A stretch of 64,000 nt of DNA from the NCBI RefSeq assembly GCF_026151205.1, contig NC_087074.1, positions 18,078,712-18,142,711 on the forward strand. Direction: 5' to 3'. The notes beneath the pieces are model-generated. The model searched no databases. It was not told the DNA's origin and saw nothing but the letters and a program-made list of their open reading frames with translations. The translations under genes and the position numbers were made by a program. This document shows positions 1 through 64,000 of this stretch, piece after piece; the first letter of the stretch is position 1; each line of letters starts with the position of its first letter. The DNA comes from Bolinopsis microptera (taxonomy: Eukaryota; Ctenophora; Tentaculata; Lobata; Bolinopsidae).

Positions 1-2110
1 TCCATCCCAGTTCTTGAGCTGAAATATTGAGTGAGCAGTCAGTAAAATCTAAAAAACTTATCAATGTTACCATAAATTTATCCGAATATATCAGGTGCAA
101 AATTGGAGGAAAAAAAACATAAACAAAAGTAAAATTCACCTGTCTGTCGTAAAGGGCTTGCAGAGGTGATTTCATGACAAAGCCATCCTGTATATATTTT
201 TAGTTATTATTTAATTCAAATTAAATAATAATATATGATTAATGTTATTCTAATTAAATAAATATTTAAATATTTATTATCAAATCGTACGTGCGCGCAC
301 AACAACCTACAAGATTAAGTGTCGCGTTTTACAAACATGACAATTGCCATGTGCCATTTCTTGCACCAAAATCAGCTCATTATCTATCCAGCAAATGGAA
401 TCATAATAGCACGCCATAACAGAAGACACTTTTATTACATTGGGAAAGAAGTGATTAAACGAAATAAACAATAGAAGAAGGTTGAATTTTTTATTTCAGT
501 ACAATGCACATTTACATTTTACAGTGTGACAAGCAGTCAACACAACTTCAGTCATGGATTCTCAGTAATCAATACTGGATATGCTATATGAACGATAAAA
601 TTTGTTTTTAAAGAAATAATGATGAAAAGTTAAACCTCTCTATACCAGTCTAGTTAGGGAAAAGAAAGTGCACGGTATAGAAAAAAAAAACTGGTATAGA
701 GATGTGATGTATGTTACAATTTTGAAAATCATAACATTTTAAAACGCAGAAACTTAAAGTTGGCTCAAAATTGTTGAAATAATCGAAGTAATATCTAGCG
801 ACACCAGTACAACCTACCCATCAAATATTCAATAAATTACCAGATTTAAAATAGCGTGACTAGGTAAATTATAATATTATAATAACACAAAAACATAAAA
901 TCCAGTTTTTTACGATTACAGGAATCACTACTAGCTCCCAGGTGTTGTAATTCATTCTATGTGGCCGGAACAAAATTCCTTAAAAACGCCATGTGATTCT
1001 AGCGAAAACGTTTTGTATCGGAAGACAGAATTTTATTTTAACTAAGTAACAACTAACTAGAGTGCAAACTAGGAGTATGGAGTATTCTCCTGTTGACACA
1101 TTGACTAAAATTGAATGTCGTTTGATTCAGCTTTTACTAAAATTCAGTTCCAAAACTGATGTTAGATTTAGGAAAACAAATTGTTTATAAATTTTCATCT
1201 AAGGCAAGTGTATATCCGTTTGAACTATTTCACATAATAGTAGTCGGATAATTGTATGCGAGGCGCGAGCATTGTGTATTATGTACAATGTACATCGTAA
1301 TACTTGATTATGCGTTTTATTCATGTCATCTTAACGATAATCTAATATTATTGTAAATGTACAAATATATTCTCAATTCTTAATACATTGTACCTACATT
1401 GTTATATAAATGTTATAAATTACACAATAGTCTGATAATATCACATAATTAACATTCTATTTCAAATGTTAATCTTGATAGCTACATAATAAATCCTTAT
1501 TCTACAATCAAAAGAATTTAAACTACATAATTATAATATTACTACATAATTTGCTACATTTTTGAACCATCAATATAAAAAATCAACAAAAAAAGCATTG
1601 TCTTGAAAAAAAGATAAGCCACATAACAAATTATTTTTTCTACATTTGTCAACTAAATATTAAAAATCAAACAATTTTTATTTTGAAAAACTAAAACCAT
1701 AAAAATTAAATCAGTTTTACTACAAAATACCATGTACATTCTTTGCGTAAGTTGCATGCAAATAACTACCTACAATTAATAAAAATATGCAAACCACAAT
1801 GAATATTATGCACAATAAACGTAAGATTTTATTGTAAGCAAATACTTTTTTCTTCACTGCCCCAAGTGTACTACTATAAATTGATACAACCACCATTATA
1901 CAAATATACTTTTGTGGTTGAAGTATAATAGTGGAGCTATGAAAAACATTTCGAATTTATGAAACACAAGGGGCACTTTCAAGATTTCTCATGGAGAACT
2001 TTCGGGTTACTCGAATATTTCTTAATTTCAATGTAACACTATTTCCATTTACCACTCAGTTTCCACCTAGTTACCACCTAGTAACCAGTAACCACCCAGT
2101 TACCACCTAG
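1..2110. other. AT-rich spacer, no gene recognised
   Basis: I see no supported coding exon in this stretch. It is AT-rich, with many stops in all frames. A short imperfect hairpin at 635-706 has arms CTCTCTATACCAGT and ACTGGTATAGAGATG and may be a remnant of a pogo-like MITE. Near 2055-2115 there is a run of degenerate ACCACCTAGTTACC copies just beyond the stop codon of the next gene. The minus-strand 3' UTR and poly(A) site of that gene probably lie here but are not resolved. Confidence 0.5.
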
Positions 2111-5089
2111 TTACCAATACGGAGAGACACTAGGAACCCTCCTCTCCCCCACACTCATCTCCCTACACTGACTAACCCCCTCCACAACCATCACCTTATA
2201 ATTCCTCCCGTAGTTATTATCCCAGAACTCCTCTCCATCAACCGTCCTAAAACACAAACAAAACTCAAGTTCACGGCCCACTATAAACTCACTAAACACC
2301 AGGTTGAACTGGAACAAATCCACCTGACGGTTGACAGGGTTGAGGTAAGAGCTGGAGACATCGTGGCTAGACCGCCATCTGTCGGTAGAGTATCGGACGA
2401 AGACTGTCTTCTCGAAACATATGTTGTGGATGAGGAGGGTACCAGAGAGGGTATTGTCACGTGGTGTGACTGTGGAGAGCTGGAGGTGGGTTTCTAGAAG
2501 TTTCCGGTGAGAGAGTGGTGATGCGCCGATGTTTGACTTAGGGGGAGAAGAGTGGTGTTAATATCACTATTAGACTGAGATATTGATATGGAGAGCGTTA
2601 GGTCTTAGATTTGAAATCAATGTCGAATCGGCGCTGATCGGCTATACTATAACATTTGTCAATATTCTGAGAAATATTGTCGCCTGCAAAACTGCCCGAA
2701 ATCGCCGCCGATCGGTGTCGAAAAGGCCTTTCAAGACTGAAATTTGGCATGCGATTACCAGTTTTAACTACGACAAAATAATCGACAACAATTATTTTTA
2801 CTTAATACTCATCGAATGTCGTAGTCGCCAAATCTAGATTAAATCGTTGATCAAATTTGCGATTGAGTTTTTAATTGGCTGAGAATAATTGATTGATAAG
2901 TTTCTCTTATGATGAATTGTTGCAAAATGATAGCGGTAGAGTAAACTGCCCTCTCGCTACAGCTGATACCAAAATATATTGAATTTAAACAGAAATTTTG
3001 GTGTATCATTTTTTGGACCACAGAACAGCTAGTGGTATGATTTTGGAATCAAATTACTTGATTTTCAGACGCATTGCATGTGAAGTGTGAAGGGATATGA
3101 AACTTGATAAAATATGTAGACAGAATGACATAGGACACCATTTGTTTCAAATTTGGCCAGGATTCGTTCGAGTAAACCGCCCCTAAAATGTCACCCACCC
3201 CTAAAACGCCACTCTTGATTGATTGGATTCCATCTTCTTAGAAAGTATCTTACCTAATCATTTGTAACTCCTAAACATAAAAAAATATCATTCAGACCCT
3301 GCCACATCCTGAAATTGAATCTAAATGATGCCATAAGGGCATTTTTTTCACTTTGTACGAATTTTTTACTTTTGAAAAAAAAAAGCGCACAATTTTATAA
3401 CTCTGGAATTCATTAATATTAACTCAGTTTTGGTCTAGGATAGTTATATTTACATATTTTAGCAACTTTGTACATATGACTGGAGATATGGAAAGTTATA
3501 CATTACTCAATATTACTACCCTCCCCTAAAATGTCACCTGGCCGCCCCCTAAAATGTCATTTTATCAGATTCTGGCTTTGAGACTACAATACAAGCACCA
3601 TAAAATGGAGGAACCCGCCTATTAAACATCATATTTAGCATCTAATGGTAATATTAGAAAGCTTTGGCAGCTCAAGGAATTAGTTTTATTTTATTAATTG
3701 CAATAAACATCCCCTAAAATGTCTAATTATCCCCCCTAAAATGTCATTTTAACATGATCAAATTACTCAGGCTTTTCCTAAGATGCAATGCATACTCACA
3801 TTTCGTTAATAGTTGATGTTAATAATTAACAAGTGCCAAAACAAGAGCTATTATCGCACACCATGCGAACAAAATACAAATTTGAAATTTTAGGGGAGAA
3901 AAAAATGACATTTTAGGGGGCATATCATAGGTTTACCATAAACTAGTAAGTACCAAAAACCGTAGTTTTTGACATTCAATTTTGCTAAAAGCAGTCAAAT
4001 CTAGTCTATAGAGAAGGTCAGATCGATTACTGGGTTGGATTAGTTAACTACAGGTCACTAAAATTGCCAAAATGCAGGATGATGTTAAAAATCCCAAAAA
4101 ATGAAATTAAAACATGCAATTTGCACAAGGTTAAAATCACATTGAATCCATTTCTTTTGTGCCAATTGTTAGTTTATAACTAGATAATCTAACTACAGGT
4201 GTTAATTTTGTTGACTGAGTTACTGTTTTGCCGTAAGTTCTGGGTATTTAAAAAAAAGTCCCCAAAATGTCACAAAAAGTAAATTGACTAAATTCCACCA
4301 TTTTTTTTCAACAGAGAGAGAAATTCTGGTCGACACCTCTCAGAAATAGGTTATATTTGTCCCAGAAGTGGTTAAAATTAATAACTGAGCAACATTCTGA
4401 GTGCTACACAACCTGTTTTAGCTGACGTTTTAGGGGTGGTGCACGTGACATTTTAGGGGGTGATTACGGTTCCTTCAAAATTTCAAGACGACTAAAAAAG
4501 AGCAACCGGCCGAAATTTGCTAAATTGGGAAAAGTCACCGTAACGGTGGTGATATGTTGTAATTGATCATGCAAATTATTAATTGAGATTTAAACACACA
4601 CCTGAACAAAACACAGTTGAAGCATCGGAACTGTTTTAGGCTTAGCAGCATGAGTAAGGATGCGTGTAGGGGTCAAGTTCAACTCATCTTCCGCTTTGAA
4701 TTCCTTCGACTGAGAGATATAATGATAAAATTAAATGTGTTTTTATCTGAACCGCAGTAATTTTCAAAATGGGGTCAACTGGTTATAGCCTATAAAGTAT
4801 CAGTGCCAACATGTTAATACCTCAAGCTCTAATGGGTTTGGTGCATATTCCGATCATTTTAAATCAAAATAAAACCCACCTGTACCAGAGGGAGACCCAC
4901 AGAATCAGCAAATCTGACACATTTCTTCCTCTTTCCAGGACCAAGTGATTTCGTTTTCAGTACGTGCTTTTGATCATTTGAGTTCGGTGAACTCAGATCA
5001 AATGACCATATTTTGGAGATGTCAGATCCGGGGAGTAGAGGCAATGTGATGGCAGGTGGATTAAGTTCTGTTATTGCCACGGCACACAT
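2111..5089 (-). CDS. PPP1R3-like: Protein phosphatase 1 regulatory subunit 3-like (glycogen-targeting subunit)
   Basis: Three exons on the minus strand: 4880-5089, 4602-4709 and 2111-2536, all joined in phase 0 with GT-AG introns, giving about 247 residues (vertebrate PPP1R3B is about 285). Exon 1 ends with the PP1-binding motif KKCVRFADSVGLPL (RVxF-type, residues 55-68), typical of this family. Exon 3 encodes a CBM21 carbohydrate-binding domain (about residues 121-235) with the hallmark stretches CFEKTVFVRYSTDRW and EFWDNNYGRNYKV. Known role: family members dock PP1 catalytic subunit onto glycogen so that it activates glycogen synthase and restrains phosphorylase. The exon 3 acceptor (CTTCTCCCCCTAAG) has a clear pyrimidine tract. 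The start at ATG 5089 is the first in the open frame. The frame stays open to about 5142, where GACAG could be an acceptor, so an upstream exon is possible. Which vertebrate paralogue it matches cannot be told. Confidence 0.88.
3180..4461. repeat. Cluster of CCCCTAAAATGTCA motifs inside PPP1R3 intron 2
   Basis: At least eleven full or near copies of CCCCTAAAATGTCA occur in 1.3 kb. Forward copies lie near 3180, 3198 (variant), 3523, 3546, 3711, 3731 and 4259 (variant). Reverse copies lie near 3890 (partial), 3905, 4423 (variant) and 4447. The outermost pair matches over a longer stretch: a CCCCTAAAATGTCAC followed by an ACCCCTAAAACG occurs at 3180-3210 and, inverted, at 4423-4461. Forward copies dominate the left half and inverted ones the right. 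This resembles subterminal transposase-binding repeats of a non-autonomous DNA transposon, but I could not define clean terminal ends or a target duplication. Confidence 0.6.
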
Positions 5090-5392
5090 TCGGGACAGGT
5101 CGGAGGAATTTGGTTGTTGGACCCTGGACTCACGGAACCTATCCTGTCATATTGAGATTTTAGAGACACATTTTATTAAATATTACTATACTGAGATGGT
5201 GGTGATTGATCATTTTAATATTTAATTCATTATTCATATTTAGGAATGCAGGAATTTAGTAATCATAAACTTGTGTATTGCATCAATTGTATCAAATTTC
5301 AAATATCAAATATTAAATATCATCATGATTAAAATAACTAAAAATAGAAATTAGGCTCATAAAACGTTTAAAATATGCAGTTAAAAAGTCAA

Positions 5393-6985
5393 TCACTTTG
5401 AATCGAAAAATCCAGCAAGTCTCTGAATCTCAGCAAACAAGTCAGAACTGGTGATATGAAAGTGAGCTGCAACATCATCTATAATAATCTGCAGCTCCAG
5501 CGGCAATATTGAATCTTCCAATAATTCATCAATAGGGTAGACTAGTATTTTTCTATCATAATGTAACCCATCTGACTTCTTCTTGTATTTCCGTTTAGCA
5601 CTGTTTTTAGGACAGTCATTTTCATGTTGTTCTTCATTCTGCACAATTTGATCTTCAGATTTAACATCAAGAAAACTTGAAAACTGCTGTTTGAGTTCGC
5701 TTGACAATTCGGAGTCTTTTAAGACTTTAACATTCTGGGATATGATGGCTTCCACTGATTTTAAGTAATCTTCGAGAGGCATGTTTAAGAAATGTTTTTC
5801 GGTGACAAAACCGTGCCTTTCCACTATAGATTTATCAACTAAATTACATACACTGTTTTCATGCCTAGATTTAAGATATGGTAAAAACCAAATGAGCCAT
5901 GGTTCTTTTGGTGAATCAGGATTTTCAAATTGGAAAAAGAGACGTAGAGCAGTAACAAAGCACCCCGCTATGATAAGTTCAACATTTACCATGGTTTGGT
6001 TTTCTGCCCTATAAAACTTTTTGAAAAGTCCGACGCACAATAAATGGACATCATTAGCTGAGATTTCAAATTTAGTTCGCAGTCTATTGAACAGAGCTGC
6101 TAGAACACTAAAATGAAGCTTGGGTTTGGGAACATCATCTAAAATATCTGAAACAGCCAGGACCCTTTCTTTCAAACTTTTTAACGTAGGTAGACTACGA
6201 ACTCGGAGTGAACTCCCCAGAAGCTTTTTTGGTTTGAAGTATTCAGGCAACAATCGAGTTGTGTTGAAATAGCACAAAGTCCCATCACCTATCCAACTCA
6301 GGATATCACAACACAGCACCGGATAGTGTATAGAAAGTAGGGATAAATACAGGATAGCCAAGTTATCAAAAATACTGATCTTATAGATATCAGTCAAAAC
6401 AACTGGCTCCACTTTCGGCACGTTTATAGTTCCGATCTTAGCAAGGAACCTGAACCAGAGGTTTCCTACAACGTTTGTTAATTGCTCCGGGACTCCTTGA
6501 CTGATGAGACCGTTGGTTTGGATCAGGAGGATTGCTTGTACGGCTTCTGTTACCGTCCATATTCTGTCCGGGATCCCAGTGGTTTTGGTGCTGTTCAAAC
6601 CTTTGGCTACTCGCCTGTAAACATTTTGTATTAATTTATGACCAAAGTTTTTGATATGTGTGCGATGTTATTTAACTAGACATTTGATAAGCGGGACTGA
6701 GAACGGGATAAACAATTCTTTTCTCATGTTCACTTCATTTGATAGAAAATCATCAAAAAGCAAATCACAAATTACACGATTAACAGCTGTATCCATGATG
6801 ACCCCTAGTAACGTCTCTATCCCAACTCACCTGACACTAGCGTTATGTTGGGTGAATAAGGTATCGTCCAGTTCCACCACCTCCTCTCTGATGTCCTGAG
6901 ACTGGGTACCACACACTCTGCAGTAACCTGTACCATCACCCAGCTCGAAGTCATTTGCAGTTCCACATTCCTGACATCGCAGCAT
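5393..6985 (-). CDS. TAF1B: TAF1B, RNA polymerase I SL1/TIF-IB subunit B (complete copy)
   Basis: Two exons: 6831-6985 (start ATG at 6985) and 5393-6614, joined in phase 2 (AG|G), giving about 458 residues; human TAF1B is 588. Exon 1 encodes an Rrn7-type zinc ribbon with C4, C7, C22 and C25 (CQEC and CRVC) followed by an acidic linker. Exon 2 starts RVAKGLNSTKTTG and carries the two cyclin-like folds expected of this TFIIB-related factor, then a basic stretch (KRKYKKKS, about residue 390) and a C-terminal tail. Known role: TAF1B acts like TFIIB for Pol I, bridging TBP/SL1 at the rDNA promoter and Pol I in the nucleolus. The donor is CAG|gtgagt and the acceptor TTTACAG. It is the only complete member of three: the two copies to the right stop after LLPE. 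The gene head-on to its 5' side is the tail of gene X. Confidence 0.85.
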
Positions 6986-8130
6986 TCCTACGACATTGTT
7001 GAAGGATTTGTGGGTTATCTAATTATGTATTTGTGGGTTATATCTAATGTGAATTTGTGGGTTATATCTAATGTGAATTTGAATTATTCGACTGTTGCAG
7101 CTGCATGTCAATTTTGAGTGGAGACACTTGATTTTTCATATAAAAGACATTATCAGCATGCTGCTGTCGGTGGTTTTCATTTACAAACACAAGTAATACT
7201 GCCCATGCTGTCATACAAAATAGAAATATTTATCATCGGATAAAATTCACAGTAAAACACCCCAAATCAGACGAGTTGGTTTAAAACGTAACTGTAAAAG
7301 GCAAAACTTAGGTTTTCAAAACATTGGCGGTGTACATTTTAATGTAGACTATTTAATCAATTGGTCAAAATGGTAAATATCTGTACTTCTGGTTAAAACG
7401 TGTGTCATGCAATAAAAACATCGTGGCCAGCACATTTAATAAATTAATTGATACAAATCGATATTATATCTAAACGTATGAAACGAAATTATGCATCTTA
7501 ATCAACAATCGTCAACAATCTATATTATAATTAATAATTTTGTATCTAAAAGCAATCACCAACAAGTTAAAGAAGGTTAAAACAACAATAAAATTTCTGT
7601 TGAAATTCTAAATTGATTCATCATCTGTCAATTCAACGAAGAAGTAATGTCATTTATATAAGCATTCATCGATAAAAGCCAATAGAGATCAATCAACAAC
7701 GAACATTTTCTATGTCTATGACTAGTAGTACCTGAAAAAAATGCTGTCTTTCATTTCAAAACCATGATGTTATAAATATGGTTCGAGATTTCAATTATTC
7801 TAAACTTTTAAAAATTTCTTGGTTTAATTGGATGATGATGGTAAGTCTAAAAGTGTCTGGAGCGAGATTATTGTTTTACATCAATCTTTGAATCAATCAA
7901 TTTGTTTCTTGAAGAAAACAAGTTGTAATCAGAATGACTTTAGGATCTTATATTATCTATCAGCTTATAACGACAAACCAGAGCTTAAAAAGATCACCAA
8001 GAATTCAAGATCCAAACAAAGCATTAAAAAAAAAAAAAACAAAGAAATGTTAACAAAGTAAATAAGATCCTCGAGAATTCAAGATCCAAACAAGGCTTTT
8101 TTTTTTAAAGAAAAAAAATGTAGATGACAA
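6986..8130. promoter_or_regulatory. TAF1B upstream region / spacer to gene X
   Basis: Non-coding, AT-rich region between TAF1B ATG (6985, reading left) and the stop of gene X exon copy 1 (8131). At 7005-7082 three tandem copies of about 23 bp with core TTGTGGGTTATATCTAA sit immediately upstream of the ATG and are conserved in all three duplicated units. The core promoter of TAF1B should lie here. The remainder is identical in type in units 2 and 3 with only scattered substitutions, so no selection on function can be inferred from them. Confidence 0.5.
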
Positions 8131-10677
8131 TTATGAAGTAAGCCTGATGGGAAACAAGGAGGCAGAACCATAGAAGTCATACTTGAACTCAGTGCTGAGG
8201 TTGTGGGAGGTGGCGAGGAGAGAGGAGGTGGGGTTGAGGAGGAGAAGGATCTGGAACTTGTAGATCTGATTATCGCACTGTTCTTCAGGGCTTGTTCCGA
8301 GAACAGCTTCTACTGAGCACTGTGGGTATTATAGACTGTTAGAGGACAGCACTGTGGGTATTATAGACTGTTAGAGGACAGCACTGTGGGTATTATAGAC
8401 TGTTAGAGGACAGCACTGTGGGTATTATAGACTGTTAGAGGACAGCACTGTGGGTATTATAGACTGTTAGAGGACAGCACTGTGGGTATTATAGACTGTT
8501 AGAGGACAGCACTGTGGGTATTATAGACTGTTAGAGGACAGCACTGTGGGTATTATAGACTGTTAGAGGACAGCACTGTGGGTATTATAGACTGTTAGAG
8601 GACAGCACTGTGGGTATTATAGACTGTTAGAGGACAGTACTGTGGGTATTATAGACTGTTAGAGGACAGCACTGTGGGTATTATAGACTGTTAGAGGACA
8701 GCACTGTGGGTATTATAGACTGTTAGAGGACAGCACTGTGGGTATTATAGACTGTTAGAGGACAGCACTGTGGGTATTATAGACTGTTAGAGGACAGCAC
8801 TGCGCGTATTATAGATTGTTAGAGGACAGCACTGTGGGTATTATGGACTGTTAGAGGACAGCACTGTGGGTATTATAGACTGATAGAGGACAGCACTGTG
8901 GGTATTATAGACTGTTAGAGGACAGCACTGTGGGTATTATGGATTGTTAGAGGACAGCACTGTGGGTATTATTATAGACTGTTAGAAGACAGCACTGTGG
9001 GTATTATAATTTATAGACTGTTAGAGGACAGCACTGTGGGTATTATAGACTGTTAGAGGACAGCACTGTTGGTATTATAGACTGTTAGAGGACATCACTG
9101 TGGGTATTATAGACTGTTAGAGGACAGCACTGTGGGTATTATAGACTGTTAGAGGACATCACTGTGGGTATTATAGACTATTAGAGGACAGCACTGTGGG
9201 TATTATAGACTGTTAGAGGACAGCACTGTGGGTATTATAGACTGTTAGAGGACAGCACTGTGGGTATTATAGACTGTTAGAGGACAGCACTGTGGGTATT
9301 ATAGACTGTTAGAGGACAGCACTGTGGGTATTATAGACTGTTAGAGGACAGCACTGTGGGTATTATAGACTGTTAGAGGACAGCACTGTGGGTATTATAG
9401 ACTGTTAGAGGACAGCACTGTGGGTATTATAGACTGTTAGAGGACAGCACTGTGGGTATTATAGACTGTTAGAGGACAGCACTGTGGGTATTATAGACTG
9501 TTAGAGGACAGCACTGTGGGTATTATAGACTGTTAGAGGACAGCACTGTGGGTATTATAGACTGTTAGAGGACAGCACTGTGGGTATTATAGACTGTTAG
9601 AGGACAGCACTGTGGGTATTATAGACTGTTAGAGGACAGCACTGTGGGTATTATAGACTGTTAGAGGACAGCACTGTGGGTATTATAGACTGTTAGAGGA
9701 CAGCACTGTGGGTATTATAGACTGTTAGAGGACAGCACTGTGGGTATTATAGACTGTTAGAGGACAGCACTGTGGGTATTATAGACTGTTAGAGGACAGC
9801 ACTGTGGGTATTATAGACTGTTAGAGGACAGCACTGTGGGTATTATAGACTGTTAGAGGACAGCACTGTGGGTATTATAGACTGTTAAAGGACAGCACTG
9901 TGGGTATTATAGACTGTTAGAGGACAGCACTGTGGGTATTATAGACTGTTAGAGGACAGCACTGTGGGTATTATAGACTGTTAGAGGACAGCACTGTGGG
10001 TATTATAGACTGTTAGAGGACAGCACTGTGGGTATTATAGACTGTTAGAGGACAGCACTGTGGGTATTATAGACTGTTAGAGGACAGCACTGTGGGTATT
10101 ATAGACTGTTAAAGGACAGCACTGTGGGTATTATAGACTGTTAGAGGACAGCACTGTGGGTATTATAGACTGTTAGAGGACAGCACTGTGGGTATTATAG
10201 ACTGTTAGAGGACAGCACTGTGGGTATTATAGACTGTTAGAGGACAGCACTGTGGGTATTATAGACTGTTAGAGGACAGCACTGTGGGTATTATAGACTG
10301 TTAGAGGACAGCACTGTGGGTATTATAGACTGTTAGAGGACAGCACTGTGGGTATTATAATTTATAGACTGTTAGAGGACAGCACTGTGGGTATTATAGA
10401 CTGTTAGAGGACAGCACTGTGGGTATTATAGACTGTTAGAGGACAGCACTGTGGGTATTATAGACTGTTAGAGGACAGCACTGTGGAGTTTGGGTGAGGA
10501 TAGTTAGAGCGTTCAAATATTAAACCATGGATCTTAAACAAATTGTGTGTCTAATTACCTCTTTGTCAAGTAGCAAGGAGTAATATTTGTCTAGGAGCTC
10601 GAACGCTAGCTCAGAAACAAGACCTGACTGAACCACGCTGAACAACGTTCTTTCTGCGGAAAGTATTGATTTGTCAG
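8131..10677 (-). pseudogene. Gene X 3'-end copy 1 (last two exons; 5' part missing)
   Basis: Two exon-like segments on the minus strand: 10559-10677 (reads ADKSILSAERTLFSVVQ up to LLLDKE, donor GAG|gtaatt) and 8131-8319 (starts CSVEAVLGTSPEEQ, ends FPIRLTS and a TAA stop). The two join in phase 0. The intron between them is almost entirely a 32-bp minisatellite, and the acceptor CCCACAG used by the last exon is the last unit of that array. I do not recognise the protein family. Only the tail is present in this unit, so this copy is presumably a dead duplicate. An alternative acceptor for the upper exon is possible, as its 5' border lies in a low-complexity stretch. Confidence 0.6.
8317..10487. 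repeat. 32-bp minisatellite, array 1 (about 68 units)
   Basis: Near-perfect 32-bp tandem repeat. In the minus (transcript) direction each unit contains CTCTAAC, a branch-point-like sequence, about 19 nt before TATAATACCCACAG, a usable 3' splice site. A few units carry point changes or short insertions (for example at about 8965, 9005 and 10360). The array fills the last intron of gene X and its final unit is the acceptor of the terminal exon. Confidence 0.97.
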
Positions 10678-10719
10678 CTTGTAGTAATAATAGTAGTAAT
10701 CTATTGTAGTAATTTATTG

Positions 10720-10905
10720 CGACAATATTGCCCTAATTCCTCCGAAAATATTGCCCTAATTCCTCCGACAATATTGCCCTAATTCCTCCGACAATATTGC
10801 CCTAATTCCTCCGACAATATTGCCCTAATTCCTCCGACAATATTGCCCTAATTCCTCCGACAATATTGCACTAATTCCTCCGAAAATATAGCCCTCATTC
10901 CTCCG
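10720..10905. repeat. 23-bp tandem repeat (8 units) in unit 1 only
   Basis: Eight copies of a 23-bp unit containing ACAATATTGCCCTAATTCC. Units 2 and 3 of the segmental duplication have only one copy at the matching place (about 14833 and 18729). The expansion is therefore specific to unit 1. Since 23 is not a multiple of 3, the frame upstream of the gene X exon is broken here, supporting that this sequence is intronic. Confidence 0.9.
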
Positions 10906-11433
10906 CCCCGAACCCAACATCCTACAGTCTGTTAATACGAATAAGGCTGCTTTTTTCCAAATTATATTAGCCCTATAATATGTTGATAAATCTTTGCAGG
11001 TAGCGCTTTATTCGCCAACTCAGGAAATTCAGTGTAAGACATTAACCTTATTTTGGTTTAAAAGTTTAAAAGGAAATAGCTGCAGTAGCCAGTAAATCGG
11101 GGTATGTGGTAAATATGGGTGTGATAAATCAGAGTTTAATCGTGCCACGACAACTTCTACCAGATGAGATCTGATTATATTAAATTATATTGATCCTCAC
11201 AATATCACTATTCATCCACCCAATATAATTAGTCAATATCCACCCATATGGCGCATCAGACAGATAATGCAAAAAATCATTTACTTACCATAATTATTAA
11301 TTACGTCCTTATTTTTCCATTTACTATCATTACTCCATATAAATGTCGGCATATTCTGTTCTTTTTTTAGATAATTTTTCGTTTATTTTTTAAATGTTAC
11401 TCGTTTATAAGAAAGTGAAGATGTGAAAACAGC

Positions 11434-12179
11434 TTACTCAGGCAACAATCGAATTGTGTTGAAATAGCACAAAGTCCCATCACCTATCCAACTCAGGATA
11501 TCACAACACAGCACCGGATAGTGTATAGAAAGTAGGGATAAATACAGGATAGCCAAGTTATCAAAAATACTGATCTTATAGATATCAGTCAAAACAACTG
11601 GCTCCACTTTCGGCACGTTTATAGTTCCGATCTTAGCAAGGAACCGGAACCAGAGGTTTCCTACAACGTTTGTTAGCTGCTCTGGGATTCCTTGACTGAT
11701 GAGACCGTTGGTTTGGATCAGGAGGATTGCTTGTACGGCTTCTGTTACCGTCCATATTCTGTCCGGGATCCCAGTGGTCTTGGTGCTGTTCAAACCTTTG
11801 GCTACTCGCCTGTAACCATTTTGTATTAATTTATGACCAAAGTTTTTGATATGTGCGCGATGTTATTTAACTAGACATTTGATGAGCGGGACTGATAACG
11901 GGGTAAACAATTCTTCTCTAATGTTCACTTCATTTGATAGAAAATCATCAAAAAGCAAACACAAATAACACGATTAACAGCTGTATCCATGATGACCCCT
12001 AGTAACGTCTCTATCCCAACTCACCTGACACTAGCGTTATGTTGGGTGAATAAGGTATCGTCCAGTTCCACCACCTCCTCTCTGATGTCCTGAGACTGGG
12101 TACCACACACTCTGCAGTAACCTGTACCATCACCCAGCTCGAAGTCATTCGCAGTTCCACATTCCTGACATCGCAGCAT
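11434..12179 (-). pseudogene. TAF1B: Truncated TAF1B copy 2 (zinc ribbon plus first part of exon 2)
   Basis: Exon 1 (12025-12179) and the first 376 nt of exon 2 (11434-11809) are retained with intact splice sites and open frame. The frame then ends at a duplication breakpoint: the codons for LLPE are followed directly by TAA created by the junction. The predicted product would be 176 residues (zinc ribbon and the beginning of the first cyclin-like fold). Differences from the complete copy are few (for example T to I before RLLPE). It keeps the same upstream region, so a truncated transcript could be made; whether it is functional is unknown. Confidence 0.85.
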
Positions 12180-13274
12180 TCCTACGACATTGTGGAAGGA
12201 TTTGTGGGTTATCTAATTATGTATTTGTGGGTTATATCTAATATGAATTTGTGGGTTATATCTAATGTGAATTTGAATTATTCGACTGTTGCAGCTGCAT
12301 GTCAATTTTGAGTGGAGACACTTGATTTTTCATATAAAAGACATTATCAGCATGCTGCTGTCGGTGGTTTCCATTCACAAACACAAGTAACACTTCCCAT
12401 GCTGTCATACAAAAATAGAAATATTTATCATCGGATAAAATTCACAGTAAAACACCCCAAATCAGACGAGTTGGTTTAAAACGTAACTGAAAAAGGTAAA
12501 ACTTAGGTTTTCAAAACATTGGCGGTGAACATTTTAATGTAGACTATTTAATCAATTGGTCAAAATGGTAAATATCTGTACTTCTGGTTAAAACGTGCAA
12601 TAAAAACATCGTGGCCAGCACATTTAATAAATTAATTGATACAAATCGATATTATATCTAAACGTATGAAACGAAATTATGCATCTTAATCAACAATCGT
12701 CAACAATCTATATTATAATTAATAATTTTGTATCTAAAAGCAATCACCAACAAGTTAAAGAAGGTTAAAACAACAATAAAATTTCTGTTGAAATTCTAAA
12801 TTGATTCATCATCTGTCAATTCAACGAAGAAGTAATGTCATTTATATAAGCATTCATCGATAAAAGCCAATAGAGATCAATCAACAACGAACATTTTCTA
12901 TGTCTATGACTAGTAGTACCTGAAAAAAATGCTGTCTTTCATTTCAAAACCATGATGTTATAAATATGGTTCGAGATTTCAATTATTCTAAACTTTTAAA
13001 AATTTCTTTTAAAAGTGTCTGGAGCGAGATTATTGTTTTACATCAATCTTTGAATCAATCAATTTGTTTCTTGAAGAAAACAAGTTATAATCAGAATGAC
13101 TTTAGGATCTTATATTATCTATCAGCTTATAACGACAAACCAGAGCTTAAAAGATCCAAACAAAGCATTAAAAAAAAAAAAACAAAGAAATGTTTACAAA
13201 GTAAATAAGATCCTCGAGAATTCAAGATCCAAACAAGGCTTTTTTTTTAAAGAGAAAAAAAATTTAGAGGACAA

Positions 13275-14787
13275 TTATGAAGTAAGCCTGATGGGAAACA
13301 AGGAGGCAGAACCATAGAAGTCATACTTGAACTCAGTGCTGAGGTTGTGGGAGGTGGCGAGGAGAGAGGAGGTGGGGTTGAGGAGGAGAAGGATCTGGAA
13401 CTTGTAGATCTGATTATCGCACTGTTCTGCAGGGCTTGTTCCGAGAACAGCTTCTACTGAGCACTGTGGGTATTATAGACTGTTAGAGGACAGCACTGTG
13501 GGTATTATAGACTGTTAGAGGACAGCACTGTGGGTATTATAGACTGTTAGAGGACAGCACTGTGGGTATTATAGACTGTTAGAGGACAGCACTGTGGGTA
13601 TTATAGACTGTTAGAGGACAGCACTGTGGGTATTATAGACTGTTAGAGGACAGCACTGTGGGTATTATAGACTGTTAGAGGACAGCACTGTGGGTATTAT
13701 AGACTGTTAGAGGACAGCACTGTGGGTATTATAGACTGTTAGAGGACAGCACTGTGGGTATTATAGACTGTTAGAGGACAGCACTGTGGGTATTATAGAC
13801 TGTTAGAGGACAGCACTGTGGGTATTATAGACTGTTAGAGGACAGCATTGTGGGTATTATAGACTGTTAGAGGACAGCATTGTGGGTATTATAGACTGTT
13901 AGAGGACAGCACTGTGGGTATTATAGACTGTTAGAGGACAGCACTGTGGGTATTATAGACTGTTAGAGGACAGCACTGTGGGTATTATAGACTGTTAGAG
14001 AACAGCACTGTGGGTATTATAGACTGTTAGAGGACAGCACTGTGGGTATTATAGACTGTTAGAGAACAGCACTGTGGGTATTATAGACTGTTAGAGGACA
14101 GCACTGTGGGTATTATAGACTGTTAGAGGACAGCATTGTGGGTATTATAGACTGTTAGAGGACAGCACTGTGGGTATTATAGACTGTTAGAGGACAGCAC
14201 TGTGGGTATTATAGACTATTAGAGGACAGCACTGTAGGTATTATAGACTGTTAGAGGACAGCACTGTGGGTATTATAGACTGTTAGAGGACAGCACTGTG
14301 GGTATTATAGACTGTTAGAGGACAGCACTGTGGGTATTAAAGACTGTTAGAGGACAGCACTGTGGGTATTATAGACTGTTAGAGGACAGCACTGTGGGTA
14401 TTATAGACTGTTAGAGGACAGCACTGTGGGTATTATAGACTGTTAGAGGACAGCACTGTGGGTATTATAGACTGTTAGAGGACAGCACTGTGGGTATTAT
14501 AGACTATTAGAGGACAGCACTGTGGGTATTATAGACTGTTAGAGGACAGCACTGTGGGTATTATAGACTATTAGAGGACAGCACTGTGTTTGAGGATCAT
14601 AGTTAGAGGGTTCAAATATCAAACCATGGAATTTAAGAAGATCTTAAACAAATTGTGTGTCTAATTACCTCTTTGTCAAGTAGCAAGGAGTAATATTTGT
14701 CTAGGAGCTCGAACGCTAGCTCAGAAACAAGACCTGACTGAACCACGCTGAACAACGTTCTTTCTGCGGAAAGTATTGATTTGTCAG
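13275..14787 (-). pseudogene. Gene X 3'-end copy 2
   Basis: Same two exon-like segments as copy 1: 14669-14787 and 13275-13463, with the 32-bp array between them. One visible coding difference is GCA (Ala) in place of GAA (Glu) shortly after TSP in the terminal exon. No upstream exons of X are present in this unit, so it is probably a non-functional duplicate. Confidence 0.6.
13461..14588. repeat. 32-bp minisatellite, array 2 (about 35 units)
   Basis: Same unit as array 1, about half the length. It contains marker variants (GCATTGTGGG, AGAGAACAGC, CTGTAGGTATT, ATTAAAGACTG) in an order that is repeated in array 3, showing the two arrays were copied together. Confidence 0.97.
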
Positions 14788-15392
14788 CTTGTAGTAATAA
14801 TAGTAGCAAACTATTGTAGTAGTAATTTATTGCGACAATATTGTCCTCATTCCTCCGCCCCGAACCCAACATCCTACAGTCCGTTAATACGAATAAGGTC
14901 GATTTTTCCAAATTATATTAGCCCTATAATTATATGTTGATAAATCTTTGCAGGTAGCGCTTTATTCACCAACTCAGGAATCCAGTGTAAGACATTAACC
15001 TTATTTTGGTTTAAAAGGAAATAGCTGCAGTATCCAGTAAATCGGGGTATGTGGTAAATATGGGCGTGATAAATCAGAGTTTAATCGTGCCACGACAACT
15101 CTACTCACAACTTCTACCAGATGAGATCTGATTATATTAAATTATATTGATCCTCACAATATCACTATTCATCCACCCAATATAATTAGTCAATACCCAC
15201 CCATATGGCGCATCAGACAGATAATGCATAAAATCATTTACTTACCATAATTATTAATTACGTCCTTATTTTACCATTTACTATCATTACTCCATATATA
15301 AATGTCGGCATATTCTGTTCTTTTTTTAGATAATTTTTCGTTTATTTTTTAAATGTTACTCGTTTATAAGAAAGTGAAGATGTGAAAACAGC

Positions 15393-16139
15393 TTACTCAG
15401 GCAACAATCGAATTGTGTTGAAATAGCACAAAGTCCCATCACCTATCCAACTCAGGATATCACAACACAGCACCGGATAGTGTATAGAAAGTAGGGATAA
15501 ATACAGGATAGCCAAGTTATCAAAAATACTGATCTTATAGATATCAGTCAAAACAACTGGCTCCACTTTCGGCACGTTTATAGTTCCGATCTTAGCAAGG
15601 AACCGGAACCAGAGGTTTCCTACAACGTTTGTTAGCTGCTCTGGGATTCCTTGACTGATGAGACCGTTGGTTTGGATCAGGAGGATTGCTTGTACGGCTT
15701 CTGTTACCGTCCATATTCTGTCCGGGATCCCAGTGGTCTTGGTGCTGTTCAAACCTTTGGCTACTCGCCTGTAACCATTTTGTATTAATTTATGACCAAA
15801 GTTTTTGATATGTGCGCGATGTTATTTAACTAGACATTTGATGAGCGGGACTGATAACGGGATAAACAATTCTTCTCTCATGTTCACTTCATTTGATAGA
15901 AAGTCATCAAAAAGCAAATCACAAATTACACGATTAACAGCTGTATCCATGATGACCCCTAGTAACGTCTCTATCGCAACTCACCTGACACTAGCGTTAT
16001 GTTGGGTGAATAAGGTATCGTCCAGTTCCACCACCTCCTCTCTGATGTCCTGAGACTGGGTACCACACACTCTGCAGTAACCTGTACCATCACCCAGCTC
16101 GAAGTCATTCGCAGTTCCACATTCCTGACATCGCAGCAT
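15393..16139 (-). pseudogene. TAF1B: Truncated TAF1B copy 3
   Basis: Exon 1 (15985-16139) and truncated exon 2 (15393-15768) with the same premature end after LLPE as copy 2, predicting the same 176-residue product. The intron differs from copy 1 by a few substitutions (GCAACTCAC for CCAACTCAC before the donor). Splice sites remain intact. Confidence 0.85.
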
Positions 16140-17234
16140 TCCTACGACATTGTGGAAGGATTTGTGGGTTATCTAATTATGTATTTGTGGGTTATATCTA
16201 ATATGAATTTGTGGGTTATATCTAATGTGAATTTGAATTATTCGACTGTTGCAGCTGCATGTCAATTTTGAGTGGAGACACTTGATTTTTCATATAAAAG
16301 ACATTATCAGCATGCTGCTGTCGGTGGTTTCCATTCACAAACACAAGTAACACTTCCCATGCTGTCATACAAAAATAGAAATATTTATCATCGGATAAAA
16401 TTCACAGTAAAACACCCCAAATCAGACGAGTTGGTTTAAAACGTAACTGAAAAAGGTAAAACTTAGGTTTTCAAAACATTGGCGGTGAACATTTTAATGT
16501 AGACTATTTAATCAATTGGTCAAAATGGTAAATATCTGTACTTCTGGTTAAAACGTGCAATAAAAACATCGTGGCCAGCACATTTAATAAATTAATTGAT
16601 ACAAATCGATATTATATCTAAACGTATGAAACGAAATTATGCATCTTAATCAACAATCGTCAACAATCTATATTATAATTAATAATTTTGTATCTAAAAG
16701 CAATCACCAACAAGTTAAAGAAGGTTAAAACAACAATAAAATTTCTGTTGAAATTCTAAATTGATTCATCATCTGTCAATTCAACGAAGAAGTAATGTCA
16801 TTTATATAAGCATTCATCGATAAAAGCCAATAGAGATCAATCAACAACGAACATTTTCTATGTCTATGACTAGTAGTACCTGAAAAAAATGCTGTCTTTC
16901 ATTTCAAAACCATGATGTTATAAATATGGTTCGAGATTTCAATTATTCTAAACTTTTAAAAATTTCTTTTAAAAGTGTCTGGAGCGAGATTATTGTTTTA
17001 CATCAATCTTTGAATCAATCAATTTGTTTCTTGAAGAAAACAAGTTATAATCAGAATGACTTTAGGATCTTATATTATCTATCAGCTTATAACGACAAAC
17101 CAGAGCTTAAAAGATCCAAACAAAGCATTAAAAAAAAAAAAACAAAGAAATGTTTACAAAGTAAATAAGATCCTCGAGAATTCAAGATCCAAACAAGGCT
17201 TTTTTTTTAAAGAGAAAAAAAATTTAGAGGACAA

Positions 17235-18683
17235 TTATGAAGTAAGCCTGATGGGAAACAAGGAGGCAGAACCATAGAAGTCATACTTGAACTCAGTGCT
17301 GAGGTTGTGGGAGGTGGCGAGGAGAGAGGAGGTGGGGTTGAGGAGGAGAAGGATCTGGAACTTGTAGATCTGATTATCACACTGTTCTTCAGGGCTTGTT
17401 CCGAGAACAGCTTCTACTGAGCACTGTGGGTATTATAGACTGTTAGAGGACAGCACTGTGGGTATTATAGACTGTTAGAGGACAGCACTGTGGGTATTAT
17501 AGACTGTTAGAGGACAGCACTGTGGGTATTATAGACTGTTAGAGGACAGCACTGTGGGTATTATAGACTGTTAGAGGACAGCACTGTGGGTATTATAGAC
17601 TGTTAGAGGACAGCACTGTGGGTATTATAGACTGTTAGAGGACAGCACTGTGGGTATTATAGACTGTTAGAGGACAGCACTGTGGGTATTATAGACTGTT
17701 AGAGGACAGCACTGTGGGTATTATAGACTGTTAGAGGACAGCATTGTGGGTATTATAGACTGTTAGAGGACAGCATTGTGGGTATTATAGACTGTTAGAG
17801 GACAGCACTGTGGGTATTATAGACTGTTAGAGGACAGCACTGTGGGTATTATAGACTGTTAGAGGACAGCACTGTGGGTATTATAGACTGTTAGAGAACA
17901 GCACTGTGGGTATTATAGACTGTTAGAGGACAGCACTGTGGGTATTATAGACTGTTAGAGAACAGCACTGTGGGTATTATAGACTGTTAGAGGACAGCAC
18001 TGTGGGTATTATAGACTGTTAGAGGACAGCATTGTGGGTATTATAGACTGTTAGAGGACAGCACTGTGGGTATTATAGACTGTTAGAGGACAGCACTGTG
18101 GGTATTATAGACTATTAGAGGACAGCACTGTAGGTATTATAGACTGTTAGAGGACAGCACTGTGGGTATTATAGACTGTTAGAGGACAGCACTGTGGGTA
18201 TTATAGACTGTTAGAGGACAGCACTGTGGGTATTAAAGACTGTTAGAGGACAGCACTGTGGGTATTATAGACTGTTAGAGGACAGCACTGTGGGTATTAT
18301 AGACTGTTAGAGGACAGCACTGTGGGTATTATAGACTGTTAGAGGACAGCACTGTGGGTATTATAGACTGTTAGAGGACAGCACTGTGGGTATTATAGAC
18401 TATTAGAGGACAGCACTGTGGGTATTATAGACTGTTAGAGGACAGCACTGTGGGTATTATAGACTATTAGAGGACAGCACTGTGTTTGAGGATCATAGTT
18501 AGAGGGTTCAAATATCAAACCATGGAATTTAAGAAGATCTTAAACAAATTGTGTGTCTAATTACCTCTTTGTCAAGTAGCAAGGAGTAATATTTGTCTAG
18601 GAGCTCGAACGCTAGCTCAGAAACAAGACCTGACTGAACCACGCTGAACAACGTTCTTTCTGCGGAAAGTATTGATTTGTCAG
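17235..18683 (-). CDS. Gene X terminal exons, copy 3 (probably the live 3' end)
   Basis: Exons 18565-18683 and 17235-17423, joined in phase 0 across the 32-bp array. Together they give about 101 residues: a hydrophobic, helix-like segment (LVSELAFELLDKYYSLLLDKE) followed by CSVEAVLGTSPEEQ and a leucine-rich stretch ending FPIRLTS. Position argues that this is the tail of the real gene, since copies 1 and 2 are cut off from anything upstream. I could not identify 5' exons with confidence between 19.3 and 22 kb and do not recognise the family. Confidence 0.5.
17421..18484. repeat. 32-bp minisatellite, array 3 (about 33 units)
   Basis: Same unit as arrays 1 and 2. It is about two units shorter than array 2 but shares its variant units in the same order. 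Its last unit provides the acceptor for the gene X exon ending at 17235. Confidence 0.97.
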
Positions 18684-19754
18684 CTTGTAGTAATAATAGT
18701 AGCAAACTATTGTAGTAGTAATTTATTGCGACAATATTGTCCTCATTCCTCCGCCCCGAACCCAACATCCTACAGTCCGTTAATACGAATAAGGTCGATT
18801 TTTCCAAATTATATTAGCCCTATAATTATATGTTGATAAATCTTTGCAGGTAGCGCTTTATTCACCAACTCAGGAATCCAGTGTAAGACATTAACCTTAT
18901 TTTGGTTTAAAAGGAAATAGCTGCAGTATCCAGTAAATCGGGGTATGTGGTAAATATGGGCGTGATAAATCAGAGTTTAATCGTGCCACGACAACTCTAC
19001 TCACAACTTCTACCAGATGAGATCTGATTATATTAAATTATATTGATCCTCACAATATCACTATTCATCCACCCAATATAATTAGTCAATACCCACCCAT
19101 ATGGCGCATCAGACAGATAATGCATAAAATCATTTACTTACCATAATTATTAATTACGTCCTTATTTTACCATACCACCCTATCATTACTCCATATAAAT
19201 GTCGGCATATTCTGTTCTTTTTTTAGATAATTTTCTTTTATTTTTTAAATATTACTCGTTTATAAGAAAAGTGTAGATGTGAAAACAGCTGCACTGCATT
19301 CATCCACAGTCGTTGGCACATGGCAAATAAAATATTTTTGGTCATTAGTAATCTTTCGCTAGTTTGAGGCCTCATTTGAAAGATTTGAAGATGTGGGTTA
19401 TATAAATTAATCAAATTGATTTGTCTAAGTACACAATATCCAAGTCGTATCCTGACCCAACGTGATAAGTCTGATGAATGATGAATCTGTTTAAATGTCA
19501 GGAATAAGCACGACTAAACTTTTCTCAGAGGTCGATCGTTAGTCCCACATTCACAAAGGCGGCAGATCAGCTAATAATCTGAGACCTGGAACTTTTGGAT
19601 TTTTGAGAAAATTTTTCGAAGATGTGACCTTTTTTAGGGAGGAAACATTGATATCTGAGAGGAAATTAAAAACTTTCAGGATGTGGGTCGTTAGTTGCAG
19701 CATTTTAAATCATCATAGTTTGTATTGCTCGCTTATTTAAGTAAGTAAGTAGTT

Positions 19755-19982
19755 GGGGGTCGTTCACATATGTTGTAAAGCTGAGGGGGGGGGGGGGGGT
19801 AATTACACTAGCGGGGGGTAATTACACTAGCGTAATCGTTCTGAAACCCCCGGGGGTTTCCGAATTATTACGCTAGTATAATTTTGACACAACAGCTATG
19901 TGTAAAACTGATTACGGAGGGGGGGGGGGGGGGGGGGGTTAAAATTTTCCAAAAAATGGTTACGTAATATGTGAACGACCCC
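19755..19982. mobile_element. MITE with 16-bp perfect terminal inverted repeats
   Basis: About 228 bp, flanked by GGGGTCGTTCACATAT and its exact reverse complement. It has no coding capacity and contains two poly-G runs (about 19787-19798 and 19918-19938) and a near-palindromic TTACACTAGCG / CGCTAGT core. Non-autonomous DNA transposon; the superfamily is not certain and the target duplication is at most TT or TTA. Confidence 0.75.
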
Positions 19983-20838
19983 TTAATAGTAATACTATTA
20001 CACATCTTATACTGTTATAGCTACAGCTTTTATCCCTAGTCCCTACAATATATTCCTATAGTTCTATAGAGGGGGAATACGTTCGCCACTCTGCAGGTCA
20101 ACTAACAAGGTGCTTCAATAGTATCTGAGTATCTCACTCTTCAACAGAATATGTTATATGATCCACAACAGATAATCTAATGAACCACAATGTGGCCGTG
20201 AACAAGTCCAGAAGTTGTCTTCTAAACGACTGGACGTAATAATACTATTTCCACAGCCCCCGCCCCACAGGACATTAAAACTCTTTATTTAAAAACAACA
20301 ATAGCATCAACACTATTTCACTGTCCACTGCGTTCAGTGACGAACACACTGTGCCCATCTCCGTTACCTAATCACCATATTATTATAAATAGGTAACGGT
20401 CTTTGTCATCACATTTACTGACAGTTGGTCAAACTTTACGGTATAGTGTAATCTCACATAATAATAATGGTAGAAAATGCATCATTCCGTCTGTCCATTT
20501 GAGATTTACAAATCGGTTAATCAAGAAAACGGTAAGAGTTAGGGGACCGACACAACTCTAATGAGTAACTGGTTTAGTTGGCAATGGTTGGATTTATTTT
20601 GGTCGATTTATTTTTATAACGTTCAATAGTAAGAATCTATAACAGATGCTAATAACTGTTGACGATTACAACTCTCTCACAATCCTCTCCCCTCTCTTAA
20701 CAAATATCGTAACATATTTGGGACTAAGGAGTAAGTAACGGTGTCTATGTAACTCTATATAAATATGCTATCACGTTTACAGCTGCATGGCTAAGACGAA
20801 ATAGCTCTAAGCTGAGCAGTAAGCACTCGTGTTTTACT

Positions 20839-20904
20839 TTTTAGGAGTCGTTTTCAATGAGGCTTATTCCACATCATAAACCTCATTGAAAACGACTCCT
20901 AAAA
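20839..20904. ncRNA. Perfect 24-bp hairpin, candidate miRNA-like precursor
   Basis: Arms 20839-20862 and 20881-20904 are perfectly complementary over 24 bp around an 18-nt loop, and the pairing extends outward with small mismatches (TTTTACT / AGTATAAA). Length and loop size fit a pre-miRNA-like stem. It could equally be a small foldback element. Only sequence symmetry supports this. Confidence 0.35.
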
Positions 20905-20942
20905 TAAAGTATAAACCATACTATCATTAAGCACGGCTGACG

Positions 20943-21059
20943 GACAACTAGGAACCTTCCAATTTTACCTAGTTAACTAATTAACATGCAAGCTTGGGAA
21001 ATCCAATCAGCTCCGACAACTAGGAACCAATCATGACATATCCCCGACAACTAGGAACC
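20943..21059. repeat. Three copies of GACAACTAGGAACC
   Basis: The 14-bp motif occurs exactly at 20943, 21015 and 21046 in the same orientation with unrelated spacers. This spacing pattern suggests binding sites or remnants of a dispersed repeat rather than a tandem satellite. Confidence 0.5.
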
Positions 21060-22945
21060 TCTGGAGATACTTTAAACATTCAGGTGTCCACCGATTTCAC
21101 AGCTGTGCTGTATATATTTCTGCACGCATTAATTAAGACAAGGATTTTTTTCAAGATAATGATAGTTCAAACTCAACATTTCACCGATTTTCACGTTTAA
21201 TCACTGTCTTGACCACGATGAGTAGTTATTTCGTTTTGTTTGTCTGTGGAATTTGATCTTGATTCGGCGAATTCAACTTTGTAAATTATCGATATATTTT
21301 TGCATTTTATTTCCTTGCAGTCATTTTTATAAGTTAAGTAGCATTATTTGGTACAGTAACGTGATTAAAAGTAAGGATATCTCTTTGCCAACTACAACCG
21401 TACGATAAACAGGTAATAGTCCAATAGTTTCCAACAATCATCGCCCGTTCCTTGGGTTTATATTTCTAAGTCTCGCTAATTTTCTGTATTATACTACATT
21501 TGATTACATTAATTGCGAGTTTTGTTCGGTTATTAGCATTGAACGTTCCCTTGCTAATTGTTGCGATCATCTGGTGACTGGTCGATTATATCATGTGCCC
21601 TAGAACAGAACGCCGCTATTTGCTGTGCTCCTTTTCCTGACTGCGGCAGAGAATGTTTGCCAATTGCAACTGTCTACAGATCTTCATTAAAACTACTGTA
21701 GTACAGCTCTTATCTCTTATCTCTATCTCCGCATTCGTCCTAACCTGATCGATCTGTCCGATAACGAAAATATCTTGACTCTTATTGGTGAATATATAAC
21801 CATGTGGGGCAATTTTATCAACAGAAACATTTGTTATAAAGTTGTGTTAAAAGTATTAAACTTTCAAAGTGTTAAAGATTATTGTCACATGACCTAAGCT
21901 ATGTCTCTTCTGATCTCCCTCGGCTTCAGTATTACTCGGTTTTGCATTATTTTTACGCGTAGTAACTAGTAGGACCCTCCTCATAAACAATGTTTGTTAC
22001 GTTCAATACGTCAAATTATTGTTGCTTTACCTCACTTTCGGCCCAATTGCTCTAATAAACATACCGACCATTACCATGCATCAACAATATTTTAATAAAC
22101 AGTGTTGTTGTTTGTTGTTGTTATAATTGTTACTAATACTAACCACTGAAGCTGTGTTATTGTTGTTATTAGTACTAACCACTGAAGCTGACACTGTTCT
22201 TGCTGCCGTCTTCTCCCCAGATCCGCGGGATAAGATCTCCTCGGTACTTGGGAGCCTTACCACTTCGTCTCTCGTGGTGTATCACACTACATAATCCGCT
22301 CTGAAAATGGAGGAGATATGGGTCACTCTATGAAACGGAGTTGCACTAGCTAAGATAATTTGGAAACCAGATCGCTGCAGAGTTATCTTGAAATCTAATT
22401 AACCATCAGACCAATCAGCCTCGATTTTAATTTGAGTTCATAAGCTTGGTAGCACATAATATTAGGTTTCTCCGTTTTGTCAAAAGTTAATTGATAAATT
22501 AATTAGATTTGATGACACTTGACGGAGCAAACCTCCGACAGACTGTCGTTCCGAGTTTATTTACCTGGTTTAGTTTTTAACCACAATACCGCATTTTTTA
22601 GAAACCATAGAACAAAACAGCAGATTCCTAATCGAATTATATCACAAGCCAACAATCTAATGTTGTGCAATACTTTCCGTTCGAACAGCGCGAATTGCTT
22701 TATACTTTTATATTGTTGCGGAATTTCGTCAATTCACTTAACTGCCAACACAAATACCTTTTCTCGTGTGACTCAAACGTTTTAATTTATATCACTATTC
22801 GTTTTAAAGGAGCGCATTTTTGTTCATTGTTAATATTATGCGCTAAGACTTTCATTCACACACCGAAACCAGCATCAGTAAATCTCGGTTAACCTGGTTG
22901 GTTCAGTTTAGCGCACTTTTGTTGCGCTGTGGATATTGTTCTCAA

Positions 22946-23053
22946 GCAGTATCCAAGTAGCCCGACAATGTGTTCCCGATCACAGGTTTAACCCTAACAC
23001 ACCTGCTCGGGAACACCTGTTCGAGAACACATGTCGGGCTACTTGTATACTGC
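22946..23053. repeat. Imperfect inverted repeat (about 40-bp arms)
   Basis: The left arm (GCAGTATCCAAGTAGCCCG at its start) is answered by its reverse complement ending at 23053. The inner parts carry GTGTTCCCG and its complement, duplicated once in the right arm. Probably a foldback or MITE. Confidence 0.65.
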
Positions 23054-23952
23054 CTGTTCTCCTTAGTCGTGATGGCGTCGAGTTTCGGCAAAAAGGGTCA
23101 TAAATTCTTACATATCATTGTTTACTATAGCATATAACTTATAAATTAATTATTTATTATAATGTTGCGAGTTTAAGTTTAGCTTTTAAATAGTGTTTTG
23201 TGTAATAGGTTTCATAGTTTAATTGATAGAAGATACGTTCAAAGGACAGTTCCAAGGTTAATACATCTCAGACTTGTAACTGTAAAATAGCAGAGCATTA
23301 CCGGACGTAGTGGCAGCGAGATAGATACGACGTTGCATTGTTACTTTAAGAGGTGTTGATTATAGCACCAGGATCAGTTTATTCATAGTCTAGGAGACGT
23401 TTAGACACCTGGTATTGGTAGAGAAACTACAAAGTTGCAATACTGCTTACAAGAGGCGCTTGAATATACTTTAATCTTATAATGATACTGTCCGTAATCG
23501 GTCTTGCTAACACTTGTTCACTTGTTGTGACTCTCCAGATCGCAGAATTTGTAACGTTTATATTACCATTAAGATGATTTACAATTTTGAAGGCGTTATT
23601 GCTAAGTCCAATCATGTCTCAAAACGTTCCCATATCGGTAATCAGATATTCTTCCCTAATTAAAGATGAGAATGTACAAATATTATGATTAATCAGGTAT
23701 ACTTATTTGCATATCATGGAGCTATAGGTGGACTTTAGAGCGTATCTGGTATCACTTCCCGGGTCATGGCACATTCTTCTTTTACTCTTTAACAAAGCAA
23801 ACGTTTGATAGACTTCAAGACTTTAGCCTTGAGACACACTTGTTAAACTATTCCGTGAGGATTTCTACATTGTTTGTTACAATTAATGAATTAAAGCTAC
23901 AGTGCTGTGTCTCGTTTAATGTTTAACGTCAATTAGTTCTGGTAACTTTGTA

Positions 23953-24055
23953 CAGTAAAACCCCGATTAACCGCAAACCCCGATTTACCGCGAAACCCGA
24001 TTTACCGCGGATGTTTTCTCTCCCCAAAACCCCGCGGTAAATCAGGGTTTTACTG
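23953..24055. mobile_element. Short pogo/Tigger-like MITE
   Basis: 103-bp element bounded by CAGTAAAACCCCGATT and a reverse-complementary end AATCAGGGTTTTACTG, with TA dinucleotides on both sides (23951-23952 and 24056-24057). This matches the TA target and CAGT ends of the Tc1/mariner-pogo group. Internally it has repeated CCCGATTTACCGCG segments. Confidence 0.75.
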
Positions 24056-24664
24056 TAGCTTCACGAGATAACCATACTGTTATACTGGCTGAGCGATATA
24101 GAACACTATACGTGCGTTATGCGTATGATAACGTTAACTCTATTGTTTTGCTCATTTCTTAGAAGTGGGTCCTCGGCCCAACAGGAACAGTTCATTCGCA
24201 AATGCATAATCATACACATCATATTATTGACTTATCATTCCAATACATTAGCTCAATAAATTAGCTCGTTAGCTTCTGGATATTGCTGAGTGATAAGTTT
24301 AGTACAGGTCTTATAATGCCAGTTACTGAGTTAGCAAGGTATGTTTTACCTAGATCAGCCGAATCAGACTTAGAGGCTCGGCCCTTTAGGTTACCCCGAT
24401 AAGATCATTGGTAACTTACAATTTAAACAACCTTAATAACCTTTTCCTATTTAATTGTTATCGTTTATATCTTTATATACATATTTCCCATGAGGGATGA
24501 TATCTGTTTAAAAGTTTAAAAGCTGAATCAATTATGAGACCTCCCTCAGTGTTACGCAAACTTAAACTTTTATTATCTTGTAATTATATAAACTTGTGTC
24601 TTGTATTCTACTTTTCAGTTCACTGCGATAACAATTGATTATTATACTCAGTAACAAGTGTGCA

Positions 24665-25810
24665 ATGGATGGCGAGCCCTTTAACAAAACTGTGTTTGGT
24701 ATAGCCACTCCAGAAGCCCGTTACAGCCTTGCAGCCGTGACATTCCTGGTGATATTCATCTCAATAGTGGGGAATGTTTTGGTTCTGGTGGCGTCCCTGC
24801 GTGATGCCATCAAGCTGGATAAGATATCTGTGATCTTGGTAAAGAACATTGCGATAGCTGATCTTTCGTATGCGTTCCTTGTTATTTTACAGGTGAATTT
24901 TCTTATTTCTGTTCATTTATTTATTCATATTCGTATCCCAATTGAAAAATACCATGGGTCTGTGTTCTGTTATATCTCCCAGCAAAGTGTGATTTCGGAT
25001 TACTACGATATACTTTTGATGATGTTGACGATTTGTATAATTTATAAGATAAATTCAATGCTTTTCTCTTGACTGAAACTTTTTCAGGTGGGAGTGTCTC
25101 TAATAGCACACGAATGGTTGTACGGCAAAATACTCTGTCACGTGACAACCTATCTTGAACACGTGCTCTCCGCAACAGATATCCTCCTCATCTGCGCGCT
25201 CAACATCTCTAAACTAATCGTCATCCTGAAACCCTTCGCAGCCCGCCAATGGTCCAACAAGACAGCGTATGTGATCGTAGGACTGATCTTCCTAGGAGCT
25301 AACGTGTATCCTGTGTGCGAGAGCGTGTTTAGAAAGGTGTACTTTGACTACAGGTCTTACAGGTGCACCTTCCTTCATGAAGCAGGGGTCTGGGCCTTGA
25401 CTGATCCTCTCTTCACCGTATTTATTGTAGCAATACCCACTTTAGTTATCATACTCTCAACGGTCGGACTCCTGGTTTACGTTAACAAAGTCAGTGGAAT
25501 CCACAAGAAAGCAGTGTTCACCAATGTTTGGATCTCTGCCATATTTGTCATATCTTACGCCCCCATGTGTACCTATGTTTTAGGTGAAAAGTGGATTCTT
25601 CACGATTCTAAGTCCGGAAATCTTTCAACGGACTCTGTCTATAAGAACCTCTACAGATGGGGTATGTTCTTGAAGTTTGTGAACAGTACAGCCAACCCGT
25701 TAATATACTATGCCACCATTATGAGTTTTAACACTTATGTCAAGAGTTTGTTTACAACTAAAAGACCAAAGATCAACAAGGTTGGTAAATTTGAGATGGG
25801 CGTCCTTTAG
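24665..25810 (+). CDS. Class A-like G protein-coupled receptor
   Basis: Two exons, 24665-24892 and 25088-25810 (CAG|gtgaat; TTTTTCAG|GTGGGA), giving about 316 residues. The ATG at 24665 gives an N-terminal tail with an N-glycosylation site (NKT); an in-frame ATG lies 30 bp upstream. Seven hydrophobic segments are visible: TM1 with the GN motif (VGNVLVL), TM2 with NIAIADLSY, a conserved Cys at the top of TM3 (GKILCHV), and TM7 ending in STANPLIYY (NPxxY). The DRY motif after TM3 is replaced by NISKLIV, and TM6 lacks CWxP (SYAPMC). It is an orphan receptor of an invertebrate-expanded rhodopsin-type family; the ligand cannot be predicted. A relative lies at 61947-62950. Confidence 0.85.
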
Positions 25811-27171
25811 AAAGTGTTTTATAATGAGCGTTACAAGAACTAACCTGCTTCATACATCACTTTCTCACGTTCTTTACTAATGGAGCATGATTCTTAAATG
25901 ACCTCCACGCATCAATTAGTGAGGTTCGATTACTGGTTGAGGAAGACTGATCAGTCTTTCATGTGCTCGATGGATAATAAACAGAAAACTCTCAGACGTG
26001 ATAATTGCCAATTGAGCTCACCTGGGCGAAACATTCGACCATTTTGATAGTTGTAGCGTTCCTTTTACACTGAATCAAGGTGTACTTTCCCAGATCTTCC
26101 AACTGTAACTCTGAAAATTAAGACTAAATCATCAAACTGTCCAAATGCGAGGATTTTGTTTTCTTTGTTTCGTTAATGTCGTTGACCAGTAATCATATTT
26201 AGGATAATAATAATAATAATAATAACAAAGTATTTATATCCCGCTCATATTAGCAACTAGTAACCAAGAATGGTACTAGCTACTAATGTCAGAGCGGCTG
26301 TCCAAACAAAGATAAAACTTTAATAATTTAGAATTCTCCAACAAAAAATTCTCAATTTCCTTTAAACTGCTTATTAGTAACACTAACGTCTAAAAACTAT
26401 ATTATACGACAGACATGGTGGTACAATCAGACATCAGATGGAATAAACTATAAGAGAAAATAATAATCTCGACACATAATGGTTACCTTTATTTATTCAA
26501 AAGAATTTAATTAATTGAACTTCATTATACACTCTTCTTTATTTGTAGATTAAAACAACAAACACAAACTGAGGCCTGCATCCCCGTCAATACCACACAA
26601 TTATTTAATGAGTTGCTCAAGGTAGTAGACCAGGCCGACGGATCCCCAGTCCGATTTCCCTGAGTATTGTCGCACCCAATTAAGGGAACTCGCACACTAC
26701 ATCACCCTGTACCCAACAGCTTGCAAGCAAGCTGCCGTTCACCCACCGGTTCACTGAGGTACAGGTAGATTGCCGAAGCATGTGCTACCAACTCTGCAAT
26801 CATGTGGTACCGGCCAAAGATACAGGTTTATAAAAATAAAAAATAAAAACAAGCCAGGGCATGGCAAATGGCAGTCTAGTCTCTCCGGACTCCGTGTAAG
26901 TGTAACTATACACACAACTCATGACAGTTAAAAAATCCCATGGAATAATCTACAAACTAAGGCCAGGTTCTAGGAACTTTCTAAAAAAGAACACAAATAT
27001 AAATACGACTAGGTATGTTCTAGATTATTGAAAAAATGGGTTTTTAAAGCCCGTTTAAAAGTATCAATGTTGTTAGCTTTTCTTACCGTATACGGTAGCA
27101 AGTTCCAGAGTTTTGGGGCTGCGTTGCTAAACCTCCTATCACCTAGCCTGATTTTACTGGGTCTACTAACC

Positions 27172-28815
27172 CTAGAGGTCGCACCATGTTTTCCGTATCT
27201 GAGTGATAGTGATATACCCCCTAGCAGAACAGAGATCTCTGAGGCTTTAAAGAGTCTGAAGAATCACAAGAGCCCTGGAATTGATGACATTTCCAACGAA
27301 CAGCTGAAGTATGGGGCTCCTGGTCTTTTAGACAGGCTTGAGAAACTGTTTGCACGTGTATGGGAGACGGAGAATGTGCCAGAGGATTGGGTTAAGGGTA
27401 TCATTGTTATTGTCCCGAAAAAGGGTGATACATCATTCTGCTCGAACAACAGGGGCATTACCCTACGCTCCACGGCATCAAAACTCTATCAGATAATAGT
27501 GTTGCGACGGATGAATGCGGGGCTTGAAGAACTGCTCCGAGAGAATCAGTGCGGGTTCAGGAAAAACAGGTCTTGCATTGATCAGATTTATTCACTCCGT
27601 ACTATTATTCACAACAGCATTGAGTTTAATCTCCCCCTGTACATAAATTTTGTTGACTTTAAAACTGCATTCGATTCAATTAATCGGGAGTTTATCTGGA
27701 AAGCTTTCAGTCATTATGGCTTGCCTTGTAAATACATTCGCATAATGCAAGCATTCTTTTGCGGCACCGTCAGCGCTGTCAGACATAATGGTGAGCTCTC
27801 TGATTGGTTTGACGTTACATCTGGTTCTGGGCAGGGGGATATTCAGGGTCCACCTATCTTTAATGTTTGCATCAACCTGCCTGCGCAGCGGGCTGAGGAT
27901 AACAAAGTGTTGTCACACGGGGCAGTGCTGCAGAGAGCTACCACCAGCTCTGGTCAGGATACAGTCGTCCTGGATACTGACTATGCAGATGATTTGGCTA
28001 TCATGGACAACACCAAGGACGGTCTCCAGGAGACGACTGATCTTTTATGCATGTATGCGGCTCAGGCTGGCCTCAGAATCAATGCGAAGAAAACAGAGGT
28101 TATGGCCATCGGCAAGAATACATCACAGAGGCCGTATACTGAAGCATCAACGGTGGACATTACAGTAGGAGACACGGCTATCCAGCAAGTCAGCAACTTC
28201 ACTTACCTTGGGTCGATTATATCAAGTGATGGGACTATTGACCGGGACTTGTCTGCACGGATCCAGAAAGCCTCAGGAGCATTCAATCAGCTCGGTAATA
28301 TTTGGAAGAATCGCAATATCCAAACTAACACCAAAATACGGATATATGTTGCAGCGGTTCTAACAATATTACTTTATGGAAGCGAAGTCTGGAACACTAC
28401 TTCAAAGCAACTACATCGCTTCGAAGTTTTTCATCAAAACTGTTTGAGGAGAATCCTTCGAATTAAGTGGTTCCACCGGACGAGCAATGTTCAAGTGTTG
28501 GAGCGGGCAAGAATAAACCCGGTTATAACCTACATCAGTGCCAACCGTCTTCGCTGGTTTGGACATGTTTCTAGAATGCCGGACACCAGGCTACCAAAGT
28601 ATCTACTTGACTGGACACCTGCTCACGGCCGAAGATCACGTGGGCGGCCAAGAAAGAACTGGCGAACTTGTGTCCTAGAAGACGCAGTAACATTCACAGG
28701 AGATCCAGACATTGTATTTGATAAGGTCCGAGAGTTGGCAGGAAACCGAAAGCACTGGAGAGAGATGATACGACATAAGCGGCAATTCCTTGGTGCAGGC
28801 CACTCGAATGATTGA
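27172..28815 (+). CDS. RTE-like reverse transcriptase (partial, open)
   Basis: About 547 codons without a stop, entering near EVAPCFPYLSDSDIPP. It contains the RT palm motifs NFVDFKTAFDSI, SGSGQGDIQG (with the usual R-Q-G region altered) and DYADDLAIMDN (YADD catalytic box). The C-terminal region has NRLRWFGHVSRMP and GRRSRGRPRKNW, common in RTE-clade proteins. An apparently longer ORF starting at 27028 is a chimera: its first 48 residues are element A read antisense. The catalytic box is intact, but the 5' truncation removes endonuclease and promoter. Confidence 0.85.
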   Translation, partial: LEVAPCFPYLSDSDIPPSRTEISEALKSLKNHKSPGIDDISNEQLKYGAPGLLDRLEKLFARVWETENVPEDWVKGIIVIVPKKGDTSFCSNNRGITLRSTASKLYQIIVLRRMNAGLEELLRENQCGFRKNRSCIDQIYSLRTIIHNSIEFNLPLYINFVDFKTAFDSINREFIWKAFSHYGLPCKYIRIMQAFFCGTVSAVRHNGELSDWFDVTSGSGQGDIQGPPIFNVCINLPAQRAEDNKVLSHGAVLQRATTSSGQDTVVLDTDYADDLAIMDNTKDGLQETTDLLCMYAAQAGLRINAKKTEVMAIGKNTSQRPYTEASTVDITVGDTAIQQVSNFTYLGSIISSDGTIDRDLSARIQKASGAFNQLGNIWKNRNIQTNTKIRIYVAAVLTILLYGSEVWNTTSKQLHRFEVFHQNCLRRILRIKWFHRTSNVQVLERARINPVITYISANRLRWFGHVSRMPDTRLPKYLLDWTPAHGRRSRGRPRKNWRTCVLEDAVTFTGDPDIVFDKVRELAGNRKHWREMIRHKRQFLGAGHSND

Positions 28816-28841
28816 GGAGACCTTATCAAGTATCAAGTAAG
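27172..28841 (+). mobile_element. RTE-like non-LTR element C, 5'-truncated, inserted in A
   Basis: 1.67 kb insertion in the opposite orientation to A. It is flanked by an 8-bp direct repeat TACTAACC (27164-27171 and 28842-28849), a target-site duplication. The 5' end lacks the endonuclease. The 3' end after the stop codon is only 26 bp, ending in two TATCAAG-like repeats, typical of RTE-type tails. Across the insertion, A reads continuously from SGDDLRFKV to LGDRRFSNAAPKLWN. Confidence 0.88.
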
Positions 28842-31800
28842 TACTAACCTTAAACCTTAAGTCATCGCCAGACAGTTGCCGTGTTTTAGAAAATGCTGCC
28901 TGGGAGTCAATCTGAAGAAGTTCAGACAGATATGGTGGTGCTTGGCTGTACATAACCTTATACGCCAGAAGACAAATCTTGAAACTTATTCGTTCTTCAA
29001 TGGGGAGAATGTGTGCTTTTTTGTAGTATTGAAGTATTGAAGAAGATCTACATCACGGTCATCGATGTTATAGATGAATCGTATTCCAGCATTCAGTACA
29101 GATTTGAGCTTTTTCAGTGACTTCATCGGTAGGCAAACATACAGTGCATTACAGTAGTCAAGCTTCGATATAACCAGTTGCTTCACTAGCATAACTTTTA
29201 AACTTTCATCAAGATAACATCGTATTCTCTTCAGATTAGTTAATGCCCACATTGACTTCTGTTTAACATTGTTTAGCTGTCTTTCCATGGTAAGAGCTGG
29301 GTCTAGTTTGACTCCTAAACTCTTCCAATTGTCACCGACACATTCTGTTGGCATCACTTCCGTACTCCCAAAATTAACAGAAATTTGATTCTGTCCAAAT
29401 TCTCTAAGAACCAAAGGCTTCCCAATGACTAGTAGCTCTGTTTTTGACTCATTAAGTTTCATATAATTTTCAAGCATCCAGGCCCTTATTTCATCAAGGC
29501 AGGCATTGATCTTAATTTTCATTTCACTTAGTTCTCCAGGTATTAGGGGTTCAAAAGAAATGTAGAGCTGCGAGTCATCTGCATATAGCTGAATACGAAT
29601 CCCATATTTAGCAGCTATCTTCTGAAGTTGTTTAATGTACAGGATGAACAGAATCGGTCCAAGCAAAGATCCCTGAGGCACTCCAAAAAGAAGACACATT
29701 ACATCAGATAGCTCCTGACCAACTTTGACATTGAACGATCTTGCATGAAGATAATCCTCAAACCAGCTGTTAGCTTTACCTGTGATTCCAAAATCAGCTA
29801 AGAGTTTTCTGATAAGTATCTTATGATCAATTGTGTCGAAAGCTGCTGAAAGGTCTAGCAGGACCAGTGTCACAATTCTACCCTGCTCAATTTCCCCAAG
29901 AATGTCATCAGTCATTTTCACTAATAAAGTTTCACAGCTATGTTTTGGTCTATAACCAGACTGAACTGGACAATGAAGATTTTCTGCATCCAAGTATTCG
30001 TTGAGTTGACTGAGTATGTACTTTTCAAGGATTTTGGACATAACCGGGAGATTTGAAACTGGTCTATAGTTTTTTAGACAGTCAGGATCTGCTCCATCCT
30101 TTTTGAGGGTGGGTCTGACCACTGCTCTCTTAAGATCTGATGGAAACTTAGCAGTTTCAATAGAAAGGTTGACGATGTAGCAGAGAAATGATGCTAGTTC
30201 TTTAATGCAGTGTTTCAGGAGAAACATGGGTATTGGATCTAAGTCACAGAACTTATTTGACATACTTTTCACCAGGGTTTCCATCTCGGACACTTCTACT
30301 GCTTTAAAAGTCTCTAACTTTGACTCATTTTTATCACCTCTTGGGTTTTCCTGGGGTTCGGCCGGTACATCACGAAGGTTTTCAATTGAGGACCGGATGT
30401 TTTCCACTTTTCCAGAAAAGAAAGCTTTTAGATCATCTGCAACTTCCTTGGGATTTCCAGATGGCATACTTGTCTGAGAATTACCCAACAAGCGATTGAC
30501 TTTCTTGTAAAGGGATTTAATATCACCTGATGAAGCTGTGATAGAGTTTCTATAGTATCCCTTTCTTTTTTCAAACTCCATACCCTGAAATTTATCCCGA
30601 AGTCCTACGTACGCTGATTTAAGTCCTTTTCCAGACCTCCAAGCTCTCTCTGCTCTTCTTCTCTTTCTTCTCACTTCTCTCAGCTCTTCATCAATCCAGG
30701 GAGTTTCATTAGCTTTCACTTTCCTGTCCACTTCTGGGCAATGGGTGTCCATAAGGCTCGAAAGAACCTCATTGTACTGTGTAACAGCTTCGTCTAGTGA
30801 CCAGTCAAAGTTTCCTTGGCACAGAGATGAGTTCTTCAAACTTTCTCTAAAAATGTTTTTGTCAAGATCTTTAAAATTTCGGTAATTAACCTTTTTCCAA
30901 ATCATCTTGGGTTTCTTACAGCAGTGATACTCTAAATCAAAATGAACCAGAAAGTGGTCGGAGGATGTTCCTGATTTGGTCACAGAAACTGGGCCCATTC
31001 TGGACCTAAGGTTTTCTGTAGAGAGTATAAGGTCAATTGTACCACCTTGTTCATGCGTCGCGTTGGTACAATAGGCATGATTTGATAAAGGTCATAGTCT
31101 TGTAGAAGTCTTACCAATTTCATAGGGTACAAATCATTAGGACGCTCCATGTGAATGTTGAAATCTCCCATCAGAAGAGGGATACCAGTCTTGGTACTTA
31201 AGTCATCTAGGTAGCTCTCGAACTCCTCTAGAAACATACATTCCGTGTATCTAGCTTTCTTTGTATAAGGAGGCCTGTATATGTTCACAAAGCGAATCGA
31301 ATCTGTCTCAGTCTCAGATTGGAGCAATGCTTCCATAACCTGGAACGTTTTGTACTTAGTTACTTTTTCGTTAACTTTTAAGGTTATTTCTGGTCTGTAA
31401 AGGAAAGCAATACCTCCTCCACCTCTGTGTTTCCTAGGATTTGATATTATCTCCCAGCCATAACTCTTGATCTCTTGAATCTTTACGCTATCTGCCTCCT
31501 TAAGAAACGTTTCCTGTACAAAGCAAACATCACATTTCTGATCATTGAGGTGCTCCATCACTCCCACTGTCTTATTTACAAGCGATCTGACATTAAAGGT
31601 TCCAACCCTTAGGTTTTTGTTCTCTTTGTCATTAGCTCCTTTACCCTGATTTGGTAGGAGTTTTTTGCATCACTTGATGAGTGAGTTCTGGACATGACCC
31701 ACAGTTTTTCTCTCACATAAAACGGACAAAGAGTGTCTGACGCCTTGTGTCTTGGATCTGACTTCTCTGATCGATTCTTGCTATGTGAACAGTTTGTGCA

Positions 31801-32114
31801 TCGTATGTCCCCTGTCTGTTTCTCTTTCTTCTTAATACAGTCCTTCGATTTGTGGCTTCCTGCACAGTAGAAACATGTTGGGTCTGAGTCCTTGGACTTG
31901 CAGTATATGGATCCACTTGTATGACCAAAACCTTGACAGTGATAACACTGTATAACGTGATACCTGTCTCTGACAGGGTACATTTCCAATCCCAGACAGA
32001 TCCTGTTTCCAGCCTTTTTGATAACTTCCCTTATAGCCGGTGAAACCTGTAAAACGGCAAACCTATCCTTGTCATCCATAAAGACAGCCTTGAACTCATC
32101 ACCATTTTCCATCA

Positions 32115-35100
32115 AGAAAACAACAATTTCAAGAAAACAACAATTTTATTTAGTATCAGTTAAAGCAGACAAAAACATATTTTATATATATAACTAGTGC
32201 AAACTTTAGACCATATATCTTAGGGGACTTGGAGTAGCAAGAGAGTGACCAGAAAGTATATGTATACTTTTACCAAAAATACGTCGAAATGAATCCAGGG
32301 TGATACAGGATCTGAGAGTGCAGACCATAAAGTTTACGCACCCACCCTTGCCTCCTGAATTCTTGGTTGGAAAGACAATTATGCAAAATTGGTCGTTTAT
32401 ACTCCAAGTCCCTTTGTTAATAGAAGTAGTATTATTTATGTCTGGAGTTAGCTTCATTCAATAATAACAATATCAATATAATCAATATTAATATCAATAT
32501 CAGACTAAACTATCAAATAAATAAATTATCAAATATCAATTATTAATTCATTCTGATTAAAAAGTTATAGATTAGGATATCTAATATTTAAGAATTACAA
32601 CTACAAGTTGTTAAAAACGCCCAAAATAGATCTGAGATATTTTCAGTCTGTAGTACAATAATGATAGCAATAGTTTAAATTATGTTATGTGCCGCTGCAA
32701 TTAGATTAAATTACTGTAACTTAAAATTGTTTGGAGTCCAAGTCTCTTTTAAGTCAGCAGCCTGTGATTGTATTAATAGTGCTTTCGTTCTCAATTTTAT
32801 CAAGTTAATGGAAGTTTCTAGACAATTGCTTGAAGTTAAAATTTTTTTATGAACAGTGTTCCAAAGCTTGGCTGCATTAAACAAAAAGGTATTTGATTTG
32901 TTTAGAAGAATAACTGTTAGACTCGTTGCACGGTTTGAAATGTTGATAGCCTCATAAAGGGAGTATGGGCAGTGGTACTTGATAATCTTAGAGAATTCTA
33001 AAATACAGTGATATTTGTACAAGTTTTGAGCCGTAAGAATTTTTAACCTATTAAAAATGGGTTTCGTATGCTCCTTTTCAAAATGTTTATGGCCTAGTAT
33101 TTGCATGCCATATGGTCTAGTTCTTGCACATGTTGATTGTTTATCTAGATATGAGTCGAGATCACCAAAAAGGATTCTTATACAGTGCTTCTGTGTGATA
33201 AAAAGACTATCATTTGACCGTTCTTTGAGGACAACTCCCCAAACACTTATACCATAACTTAGATGTGATTCAAATAGAGCATTATATATTTTTAAATATA
33301 GTTCAGCAGGTATCGAGTGCCGAATTCTACAGATTGCACCAGTCATGGACCTCAGTTTTTTACGGATGTAGTGCATGTGGGCAGACCAGTTTAGCTTACT
33401 ATCTATAACAACACCTAAGAATTTGGTATCCTTGACTTTAGTGATAACCTTACCATTGATGAATATTGATCTAGATTCATCTAGCAGGGTAGCAAATGGT
33501 CTAGTCCGTGCACAGGTGTCATCATATTCAGAGGCAGGTTTAAAATGGATGTAGCAGCATTTTGACATGTTGATATGAAGTAGATTACATTTCATATAAA
33601 TCGAGACATGTTTAAGCACTAAGTTGGCTTTTTTGTATGTTGCTTCTCTAGACGGTCCTGATATGAAGATATTAGTGTCATCAGCATAAAGTACAAATTT
33701 CACTTCACTGTCTGAAAAAGAGTTTACTATATCGTTCATATACAGTAGGAAGAGTAATGGCCCTAGAATTGACCCTTGAGGAACCCCGAATTCCACATCC
33801 ATTGTTTCTGATGGTACATCGTTATACATCACATACTGCTTTCTGTTAGTCAAGTAGCTTTTTAGTAAAGTTAGTGCTGTGCCCCTAATACCATAGGAAT
33901 TTAGCTTGCTTAGAAGAATATTGTGATCAAGGGTGTCAAAGGCTTTGCTCAAGTCAATGAATATGCCTAGGACATGTTTATTGCTAGCCAGGGACTTTGT
34001 AACAGAGTCTATAGATTTGTGTAGAGCATGGGCGGTAGAATGGCCTTTTCTAAATCCAAACTGCGAGTCTGTTAGTACACCTTTAGACGTGAAGAAATTA
34101 TAGAGCCGTTTGTAAATGACCTTCTCGAAAATTTTTCCAAATAAAGGTAATATTGATACAGGCCGATAATTTTCAATACATTCCTTATTGTCTTTCTTGT
34201 AAATAGGAATAACTTTACCAGTTTTAAAAATACTTGGGAATGTTCCACTTTGTATGCATATGTTGTAAAGCCTAGCCAAGGTACCAGCGATGAGCTTTGC
34301 CGATTTTTTTACAACGATTATAGGTATGTCACTTGCCTTGCCATTTTGAAAATCTCTGATGACCTCGATAATCTCATCTTCATTAGTTTCTTCTAGGTAT
34401 ATGGAGTCAGACACTGAATTAGACATGAATTGAGCAAATGATTCTACTGGTTCCAGAGAAATACTAATATTGTTCGACAATACATTTCTATTGAGATTGC
34501 TTGCAAGAGATGTAAAGTATTCACAAAATTTGTTAGCAATTATTCGTCTGCAGGTAATTCTCTGGCCATCTATGACAAAATCGTCCTTACATCTAGACAC
34601 ATTCTTACCACGGAGTTCATTGATAACTTCCCAGGTCTTTTTTGAGTTCATGCTGTACTTCTCGAATTTTCTAGTATAGCACATAACTTTTGCCATATTT
34701 ATTGAGTTTTTGAGAAACTTGTCGAATTCCTTGTAGCAGATGTGCTTGTTTTGATCCCCGTCAGGTAGTTTTAATGTACAAGTCTTCTTCCATTCGAAAT
34801 ACAACCTAGCTTTCTTGTCTATGGAATTAATTAGCCCCTGGGTAATCCAAGGGTTAGTTATGCTGTTGCGTTTAGTGGTTCTAGGAGTAAGAAGTTTGCA
34901 AGACAAATCTATCTTTTCTTGAAATAACTGCATGAAAGAGTCAAATGTGTCACAGCTGTACTGGAACCTATCTATATCGTTTTCTATTTCAAGACAGAGC
35001 TTCTCTAGGTTAGCATTACTATAGTCGTAGTGTATGGTAATTTTGTCTGGTGAATCAGGTTTAGGCACAGAGTTAGGGGGAAGCTCAACAAGAGTGAATA

Positions 35101-35334
35101 CAGGGTGATGGTGGGAGATATTATCAGATATCACACCAGAAATAAGGGATTGGTCTACTACATTGGTGTGGATATTGTCAATACAAGTCCTGGAACAGCC
35201 AGGCATTTGGTGTGTTGGTACTGATATGGTTGGTGTGAAGCCGTTGTTGAATATTATTTCTTGGAATTTGTCCTCTGATGGAGATGGGTCTTTCAAAATG
35301 TTGACATTGAAATCACCAAGAATGTATACTTTTT
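32115..35334 (-). mobile_element. CR1/Jockey-like non-LTR element B, nested in A
   Basis: 5'-truncated element inserted in ORF1 of A in the same orientation. It is flanked by a short target duplication (CATCA on the plus strand, 32110-32114 and 35335-35339). The 5' end falls inside the endonuclease domain. The 3' UTR (32115-32710) finishes with two copies of a TTGAAATTGTTGTTTTC-like unit. A second, decayed copy lies at 59923-60836. Confidence 0.85.
32711..35332 (-). CDS. CR1/Jockey-like endonuclease (partial)-reverse transcriptase, intact frame
   Basis: About 870 codons with no stop. It enters in the endonuclease at VYILGDFNVNILK (GDFN motif), passes the SDHHP-like site (ISHHHPVF), then RT motifs: IFIDLSKAFDTLDH, FGVPQGSILGPLLF and FVLYADDTNIFI. 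The C-terminal region has NAAKLWNTVHKK. The open frame suggests a fairly recent insertion, younger than A. The two CARTRP repeats inside the thumb/C-terminal region (about residues 600 and 720) are unusual. Confidence 0.87.
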   Translation of the reverse strand, partial: KVYILGDFNVNILKDPSPSEDKFQEIIFNNGFTPTISVPTHQMPGCSRTCIDNIHTNVVDQSLISGVISDNISHHHPVFTLVELPPNSVPKPDSPDKITIHYDYSNANLEKLCLEIENDIDRFQYSCDTFDSFMQLFQEKIDLSCKLLTPRTTKRNSITNPWITQGLINSIDKKARLYFEWKKTCTLKLPDGDQNKHICYKEFDKFLKNSINMAKVMCYTRKFEKYSMNSKKTWEVINELRGKNVSRCKDDFVIDGQRITCRRIIANKFCEYFTSLASNLNRNVLSNNISISLEPVESFAQFMSNSVSDSIYLEETNEDEIIEVIRDFQNGKASDIPIIVVKKSAKLIAGTLARLYNICIQSGTFPSIFKTGKVIPIYKKDNKECIENYRPVSILPLFGKIFEKVIYKRLYNFFTSKGVLTDSQFGFRKGHSTAHALHKSIDSVTKSLASNKHVLGIFIDLSKAFDTLDHNILLSKLNSYGIRGTALTLLKSYLTNRKQYVMYNDVPSETMDVEFGVPQGSILGPLLFLLYMNDIVNSFSDSEVKFVLYADDTNIFISGPSREATYKKANLVLKHVSIYMKCNLLHINMSKCCYIHFKPASEYDDTCARTRPFATLLDESRSIFINGKVITKVKDTKFLGVVIDSKLNWSAHMHYIRKKLRSMTGAICRIRHSIPAELYLKIYNALFESHLSYGISVWGVVLKERSNDSLFITQKHCIRILFGDLDSYLDKQSTCARTRPYGMQILGHKHFEKEHTKPIFNRLKILTAQNLYKYHCILEFSKIIKYHCPYSLYEAINISNRATSLTVILLNKSNTFLFNAAKLWNTVHKKILTSSNCLETSINLIKLRTKALLIQSQAADLKETWTPNNFKLQ

Positions 35335-36060
35335 CATCAGGGTCTTGATAGTGTCATTCTTCTTCAGGACACCCTCCACTAGCTCTTCTTTCGTCTTTAT
35401 GTCTGCATCAAGGCCTGAGATAGTTATCTTTGGATTAAGCTTCCTCAGTTCTTCCGACTTAGATGTGACATTATATTTGGATTTAAGCGCTTCTTCTGCA
35501 TGACCTAGATCCTCTTTGGATTTGAACACCAGTCTGGCAACACCTTCAGTTTTAGGGGGATTAGCCCTAACTACAGGAATATTGCTCAGTTTTCGCTTAA
35601 GATCCTTTTTCACAACTGTTATCCATTCTTCACCCGAGATTTTAATATCTCCATCAGGTCCCAAGTCCTCAGACTTCTTTTCAACCACCAAAGTGTGCCT
35701 GACCTTCTCAGTATGCAAAGACTTCACACCAGAATAACCTGACTGAGCTGTTGCCAAGCTCTCCTGGATAATATGTGGCAGTGTAGAAGCTAGTTCCTCT
35801 CTTACAATAGCTAAAACCTGTGCATGTGTACTGGATTCTTGTGGGCAAGACAGAGCTTCGATTGCTTTTTCAGCTAAATTGTAGGCCATTTTTAGGGACT
35901 GCCAAATGCCCTCCTTTGTATTAGTACACTTTTTAACATCATCACACTCAGATATTCTTACCTTAAGGGAGGTGTTGATTTTCTCCAACTCTATCTCCAG
36001 TTTCTTCTTCAATTTCATATCCGCCATAATGCCCTGTCAAGTACTGAGGACCAGACTCGG

Positions 36061-37166
36061 ATTTCCAAACTCTTTAGTTCTGAGAAAAACTATACAGTAG
36101 TATTGAAGTAAGATTCCAAATCCTCAAATTATTTGTTATATAGTAGTGTTGAAAGTATTAAAAAAGTAACAATAAAGTTCTGAAAACTAATAACCTAATG
36201 ATATTAGTACTTTAGAGACTTTACTATATAATTGGAGCTGGCTACACCCTCATTTCATCACAATCCGCTGATTACTAACCACAGGCTGATTACTAACAAC
36301 TGCTTACTACTAAAGTACTAACCACTGACGACAAAAGGGCACACCCTATGAGGACACGTCACGAACAGAGACAGAGCGTTTTTAAAGGAGCAGCTCATGT
36401 CGTCATCCTCGTTACCTATAACCACCAGAGGTCGACCACTCAGAACGGAGAATACAAAGTCTCTGTAACTGTTTTCTGTGGGGGTTATTATGTAATAGGG
36501 CTTAAATCAATTATTATAAGAAATTGGTTTTAATTGTTTGTTTGTAACGTTATCAAACTGAAGTTCAATTTCTAGCTTAGAACACCTGGAATACCAGCGA
36601 CATTTCAAATCTTTGCTAAAAGCACAATTTAGTAGAAACTAACTGAGAATTCGTCTGAACCGGAACAAGTCAAGTTCTATAGTTTTCGGAGAACTGCAGC
36701 TTACTGATTGTCTCAACTTTTGCTGCTTATTATCTGAAATATGCAAATCAATCAATCTCACACTGATTCCTCATCAGTCAGACTGGTTATTATATTATGG
36801 TTATTGTGTCGAAACAGCAAATCTAAAGAGTAAGAAACGAACTTGATAGAGGTGATCCCGTGAAGACGCTGATGAAGGAAGGATCAGAACTCTTCAGCGA
36901 ACAATCCAGTTTTGGACTTAGCAGTATGTCGTAAGCGTTACTCTGAAAATTTTAAAGTTGATCTCGTACTGAGATGAAGTATAAGGTTAAACTTGACGTC
37001 AAACAATATCAACTTAATTTTTGATTTGCAAAGTCCTAATATATAAACCGATCCTAGAATGTAACGACGAGTCATACATAATAATGTCACTTAATATGGC
37101 TTAATGACCGAGCAGTCATTTTTGACTGGTTGCAACAGCCACACAATAAATTATCCGCTAACAAAT
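36061..37166. other. Spacer, nothing recognised
   Basis: AT-rich sequence between the start of element A and an exon-like ORF. I see no coding exon, RNA gene or repeat with support. The 5' UTR of element A may extend to about 36110. Confidence 0.4.
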
Positions 37167-37428
37167 TCAAATAACACGACCTCTAAAGACTCTAACAAAT
37201 TCAAATAACACGACCTCTAATGAATCTCCCCCAGATCTGCCCTCTTCCTCCTCCTCTTCCTCCAGAGCCTCCCTAACTGCCCAGTCAATGTCATTAAAGT
37301 GCTCGTATCGGTCGTAAAACGTAGAGTCCCCCACCAGTGTAGTGCCAAAACCCTCATCATCATCACTGTTGGTTCTAGAGTCCAGGTAAAATGTAGATCC
37401 TCCTACCTTATCTTTACTGCTCTTCCTT
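37167..37428 (-). CDS. Putative terminal exon of an unidentified gene
   Basis: Open frame of 87 codons behind a good acceptor (CATTTCACAG). It reads RRKSSKDKVGGSTFYLDSR, an acidic stretch DDDEGFGTTL, then STFYDRYEHFNDIDWAVREA followed by a glutamate run and a stop. Composition is that of a real acidic, serine-rich protein tail rather than random sequence, and it has no ATG of its own. A 34-bp tandem duplication (37158-37225) covers its last codons and sets the stop. No upstream exon was linked with confidence. Confidence 0.4.
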
Positions 37429-38533
37429 CTGTGAAATGGAACAGTGCATGGTAACTACATGTTACTAAAACTTAAAAGTAATATAATATAAAACCCTATT
37501 CAAATACCTATAAGATATTATCATGTTTTGAATAGTTAGATATTCGAACAAAAGCTGACAATATAGCGAATACATATTATATTCGTTGATTTAAGATAAG
37601 CGTTCAATAATTGTTCATAATTGGGGTCTGCTTCACTAACCTTGTCTATACTAGCAATTCCTTCTACACCAGACGTGAAAGTTGGACTTGGGAACTGAAA
37701 AAAATGTATTTATCAAGATTGCACATTTGTATATTTCTCAAGGGTCTCAACACAACTATAATAATATTACAAATAATTAAGTACTGGAGAGTGCAGGAAT
37801 ATGAATCATTCATAATGTAGAATAACTGAGAAATCGAAATCAATGAAGTTGGTCAAATCAGTGGCTAATGTTGGGAAAGTATTTATGTATTTATAGAGCG
37901 AAACAATGTCTCAAATGTTTGCGAAACTTGTGCGCTGAAAGGGGGATTGTACCATATATAAACACGATCGTTTATCGGGATAACTTCTTCATTGCAGGCT
38001 CAATTGTTCATATTCTGTAAACATTTGTCGCTATATCTAAAACCTCTCCAGTAATCGTGCTTGGTTTTGTGGAGGCATTCATCATTGCTAGAAATATTTT
38101 TACCTTCATCGGACTATTCAGTTAAATCTAGTTAAATTAAGAATTTAATACAGATGGTGTACTGAATAAACGCTAGAATTTAATTAAGAAAAGTAAGGAT
38201 GGTTAATAAACAAGAATTTCATTTCAAGATTAGGTGGCCCATTGCATTGGCCATATTTTGTCATGGTATCAAATGACCACAAAAGGTATTATATGATCAG
38301 TCTCACTGATTGCTTGTTATCAGGTTATTCTGCAATAATTTGCACTTGCTCATTGCTCATTGGTCATTGCTCATTGCTCATCGTTTATGTTCCATCGGCA
38401 GCTTGATCATCCCCCCATGTTATAGTAACACGATAATTATTGTGTATTATTTTAAAGTATTGATTTTGTTTCCAACAATACTTTCGATACACTGTTTTCC
38501 AGTACGATATTCCTTAATTTATTTAGCAAATAC
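37429..38533. other. Spacer with a short CATTGCTCAT repeat
   Basis: No supported gene. Around 38340-38390 there are several copies of TTGCTCATTG-like decamers. The rest is AT-rich unique sequence. Confidence 0.4.
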
Positions 38534-39545
38534 TTACTTCGTTACTTCGTTACTTCGTTGAGTTCATCCGTGGAGCCGGAAGGGTCATCAGATATCTGAC
38601 CACCTGGATGGCGAGTAGTCAACCAGTGAGTTTGACCAACTGCAGCTGTAGCCGGCGACCGGAGGGTTGTCCGGTATCAAAGCAAGAAAGTTCGACAAAC
38701 TACACTTAAACATGTCAAAGGATGTATCAGCCTTTACTGTGTGCGGCACTATGTTCCACAGTTTCGGTCCTTGGACTGCAAAAGACCTGTCGTACAGTGA
38801 CTGGTTGCGTACGGAACTTGACTTGGACACTGAGGCTATGACAGCTACATCACCGTGTCTTGGGGTCACCTTGAACTTGATATCACAGCAGTTTGGTACC
38901 ACATTATGGAGAATCTTCCACATCATCAGGATGATATACCTCTCCCGTCTGCGCTGTAGAGACATCAATTTAAGCTGTACAAGTCTTTCCCAATAGTTGA
39001 GATGTTGAAGACCGCCAATGCGACTGGTGAAAGTTCTATGCACCCCCTCTATCAGCTGTATTTCAGTCACCTTGGTAGGGCTCCAGAGTGGGCAGCAATA
39101 TTCCAGTAGGCTTCTTACTAGTGACTTATAGAGAGTAGTCATTACGGTCTTGTCGCGAGTTTTGAACACACTGAATACCCAAGATAGCGTGCTCCTTGCT
39201 TTGGGTACCATGTTGCCGATATGTGTCGACCAGCTAAGATCACTTGAGACCATAACTACAAGATCTCGGACGTTTTCGACAGGATAAAGTATGTCCTGAC
39301 TGGATACTTGAAGGGTAGTTCGGGGAATGAGCTCTTACTGTTATGGAGGTGATTTAACAGCTCGAACTTCTGCTCGTGAAGCTTCATGTTGTTGCTACGT
39401 GACCAGTCAAGAATCTTATAGATATCTTCTTGTAACAACTGACAGTCTTCAAAACAGCCAATCTGTTTGGAGACCCTAGTATCATCGGCGAAAAAAACTC
39501 ACCCTAGATGAATCCACGACTTGTTCTAGATCAAGAGAGCTTTGA
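38534..39545 (-). mobile_element. CR1-like non-LTR fragment D with octamer 3' tail
   Basis: The RT C-terminal half reads FFADDTRVSKQIGCF (39440-39500), then KILDWSRSNNMKLHEQKFELL, then SDLSWSTHIGNMVPKA through GPKLWNIVPH, ending at a stop at 38588. One-base frameshifts lie near 39255-39330 and in a T-run near 39495. The 3' end is three copies of an octamer (CGAAGTAA on the minus strand, 38534-38558), a trait of CR1-group elements. Dead copy. Confidence 0.82.
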
Positions 39546-39810
39546 AACCTAAATAAACACGATCCATAAGAGCTGGCTTAGCAAAGATCTTGAAACCCTT
39601 CTGATCAGCAAGAGCAATACCGAGAAACTCAGCACAACTTTTAAGTAACGGAACCGTGAACTGATCGAGCCGCTTGATAATGGCCGTACGACTTTGAACA
39701 CTGTCAAAAACGGAGATAACCGGTCTGATAGGTATTACAGCCTTATCGAGGAGTTTCCCGATGATGATCTTAATGTTTTCACTGTCATTTTGCTTTAGTA
39801 TACTTCCCAT
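39526..39810 (-). pseudogene. ORF of 94 residues abutting element D
   Basis: Starts MGSILKQNDSENIKII and contains KRLDQFTVPLLKSCAEFLG and KIFAKPALMDRVYLGF, then runs into element D sequence. I do not recognise it. Its direct contact with the RT fragment suggests it could be the start of ORF1 of the same element with a large internal deletion. It could instead be a host exon into which D inserted. Confidence 0.35.
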
Positions 39811-40019
39811 GGTTCAATGTACACGGTGAATACAATATGTACACGGTGAATACAATATGTAGCCGATGGTAACAGTAGATAATTTTAGCTGATAAGAGCA
39901 GTAAAAATCGATACAAAAGCAATTAACAGCAGTTTAAAAAAATATTTAAGATTCCCTGCTGATTTTTTTCCTGGAGTAAAATGGTAGGAAAAATGCAAAC
40001 TATTTGATGAACGTGTTAC

Positions 40020-40143
40020 CTGTATAGAGTATCGTCCTATCGCTAACGTGGGTGTCTCTTTAACACAAGGTTTCTTTAAACTACCACAGGTACCTGTGAT
40101 GGGGTCTTGTTGGTTTAAACTGCAACGTTTATAACAAACACAA
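40020..40143 (-). other. Exon-like ORF, cysteine-rich
   Basis: A frame bounded by ACCAAAG and a donor CAG|gtaaca reads CVCYKRCSLNQQDPITG, then CGSLKKPCVKETPTLAIGRYSI. Composition and splice sites look exonic, but its start phase does not match the neighbouring exon-like ORF at 40404-40544, so I do not join them. Family unknown. Confidence 0.3.
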
Positions 40144-40403
40144 CTTTGGTAATTTAATGTCAGTATCAAAATGAGACGAAAGTCAAAAACGCTTAATTTA
40201 GTTTTGACCCTGAAATCTCAAGATAAACGAAGATGGCCGTGATATTTAAGCATCTATATAATTATAAGAAATGCATTATACACATTATACCTTGTACAAT
40301 GATTGTAATGTAATAATTTTAAAATGTAAAGACTAAGAGAGAACAACACTTAAAATATCATAGAAGTACACCCTAAATTGAAAGTACAGTAGCCAGTAAA
40401 AAC

Positions 40404-40544
40404 CTTTGCTCTTGTAGAGCTGAACCATGGATCGCTGCAAGTAACAGTAAGCAATTGGAACCAGCTCGGCAATACCCCGCAGTGATCCCTCTCCGCACTG
40501 TATTTTACCCTTCACTATATGCTTCACGTACTTATTTGACGGAT
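40404..40544 (-). other. Exon-like ORF
   Basis: Bounded by CTCGCAG and a donor AAAG|gttttt, it reads SNKYVKHIVKGKIQCGEG followed by SLRGIAELVPIAYCYLQRS and MVQLYKSK. It looks like genuine coding sequence by composition. No family recognised and no linked exons established. Confidence 0.3.
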
Positions 40545-41720
40545 CTGCGAGTTATATTAATTATTAATGTGTGTTATATTAATTATTAATGTGTATAAAT
40601 ATGAATAAATAAAATCAAGTTTTAAACATCACAATTCACAAATATGGTGAACGTGAATTTCTTCCCACAGATATATTCATATAATGATATCAAATGACAA
40701 ATTTTGATCACGAACTGGCCATTTTATCACAAAACTACTAATTGTGAAAGTTACCGGGCATTTGCAGATTTTTCTTAAATAGCTTTCAAGAATAAAGATT
40801 TTACTAAGAAGTTGCGGAAATTCGGTAATCTGTCGATGCTCACTTAACTCACGGTTAAGGCACGATTTTATTTTTGCACTTACAGTTAAAGTTCGATGGT
40901 TCTACTTTGTACTTCTAGCTTAGTTATAATTGGTTTCATTTTAATCAGCAAAAGCCGTAGAATCACGGCTAAAATGCAATTATGTCCGATGGTATTTTTT
41001 TGCCTACAGTACTGCCCAGTTCCATAATTAACAGTCTATTCTATTAAAGTATTAAGGTTCATGGATGAGGAAATAGGTATGATTCCCTGCGAAAAATGGA
41101 ACAAGTTGCTGCTTTAAATCAAAATTTGTATGCTTGCCAAGTATTGCTTCATTTTAAGTAATGAATTTTACTTACAAAATTCAACCAAAATTGTTGAGTT
41201 AGCGACCGAAAGATGTCCATGAACTTGAAGTGAAATATTAATAACATGAATCAGTCAGAACATCTGGGAAAGTCACGGACTCTTGGATCTTCCAAGTACT
41301 AGGGTAAAGTACTCTGTGCTACAATAGTGGTGCACAAAGAGACAATTTATATGTCAATATGTAGATAAAATGTGTCCACTTATTCATAATCATACTGGCA
41401 ACTTCGCCACAGATAACATAACTTGATTTCTGCAGCCACAAAGAATTCTGATAAATATTCCTAGAATTTAATTAAAAATAATCCAAAAACGAAAGTTTTT
41501 CATTATTAGTATTAATTAAATTTCCACCGTAATATTATGGTTATAACCGTGACTCATTATTTTATTAGCATGATCGATAACTTGAGATAAAATGTAAAAC
41601 ATCATCATAAAAATCAACGATTTTTATGACAAACTGTTCTGTTGTATCAGTGACAAAATCATAGTGTTCGTTTATATTTTAGCCGGTATGTGAACTTATT
41701 TACGAAAAATCTAGTGAATC
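40545..41720. other. Spacer, nothing recognised
   Basis: AT-rich; no ORF, RNA gene or repeat that I can support. Confidence 0.4.
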
Positions 41721-42784
41721 CACCGGACATTTGAAGCACCGGGCATTTGAAACACCGGGCATTTGAAGCACCGGGCATTTGAAACACCGGGCATTTGAAA
41801 CACCGGGCATTTGAAACACCGGGCATTTGAAACACCGGGCATTTGAAACACCGGGCATTTGAAACACCGGGCATTTGAAACACCGGGCATTTGAAGCACC
41901 GGGTATTTGAAACACCGGGCATTTGAAACACCGGGCATTTGAAACAGCGAGCATTTGAAACACCGGGCATTTGAAACACCGGGCATTTGAAACAGCGAGC
42001 ATTTGAAACACCGGGCATTTGAAACACCGGGCATTTGAAACACCGGGCATTTGAAACACCGGGCATTTGAAACACCGGGCATTTGAAGCACCGGGCATTT
42101 GAAACACCGGGCATTTGAAACACCGGGCATTTGAAACACCGGGCATTTGAATCACCGGGCATTTGAAGCACCGGGCATTTGAAGCACCGGGCATTTGAAG
42201 CACCGGGTATTTGAAACACCGGGCATTTGAAACACCGGGCATTTGAAACAGCGAGCATTTGAAACACCGGGCATTTGAAACACCGGGCATTTGAAACAGC
42301 GAGCATTTGAAACACCGGGCATTTGAAACACCGGGCATTTGAAACACCGGGCATTTGAAACACCGGGCATTTGAAACACCGGGCATTTGAAGCACCGGGC
42401 ATTTGAAACACCGGGCATTTGAAACACCGGGCATTTGAAACACCGGGCATTTGAATCACCGGGCATTTGAAGCACCGGGCATTTGAAACACCGGGCATTT
42501 GAAACACCGGGCATTTGAAACACCGGGCATTTGAAACACCGGGCATTTGAAACACCGGGCATTTGAAACAGCGAGCATTTGAAGCACCGGGCTTTTGAAA
42601 CACCGGGCATTTGAAACACCGGGCATTTGAAGCACCGGGTATTCGAAACACCGGGCATTTGAAACACCGGGCATTTGAAACACCGGGCATTTGAAACAGC
42701 GAGCATTTGAAGCACCGGGCTTTTGAAACACCGGGCATTTGAAGCACCGGGCATTTGAAGCACCGGGCATTTGAAACACTGGGC
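41721..42784. repeat. 16-bp minisatellite (about 66 units) with higher-order structure
   Basis: Tandem units of CACCGGGCATTTGAAA with common variants (AAGCACC, CAGCGAGC, GGGTATTT). Because 16 is 1 modulo 3, three units make 48 bp. All three minus frames are open and encode the same 16-residue period FQMPGVSNARCFKCPV, giving overlapping ORFs up to 381 codons. A block of 19 units (304 bp) around 41903 recurs near 42207, so there is a higher-order repeat. Most likely non-coding satellite; no signal peptide or flanking exon supports translation. Confidence 0.95.
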
Positions 42785-44389
42785 TTCTGGTTCACATTTG
42801 ACACATTGCTAACTGTTACCCTCCAAAAAACCAGGCTCCACGAACAGCTATAATAATTTTATCATTAGGTAATGATAAATAATATAACTTCTAAAGTTAT
42901 AAAACCATCCCGGGTAGGGCGCAAATAATACTATGAATATTGGTAGTTAGTTTCTAGAACTTTCTCGAGCTACAAATTCTTAGAAATTTACCTAATTTCT
43001 TCTAGGTCCATCTATCACATAACCTGGGAAATCATTCAAATGGTTATTGAATGCTGGATTCGACTACACCAATCCCGATAACGCGTGAGAGAGTGAAGCT
43101 TGATGATTAACCACCACGCTAACGCGCGGATTCGACCCTTAACTTGGAACCGACGAAAAAACCTTATGAAATTCCTTCAATTTTGGATTTGCGGGAGAAA
43201 TTTGACAGTTCATCATCACGCTTTTTAAAAAGTTTCTTTTTAATATTTCCTACTTTATGATCTGATATATACCGTAAATATTTAATTTTTATTTTAATAG
43301 TCATATTCATTAAACAATCGAATGATATAGGTAGAAGTCTTTATGATATCGCATCTTCGCCCTTTAAACATTATAATAACGGAGATTTCAATATTTGAGA
43401 ATGCCTATATTATGCCCATTATATTATTATTTAAGTATTTAGTACATAACAATATAATATGAGTAGATATTGAGATGGAGACGTAAGATATTAAAAGCTA
43501 AAGTATCGCTCAGAGATATCTGAATTTACAAAAAGCGTAAAAACGTTTATAAACGTTATATAAATATATAACGTTATATAAATATATAATACTAAATAGT
43601 CGTTAAATACCGTACTAAACAATTGACATTCCATGACGCTGTTTCCTCGTGCTCAAATAGTTGCACTATAAATAAAGTGAATGCTTGGTCACAGATAGAA
43701 CTATAATCTTCGAATACCTATTCGTTATGTTAGCTCCAGTATAAATTTTGGTCGTGATTTTCTCAAAAAAGGCTTAGGCAAGCGTTGACGTTCTTGCAGA
43801 ATTGTTTTCAGGACGAGTCTTACTAATTCTTGTAAATACCTTGCGTTACATATTTTATATTAATTTAGGATAGTCTTTGTTATGGTTGGACCGAAAGATG
43901 ACGAAAACCTTAAAAATCTTTCGATTTTGGTTCACTGGATTTAATAAAGCGATTTTAAATCAATTCTAGCAACTTCTATGGCTTGGACAGTACCTGGTAC
44001 CAAAACACAGTGTATTAACCGACTTACAATATTCCCGTACGTGGTATATTTATATACCTAGCCATTTAAATTTTAATACCCGAATCTTCCCAGAATCCAA
44101 TCTGACACAATTTTTCCAAGAAGAACTTACGTAATGTGACGTAACGGTGGATAATTTTATGGTTGAATCTTAAAACAGCATAATTTCTGAAATCCCTCAT
44201 TAAATTCAGTTCAGCATAATCATTATGATAATATTATGTAACTTTAGTTTTATTCAATACAAGGGGTTTAAGGCCATATTAGTATTACTGCTGGACCAAA
44301 ATTATGACCGAAATATGTTCTACAGATTACAGAGTTAGAAGTAAGGACCAAGAATTTAATCTGTTATTACGTAACGTAGATTACTTATC
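42785..44389. other. Spacer, nothing coding recognised
   Basis: AT-rich. A short palindromic repeat of GTTATATAAATATATAAC type occurs near 43552-43590, and a tRNA-like segment at 43050-43140 is listed separately. Confidence 0.4.
43050..43140 (-). repeat. tRNA-like (Pol III box) segment, possible SINE head
   Basis: The minus strand shows TTAGCGTGGTGGTTAA (A-box-like) and, about 40 nt later, AGTCGAATCC (B-box-like); another GGGTCGAATCC lies just upstream of the A box. No cloverleaf with proper arms can be drawn, so it is not a tRNA gene. It may be a tRNA-derived SINE fragment. Confidence 0.3.
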
Positions 44390-44580
44390 GAGTTTTCACT
44401 TTTCAAGTTGTTCAAATTCAGCTCGATAAAAATTACTCCGTCCCTTTTACTGCATCCAAGTTTCAGTTTTATTTTTAATCAAACTATCCAGTATTTTTAC
44501 AAAGTTACTCTAAACCCCTTGTTAAAAGTGTTTTATAATTACATAACACTGAACTCCACAACCCAAGGCACTAGCACAAC

Positions 44581-44803
44581 ATGGTATCCAGATCTCTCGC
44601 TCTTCTCCTTCTCATTGGAGTAATGTTGCTCTTTTCCCCACAAGTCACAACCAGCTGACGCTCAATTTGCCGGACACGGCTTTGGCAGCTGGATGGAAAA
44701 GAACACGGGGGGCTCGGCGGATTCTGAAGAGGGAGTAGCGGAGATGAACGATAAGGCAGAAATGGACGGAGATCATGTGATGGTGAGCAGACGTGCCGCT
44801 TAA
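44581..44803 (+). pseudogene. Secreted peptide gene, copy 1 (frameshifted)
   Basis: Same as copy 2 except for a 7-bp insertion (GTCACAA, a partial duplication of CACAA) after codon 20. The frame then ends a few codons later at TGA (SPQVTTS). The downstream sequence is otherwise preserved, so the break is recent. It could be a polymorphism or assembly error. The end also differs: ATGGTGAGCAG in place of ATGGCGCGCAG. Confidence 0.7.
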
Positions 44804-45400
44804 AACAGTGGTGTTTAGCAGTGAGGTGACGAAATAGCAAGTTGAAATAATGAAATATACTTGAAGTGGGACAGTTATTGAGCTGAGCAAGAGTTGCTGA
44901 TTGACCTGATTACTGCTGTTATCCAAAAGGAAGGATTATAATATAGCAAGTTGAATAAGCTGTCTGGAATTGTGTGAATAGCCGAGTAGAGTGAGTAGGT
45001 GCAAAGATTTGGTTGATCTCAATTTGAGATAAATGCTACTTCGTCACTTCAAGCTAGTGACCTGGCCCGAAAAATTTGCGAGATTAGTTTGTTAAAAATA
45101 TTTGTTGTTTAGTCTGGAAGTTTTTCTGAATTATCAATTGCATTCATAATTGTGTTTTACTTGTACTTACGTCACAATTTATTGGAAATTTAGCGTAGAA
45201 CTACTCCTGAGTTTTCACTTTTCAAGTTGTTCAAATTCAGCTAGATAAAAATTACTCCGTCCCTTTTACTGCATCCAAGTTTCAGTTTTATTTTTAATCA
45301 AACTATCCAATATTTTTACAAAGTTACTCTAAACCTCTTGTTAAAAGTGTTTTATAATTACATAATACTAAAACTCCACAACCCAAGGCACTAGCGCAAC

Positions 45401-45616
45401 ATGGTATCCAGATCTCTTGCTCTTCTCCTTCTCATTGGAGTCATGTTGCTCTTTTCCCCACAACCAGCTGACGCTCAATTTGCCGGACACGGCTTTGGCA
45501 GCTGGATGGAAAAGAACACGGGGGGCTCGGCGGATTCTGAAGAGGGAGTAGCGGAGATGAACGATAAGGCAGAAATGGACGGAGATCATGTGATGGCGCG
45601 CAGACGTGCCGCTTAA
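45401..45616 (+). CDS. Small secreted peptide precursor (71 residues), copy 2
   Basis: Single-exon ORF. Residues 1-25 form a clear signal peptide (MVSRSLALLLLIGVMLLF, then SPQPADA as likely cleavage site). The mature part would start QFAGHGFGSWMEKN, continue with an acidic middle (SADSEEG, EMNDKAEMDGD) and end with a basic tail MARRRAA. It has no cysteines, so no disulfide fold. The pattern (signal, acidic middle, short basic end) is seen in invertebrate peptide precursors such as neuropeptides and antimicrobial peptides, but I recognise no family. Function unknown. Confidence 0.65.
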   Translation: MVSRSLALLLLIGVMLLFSPQPADAQFAGHGFGSWMEKNTGGSADSEEGVAEMNDKAEMDGDHVMARRRAA

Positions 45617-46134
45617 AACAGTGGTGTTTAGCAGTGAGGTGACGAAATAGCAAGTTGAAATAATGAAATATACTTGAAGTGGGACAGTTATTGAGCTGAG
45701 CAAGAGTTGCTGATTGAGTAACTGCTGTTATTCAAAAGGAAGGATTATATTATAGCAAGTTGAATAAGCTGTCTGGAATTGTGTGAATAGCCGAGCAGAG
45801 TGAGTAGGTGCAATGATTTGGTTGATCTCAATTTGAGATAAATGCTACTTCGTCACTTCAAGCTAGTGACCTGGCCCGAAAAATTTGCGAGATTAGTTTG
45901 TTAAAAATATTTGTTGTTTAGTCTGGAAGTTTTTCTGAATTATCAATTGCATTCATAATTGTGTTTTACTTGTACTTACGTCATAATTTATTGGAAATTT
46001 ATCTTAGAACTACTCCTTTAAAAACATAATCCTTAAATTTTGCTTGATATAATTCATCTAAAATCCATACCAATCTGATATCCAACATTATTAACATACG
46101 TCTTCGAACATCTGTCTGTCATTCATGAACTTAC

Positions 46135-47637
46135 CCTGATCTAGTAAACTAGGTAAACTTCTCCAACTCTGGACCAGTTTGGGTCCAGCATCACCAGCAG
46201 GGTAGGTTGAGAAGGGTCTGAGAGTGATGTCATCAGTAGCAGTACCTTCCACTTTATCTAGGTTGTCAGGGGAGTCGGGGGCTGGTGACGGTAGTGAGTA
46301 CATCCTCTCCATCTCGTTCAACCACCATTGTATCTGCCTACGCTATCATTGGAGAAATCTATATTAAGTTTAGATAATATTTAGGTATAAATGATAGTTA
46401 CAGCTTGATATTACAGGCTAGGTGGGCGGTGGGCCGGGGGGGGGGGGGCCGGGGGGGATTGAACAAATTATTTCCTGGTATGTATATGACTCAATTCATA
46501 ACACTGTTCATTAATTCTGAATGTTCAACGTTTCATTCTAAGGTGAAAGTGATTGAAAAAGATATAAACTTATGAAATGTATCAAATTTGGAAAATTAGA
46601 AAATCAAACAAGGCACGAGCTGAAAAATACCAACCTCAATGACATCGTTAGCAAAATGAACTTTCTTGTCCAGCATTTCTGAATGAAACATCAAGAGATT
46701 TTCGTCGTGGCACACCTTGGAGATATCCTCAAAGCAAGATTTGATGGTGTTTACATTCGGAAACAGACAGTCAGGTGATAGAGTTATGAAAGAGAGGGTG
46801 AATATCCGTGAGTACCCTGAAAACAAAAACCAAACTTGAACGTTTGGATTGCGGTATAGCACTAGTCACTAGTCATGACCATGATTTATCTGCCGTTTGA
46901 AACGAATTCTGTGCATAAGTCATAATGGTCATTATCATTTGTCATGGTGCTTCAATTAAAATCTAGGTACATAAAATTACATTCTACTTAACAATAAGCT
47001 GCTTCTAACCTCTCGCCTTGACATCGTGCAGATTAAAATAATGAACGAGAGCGGATATGTGTGACTTTGTCTGCTGGTACAACAACGAGGTATCAGCTGG
47101 GGAGTAGGTGGGTACTCCCGCGTGGGTTCCTGTGTAGTCCACTGCCATCACTTGCACTGTTGGGTGGGCGTGGGATCACTAACTATATCAAATGCTTGGT
47201 TCAATAAAGATTCCATTCGTAGATATAATGTACTGGAGTAAGATATTATGTAAATAGCGTACATATTTAGTATTTACTGTATCAAATCAGTTCAACTTTC
47301 TAATAATCAAGTGATGACAATAAGGTAGATATTTAGCAAACAAAAAGAAGTATTCCATCCAAATCGAACAAGCATTCAACCAAAATTTGAAAACTTCTCA
47401 ACTCTCTAGAAGACAAGTTAATGATTAATACAACTCACCGATAAAGTTGCTGATTTCCTCACGAGTACTCTTCTCAATATCATCAGGGATTATTTTCAAG
47501 GCCAGTGGTCCAAACACCTCCGAGAATTCACCGAGCACAACAACACAACGATCTTTTAGAGCTGATCTACCACGCTGCTGTATGGGCATTCTGTAAGTTT
47601 GAGTTTGTGGAACACTCACTGATCTCAAACGGGGCAT
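46135..47637 (-). CDS. SMCR8: SMCR8-like DENN-family protein, N-terminal exons
   Basis: Four exons joined in frame: 47439-47637, 47010-47156, 46635-46816 and 46135-46333 (about 242 codons); more exons must follow on the left but were not found. Diagnostic segments: VVVLGEFSEVFGPLALKIIP (longin start of SMCR8/FLCN family), VMAVDYTG, then ISALVHYFNLHDVKARGYSR followed by FTLSFITLSPD (the family pattern ARGFVRPFC-x-YIS). Known role: SMCR8 forms a complex with C9orf72 and WDR41, acting on Arf/Rab GTPases in autophagy and lysosome signalling. The start ATG at 47637 gives 28 residues before the longin strand. The tandem secreted-peptide genes on the opposite strand would lie in the next intron or beyond the truncated 3' end. 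Confidence 0.75.
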
Positions 47638-48603
47638 CAAAAAGACTTAAAATACGTATTTGCAAGCATATCTTGAAAAAAGGGCACTGCATCGTATATT
47701 TTGATGCAGAATCAGTTCATGTAATTTGATTCCCTTTACACAATGATGCCAAAGGACAAATATGGTTAGGCTGATAACGATAATATATTATATATAATAT
47801 ATCATATAATATGACATGATGCAAGCATAATTCCAATTCTAAGCAATAGTCTAAAACAGTTCAGGTGTCAATATCACTGTCCACCCTTAACTTATTCACG
47901 TGCACAACATTGGGAGTGATAGTACTGCTGTTTTTTATAACTTTCAAACTTATTAAAAGTGTACAATGACAACACTACGCTCTATTTCAATAAATCGTAT
48001 AACAATTGTATAAATACCTGTTGGGAGGATGTTTCCGAGTGACTAACATAAGAGGTGTTTGATATGTCTAAATAAATCATCATTCATTCATTGTCTGAAC
48101 AAATCACTTGAACAGACTGGATGTCCCTCAATCCATCCTAAAAGTAAAATGAGCTTGTTAGAAATGATGAAATAAGTCAATAATTCAACGATATTTTCAA
48201 TCATGCTGGGCAAAACGATTCAACATTGTTTATAGACAGTTTAGTCAAAGAGTAGCAGAACAATCATTGAATAGTTTTTACTACGAACTGTTTTTACCCA
48301 ATCATTGATTCATCAATTCATCAAATCATGACATCTCTGACATGAATTTTCAATTATTGTGATTGAGATAAAAAACTCATTAAAGTGCATTACTATGATG
48401 TTGAATAATTGACACTTGACCTTCTAACGAGCCGAAATTTCTTTAACCCTAAAATTATTACCAACATAATTATATAATGTAAAATGTAATTTATAGATAA
48501 TGATAATGTAATAATAATATGTAGATTAATTGATAATATACATCCTGTCATGGAGTGATTCAACGCTCATTAACCATAATGTTAGGTGTTGGGACATTCG
48601 GAG
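47638..48603. other. Spacer between SMCR8 and FBXL4
   Basis: AT-rich. Includes an AT palindrome-like run near 47782-47815. No gene seen. The SMCR8 promoter (leftward) and the FBXL4 3' UTR should lie here. Confidence 0.4.
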
Positions 48604-50427
48604 TCAAAACCCTACAAAGCTTCTATCGTCACTATCACGAAAAAAATTGGATTCATGTAGATAAGTTTGAACATGTTTGATAGAAATATTTGAGCTGAGT
48701 GTTTGTAAATTAGCAACGTCTTCAATTGATAGTTTAGCACAATACGAAACATCCAAAAATGAGAGGTTTTCACATGCCATAATCAATGTCTGTAAAAAAG
48801 ACAATGTTATATTTCTCGAACCAAGAAGGTCAAGCTGTTCCAATAGCAAACATCCTTTAGAGAGATCAACTAAACCAGCGTCAGTTGTTTCGTGGTGAGC
48901 AGTAAGGAGCAGAACAACAAGATTAGGACAAGCACTTGCAACATTTGGTAAAATGTCATTTACTCCAATGTTTAAACACCAGCCTAGATCCAACTGAACT
49001 AAAGTTCGTCCATGACAATACAAAAACTGTGAAATAAAGCTAAAACTGATTTTATCCCAGTACCACAATTCAATACCTTTGAGTGGACCACATGAGTTAT
49101 CAGTGATTGAACTTATCACAGCATCTTGGTCAGCGATAAGGGACGGTGAACCAAGTAGCAGCCATTCAAGGTTTTTCATTTTATCCAACAAACACAACAA
49201 CTCTGAAGTTGTAATTAAGGTATGTGCCATGTCCAGATACTTTAATCTTTTTAAGTTTGTCAACCATGATACACATAAGTGAAGTCCATTGCTACAATAT
49301 GATATGTCTAACAGTTTAAGATTTGAACAATAAATTGCCAAAGTCTCTAAAACAGAAGAGGCTAGCATTTGACAGGAAGACACTCTCAATTCAGTTATAT
49401 TAGGAACGTTTCTGAGGAAAGTGCATAAAGCAGGAGTAGAAATTTGATTATTCGATCCCAACCAAGATAGGTCTAGCTTTTGAAGGGCAGCACACTTCTT
49501 TGAAATATGTATTATTGATTCATCTACTAAGAATCTGTAGAATGGGCGTAGATTGATACAAGTATATAAACCTGGATCTTTCGATAAGTTGTAAAATAAT
49601 TTGTTAATACGAGTTGCACGGCTAAGATCATCAATATCAAGAAATCCCAATATTTTGATGAGGATTTCACTTGGTAGAGAATCAATGCCTTGAGACTCAT
49701 CTGATGAGACTGAAACAATAGGAGAAGAATAGTCAATGTCAATGATATCATCACGAGTATGTTTCATAAGATTTTTAGAAGTTATCTCATTAGAAATCTT
49801 GTATTGTTCAAATCTGTTTCCAAACCCATCTGAATTGTGTTCCATTGGATCGCAGTCCAGCCTTTCGATATACTTCTCTCCTATCAATTTGACTGCTTCC
49901 AATTGATAGTAATAAATTGACTCAGTAAAATCAAATTCTATCCGAATGGTATCAACTGGAATCAAAGTCTTTGGAAAAGTTATCACATGAAAGTGGTAAG
50001 CAAAAGAGCAACATTTTGAATTTTCTGCTGACTCATTATACTGCCAAAGAACTTGCCAATGTTTTGCAACCCCTTTATCTTCGATGCAACCATGTCTTGC
50101 TGCTAAAATTCTTCTAACTGATCCTGGGAAAAAGTTCTCAGATATTTGAACAGACACTGCAAGGACAGGCTGGGAAAATGAGCATTCCATAAAGTCGGTA
50201 TAGGGAAACCATTTTGGAGACAACAAGCAGGGAAACGCAATGTAAGATGGACGGTGTAGATGAAAATCACCGTAACGACGAAATGCAGCAGCATACTGAT
50301 TATCACCATAATGAGATGCATCAGATTTTTGACCACAAACATTTCTCAGAACTTGATTCGATGAATAAGGTGGTCCATATTCACTGCTAAAACTCCTCAC
50401 AGCAACAGGATACTGTTCATAAGCCAT
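48604..50427 (-). CDS. FBXL4: FBXL4, F-box and leucine-rich repeat protein 4
   Basis: Single ORF of 607 residues (human about 621). The N-terminal third (about 1-200) contains the conserved discoidin-like region of FBXL4 (VRSFSSEYG, NVCGQKSDASHYGD, PYTDFMECSF). The F-box is at about 247-290 (GIDSLPSEILIKILGFLD), followed by about ten LRRs (LQKLDLSW, LKLLDISYC, LVQLDLGWC, LEQLDLLGSRNI). Known role: FBXL4 is a substrate adaptor of an SCF ubiquitin ligase at the mitochondrial outer membrane that limits BNIP3/NIX mitophagy. The coding region is intronless here. ATATAG directly before the ATG could be the acceptor of a 5' UTR intron. Confidence 0.92.
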   Translation of the reverse strand: MAYEQYPVAVRSFSSEYGPPYSSNQVLRNVCGQKSDASHYGDNQYAAAFRRYGDFHLHRPSYIAFPCLLSPKWFPYTDFMECSFSQPVLAVSVQISENFFPGSVRRILAARHGCIEDKGVAKHWQVLWQYNESAENSKCCSFAYHFHVITFPKTLIPVDTIRIEFDFTESIYYYQLEAVKLIGEKYIERLDCDPMEHNSDGFGNRFEQYKISNEITSKNLMKHTRDDIIDIDYSSPIVSVSSDESQGIDSLPSEILIKILGFLDIDDLSRATRINKLFYNLSKDPGLYTCINLRPFYRFLVDESIIHISKKCAALQKLDLSWLGSNNQISTPALCTFLRNVPNITELRVSSCQMLASSVLETLAIYCSNLKLLDISYCSNGLHLCVSWLTNLKRLKYLDMAHTLITTSELLCLLDKMKNLEWLLLGSPSLIADQDAVISSITDNSCGPLKGIELWYWDKISFSFISQFLYCHGRTLVQLDLGWCLNIGVNDILPNVASACPNLVVLLLTAHHETTDAGLVDLSKGCLLLEQLDLLGSRNITLSFLQTLIMACENLSFLDVSYCAKLSIEDVANLQTLSSNISIKHVQTYLHESNFFRDSDDRSFVGF

Positions 50428-50722
50428 CCTATATCAAGGAAATAGAGTCACAGTTGATTGTTATTTTATTATTCAGCGACCAATAAAATGAATTATAAAA
50501 CTGTAAGATAGGTGAAGTGTTGGATGGGATGACAGACATTCAGATTACCAAACAGTAAATTCTTTTCCATTTCAAAGTAAAAAGAAGGATAACAAGTGGG
50601 AGCAATACATGATTAAATAGAAAAAGTAGCATATAATTACATGATTGTTTCTTTTCAAAAAAAGGAAGAGTTCATGTAATCCACTAGCTGATTCTTTCGT
50701 ATACACTTAGTTTGGGCTTCTT

Positions 50723-50908
50723 GTGACAGTTATGCAGTATGCTGATCAACTTTTGGACTTACCAGGGAGAAGAGGAAGACCCCAAAGCAATCTATTCTCG
50801 CTGATTGTGCATGATTTATGTAAAAGAAATCTTTATTTGAATAATATCTTTGACCTGCATTATCTCCGTAATTTGAGTTATGACAAGAGATTAAAAAAAA
50901 GTTTTTAA
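50723..50908 (+). pseudogene. Non-LTR retroelement C-terminal fragment
   Basis: A 61-codon frame reads LLDLPGRRGRPQSNLF and RNLSYDKRLKKSF. GRRGRP followed by a short tail is typical of the end of RTE-type reverse-transcriptase proteins. No RT core is present. Small remnant; host exon is the alternative. Confidence 0.4.
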
Positions 50909-51075
50909 TTTTTAGTTTTTGTTTTAGGGAAAGATTAGACTTGGGCGTTGTTTTTTTAACTATCCCTTGTTTAGAACTTTGATTTAATAACAGTATAAAT
51001 TAGTTGAAATACAATAAAAACGCTCGGCGCGAAATTTAAAATATTGAAATATAGGCGGCGCGCAACATTTTATTT

Positions 51076-52237
51076 AAATTTTAAGTCAAATTTTAAGTCT
51101 AATAATTTTAACTGGGCCGCGCTCAGCCTGTCATTCCGCCAAATCTATATGTTAATGAACATAATAGCCTGGGGTCCTCAGGTAAAATAATTTAAGTCAA
51201 ATTTTGAGTCAATTTTTAAGTACATTTTTATAAGTCAAATTTCAAATCAAATTTTAAGTCATATTTTAATCCAAATTTCAAACCAAATTTTAAGTCAAAT
51301 TTTAAGTCACATTTTTTACTTAAATCATAAATGATCATTTAGCAAAATCACTAAAAATGCAGCATAAATGAGTTTTAACATTTAAACTATAATATAATTA
51401 CAACACTACAACTTTATTTGTATCTTGTGGTGACCCCCACTGTCGCTTCGACGATACAGGGGGAGCCGCGCACTTCGTGCGCGGCGGGTCTTGATACATG
51501 TTTCGTATCCCAATATCAGAGATAATATATTTTTCCGCTCGCGCGCGAAAAGTGGCATGCAACGTATGTCAAGGCGGGTCACACAACGTATGACAAAAAT
51601 TTATTACATTTATTGAGAATTATATGTAATGTAACTATAATGTAATTATATGTAAATTTTAAGCCAAATTTTAAGTCAAATTTTAAGTCAAATTTTAAGT
51701 CTAATAATTTTAACTGGGCCGCGCTCAGCCTGTCATTCCGCCAAATCTATATGTTAATGAACATAATAGCCTGGGGTCCTCAGGTAAAATAATTTAAGTC
51801 AAATTTTGAGTCAATTTTTAAGTACATTTTTATAAGTCAAATTTCAAATCAAATTTTAAGTCATATTTTAATCCAAATTTCAAACCAAATTTTAAGTCAA
51901 ATTTTAAGTCACATTTTTTACTTAAATCATAAATGATCATTTAGCAAAATCACTAAAAATGCAGCATAAATGAGTTTTAACATTTAAACTATAATATAAT
52001 TACAACACTACAACTTTATTTGTATCTTGTGGTGACCCCCACTGTCGCTTCGACGATACAGGGGGAGCCGCGCACTTCGTGCGCGGCGGGTCTTGATACA
52101 TGTTTCGTATCCCAATATCAGAGATAATATATTTTTCCGCTCGCGCGCGAAAAGTGGCATGCAACGTATGTCAAGGCGGGTCACACAACGTATGACAAAA
52201 ATTTATTACATTTATTGAGAATTATATGTAATGTAAC
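51076..52237. repeat. Direct duplication, two near-identical 560-bp units (period 602)
   Basis: Units 51076-51635 and 51678-52237. Each consists of a region with many AAATTTTAAGTC repeats, an AT-rich middle and a GC-rich segment with two stem-loops: CCCCC...GGGGG at 51434-51464 and CCGCGCACTTCGTGCGCGG at 51466-51484, followed by CGCTCGCGCGCG. No ORF. The GC hairpins in AT-rich surroundings suggest a transposable element end or structured RNA. Class unknown. Confidence 0.85.
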
Positions 52238-52379
52238 GTGATGGAAATATTTTATAAGCGGGCATATTTTGTCCAAACCCAGGATGCAAGACATGAAGAA
52301 TTCGTTATAACTTTGTATAAAAAGCGTTAATAAGACAGTACACGATTAGATTTTGGTATTAAAAGTTGTATTCTCAAAT

Positions 52380-53530
52380 TTATAATCAAGCTTCAAAAAT
52401 ATATAAAAGATTTTAGATGTTGGAAGATTTTTGAAAGAGGCTTTTTTGCCGTCTTTCTAGTCTTTGTTCGATATTTCGCAGTTTTGACTGAAGTTTTGAC
52501 CAATGACTCATCAATAAGGTTGGTGGGAATGAAACAAAATGCCATCAATGTACTGGTTGTAGGTTTATAACCTACTAAGAAGCGCGCCGTTTGGACATAT
52601 TCGAATTTCAACTTTCCGCGACCCAAATTTCACTGTCAAGAGGATGACACAAGACACGATTGAGGTACTCAAAAGATTTATTTCTATAAAAGCTTTGATA
52701 AATGGAAAATTGTCAAAATATAAAGAAATTTTTTTGAAGAAAAGCTTTTCTGTCGTCTCTTTGACCGAAATTTCGCGGTTTTGACTGAAATTTTGACCAT
52801 TTACCAATCAGTGAGGTCGGTGAAAGTGACACAAGTCGCTATAAAGGTACTGAAAGCAGTATATCCTGAGAAAACGTTAATGCAATGAAAATTTGAATTG
52901 TCCTATTGGTAGGACAAATTGGAATTTCAGTTTTCCATGACCCAAATTTTACTGTTTTGATTAAATTTGTCTTGAAAGACCATCTAGCAAGGTAGGTCAC
53001 TGGCACAAGACAAGATTGTGGTATTGAAAGTTCTGTTTCCAAAGAAAGCTTTGATAAACGGAAAATCGTCAAAATATAAAAAGAGATTTTGGAAGATGTT
53101 TGAAGAGAAGCTTTTCTGCTGTCTCCTTGACCGAAATTTCGTGGCTTTGACTGACATTTTGACCAGTAACTCATCAGTGAGGTCGATTAGAGTGACACAA
53201 GTCGCCATTAAGGTACTGGAAGCAGTATATCCGAAGAAAACTTTGATGCAATGAAAATTTTGAATATGTCCTACCGGTAGGACATATTCGAATTTCAGCT
53301 TTCAGCGACCTTAATTTCACTGTTTTGACTGAATTTTTCTTCAATGACCATCTTACAAGGTCACTGCTATTCTCAAATAAAGCTTTGATAAACGAAAAAT
53401 CGTCAAAATATAAAAAGATATTTTGGAAACTTTTTCTAATAGAAGTTTTTCTTCCGTTTCCTTCCGCAACCAAAATTTCACAGTTTTGACTGCGAAAGAT
53501 CAATATGTCAAAATATGATCCCAAATCGAG
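52380..53530. repeat. Degenerate tandem repeat, period about 340 bp
   Basis: Marker AAGCTTTGATAAA occurs at about 52689, 53046 and 53381 in the same context, followed each time by TCAAAATATAAA, TTTTCTG(C/T)CGTCT and a TTTTGACTGA-type block. At least three, diverged, units. A perfect 24-bp palindrome lies at 53264-53287 around CTACCGGTAG, with a weaker version near 52896. Several minus ORFs of 70-116 codons arise from the repeat and are probably not genes. Confidence 0.8.
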
Positions 53531-53592
53531 TTCTCTTAAATTTGCTCGAACCCTTTAAATGCCTTATCACCTGTTATTGATTTAGCACAGAT

Positions 53593-56500
53593 ATGGTCAA
53601 AGGAAAGGGAGGAAAAGACAGGCCACGCTCTTCAGGTGATTGTTGCAGCTTCTTCGTAATACTAAATACCGATTCATGTTGCTTCATATAATATAACTGA
53701 TTTTGAACATCTTTGACTTTTTTACTTTATTTTCATAGTGAGAACTGGCATTCCTATTGTATGAGTGCAAACATCATAGGTTCCCACTCTGATGGCATAT
53801 AGCCCAGATCACTCACATTTAATCCCAAAGTGTTTACAGCAAACAAGAGGAAGAAGGCAGGGTCTCCAGATGGATCTGACATCCCACTCGAAGGCCAACT
53901 TGCTTCCTTTGAGAACTACCATCAACCACCGATTGTTGATGTGATCCGCGGACCAACGGTGGAGGAACTGACCATTACAGATCACGATATGATCGCTGTA
54001 AGTTTGCTTTGCTATTAGTTAAGCATGCAGGTTGGAAACCATGAACCAAAAATAGTTCTTTGGCAGTTTAATTTCTGTTAAACATGAATCTTAACATCGA
54101 CAAATATTTTTTAATTTTGTATTCTTTCAGAGGCGGCCCGCGCCCTTAGTTGCTCCTCCAAAAGAGCTGAAAAGTGTTGAAGTAAGGAAAAAGCGTGTCG
54201 TGTCAAATGTACCTACTAAAACGTAAGTGTTACTCATAAATTCTTGAATTCTGGAATTTATCTGATAGTAGGGAATACAATATTTCTTCAAAAATTACTT
54301 CTACAGTCAGCTGGCAGTTAAAGTATCGTCTAACTTACTAACATTATTAATATTGTCATAACATTACCAAAATGATCTCCAGAGTGTCTGTTCTGAAGAA
54401 AGTAGAAGCGAGACTACCCGAGGTGGCTGTGCAAAGTGCTGGTCCTCGGTTCAATCCTCAAGGAGAGATATTACCTTACTCCATCCTGGGTGCTGTGGAT
54501 CAGTACCAAACTGCAAAGATAGCTGACGGAAATGTGGTATGTGTGTTTTGTGTTTGCTGCTTCAGTTCACAAATCATGACATTTTTTTCGACAAGTAAAA
54601 TAATTGATCTTGAATTCGTAAGAAACTCAGTTTTAGATATAAGGTGTTTTGGATAAGTAAAGGTCCAGCTGCAGTGCAAGTAATATTCATTTTTTTATGA
54701 AAAAAATATACCGTCTGTTCATGTTGTATTATCAACAATATTTTATTTGTTGCTTCGAATTTAATAGTATGTATGTATATTTAATCACAACCTTTTAGGA
54801 TTTCATTGATAAGCCAGTATTTCAAGTAAGAACATGCATGATAACTGCATGTCCTTCAATCCTGAATTCTGAACAAAATTAATTAAGTAAAGTCACGCAA
54901 AACATTGCATTTGTTCTGCAAAAAACTAGCAATCAAGCAATGCTCTCTGATTTTGATTTGAGGAGAAAACTCGAACGTAACCATCAATTCAAACTTTTTC
55001 TGGGCATGATTTTATCATTAATTGTTATATAGTATTATACTGTACTCAGCACTCAACGAATATTGATAAGACGACGTTATCATTTCAGGAGAAATCGAAA
55101 GCTCCGAGACCTATTTCTGTAACCCCTTCAGAAACCCTAGAGATCTTAGAGGTAAAAAAATATAGTACACCCTCTTTCTAGTCTTTATACCAGGCTTCTT
55201 TTTTCCCCAAACATTTAGTCAATTAGCCCGTGTTTAGTCAGTAGTTTTTGCAAATGATGGATTTAGTAATTTCTGAAATTAATTTAGATGTCACTCAGGA
55301 AACAAGGGAGGGTAAAGCGCTTTCAAATTGGGAACGCCAGCTGAGAGCACATGGAAGACAAATGGACGTTCTGGCCAGCAAAACGGGCAAAACTCCTTCT
55401 TCCCTGCTTATGAACCGAACTAGTGAGCACAGAATCAAGCAAGAGGAAAGGTAGGTTCAAGCAGTCTTCGCATTCGAGTTTTTGAATTATTTTCTTCATT
55501 CATGACAGTTTCCAAATATCATTTTGTTTTTAAACAAAAAAAAAATCTTTAAAAAGATTATTTCGATTTTAATTTCACTTGTTTATGATGTTGTAGCCTA
55601 TCTCTCATATTGAACGTCACTTGAAATGTTACTTTTCAGGACAATTATTGACAGAGTAATCCCTGTTATGGACACTGGAAAGGGATGTGAGTAAGCATCT
55701 ATACTTGATCTTACCCGATCAGTCATGAAAAATATGTTGATTTTAAAGATTGATTACAATGATATCATACAAAATAGTGTAGACATATTGAAACCACTTA
55801 TTTAGGCTACACTTCCATGATAATATTAGAGTATAAAAGTAAGTTGCTAAGTCGTAAAGCTGATTGCCCTATTTTTCTCATTCATTACAAACTTGTTATA
55901 ATTTTAACTTACTACCCAACTCAATATCAACAGTATTCTGATGGAACTTAAAAGAGCTTAAAACCCCGCTTCAAATGTTGTTTCGTTCGTTAAGACAGCC
56001 CATGTGCTATATTTGTTTTCCATTAACAGTGTTAAAATAGCTTTGTTAATAATTGTTTTTTCTAAATTATAAAGTCAGCCTTTTCTATCAGTCCGAGTAG
56101 GGAGTGAGTTCTGGAGTCAGCCTCAACAAATCGGAGAGGAAGACAATTCTATTGTGTGAGTTCTTTTTGAGCAAAGATTTCTATAAAGATTTCTTTTAAA
56201 TTTTACCCAAAATTACGAATTATACTTCATCTTGAGAATTTGTACCCTCAACTGAACGTGTAAAAAATTCAAAAACATGACTTTAGTACTAAAAAACCTG
56301 TTTTTCAGAATGACTCTGAATCAAAGTGAACAAGGAAAACATCCAGAACTGGAGCGGATTGGGAATCCTTTCATCAGCGGTAATATATCATACAGGACGT
56401 TTTATTGCTGCCACTTTTTACAGTTTTCGAATTAAAACACTCCAAGACAGCATCATTCTAAATAAAGGTACCGAATTTAAGTTTAACTTTGTATTATGTA

Positions 56501-57672
56501 TTATTTCAGAGGGTAAACAAGGACACATGTATCCATGGAAACGGAGCAAGTTCTTTGAGAAGAGAAGAAAAGAACTTGACTGTGTGTTAACTGAACAAGA
56601 GCCTCCTAGACCAGTAAAAACTATATTTTATATGCTGCAAGTATTATAATTATAGACCAGTGAGAGTAATGTGGAACTCCAGATTCTAAGATCATTCAGT
56701 TATTGATGAAACGATAGTTTTAGCTAAGATATCTAAAAATCCCCTCTTCGTCTGGCAGCTGAACCAAAATTAATAATGTTTGTCCTCGCTATGTCTCAAA
56801 ACCGACAGAATACTAATTCATCCCTTATCCTCAGGATTTTTCTGGTTTGTTTGTAAGAGGCAAACGAGAGCTCAAGTCTGCTGAAGTTTCGGAACACGAT
56901 ATTTGTATCCCTGCAGAAGAATCGTTAGTATTTTCATGAATCAAATCACGATAAAACCTACCAAATTAAGCCCTAAGTTATCAAAATTAAACTGTCTCGA
57001 TATTCGTCCATTTAACCAATAGAGTTTCCAAATAAAACTCACTAGCATTGTTGGGGTTCGAGGTTCCGGGGGTTCCGGTTTGAATAAGAGTTTGGGTGGA
57101 CACTGAACATCCGAGGGTTCAATAATTTTATGATCAAAACTGGGTTTCACTTTTTGGTTCCAATTCACCAGCCATCCAGAATCACTTATCGTTAAACCTC
57201 TCCAATCTATTCAGTGTGGAAAAAGTTGACACTGAAATGCTCCAATCACCCCCGGAGGAGGACACAAGAAAAGGGCCAATTTTAGAAATAAATGGAGTGG
57301 AATCTAGATGGGGCTCAAAGACCCGGGATCCCACAGTGGTTAGGATCCTGTTCAACACAGATGCAGGTGTTATCTCAACTCAGCACATCAATTTGAAAAA
57401 CACCGGCACCACTGCTATATTCTACGCATGGAAGGTAATTTATTCCGTTTGTTGTTTCTCGGATTTTCTTCTCTGTCTGTCTGATTATAATAAAAAGTTG
57501 TTCAGTTTTATTAGCATTTACTTGACTGATATGAATTGTTCAAAGGATACAGAAAATAGTGTTGCTTTAAACTCTTTAAAAGTGAAATTGTTTCAGTTTT
57601 TACCAAGAGAAAACAAACTTAACACGATCATGGAGGGAAACAAACAGAGATTTTACTTTAGCATAAACGACG
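53593..57672 (+). CDS. MYCBPAP: MYCBP-associated protein (MYCBPAP), 5' part
   Basis: Exons supported by frame and splice sites: 53593-53635, 53840-53997, 54131-54222, 54383-54536, possibly 54799-54825, 55089-55151, about 55242 or 55288 to 55450, 55640-55686, 56092-56155, 56309-56379, about 56396 onward to a donor near 56470, 56510-56616, 56835-56932, 57215-57434 and 57597-57672. The start MVKGKGGKDRPRSS is inferred. Family segments: RPAPLVAPPKELK, ALSNWERQLRAHGRQ, SLLMNRTSEHR, GFRVGSEFWSQP, HMYPWKRSKFFEKRRKEL, then EINGVESRWGSKTRDP, an immunoglobulin-like (ASH-type) domain with STQHINLKNTGTTAIFYAW. Known: MYCBPAP is a testis/cilia-linked protein, associated with the ciliary central apparatus. 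The junction at 56379 is unresolved. The 3' exons lie beyond, possibly past the window. Confidence 0.75.
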
Positions 57673-58147
57673 GTAAGATAAAAGATTATTGGATCACTGA
57701 TTTAGATAATTTTCACTCACGGTTTAACTCATTTTAATCCTGTGAGATTTCCGATGTAAGTCTAGAGTAGTTTTTATAAGGAACCAGTAGTCGAAGCTGT
57801 TAAAGGTCAACCGAGGGCCTTTAAGGCCAAAGGGGAGGGTAAACATCTTTTTTTAGGTTACACATAATATGTGATAGAGCTGCTGGAGATGAACAATCAG
57901 GAAAAAAACTGCATACAAATCTGACCTTGCGTTGCTAAGATATTACACCCCAAAGTTTGAGATTTATATGTAATTAAGGCCAGAGGGGGGGGGGGGGGGG
58001 GGTAAATTATCATTTTTTCATTTTCACATATGTGATCGAGCTGCTGGAGATGAACAAGTAGAAAAAAACGCATAAAAATCTGACCTTGCGTTGCTGAGAT
58101 ACTGCTCGCAAAAATTTGAGGTTTACCTGTAATTACATGTAATTACT
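57673..58147. repeat. Two copies of a 160-bp repeat with a poly-G tract
   Basis: Matching segments containing GAGCTGCTGGAGATGAACAA and CTGACCTTGCGTTGCT occur at 57871-57955 and 58032-58110 (offset 161). Between them at 57986-58003 is a run of about 17 G. No coding signal after the last MYCBPAP exon. Confidence 0.75.
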
Positions 58148-59644
58148 TAATTCTAGGATCAAATTTTTTGTTGAGCAGCCTTTTCTCAATACAATTAATT
58201 ATGTCCCAACTGCCAGAATTTCCAGCCCAGGCAAGCAGCTCTGACTGGCTGTCTCTCAAGTAATCTTTATTCCTACTCAATTTGTCAAATGGTTAATTAA
58301 CCTATCTCGCGTGGAAAGTGTAAGGAACTGAAATTAGTTTTACGAACTTCTTGGCAGTGAAAATTAATAATAATATTATATCACATCCTTTCTCAGGGAA
58401 TCTGGACAAGGATCAAATCAAATAATCAATTTTTTTGTTGAGCAGCAATTCTCATATGAGAATTAATTAAATTGTGTCTTTTCAGCTCCTCCCTAGCCTC
58501 AGCCTAGCTGATTAGCGATTGGCTGTTACCCAATCTTTGTTCTTACTCAATTTGTAAAATGGTTAACATTTCTCACGGGTATGCTGTAAGGAACTAAAAT
58601 CACAACTGCAGTTAAATAATGGTTGCGTGGCATTACTTTGCTATTCTTTCTTAGATATTGTTCCTGACGTGGCTCAAACTTTCTTAAGGTCATTTCTCTC
58701 AGTGGTATTTAGGATTCGTGCACTTATTCTTTTATGAGATTATAATATAACTAGAAAGCCCGTGATCACAGGGAGGAAGATAATATTAGTTTTTATCACA
58801 TCAAATATCTGTCACAACCGAAGATACAGCCAATTAAAATGTAGCTCGCACTGAACACAACTTAATTACCACAAAATCGATCAAAATGTGCACATCCGCG
58901 TTCAACGCTGTTACCAAGGTTGTGACATCGGTTGTGACAGATATTTTTTGATGTGATAAAAACTAATATTATCTTCCTTCCTGTGATCACGGGCTTTCTA
59001 GTTATATTATAATCTCATAAAAGAATAAGTGCACGAATCCTAAATATAATACTGCTGAGAGAAATGATTTTAAGAAAGTCTGAGCTACGTCAGGGACAAT
59101 ATCTAAGAAAGAATAGCAAAGTAATGCCACGCAACCATTATTTAACTGCAGTTGTGATTTTAGTTCCTTACAGCATACCCGTGAGAAATGTTACTCAATT
59201 TGTAAAATGGTTAACATTGTTAACCATTTTACAAATTGAGTAAGAACAAAGATTGGGTAACAGCCAATCGCTAATCAGCTAGGCTGAGGCTAGGAGAGCT
59301 GAAAAGACACAATTTAATTAATTCTCATATGAGAATGGCTGCTCAACAAAAAAATTGATTACTTGATTTGATCCTTGTCCAGATTCCCTGAGAAAGGATG
59401 TGATATAATATTATTATTAATTTTCACTGCCAAGAAGTTCGTAAAACTAATTTCAGTTCCTTACACTTTCCACGCGAGATAGGTTAATTAACCATTTGAC
59501 AAATTGAGTAGGAATAAAGATTACTTGAGAGACAGCCAGTCAGACTGTCAGAGCTGCTTGCCTGAGCTGGAAATTCTGGGAGTTGGGACATAATTAATTG
59601 TCATGAGAAAAGGCTGCTCAACAAAAAATTTGATCCTAGAATTA
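58148..59644. repeat. Long inverted repeat (arms about 0.7 kb)
   Basis: Left arm 58148-58820 and right arm 58929-59644 are reverse complements with minor differences, separated by a spacer of about 108 bp. Outer ends: TAATTCTAGGATCAAATTTT and its complement. Inner ends: AATATCTGTCACAACCG and CGGTTGTGACAGATATT. The right arm has an extra small palindrome near 59190-59245. A transcript would fold into a long dsRNA hairpin. No ORF. It may be a foldback transposon or an inverted duplication of a repeat. Confidence 0.92.
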
Positions 59645-59922
59645 AATCCTTGTCTTGATTTCCTGAGAAAGGATTTGGTAATATTAAAGTTTTGTCACGT
59701 CTCACTGCTAAGAAGTCTGTAAAATAAAAATCCCAAATTTCGTACCCCGAATTAAATATTGATTTAATAGTATCCGAATTATTAATGGTAATTGTTAGTC
59801 GGTTACTACTAGTACTACTAGCTTACTAGTTAAAAGAGATCTGAAGAAGGTAAATAAGCTACATCTTGACCTTGTTTTTCGAATATTTCAATAACGAGCA
59901 TGAGCAGCCGCTATCATTATCA

Positions 59923-60836
59923 TTGTAAATAGGAATAACTTTACCAGTTTTAAAAATACTTGGGAAAGTACCACTTTGTAGTTTGTATACATGTGTTGTA
60001 AAACCTAGCCAAGGTACCAGCAATGAGGTTTGACGATTTTTTTTACAACGATTATAGACTCACCTTGCCATTTTGAAAGTCTCTGATCACCTCGATAATC
60101 TCGTCTTCATTAGTTTCTTCCAGGTATAATATGGAGTCAGATACTGAATTAGACATGAACTGAGCTAATGATTTTACTGGTTCCAGAGAAAAACTATTGT
60201 TCGACAGTACATTTTTATTGAGATTACTTGCAAGAGATGTAAAATATTCACAAAATTTGTTAGCAATTATTCGTCTGCAAGTAACTCTCTGACAATCTAT
60301 GACATAGTTTTACCACGAAGTTCATTAATAACTTCCCAAGTCTTTTTCGAGTTCATGCTGTACTTCTCGAATTTTCTAGTATAGCATGTATAGCCTTTGC
60401 CATATTTATTGAGCTTTATAGAAACTTGTCGAATTCCTTTATGTAGTGGATGTGGCGATGTGCTTGTTTGGATCCCCGTCAGGTAGTTTTAATGTACAAG
60501 TCTTCTTCCATTCGAAATACAACCCAGATTTCTTTTCGATAGAATTAATTAGGCCCTGGGTAATGCAACGGTTGTTTGTGTTGTTACGTTTAGTGGTTCT
60601 AAATCAGGTATTGGCACAGAGTCGGGGGAAAGCTTCACAAGAGTAAATATAGGGTGATGGTGGGAGATCTTAAATCAGATATCAGATATGACACCAGAGA
60701 TAAGAGATTTGTCTACTACATTGGTATGGATATTGTCAATACAAGTCCTGGAACAGCCATGCATTTTGTGAGTTGGTATTGATATGGTTGGTATGAAGCC
60801 GTTGTTGAATATTTTCTTGGAATTTGTCCTCTGATA
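59923..60836 (-). pseudogene. Decayed internal fragment of element B
   Basis: Matches element B from 34198 to 35279 in the same orientation with many substitutions, small indels and one internal deletion of roughly 180 bp near 60600. Both ends are truncated, so neither the RT core nor a 3' end is present. It is an old copy relative to the intact B. Confidence 0.85.
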
Positions 60837-61946
60837 TATAGGACGTACTCTAGTCTCTAGTACGACAAGTACTCTAGTTAGACAACTGAAGTTCGCTAGA
60901 AATCACCCCAGTCGAATTTCAGTACGTGTCGAACTAGAGTCCAGGTTCGACAAATATTTTTCGTTCCCAACCTCTTTAAGCAGCTGGTGACCATCCATGG
61001 ACGACAGATGAAGAATGCCCTTTGCCTACGGCCTGCATATTTATATGAGCACACAATAAACAAATACACTACACCAATATAAAACCTGAGTCCGGAAAAA
61101 TGTAATACGAATTATATTGTTACAAAAGATCTTACAAAACTCATATTTTCGTTTAAGTAGAATAATAAAGCTAATATGCAATGAGACAACTATTAATATA
61201 CTGCAGAGTGGAAATTTTGGGAAAGTGGAAAATGTTAACACAGTTTAAGGGAATAATACTGTGAAGGAAGAATCATGAGGAAGATTTCTTAAGATAAGGC
61301 TAGTAATTGGTTGCAGTAACGCAATAGCGCAAATAAAACTGAAATAATAATGTTAAAATAATTGATCAAATGCATGCCAAAAACAAACAATTGTCCGTGA
61401 GATACGACAGTTATTCTGGTCTCCAGTCTGGAATTCCGAAATTCTTTGAATTCTTCTACGAACAGTTCCAACTGAAAAGGTTTCAGTATGAGATATTTAT
61501 CTGGTAAAATACTTTAATACATTTTCAAATTACCTGGTAAAAATGTGATAATTTTTATTAGATAGCAATAACTTAATAATCAGAGATGGAACAATTTCAA
61601 AGATTCGAACTATCTAAAAATGTCCGTGTCAGTTAAGATGACAGCTAGAATGACAGGAATTAAGACGATTATAACTTTAAGATAACAGTTAAGATGAGTA
61701 TAACATTAAGATGACAAGTACATTACCAATGTGACAGATGAACATCAAACTCCTGTCTGCAGATTGTGTGAGTATCTTGAAGTGTTCTCTTGGCCCGGCA
61801 GCTGAGGTTCCTGAGAATTACCACAGCTGTACATTCTAATTTATATACTCAGATGAAATACCAACCTAACTTTCTCGTTTCAAACATAATATGATCCTAT
61901 GATCAGCATTCAGCACCATACACAGGTCACCCAAAATTGATTATGA
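60837..61946. other. Spacer, nothing coding recognised
   Basis: AT-rich sequence. I see no exon with family similarity, and a few short minus ORFs are hydrophobic but unsupported. Repeated AAGATGACA-like words occur near 61640-61710. Confidence 0.4.
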
Positions 61947-62950
61947 TTAAAAAATTAACAAGATATCTAATTTTCTCACCGGAGAAGGAGGCAATATAAC
62001 AGCACGAAAAGCTGACCTAGTCGGACAAAGTCTACTTCGAATAAAGTTTCGAAAACTGGGTACAGCAAGACTGTAAACAAAAAAGTTGGATGCAACGTTC
62101 AGATACGTGCAGGTTTTAGCTACCCGAGAGAAATATCGATGGCCTGACTTCCCCAGGTATAGCTGCATCAAGATATTCAGACCATCTGGTAAAAAAGAGA
62201 CACAGTACACAACAGCTGTAAGGACAACAGTGACAACGCCCTGCCAACGAACTTTGCCAAGAGATCGCATTGATAATCTTCTTGCATCGTGCAAGTGCTT
62301 CACCAACAAGATTGATACTAGAATCATCACAAAGGTCGGAAACAATACATACAGTACATAAATGGTCGGGGTAAGCCATTCCCAAGTTTTGGAACTGAAT
62401 TTATAAGAACACTTGTACCGATTATCATTTAAATATATATCGTCAGAATCTACCAGAAGAAGGATACAAACGGAACTGAAACTAAAAATCCATACACCTG
62501 CGCAGAGAATATGGGCTTGATTTCTTGACCACAATCGAGCTTTCATGGGGTACTTGAGCATCAGCCACTTGCCAACAATCATTGTACAAATTAGAATTAT
62601 TGAGGCACAATTTGCATAGAAGTCTAGGTATGTGGTAATCCAACAAAATACTTTCCCGAAGACCAAACTATTTGCAATCAATGTGACAATTTGAGGAAAT
62701 ATTACAGTAGTTGACATTATCAGATCACACATAGCAATGTGTTGAATGAACACTACAATGACAGTCATTGAATGACTTCGTTCAGTTTAAAGGCCCGGTA
62801 CTTGATTGAAGCTACAAGAATGGTTGTGTCCCCCAAAAGTGACGTCAGAAACATCAAGATCAGCCATCCAGCCCAAATAAAACGCTCAACATCATTTCTG
62901 ATTTTTCCGTTTAGGGCCAGGGTATCGTTTGAGCTGTTGTTTTGTAACAT
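61947..62950 (-). pseudogene. GPCR-like gene, intronless and frameshifted
   Basis: Related to the receptor at 24665-25810: it shares TM2 (HIAMCDL), the Cys-TM3 pattern (CWITTYLDF, ILIC, K), ARLWS after TM3 and a similar TM4-TM7 layout. The 5' frame (62765-62950, MLQNNSSNDTLALNG, two N-glycosylation sites, TM1 with LLGDTT) ends in TGA at TM2. The rest (61947-62768) continues in another frame. The break is explained by 14 extra bases, CAATGACT bounded by two GTCATT copies. The alignment to the intact paralogue is gap-free if they are removed. The intron found in the paralogue (after TM2) is missing. NPxxY is degenerate (ASNFFVYS). Probably a pseudogene, possibly a retrocopy. Confidence 0.75.
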
Positions 62951-63488
62951 CTTGAGACGATCACTTTAGATTTAAAGCATAACTTAGCATATAATACAAG
63001 TAAGATTCAGTTAAAAATAACGGTTAAGTTTGATTTTGTACTCGAGTTTTATGAATACCAAATCTGCGGAAAACCTAGGTATTTACTGTTCAGTAATTAC
63101 TCGGCGAATACTTAGTTTTTAATCATGACCCTCTCAGTGGCGTTTAACATTGCATGTTGCCCCCCGGCCCCCCTCCTCCCGCCGAAAAAGCCTCGGCCCC
63201 GACCCCTCCCCTTTTAGCGTCCCTCCCTAATATTAGACAAATTAGGTGATTTTAGAGGATACGCCAGCAAAATCTCTAAAAAAACGTTTTTCCAGATCAA
63301 AACACATTTTGATCGTTTTTGTTGTTATTTTGTTGTGCTCAGTGCGAGTTACAGGGTGTACCGCATAAAGTGTGAATTTTTTCCACTTCCAATAGTTTTT
63401 GACAAAATTAAACTTCACGGTTAATTTTAACTAAATTTTGTCAGAAATATAGTTGAATTGATAAAAATAATAAAAATATGGTTAATAG
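62951..63488. other. Spacer with a pyrimidine-rich GC segment
   Basis: At 63130-63230 a C-rich run follows CAGTGGCGT, a start seen in several DNA-transposon remnants; nothing more can be said. The remainder is AT-rich. Confidence 0.35.
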
Positions 63489-63495
63489 TTATTAG

Positions 63496-64000
63496 ATGGA
63501 CCGTATGGGTAACGCCAGCGGCGGAGAGACGACAACATCGCCCTCCGTAATGTTTACCTCAGGTACAGGACGATCCCTGTTTGCTACACTCCTCATCAGC
63601 TTCGCCACCTTTAACATACGTGGCCTCGGTTCTTGTGATGATCCAGACGACATCCACAGCAAACGGGAGCAACTGGGTACCGATTGTCTACGGTACGGCA
63701 TAGATATCTGCGCTATTCAGGAGACTAAGGTTGTAAAACCGGATTCTTGCAGTCTTAGCAACGGATACAAACTATTATTGTTTGAGCAGAAAAATGGCCG
63801 GCACTATGGACTCGGTTTTGTTATCAGTCCCCGATTTATTGACTATGTGGTATGCTGGAACAGTATCAGTGATCGAGTAAGCTTTTTGGACCTAGAACTC
63901 CCTACAAAATCTGGAAAATTTTATCAAATGTAGGGTGGTCAATGTATATGGGCCACACAAGAAACTTGCAGAAAATGATCAACAACTGTTGATTAATTTT
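63496..64000 (+). pseudogene. Endonuclease start of a non-LTR element (cut by window end)
   Basis: Reads FATFNIRGLG, GIDICAIQETKV, KNGRHYGLGFVIS and then, after a frameshift near 63928, VVNVYGPHKKLAEND up to the window edge. These are the N-terminal AP-endonuclease motifs (NIRGL, QETK, VYGPH) of RTE/CR1-type ORF2. A one-base change separates the two frames, so this copy is probably dead. The RT would lie to the right. Confidence 0.75.

Follow-up and report, generated by a model that had tools for sequence, protein, structure and literature searches.

Candidate 3' splice sites repeated as a minisatellite before the terminal exon of SMCR8 and before exons of other genes in Bolinopsis microptera

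Introduction

Which acceptor is used when an intron ends in tens of near-identical 3' splice sites? Studies of 3' splice-site choice usually rely on a small number of engineered sites. The window analyzed here, a 64,000-nucleotide stretch of the genome of the ctenophore Bolinopsis microptera, raises the question in a natural setting. In several genes, conserved exons are preceded by arrays whose near-identical, seemingly complete sites number about 4 to 84, and the reading frame gives a read-out of the acceptor that was used, so that exon-proximal and first-transcribed choice become directly testable. The anatomy of the arrays, the identity of the gene, its frames and the recurrence of the arrays are established below. 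Our main reading, to which a probability of roughly 0.7 is assigned, is that a minisatellite of near-identical 3' splice sites lies in SMCR8 and that its exon-proximal unit is used.

Results

Analysis of the window with TRF located 32-bp arrays at 8316-10486, 13460-14588 and 17420-18484, designated A, B and C, respectively. On the minus strand they could be split into units of the form TGCTGTCCTCTAACAGTCTATAATACCCACAG, yielding 67 units in A (8320-10486), 35 in B (13464-14588) and 33 in C (17424-18484). The initial annotation had counted 68, 35 and 33, of which the last two stand and the first is reduced by one. It had also placed a branch point and an acceptor in every unit, which holds for most: the strict pair CTCTAAC and CACAG is present in 60/67, 28/35 and 26/33 units of A, B and C, and the looser pair CTAAC and AG in 63, 29 and 27. 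In array C, which lies in the last SMCR8 intron, most units contain the branch-point-like CTCTAAC and CCCACAG. Array B displays the variant pattern of array C plus two pure units, array A has variants of its own, and the AG has been lost from three units of B and likewise from three of C. The terminal exon begins directly past the last CACAG, at 8319 (A), 13463 (B) and 17423 (C), in phase 0 and in agreement with the preceding exon, as had been proposed. The presence of splice-site arrays before the terminal exon is therefore borne out by TRF, the unit split, register, frame and shuffles; in the last of these, CTAAC followed by CACAG in register arose in 0.09% of 20,000 shuffled, tandemly repeated units, and a degenerate consensus in 10-36%.

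Acceptor strength was scored with a matrix of 29 acceptors from our own gene inferences, comprising 11 from SMCR8 and 18 of 20 from CCT, the two weakest-looking CCT acceptors being excluded. The unit scored 7.8, a value which 7 of the 29 matrix acceptors fall below and which 2.8% of 2,534 background AGs reach. Each array is preceded by a less similar CTCTAAC...CACAG site with a score of 6.6 (A) or 2.0 (B and C). It is thus plausible, judging from motif and score, that most units of the SMCR8 arrays are complete 3' splice sites. The AG/GTRAGT pattern of a ratchet point is absent from the SMCR8 unit, which reads CAG/TGCTGT, and the units of two further arrays described below, CAG/GTCCTC (M14) and CAG/GTTCTG (P4-ATPase), are weak donors at best and depart from the recursive-splicing pattern.

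A 64-base query of the unit against the genome returned 65 matches, all within the three SMCR8 arrays, the underlying candidate counts being lower bounds. Mutations of the branch-point/AG core account for 3 of 10 kinds in A and 2 of 5 in both B and C. Since this core is not spared, the units may be passengers, and core positions that mutate as freely as others are what would be expected of an ordinary minisatellite without splicing meaning. That reading, or an assembly artefact, is nevertheless regarded as very unlikely, because the array is in register with both the exon boundary and the frame. Across seven arrays, no consistent trend of mutation polarity towards the exon was observed.

The gene carrying array C, previously termed gene X, is identified by homology as SMCR8 (FLCN-like DENN). 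All of its exons lie on the minus strand. E1 (47439-47637, with a probable start codon), E2 (47010-47156) and E3 (46635-46816) match the chain 6lt0_B with E = 6e-10 in an SMCR8-like N-terminal longin/DENN region, for which a Folliculin match (PF11704, 4.6e-6) was also obtained. At the other end, E10 (36323-36475, FSVLSGRPLVVIG), E11 (26022-26110), E12 (22180-22300), E13 (18565-18659; 95 nt, acceptor TTTCCGCAG, donor GAG/GTAATT) and the coding part of the terminal exon E14 (17235-17423; 62 codons and TAA, beginning directly past the last unit) join into a single open frame of 214 codons. Compared with 6lt0_B this frame gives E = 2.1e-4, the aligned part being E10-E12, the C-terminal DENN part; the start of E12 resembles human SMCR8 at about 804-831. 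A direct join of E11 to E13 was discarded for disagreement of phase, and E12 was inserted instead. The model covers E1-E3 and E10-E14, with E4-E9 in the middle as provisional exons. This identity renders the exons of copy C credible.

Splicing to the last acceptor would leave 106 residues beyond the aligned part, the number also present in the 937-residue human SMCR8 chain, an agreement that fits the last acceptor only. E13 and E14, taken together, resembled the human C terminus no better than chance (917 of 1,000 shuffles reached their score), a single BLASTP stretch touched E13 (E = 0.78), and nothing convincing was obtained for E13 or E14 among PDB and Pfam entries. As they correspond to the human C terminus by length and phase only, the two exons are placed by position. 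The codon-usage score of E14, 24.3 bits, is the highest among the minus-strand segments examined (all but 28.9-35.4 and 41.6-42.9 kb), and its score of 0.34 per codon compares with a maximum of 0.31 among 989 open non-coding windows; a non-open antisense frame of E14 outscores it with 0.50 per codon. The last acceptor, previously called authentic, does preserve the protein in frame and homology, and it is from these that we infer its actual use.

The three copies had been treated as equivalents, which proved incorrect. The region 6240-19290 is a segmental tandem triplication (units 6240-11434, 11435-15393 and 15394-19290), each unit combining a TAF1B 5' end with an SMCR8 3' end. Of the three copies, C (17424-18564) alone is part of the SMCR8 gene. 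A and B are tandem duplicates truncated on the 5' side, SMCR8 3' ends carried along within the duplication, situated downstream of truncated TAF1B 5' ends and devoid of the upstream SMCR8 exons. Their minus-strand exons are a terminal exon at 8131-8319 and an E13 at 10559-10653 in A, and at 13275-13463 and 14669-14763, respectively, in B. For the exon formerly drawn at 10559-10677, 10559-10653 is the more likely extent. A fusion of copies A and B to the truncated TAF1B 5' ends was rejected, the junction reading TGA/GTAAGC and the phases misfitting E13. Duplicates lacking an upstream SMCR8 exon would suit a minisatellite without splicing meaning. As for an artefact of assembly, the window contains no N, and the junctions 11434/11435 and 15393/15394 are identical, with the same filler bases, both of which argue against it.

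The fate of a transcript spliced to an upstream unit can be read from the frame. In each copy, exactly one CACAG acceptor leads to the 62-codon reading. The remaining ones reach a stop after 0-15 codons, with one exception in A at 28, so that the earlier limit of about 15 codons holds nearly everywhere; in copy C every earlier CACAG acceptor stops within 14 codons. These early stops arise because the branch-point core CTAAC/CTGAC itself holds TAA/TGA and because the length of most units is not divisible by three. The resulting tail is exactly CCPLTVYNTHSAVL for 50/66 upstream CACAG acceptors in A, 22/32 in B and 20/30 in C. Such uniformity, together with near-identical sites and copies that differ in array length (67, 35, 33), would accord with a mixture in which stochastic choice yields a ladder of mRNAs and proteins with native or short tails, array length tuning the native share. 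Such a mixture should be harmful to conserved genes, and we consider it rather unlikely.

Intron length bears on a different possibility, namely that early units win on a first-come, first-served basis under intron definition. E13 would then be joined to an early unit, SMCR8 would be truncated with the fixed tail CCPLTVYNTHSAVL, and E14 would be either a minor isoform or a remnant in decay. In copy C, splicing to acceptors 2-4 would give introns of 117-181 nt. In the CCT sample (n = 20, inferred) the median intron is 175 nt and 2 of 20 exceed 1,141 nt; typical introns are therefore short, and early units would yield the more usual length. The acceptor score, moreover, is equal among units. Against this stand the 106-residue agreement described above and the state of E14, whose frame is open in each of the copies, any two of which differ in 1-2 codons; the exon-proximal geometry also keeps exons of dynein, P4-ATPase, CFAP69, PSI and M14 genes recognisable. 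Early-unit use is accordingly judged unlikely.

The last acceptor might instead be distinguished by RNA structure, if the self-complementary ACAGTGCTGT of neighbouring units paired and hid the internal acceptors while the last stayed open. The predicted chance of an unpaired AG was indeed 0.24-0.32 for the last acceptor against an internal mean of 0.17 in the narrower setting, and 0.10-0.11 against 0.05-0.06 in the wider one. Of 200 shuffled-unit arrays, however, 16.5% matched this on the two measures together and 36% when the difference was considered, and the stability of a 6-unit fold was ordinary, with 29% of shuffles as low. Being no better than the shuffled-unit controls, this highly improbable explanation was rejected.

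Contrary to the description of a single case, genome motif searches revealed further arrays. Among the matches listed, about the first 100 genome places for each of the five forward searches, 16 tandem clusters were recognised. Among those matches, ten of the 16 run up to a same-strand coding exon, and these ten lie in eight genes. None of four reversed-motif control clusters does so, which again counts against a minisatellite indifferent to splicing. The genes encode an M14 carboxypeptidase (Peptidase_M14, 1.9e-9), CFAP69 (CFA69, 5.4e-11), a PSI-domain protein (PSI, 3e-10), a dynein heavy chain (Dynein_C, 5.3e-6), a P4-ATPase (ATP8B1, 1.2e-31, the alignment beginning at exon residue 2), an importin-type protein (IBN_N, 9.3e-9), a C8-domain protein (C8, 2e-5) and one unnamed product. 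In a rough coding score, 6 of 10 post-array exons did not reach the 95% level of a null that low-complexity loci had inflated; the claim of recurrence rests on the family matches. On that evidence, the acceptor-array architecture is present in at least seven other genes of recognisable families and one unnamed gene, where it probably arose independently, with unit sequences that are unrelated.

The clusters set aside comprise an array within an antisense ORF (L016), an 11-bp array adjoining the donor of a copine exon (L018), an array without an exon that is related to L021, about 7 kb off (L022), one of two copies (L024) and two without an exon (L025, L029). L020 fell outside the rule and was negative, and duplicates with overlapping ends (C4:2487465, C1:731237, C1:1121841) were removed. 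Of the controls, L030 is contained in a long same-strand ORF and represents a coding repeat, and in L032 an ORF crosses the array; neither is an exon starting at the array end. L033 was retained with a single match listed, and the 11 codons past it score 10.4. Over nine arrays, a scripted classification of 223 upstream acceptors returned 214 with a stop first and 9 reaching the native frame. Eight of the latter belong to the C8 gene and stop at 27 codons within repeated exon sequence; the sole remaining in-frame upstream acceptor is in the P4-ATPase gene.

Discussion

A segment that starts at the branch point of the last SMCR8 intron, spans the acceptor and takes in the opening bases of the terminal exon has probably expanded into a minisatellite, presumably by slippage or unequal exchange. 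If last-unit use holds, the splicing machinery must somehow pick the last of many near-identical sites. Exon definition is the probable route: signals of the terminal exon would select the adjacent branch point, the first usable AG downstream would be cut, and the upstream units would leave with the intron. Splicing to one of those units by mistake would be self-limiting, as translation would soon meet a stop. These arrays suggest a route for intron growth and for copy-number-variable splicing without loss of protein. We propose, tentatively and at somewhat less than even odds, that in this genome minisatellites repeatedly arise on real 3' splice sites, are tolerated through the exon-proximal rule and the stop codon in the branch point, and form a genome-wide expandable class whose copy number could adjust the amount of protein made.

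Among known systems, NAGNAG acceptors share one branch point, and the minisatellite unit of IFI6 (6-16) is reportedly 12 bp long. NAGNAG acceptors are closely spaced competing 3' splice sites (PMC3250501), two AGs three bases apart, in contrast to the tens of complete sites found here. The IFI6 minisatellite reportedly provides several tandem splice donors of which downstream units are used (Turri 1995; PMC4526556). Like the SMCR8 arrays it supplies multiple tandem splice sites, although these are donors in short units, whereas the present arrays supply acceptors. In the human ABCA7 intron 18 VNTR (PMC5954066), 25-bp units begin with two bases that form a canonical splice site, 12 to about 427 units are present, the unit next to the exon serves as the canonical site, and retention of one unit causes a frameshift, splicing having been measured. 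Both there and here, a splice site is repeated in an array abutting an exon; ABCA7 concerns the donor (5') side of one gene with measured splicing, whereas the present arrays combine a candidate branch point and acceptor in several genes. No acceptor-bearing counterpart of the IFI6 and ABCA7 donor VNTRs was found in the literature searched. In the SMCR8 unit, CTAAC and CACAG are present and a GTRAG donor is absent; since the repeated site is an acceptor and not a donor, these arrays are best regarded as a variant of the ABCA7/IFI6 kind rather than a member of it.

Acceptor arrays at the 3' end of SMCR8

The 32-bp minisatellite is present in three copies delimited by TRF, A (8316-10486), B (13460-14588), and C (17420-18484), the units of which are read on the minus strand. 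The unit TGCTGTCCTCTAACAGTCTATAATACCCACAG occurs 67 (A), 35 (B), and 33 (C) times on that strand, and all 65 genomic matches to a 64-base query of it fall within these arrays. The initial annotation assigned a branch point and an acceptor to every unit. This holds for most, with CTCTAAC and a terminal CACAG in one unit in 60 of 67 (A), 28 of 35 (B), and 26 of 33 (C). One diverged site, CTCTAAC ... CACAG, lies ahead of each array. From the donor GAG/GTAATT (10558, 14668, and 18564 for A, B, and C) to the terminal exon start (8319, 13463, and 17423), the introns measure 2239, 1205, and 1141 nt, respectively. A 23-bp array of 8 copies (10720-10905), upstream of the exon preceding the minisatellite (E13), is detected by TRF in duplicate A only.

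Gene X of the initial annotation corresponds to the 3' end of SMCR8. Joined minus-strand exons E1 (47637-47439), E2 (47156-47010), and E3 (46816-46635) match human SMCR8 (6lt0_B, E 6e-10) and Pfam Folliculin (4.6e-6). Exons between E3 and E10 represent a provisional sketch. E10 (36475-36323), E11 (26110-26022), E12 (22300-22180), E13 (18659-18565), and the terminal E14 (17423-17235), also on the minus strand, join into a single open frame of 214 codons, the first half of which aligns to SMCR8 724-831 (E 2.1e-4). The assignment of E13 and E14 relies on phase, position, and length; 106 residues lie beyond the aligned part here and 106 in the human chain (937 residues), and similarity of E13 plus E14 to the human C terminus is no higher than that of shuffles. 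Elsewhere in the gene, a 34-bp tandem duplication (37158-37227, minus strand) crosses the probable donor of E8, presenting TTAGAG/GTCGTG twice; this 5' splice site may also be duplicated. Immediately ahead of E5, the presumed branch-point region is spanned by a perfect 22-bp duplication (40551-40594, minus strand). A GPCR-like two-exon gene (24660-25810, plus strand) is nested in the E11-E12 intron, and its first exon, searched alone against Pfam, did not confirm this identity. A further GPCR-like ORF (61950-62965, minus strand) is named by sequence reading alone.

Each array belongs to a tandem duplicate unit (6240-11434, 11435-15393, and 15394-19290) made of a TAF1B/Rrn7 5' part and an SMCR8 3' part, so that copy C alone is tied to the upstream SMCR8 exons. 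The full-length TAF1B/Rrn7 gene matches Rrn7_cyclin_N at 8.4e-13. Copies A and B are accordingly read as orphans behind truncated TAF1B 5' ends (11435-12212 and 15394-16172, minus strand), which comprise the zinc-ribbon exon and part of exon 2. The frame of these truncated copies stops exactly at the duplication junction, which forms TGA/GTAAGC, a possible new donor. The order of unit variants is common to B and C, which differ by two pure units, and the variants of A are unlike theirs. Such a small difference means that B or C may be an assembly duplicate of the other, although the novel junction they share argues for a real event; both internal junctions are identical, with filler bases.

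Predicted consequences of acceptor choice

In each copy, exactly one CACAG yields the 62-codon terminal reading. The remaining CACAG acceptors lead to a stop after 0-15 codons, except for one in A that reads 28 codons; the earlier statement that any earlier acceptor gives a stop within about 15 codons is therefore correct for nearly all. The commonest predicted product is the tail CCPLTVYNTHSAVL, expected from 50 of 66 (A), 22 of 32 (B), and 20 of 30 (C) CACAG acceptors. Its stop is the TAA inside the branch-point core CTAAC, read as a stop because 32 is not divisible by three. Since E14 is the last exon, messages using upstream units would not be expected among the standard targets of EJC-dependent NMD. 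A matrix was built from 29 inferred acceptors of this genome, comprising 18 of the 20 from CCT genes and 11 from SMCR8. The unit scores 7.8, with lower scores in 7 of the 29, and 2.8% of 2,534 background AGs attain that value. Among the 20 inferred CCT introns, median length is 175 nt and 2 measure more than 1,141 nt. Intron length alone would favor the early units, which is the chief argument against splicing at the last one.

Recurrence across the genome

Throughout the assembly (265 Mb, 232 contigs), CTAAC-N-CACAG-N-CTAAC gave 855 matches versus 79 for its reverse; a subtelomeric family contributes dozens among the matches listed, and the SMCR8 arrays are expected to count too. Further motifs gave 501 versus 366 (TTCAG), 183 versus 121 (TTTCAG), 716 versus 321 (TGCAG), and 299 versus 62 (CTGAC/TTTCAG). 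Clusters were defined as at least two same-strand matches with starts at most 70 bp apart, among the matches listed (about the first 100 per motif), leaving out three overlapping-end duplicates. A same-strand coding exon stood at the end of 10 of the 16 clusters so obtained and was lacking in six (L016, L018, L022, L024, L025, and L029). None of four reversed-motif controls (L030-L033, one outside the cluster rule) ended at a coding exon; L030 and L032 sit inside open frames. The hypergeometric chance of 0/4 versus 10/16 is about 0.04 (by hand), a modest figure from few controls. A rough coding score placed 4 of the 10 array exons above the 95% level of a null inflated by low-complexity loci; because it separated them poorly, the case for these exons rests on family matches.

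The ten loci comprise an M14 carboxypeptidase (L013; 35 bp, 84 copies in the fetched stretch), the true acceptor of which is one diverged unit past the array, CFAP69 (L014; 31 bp x 54), a PSI-domain (semaphorin-like) exon (L015; 32 bp x 12), dynein heavy chain (L017 and L019; about 50-73 bp), a P4-ATPase (L021; 31 bp x 13), an unnamed gene whose exon has no Pfam match (L023; 25 bp x 21), an importin-type first coding exon (L026 and L027; 34 bp x 4 and x 18), and a C8 domain (L028; 64 bp, 8.7 copies within the part fetched and more matches listed beyond it). The importin-type unit contains the start codon and a short upstream ORF, MSPDLYTFQ. The dynein array is the same at both of its places, which share contig C1; one of them lies some 18 kb short of the end of that contig. 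For 223 upstream acceptors in nine arrays, including SMCR8 copy C, the script returned a stop first in 214 and the native frame in 9. Eight of these belong to the C8 gene, matching exon sequence repeated in the unit, with a stop at 27 codons, and one, in the P4-ATPase, is a real in-frame insertion. Since units are unrelated in sequence between genes, their expansion looks like a recurrent process, not a transposon family.

For donors, a pattern of three GTAAGT motifs matched 16,111 times, versus 3,001 times when reversed, counts that simple repeats may inflate. Two of seven loci examined were informative, the other five being without a clear exon. In L040 (662-1401), a long open coding-like stretch with no Pfam match runs up to a 36-bp donor array and stops at its first unit; the array takes in the final 24 nt of the presumed exon. 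L034 holds a protein-kinase gene (two joined exons versus Pkinase, 6.6e-13; the exon after the array, alone, has no Pfam match). Its whole intron (995-1286) is a 41-bp array with GTAAGT in the units and mostly also TTCAG/GCAATG, the units with TTCAG also carrying the opening bases of the exon that follows. In L018, an 11-bp array (1039-1170) likewise starts exactly where a copine exon (Copine, 1.7e-9) ends.

Proposed mechanism and known relatives

From anatomy and recurrence, both read in genomic DNA, we infer that replication slippage or unequal exchange most likely multiplied a segment bearing the 3' splice site. Exon definition would then pick the exon-adjacent unit, upstream units would leave as intron, and the branch-point stop would silence splicing mistakes. 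The units do not protect their branch point or AG from change, which fits a passenger role better than selection for splicing. Among the literature matches listed, covering titles and abstract openings and largely outside subscription journals, no acceptor-bearing minisatellite was found. Known relatives differ in the element repeated. The ABCA7 intron-18 VNTR (12 to about 427 units, with a measured splicing effect; PMC5954066) and the IFI6 minisatellite (Turri 1995, as cited in PMC4526556) repeat a donor, and the DDX3Y minisatellite contains a transcription start (PMC3039753), whereas the SMCR8 array repeats an acceptor.
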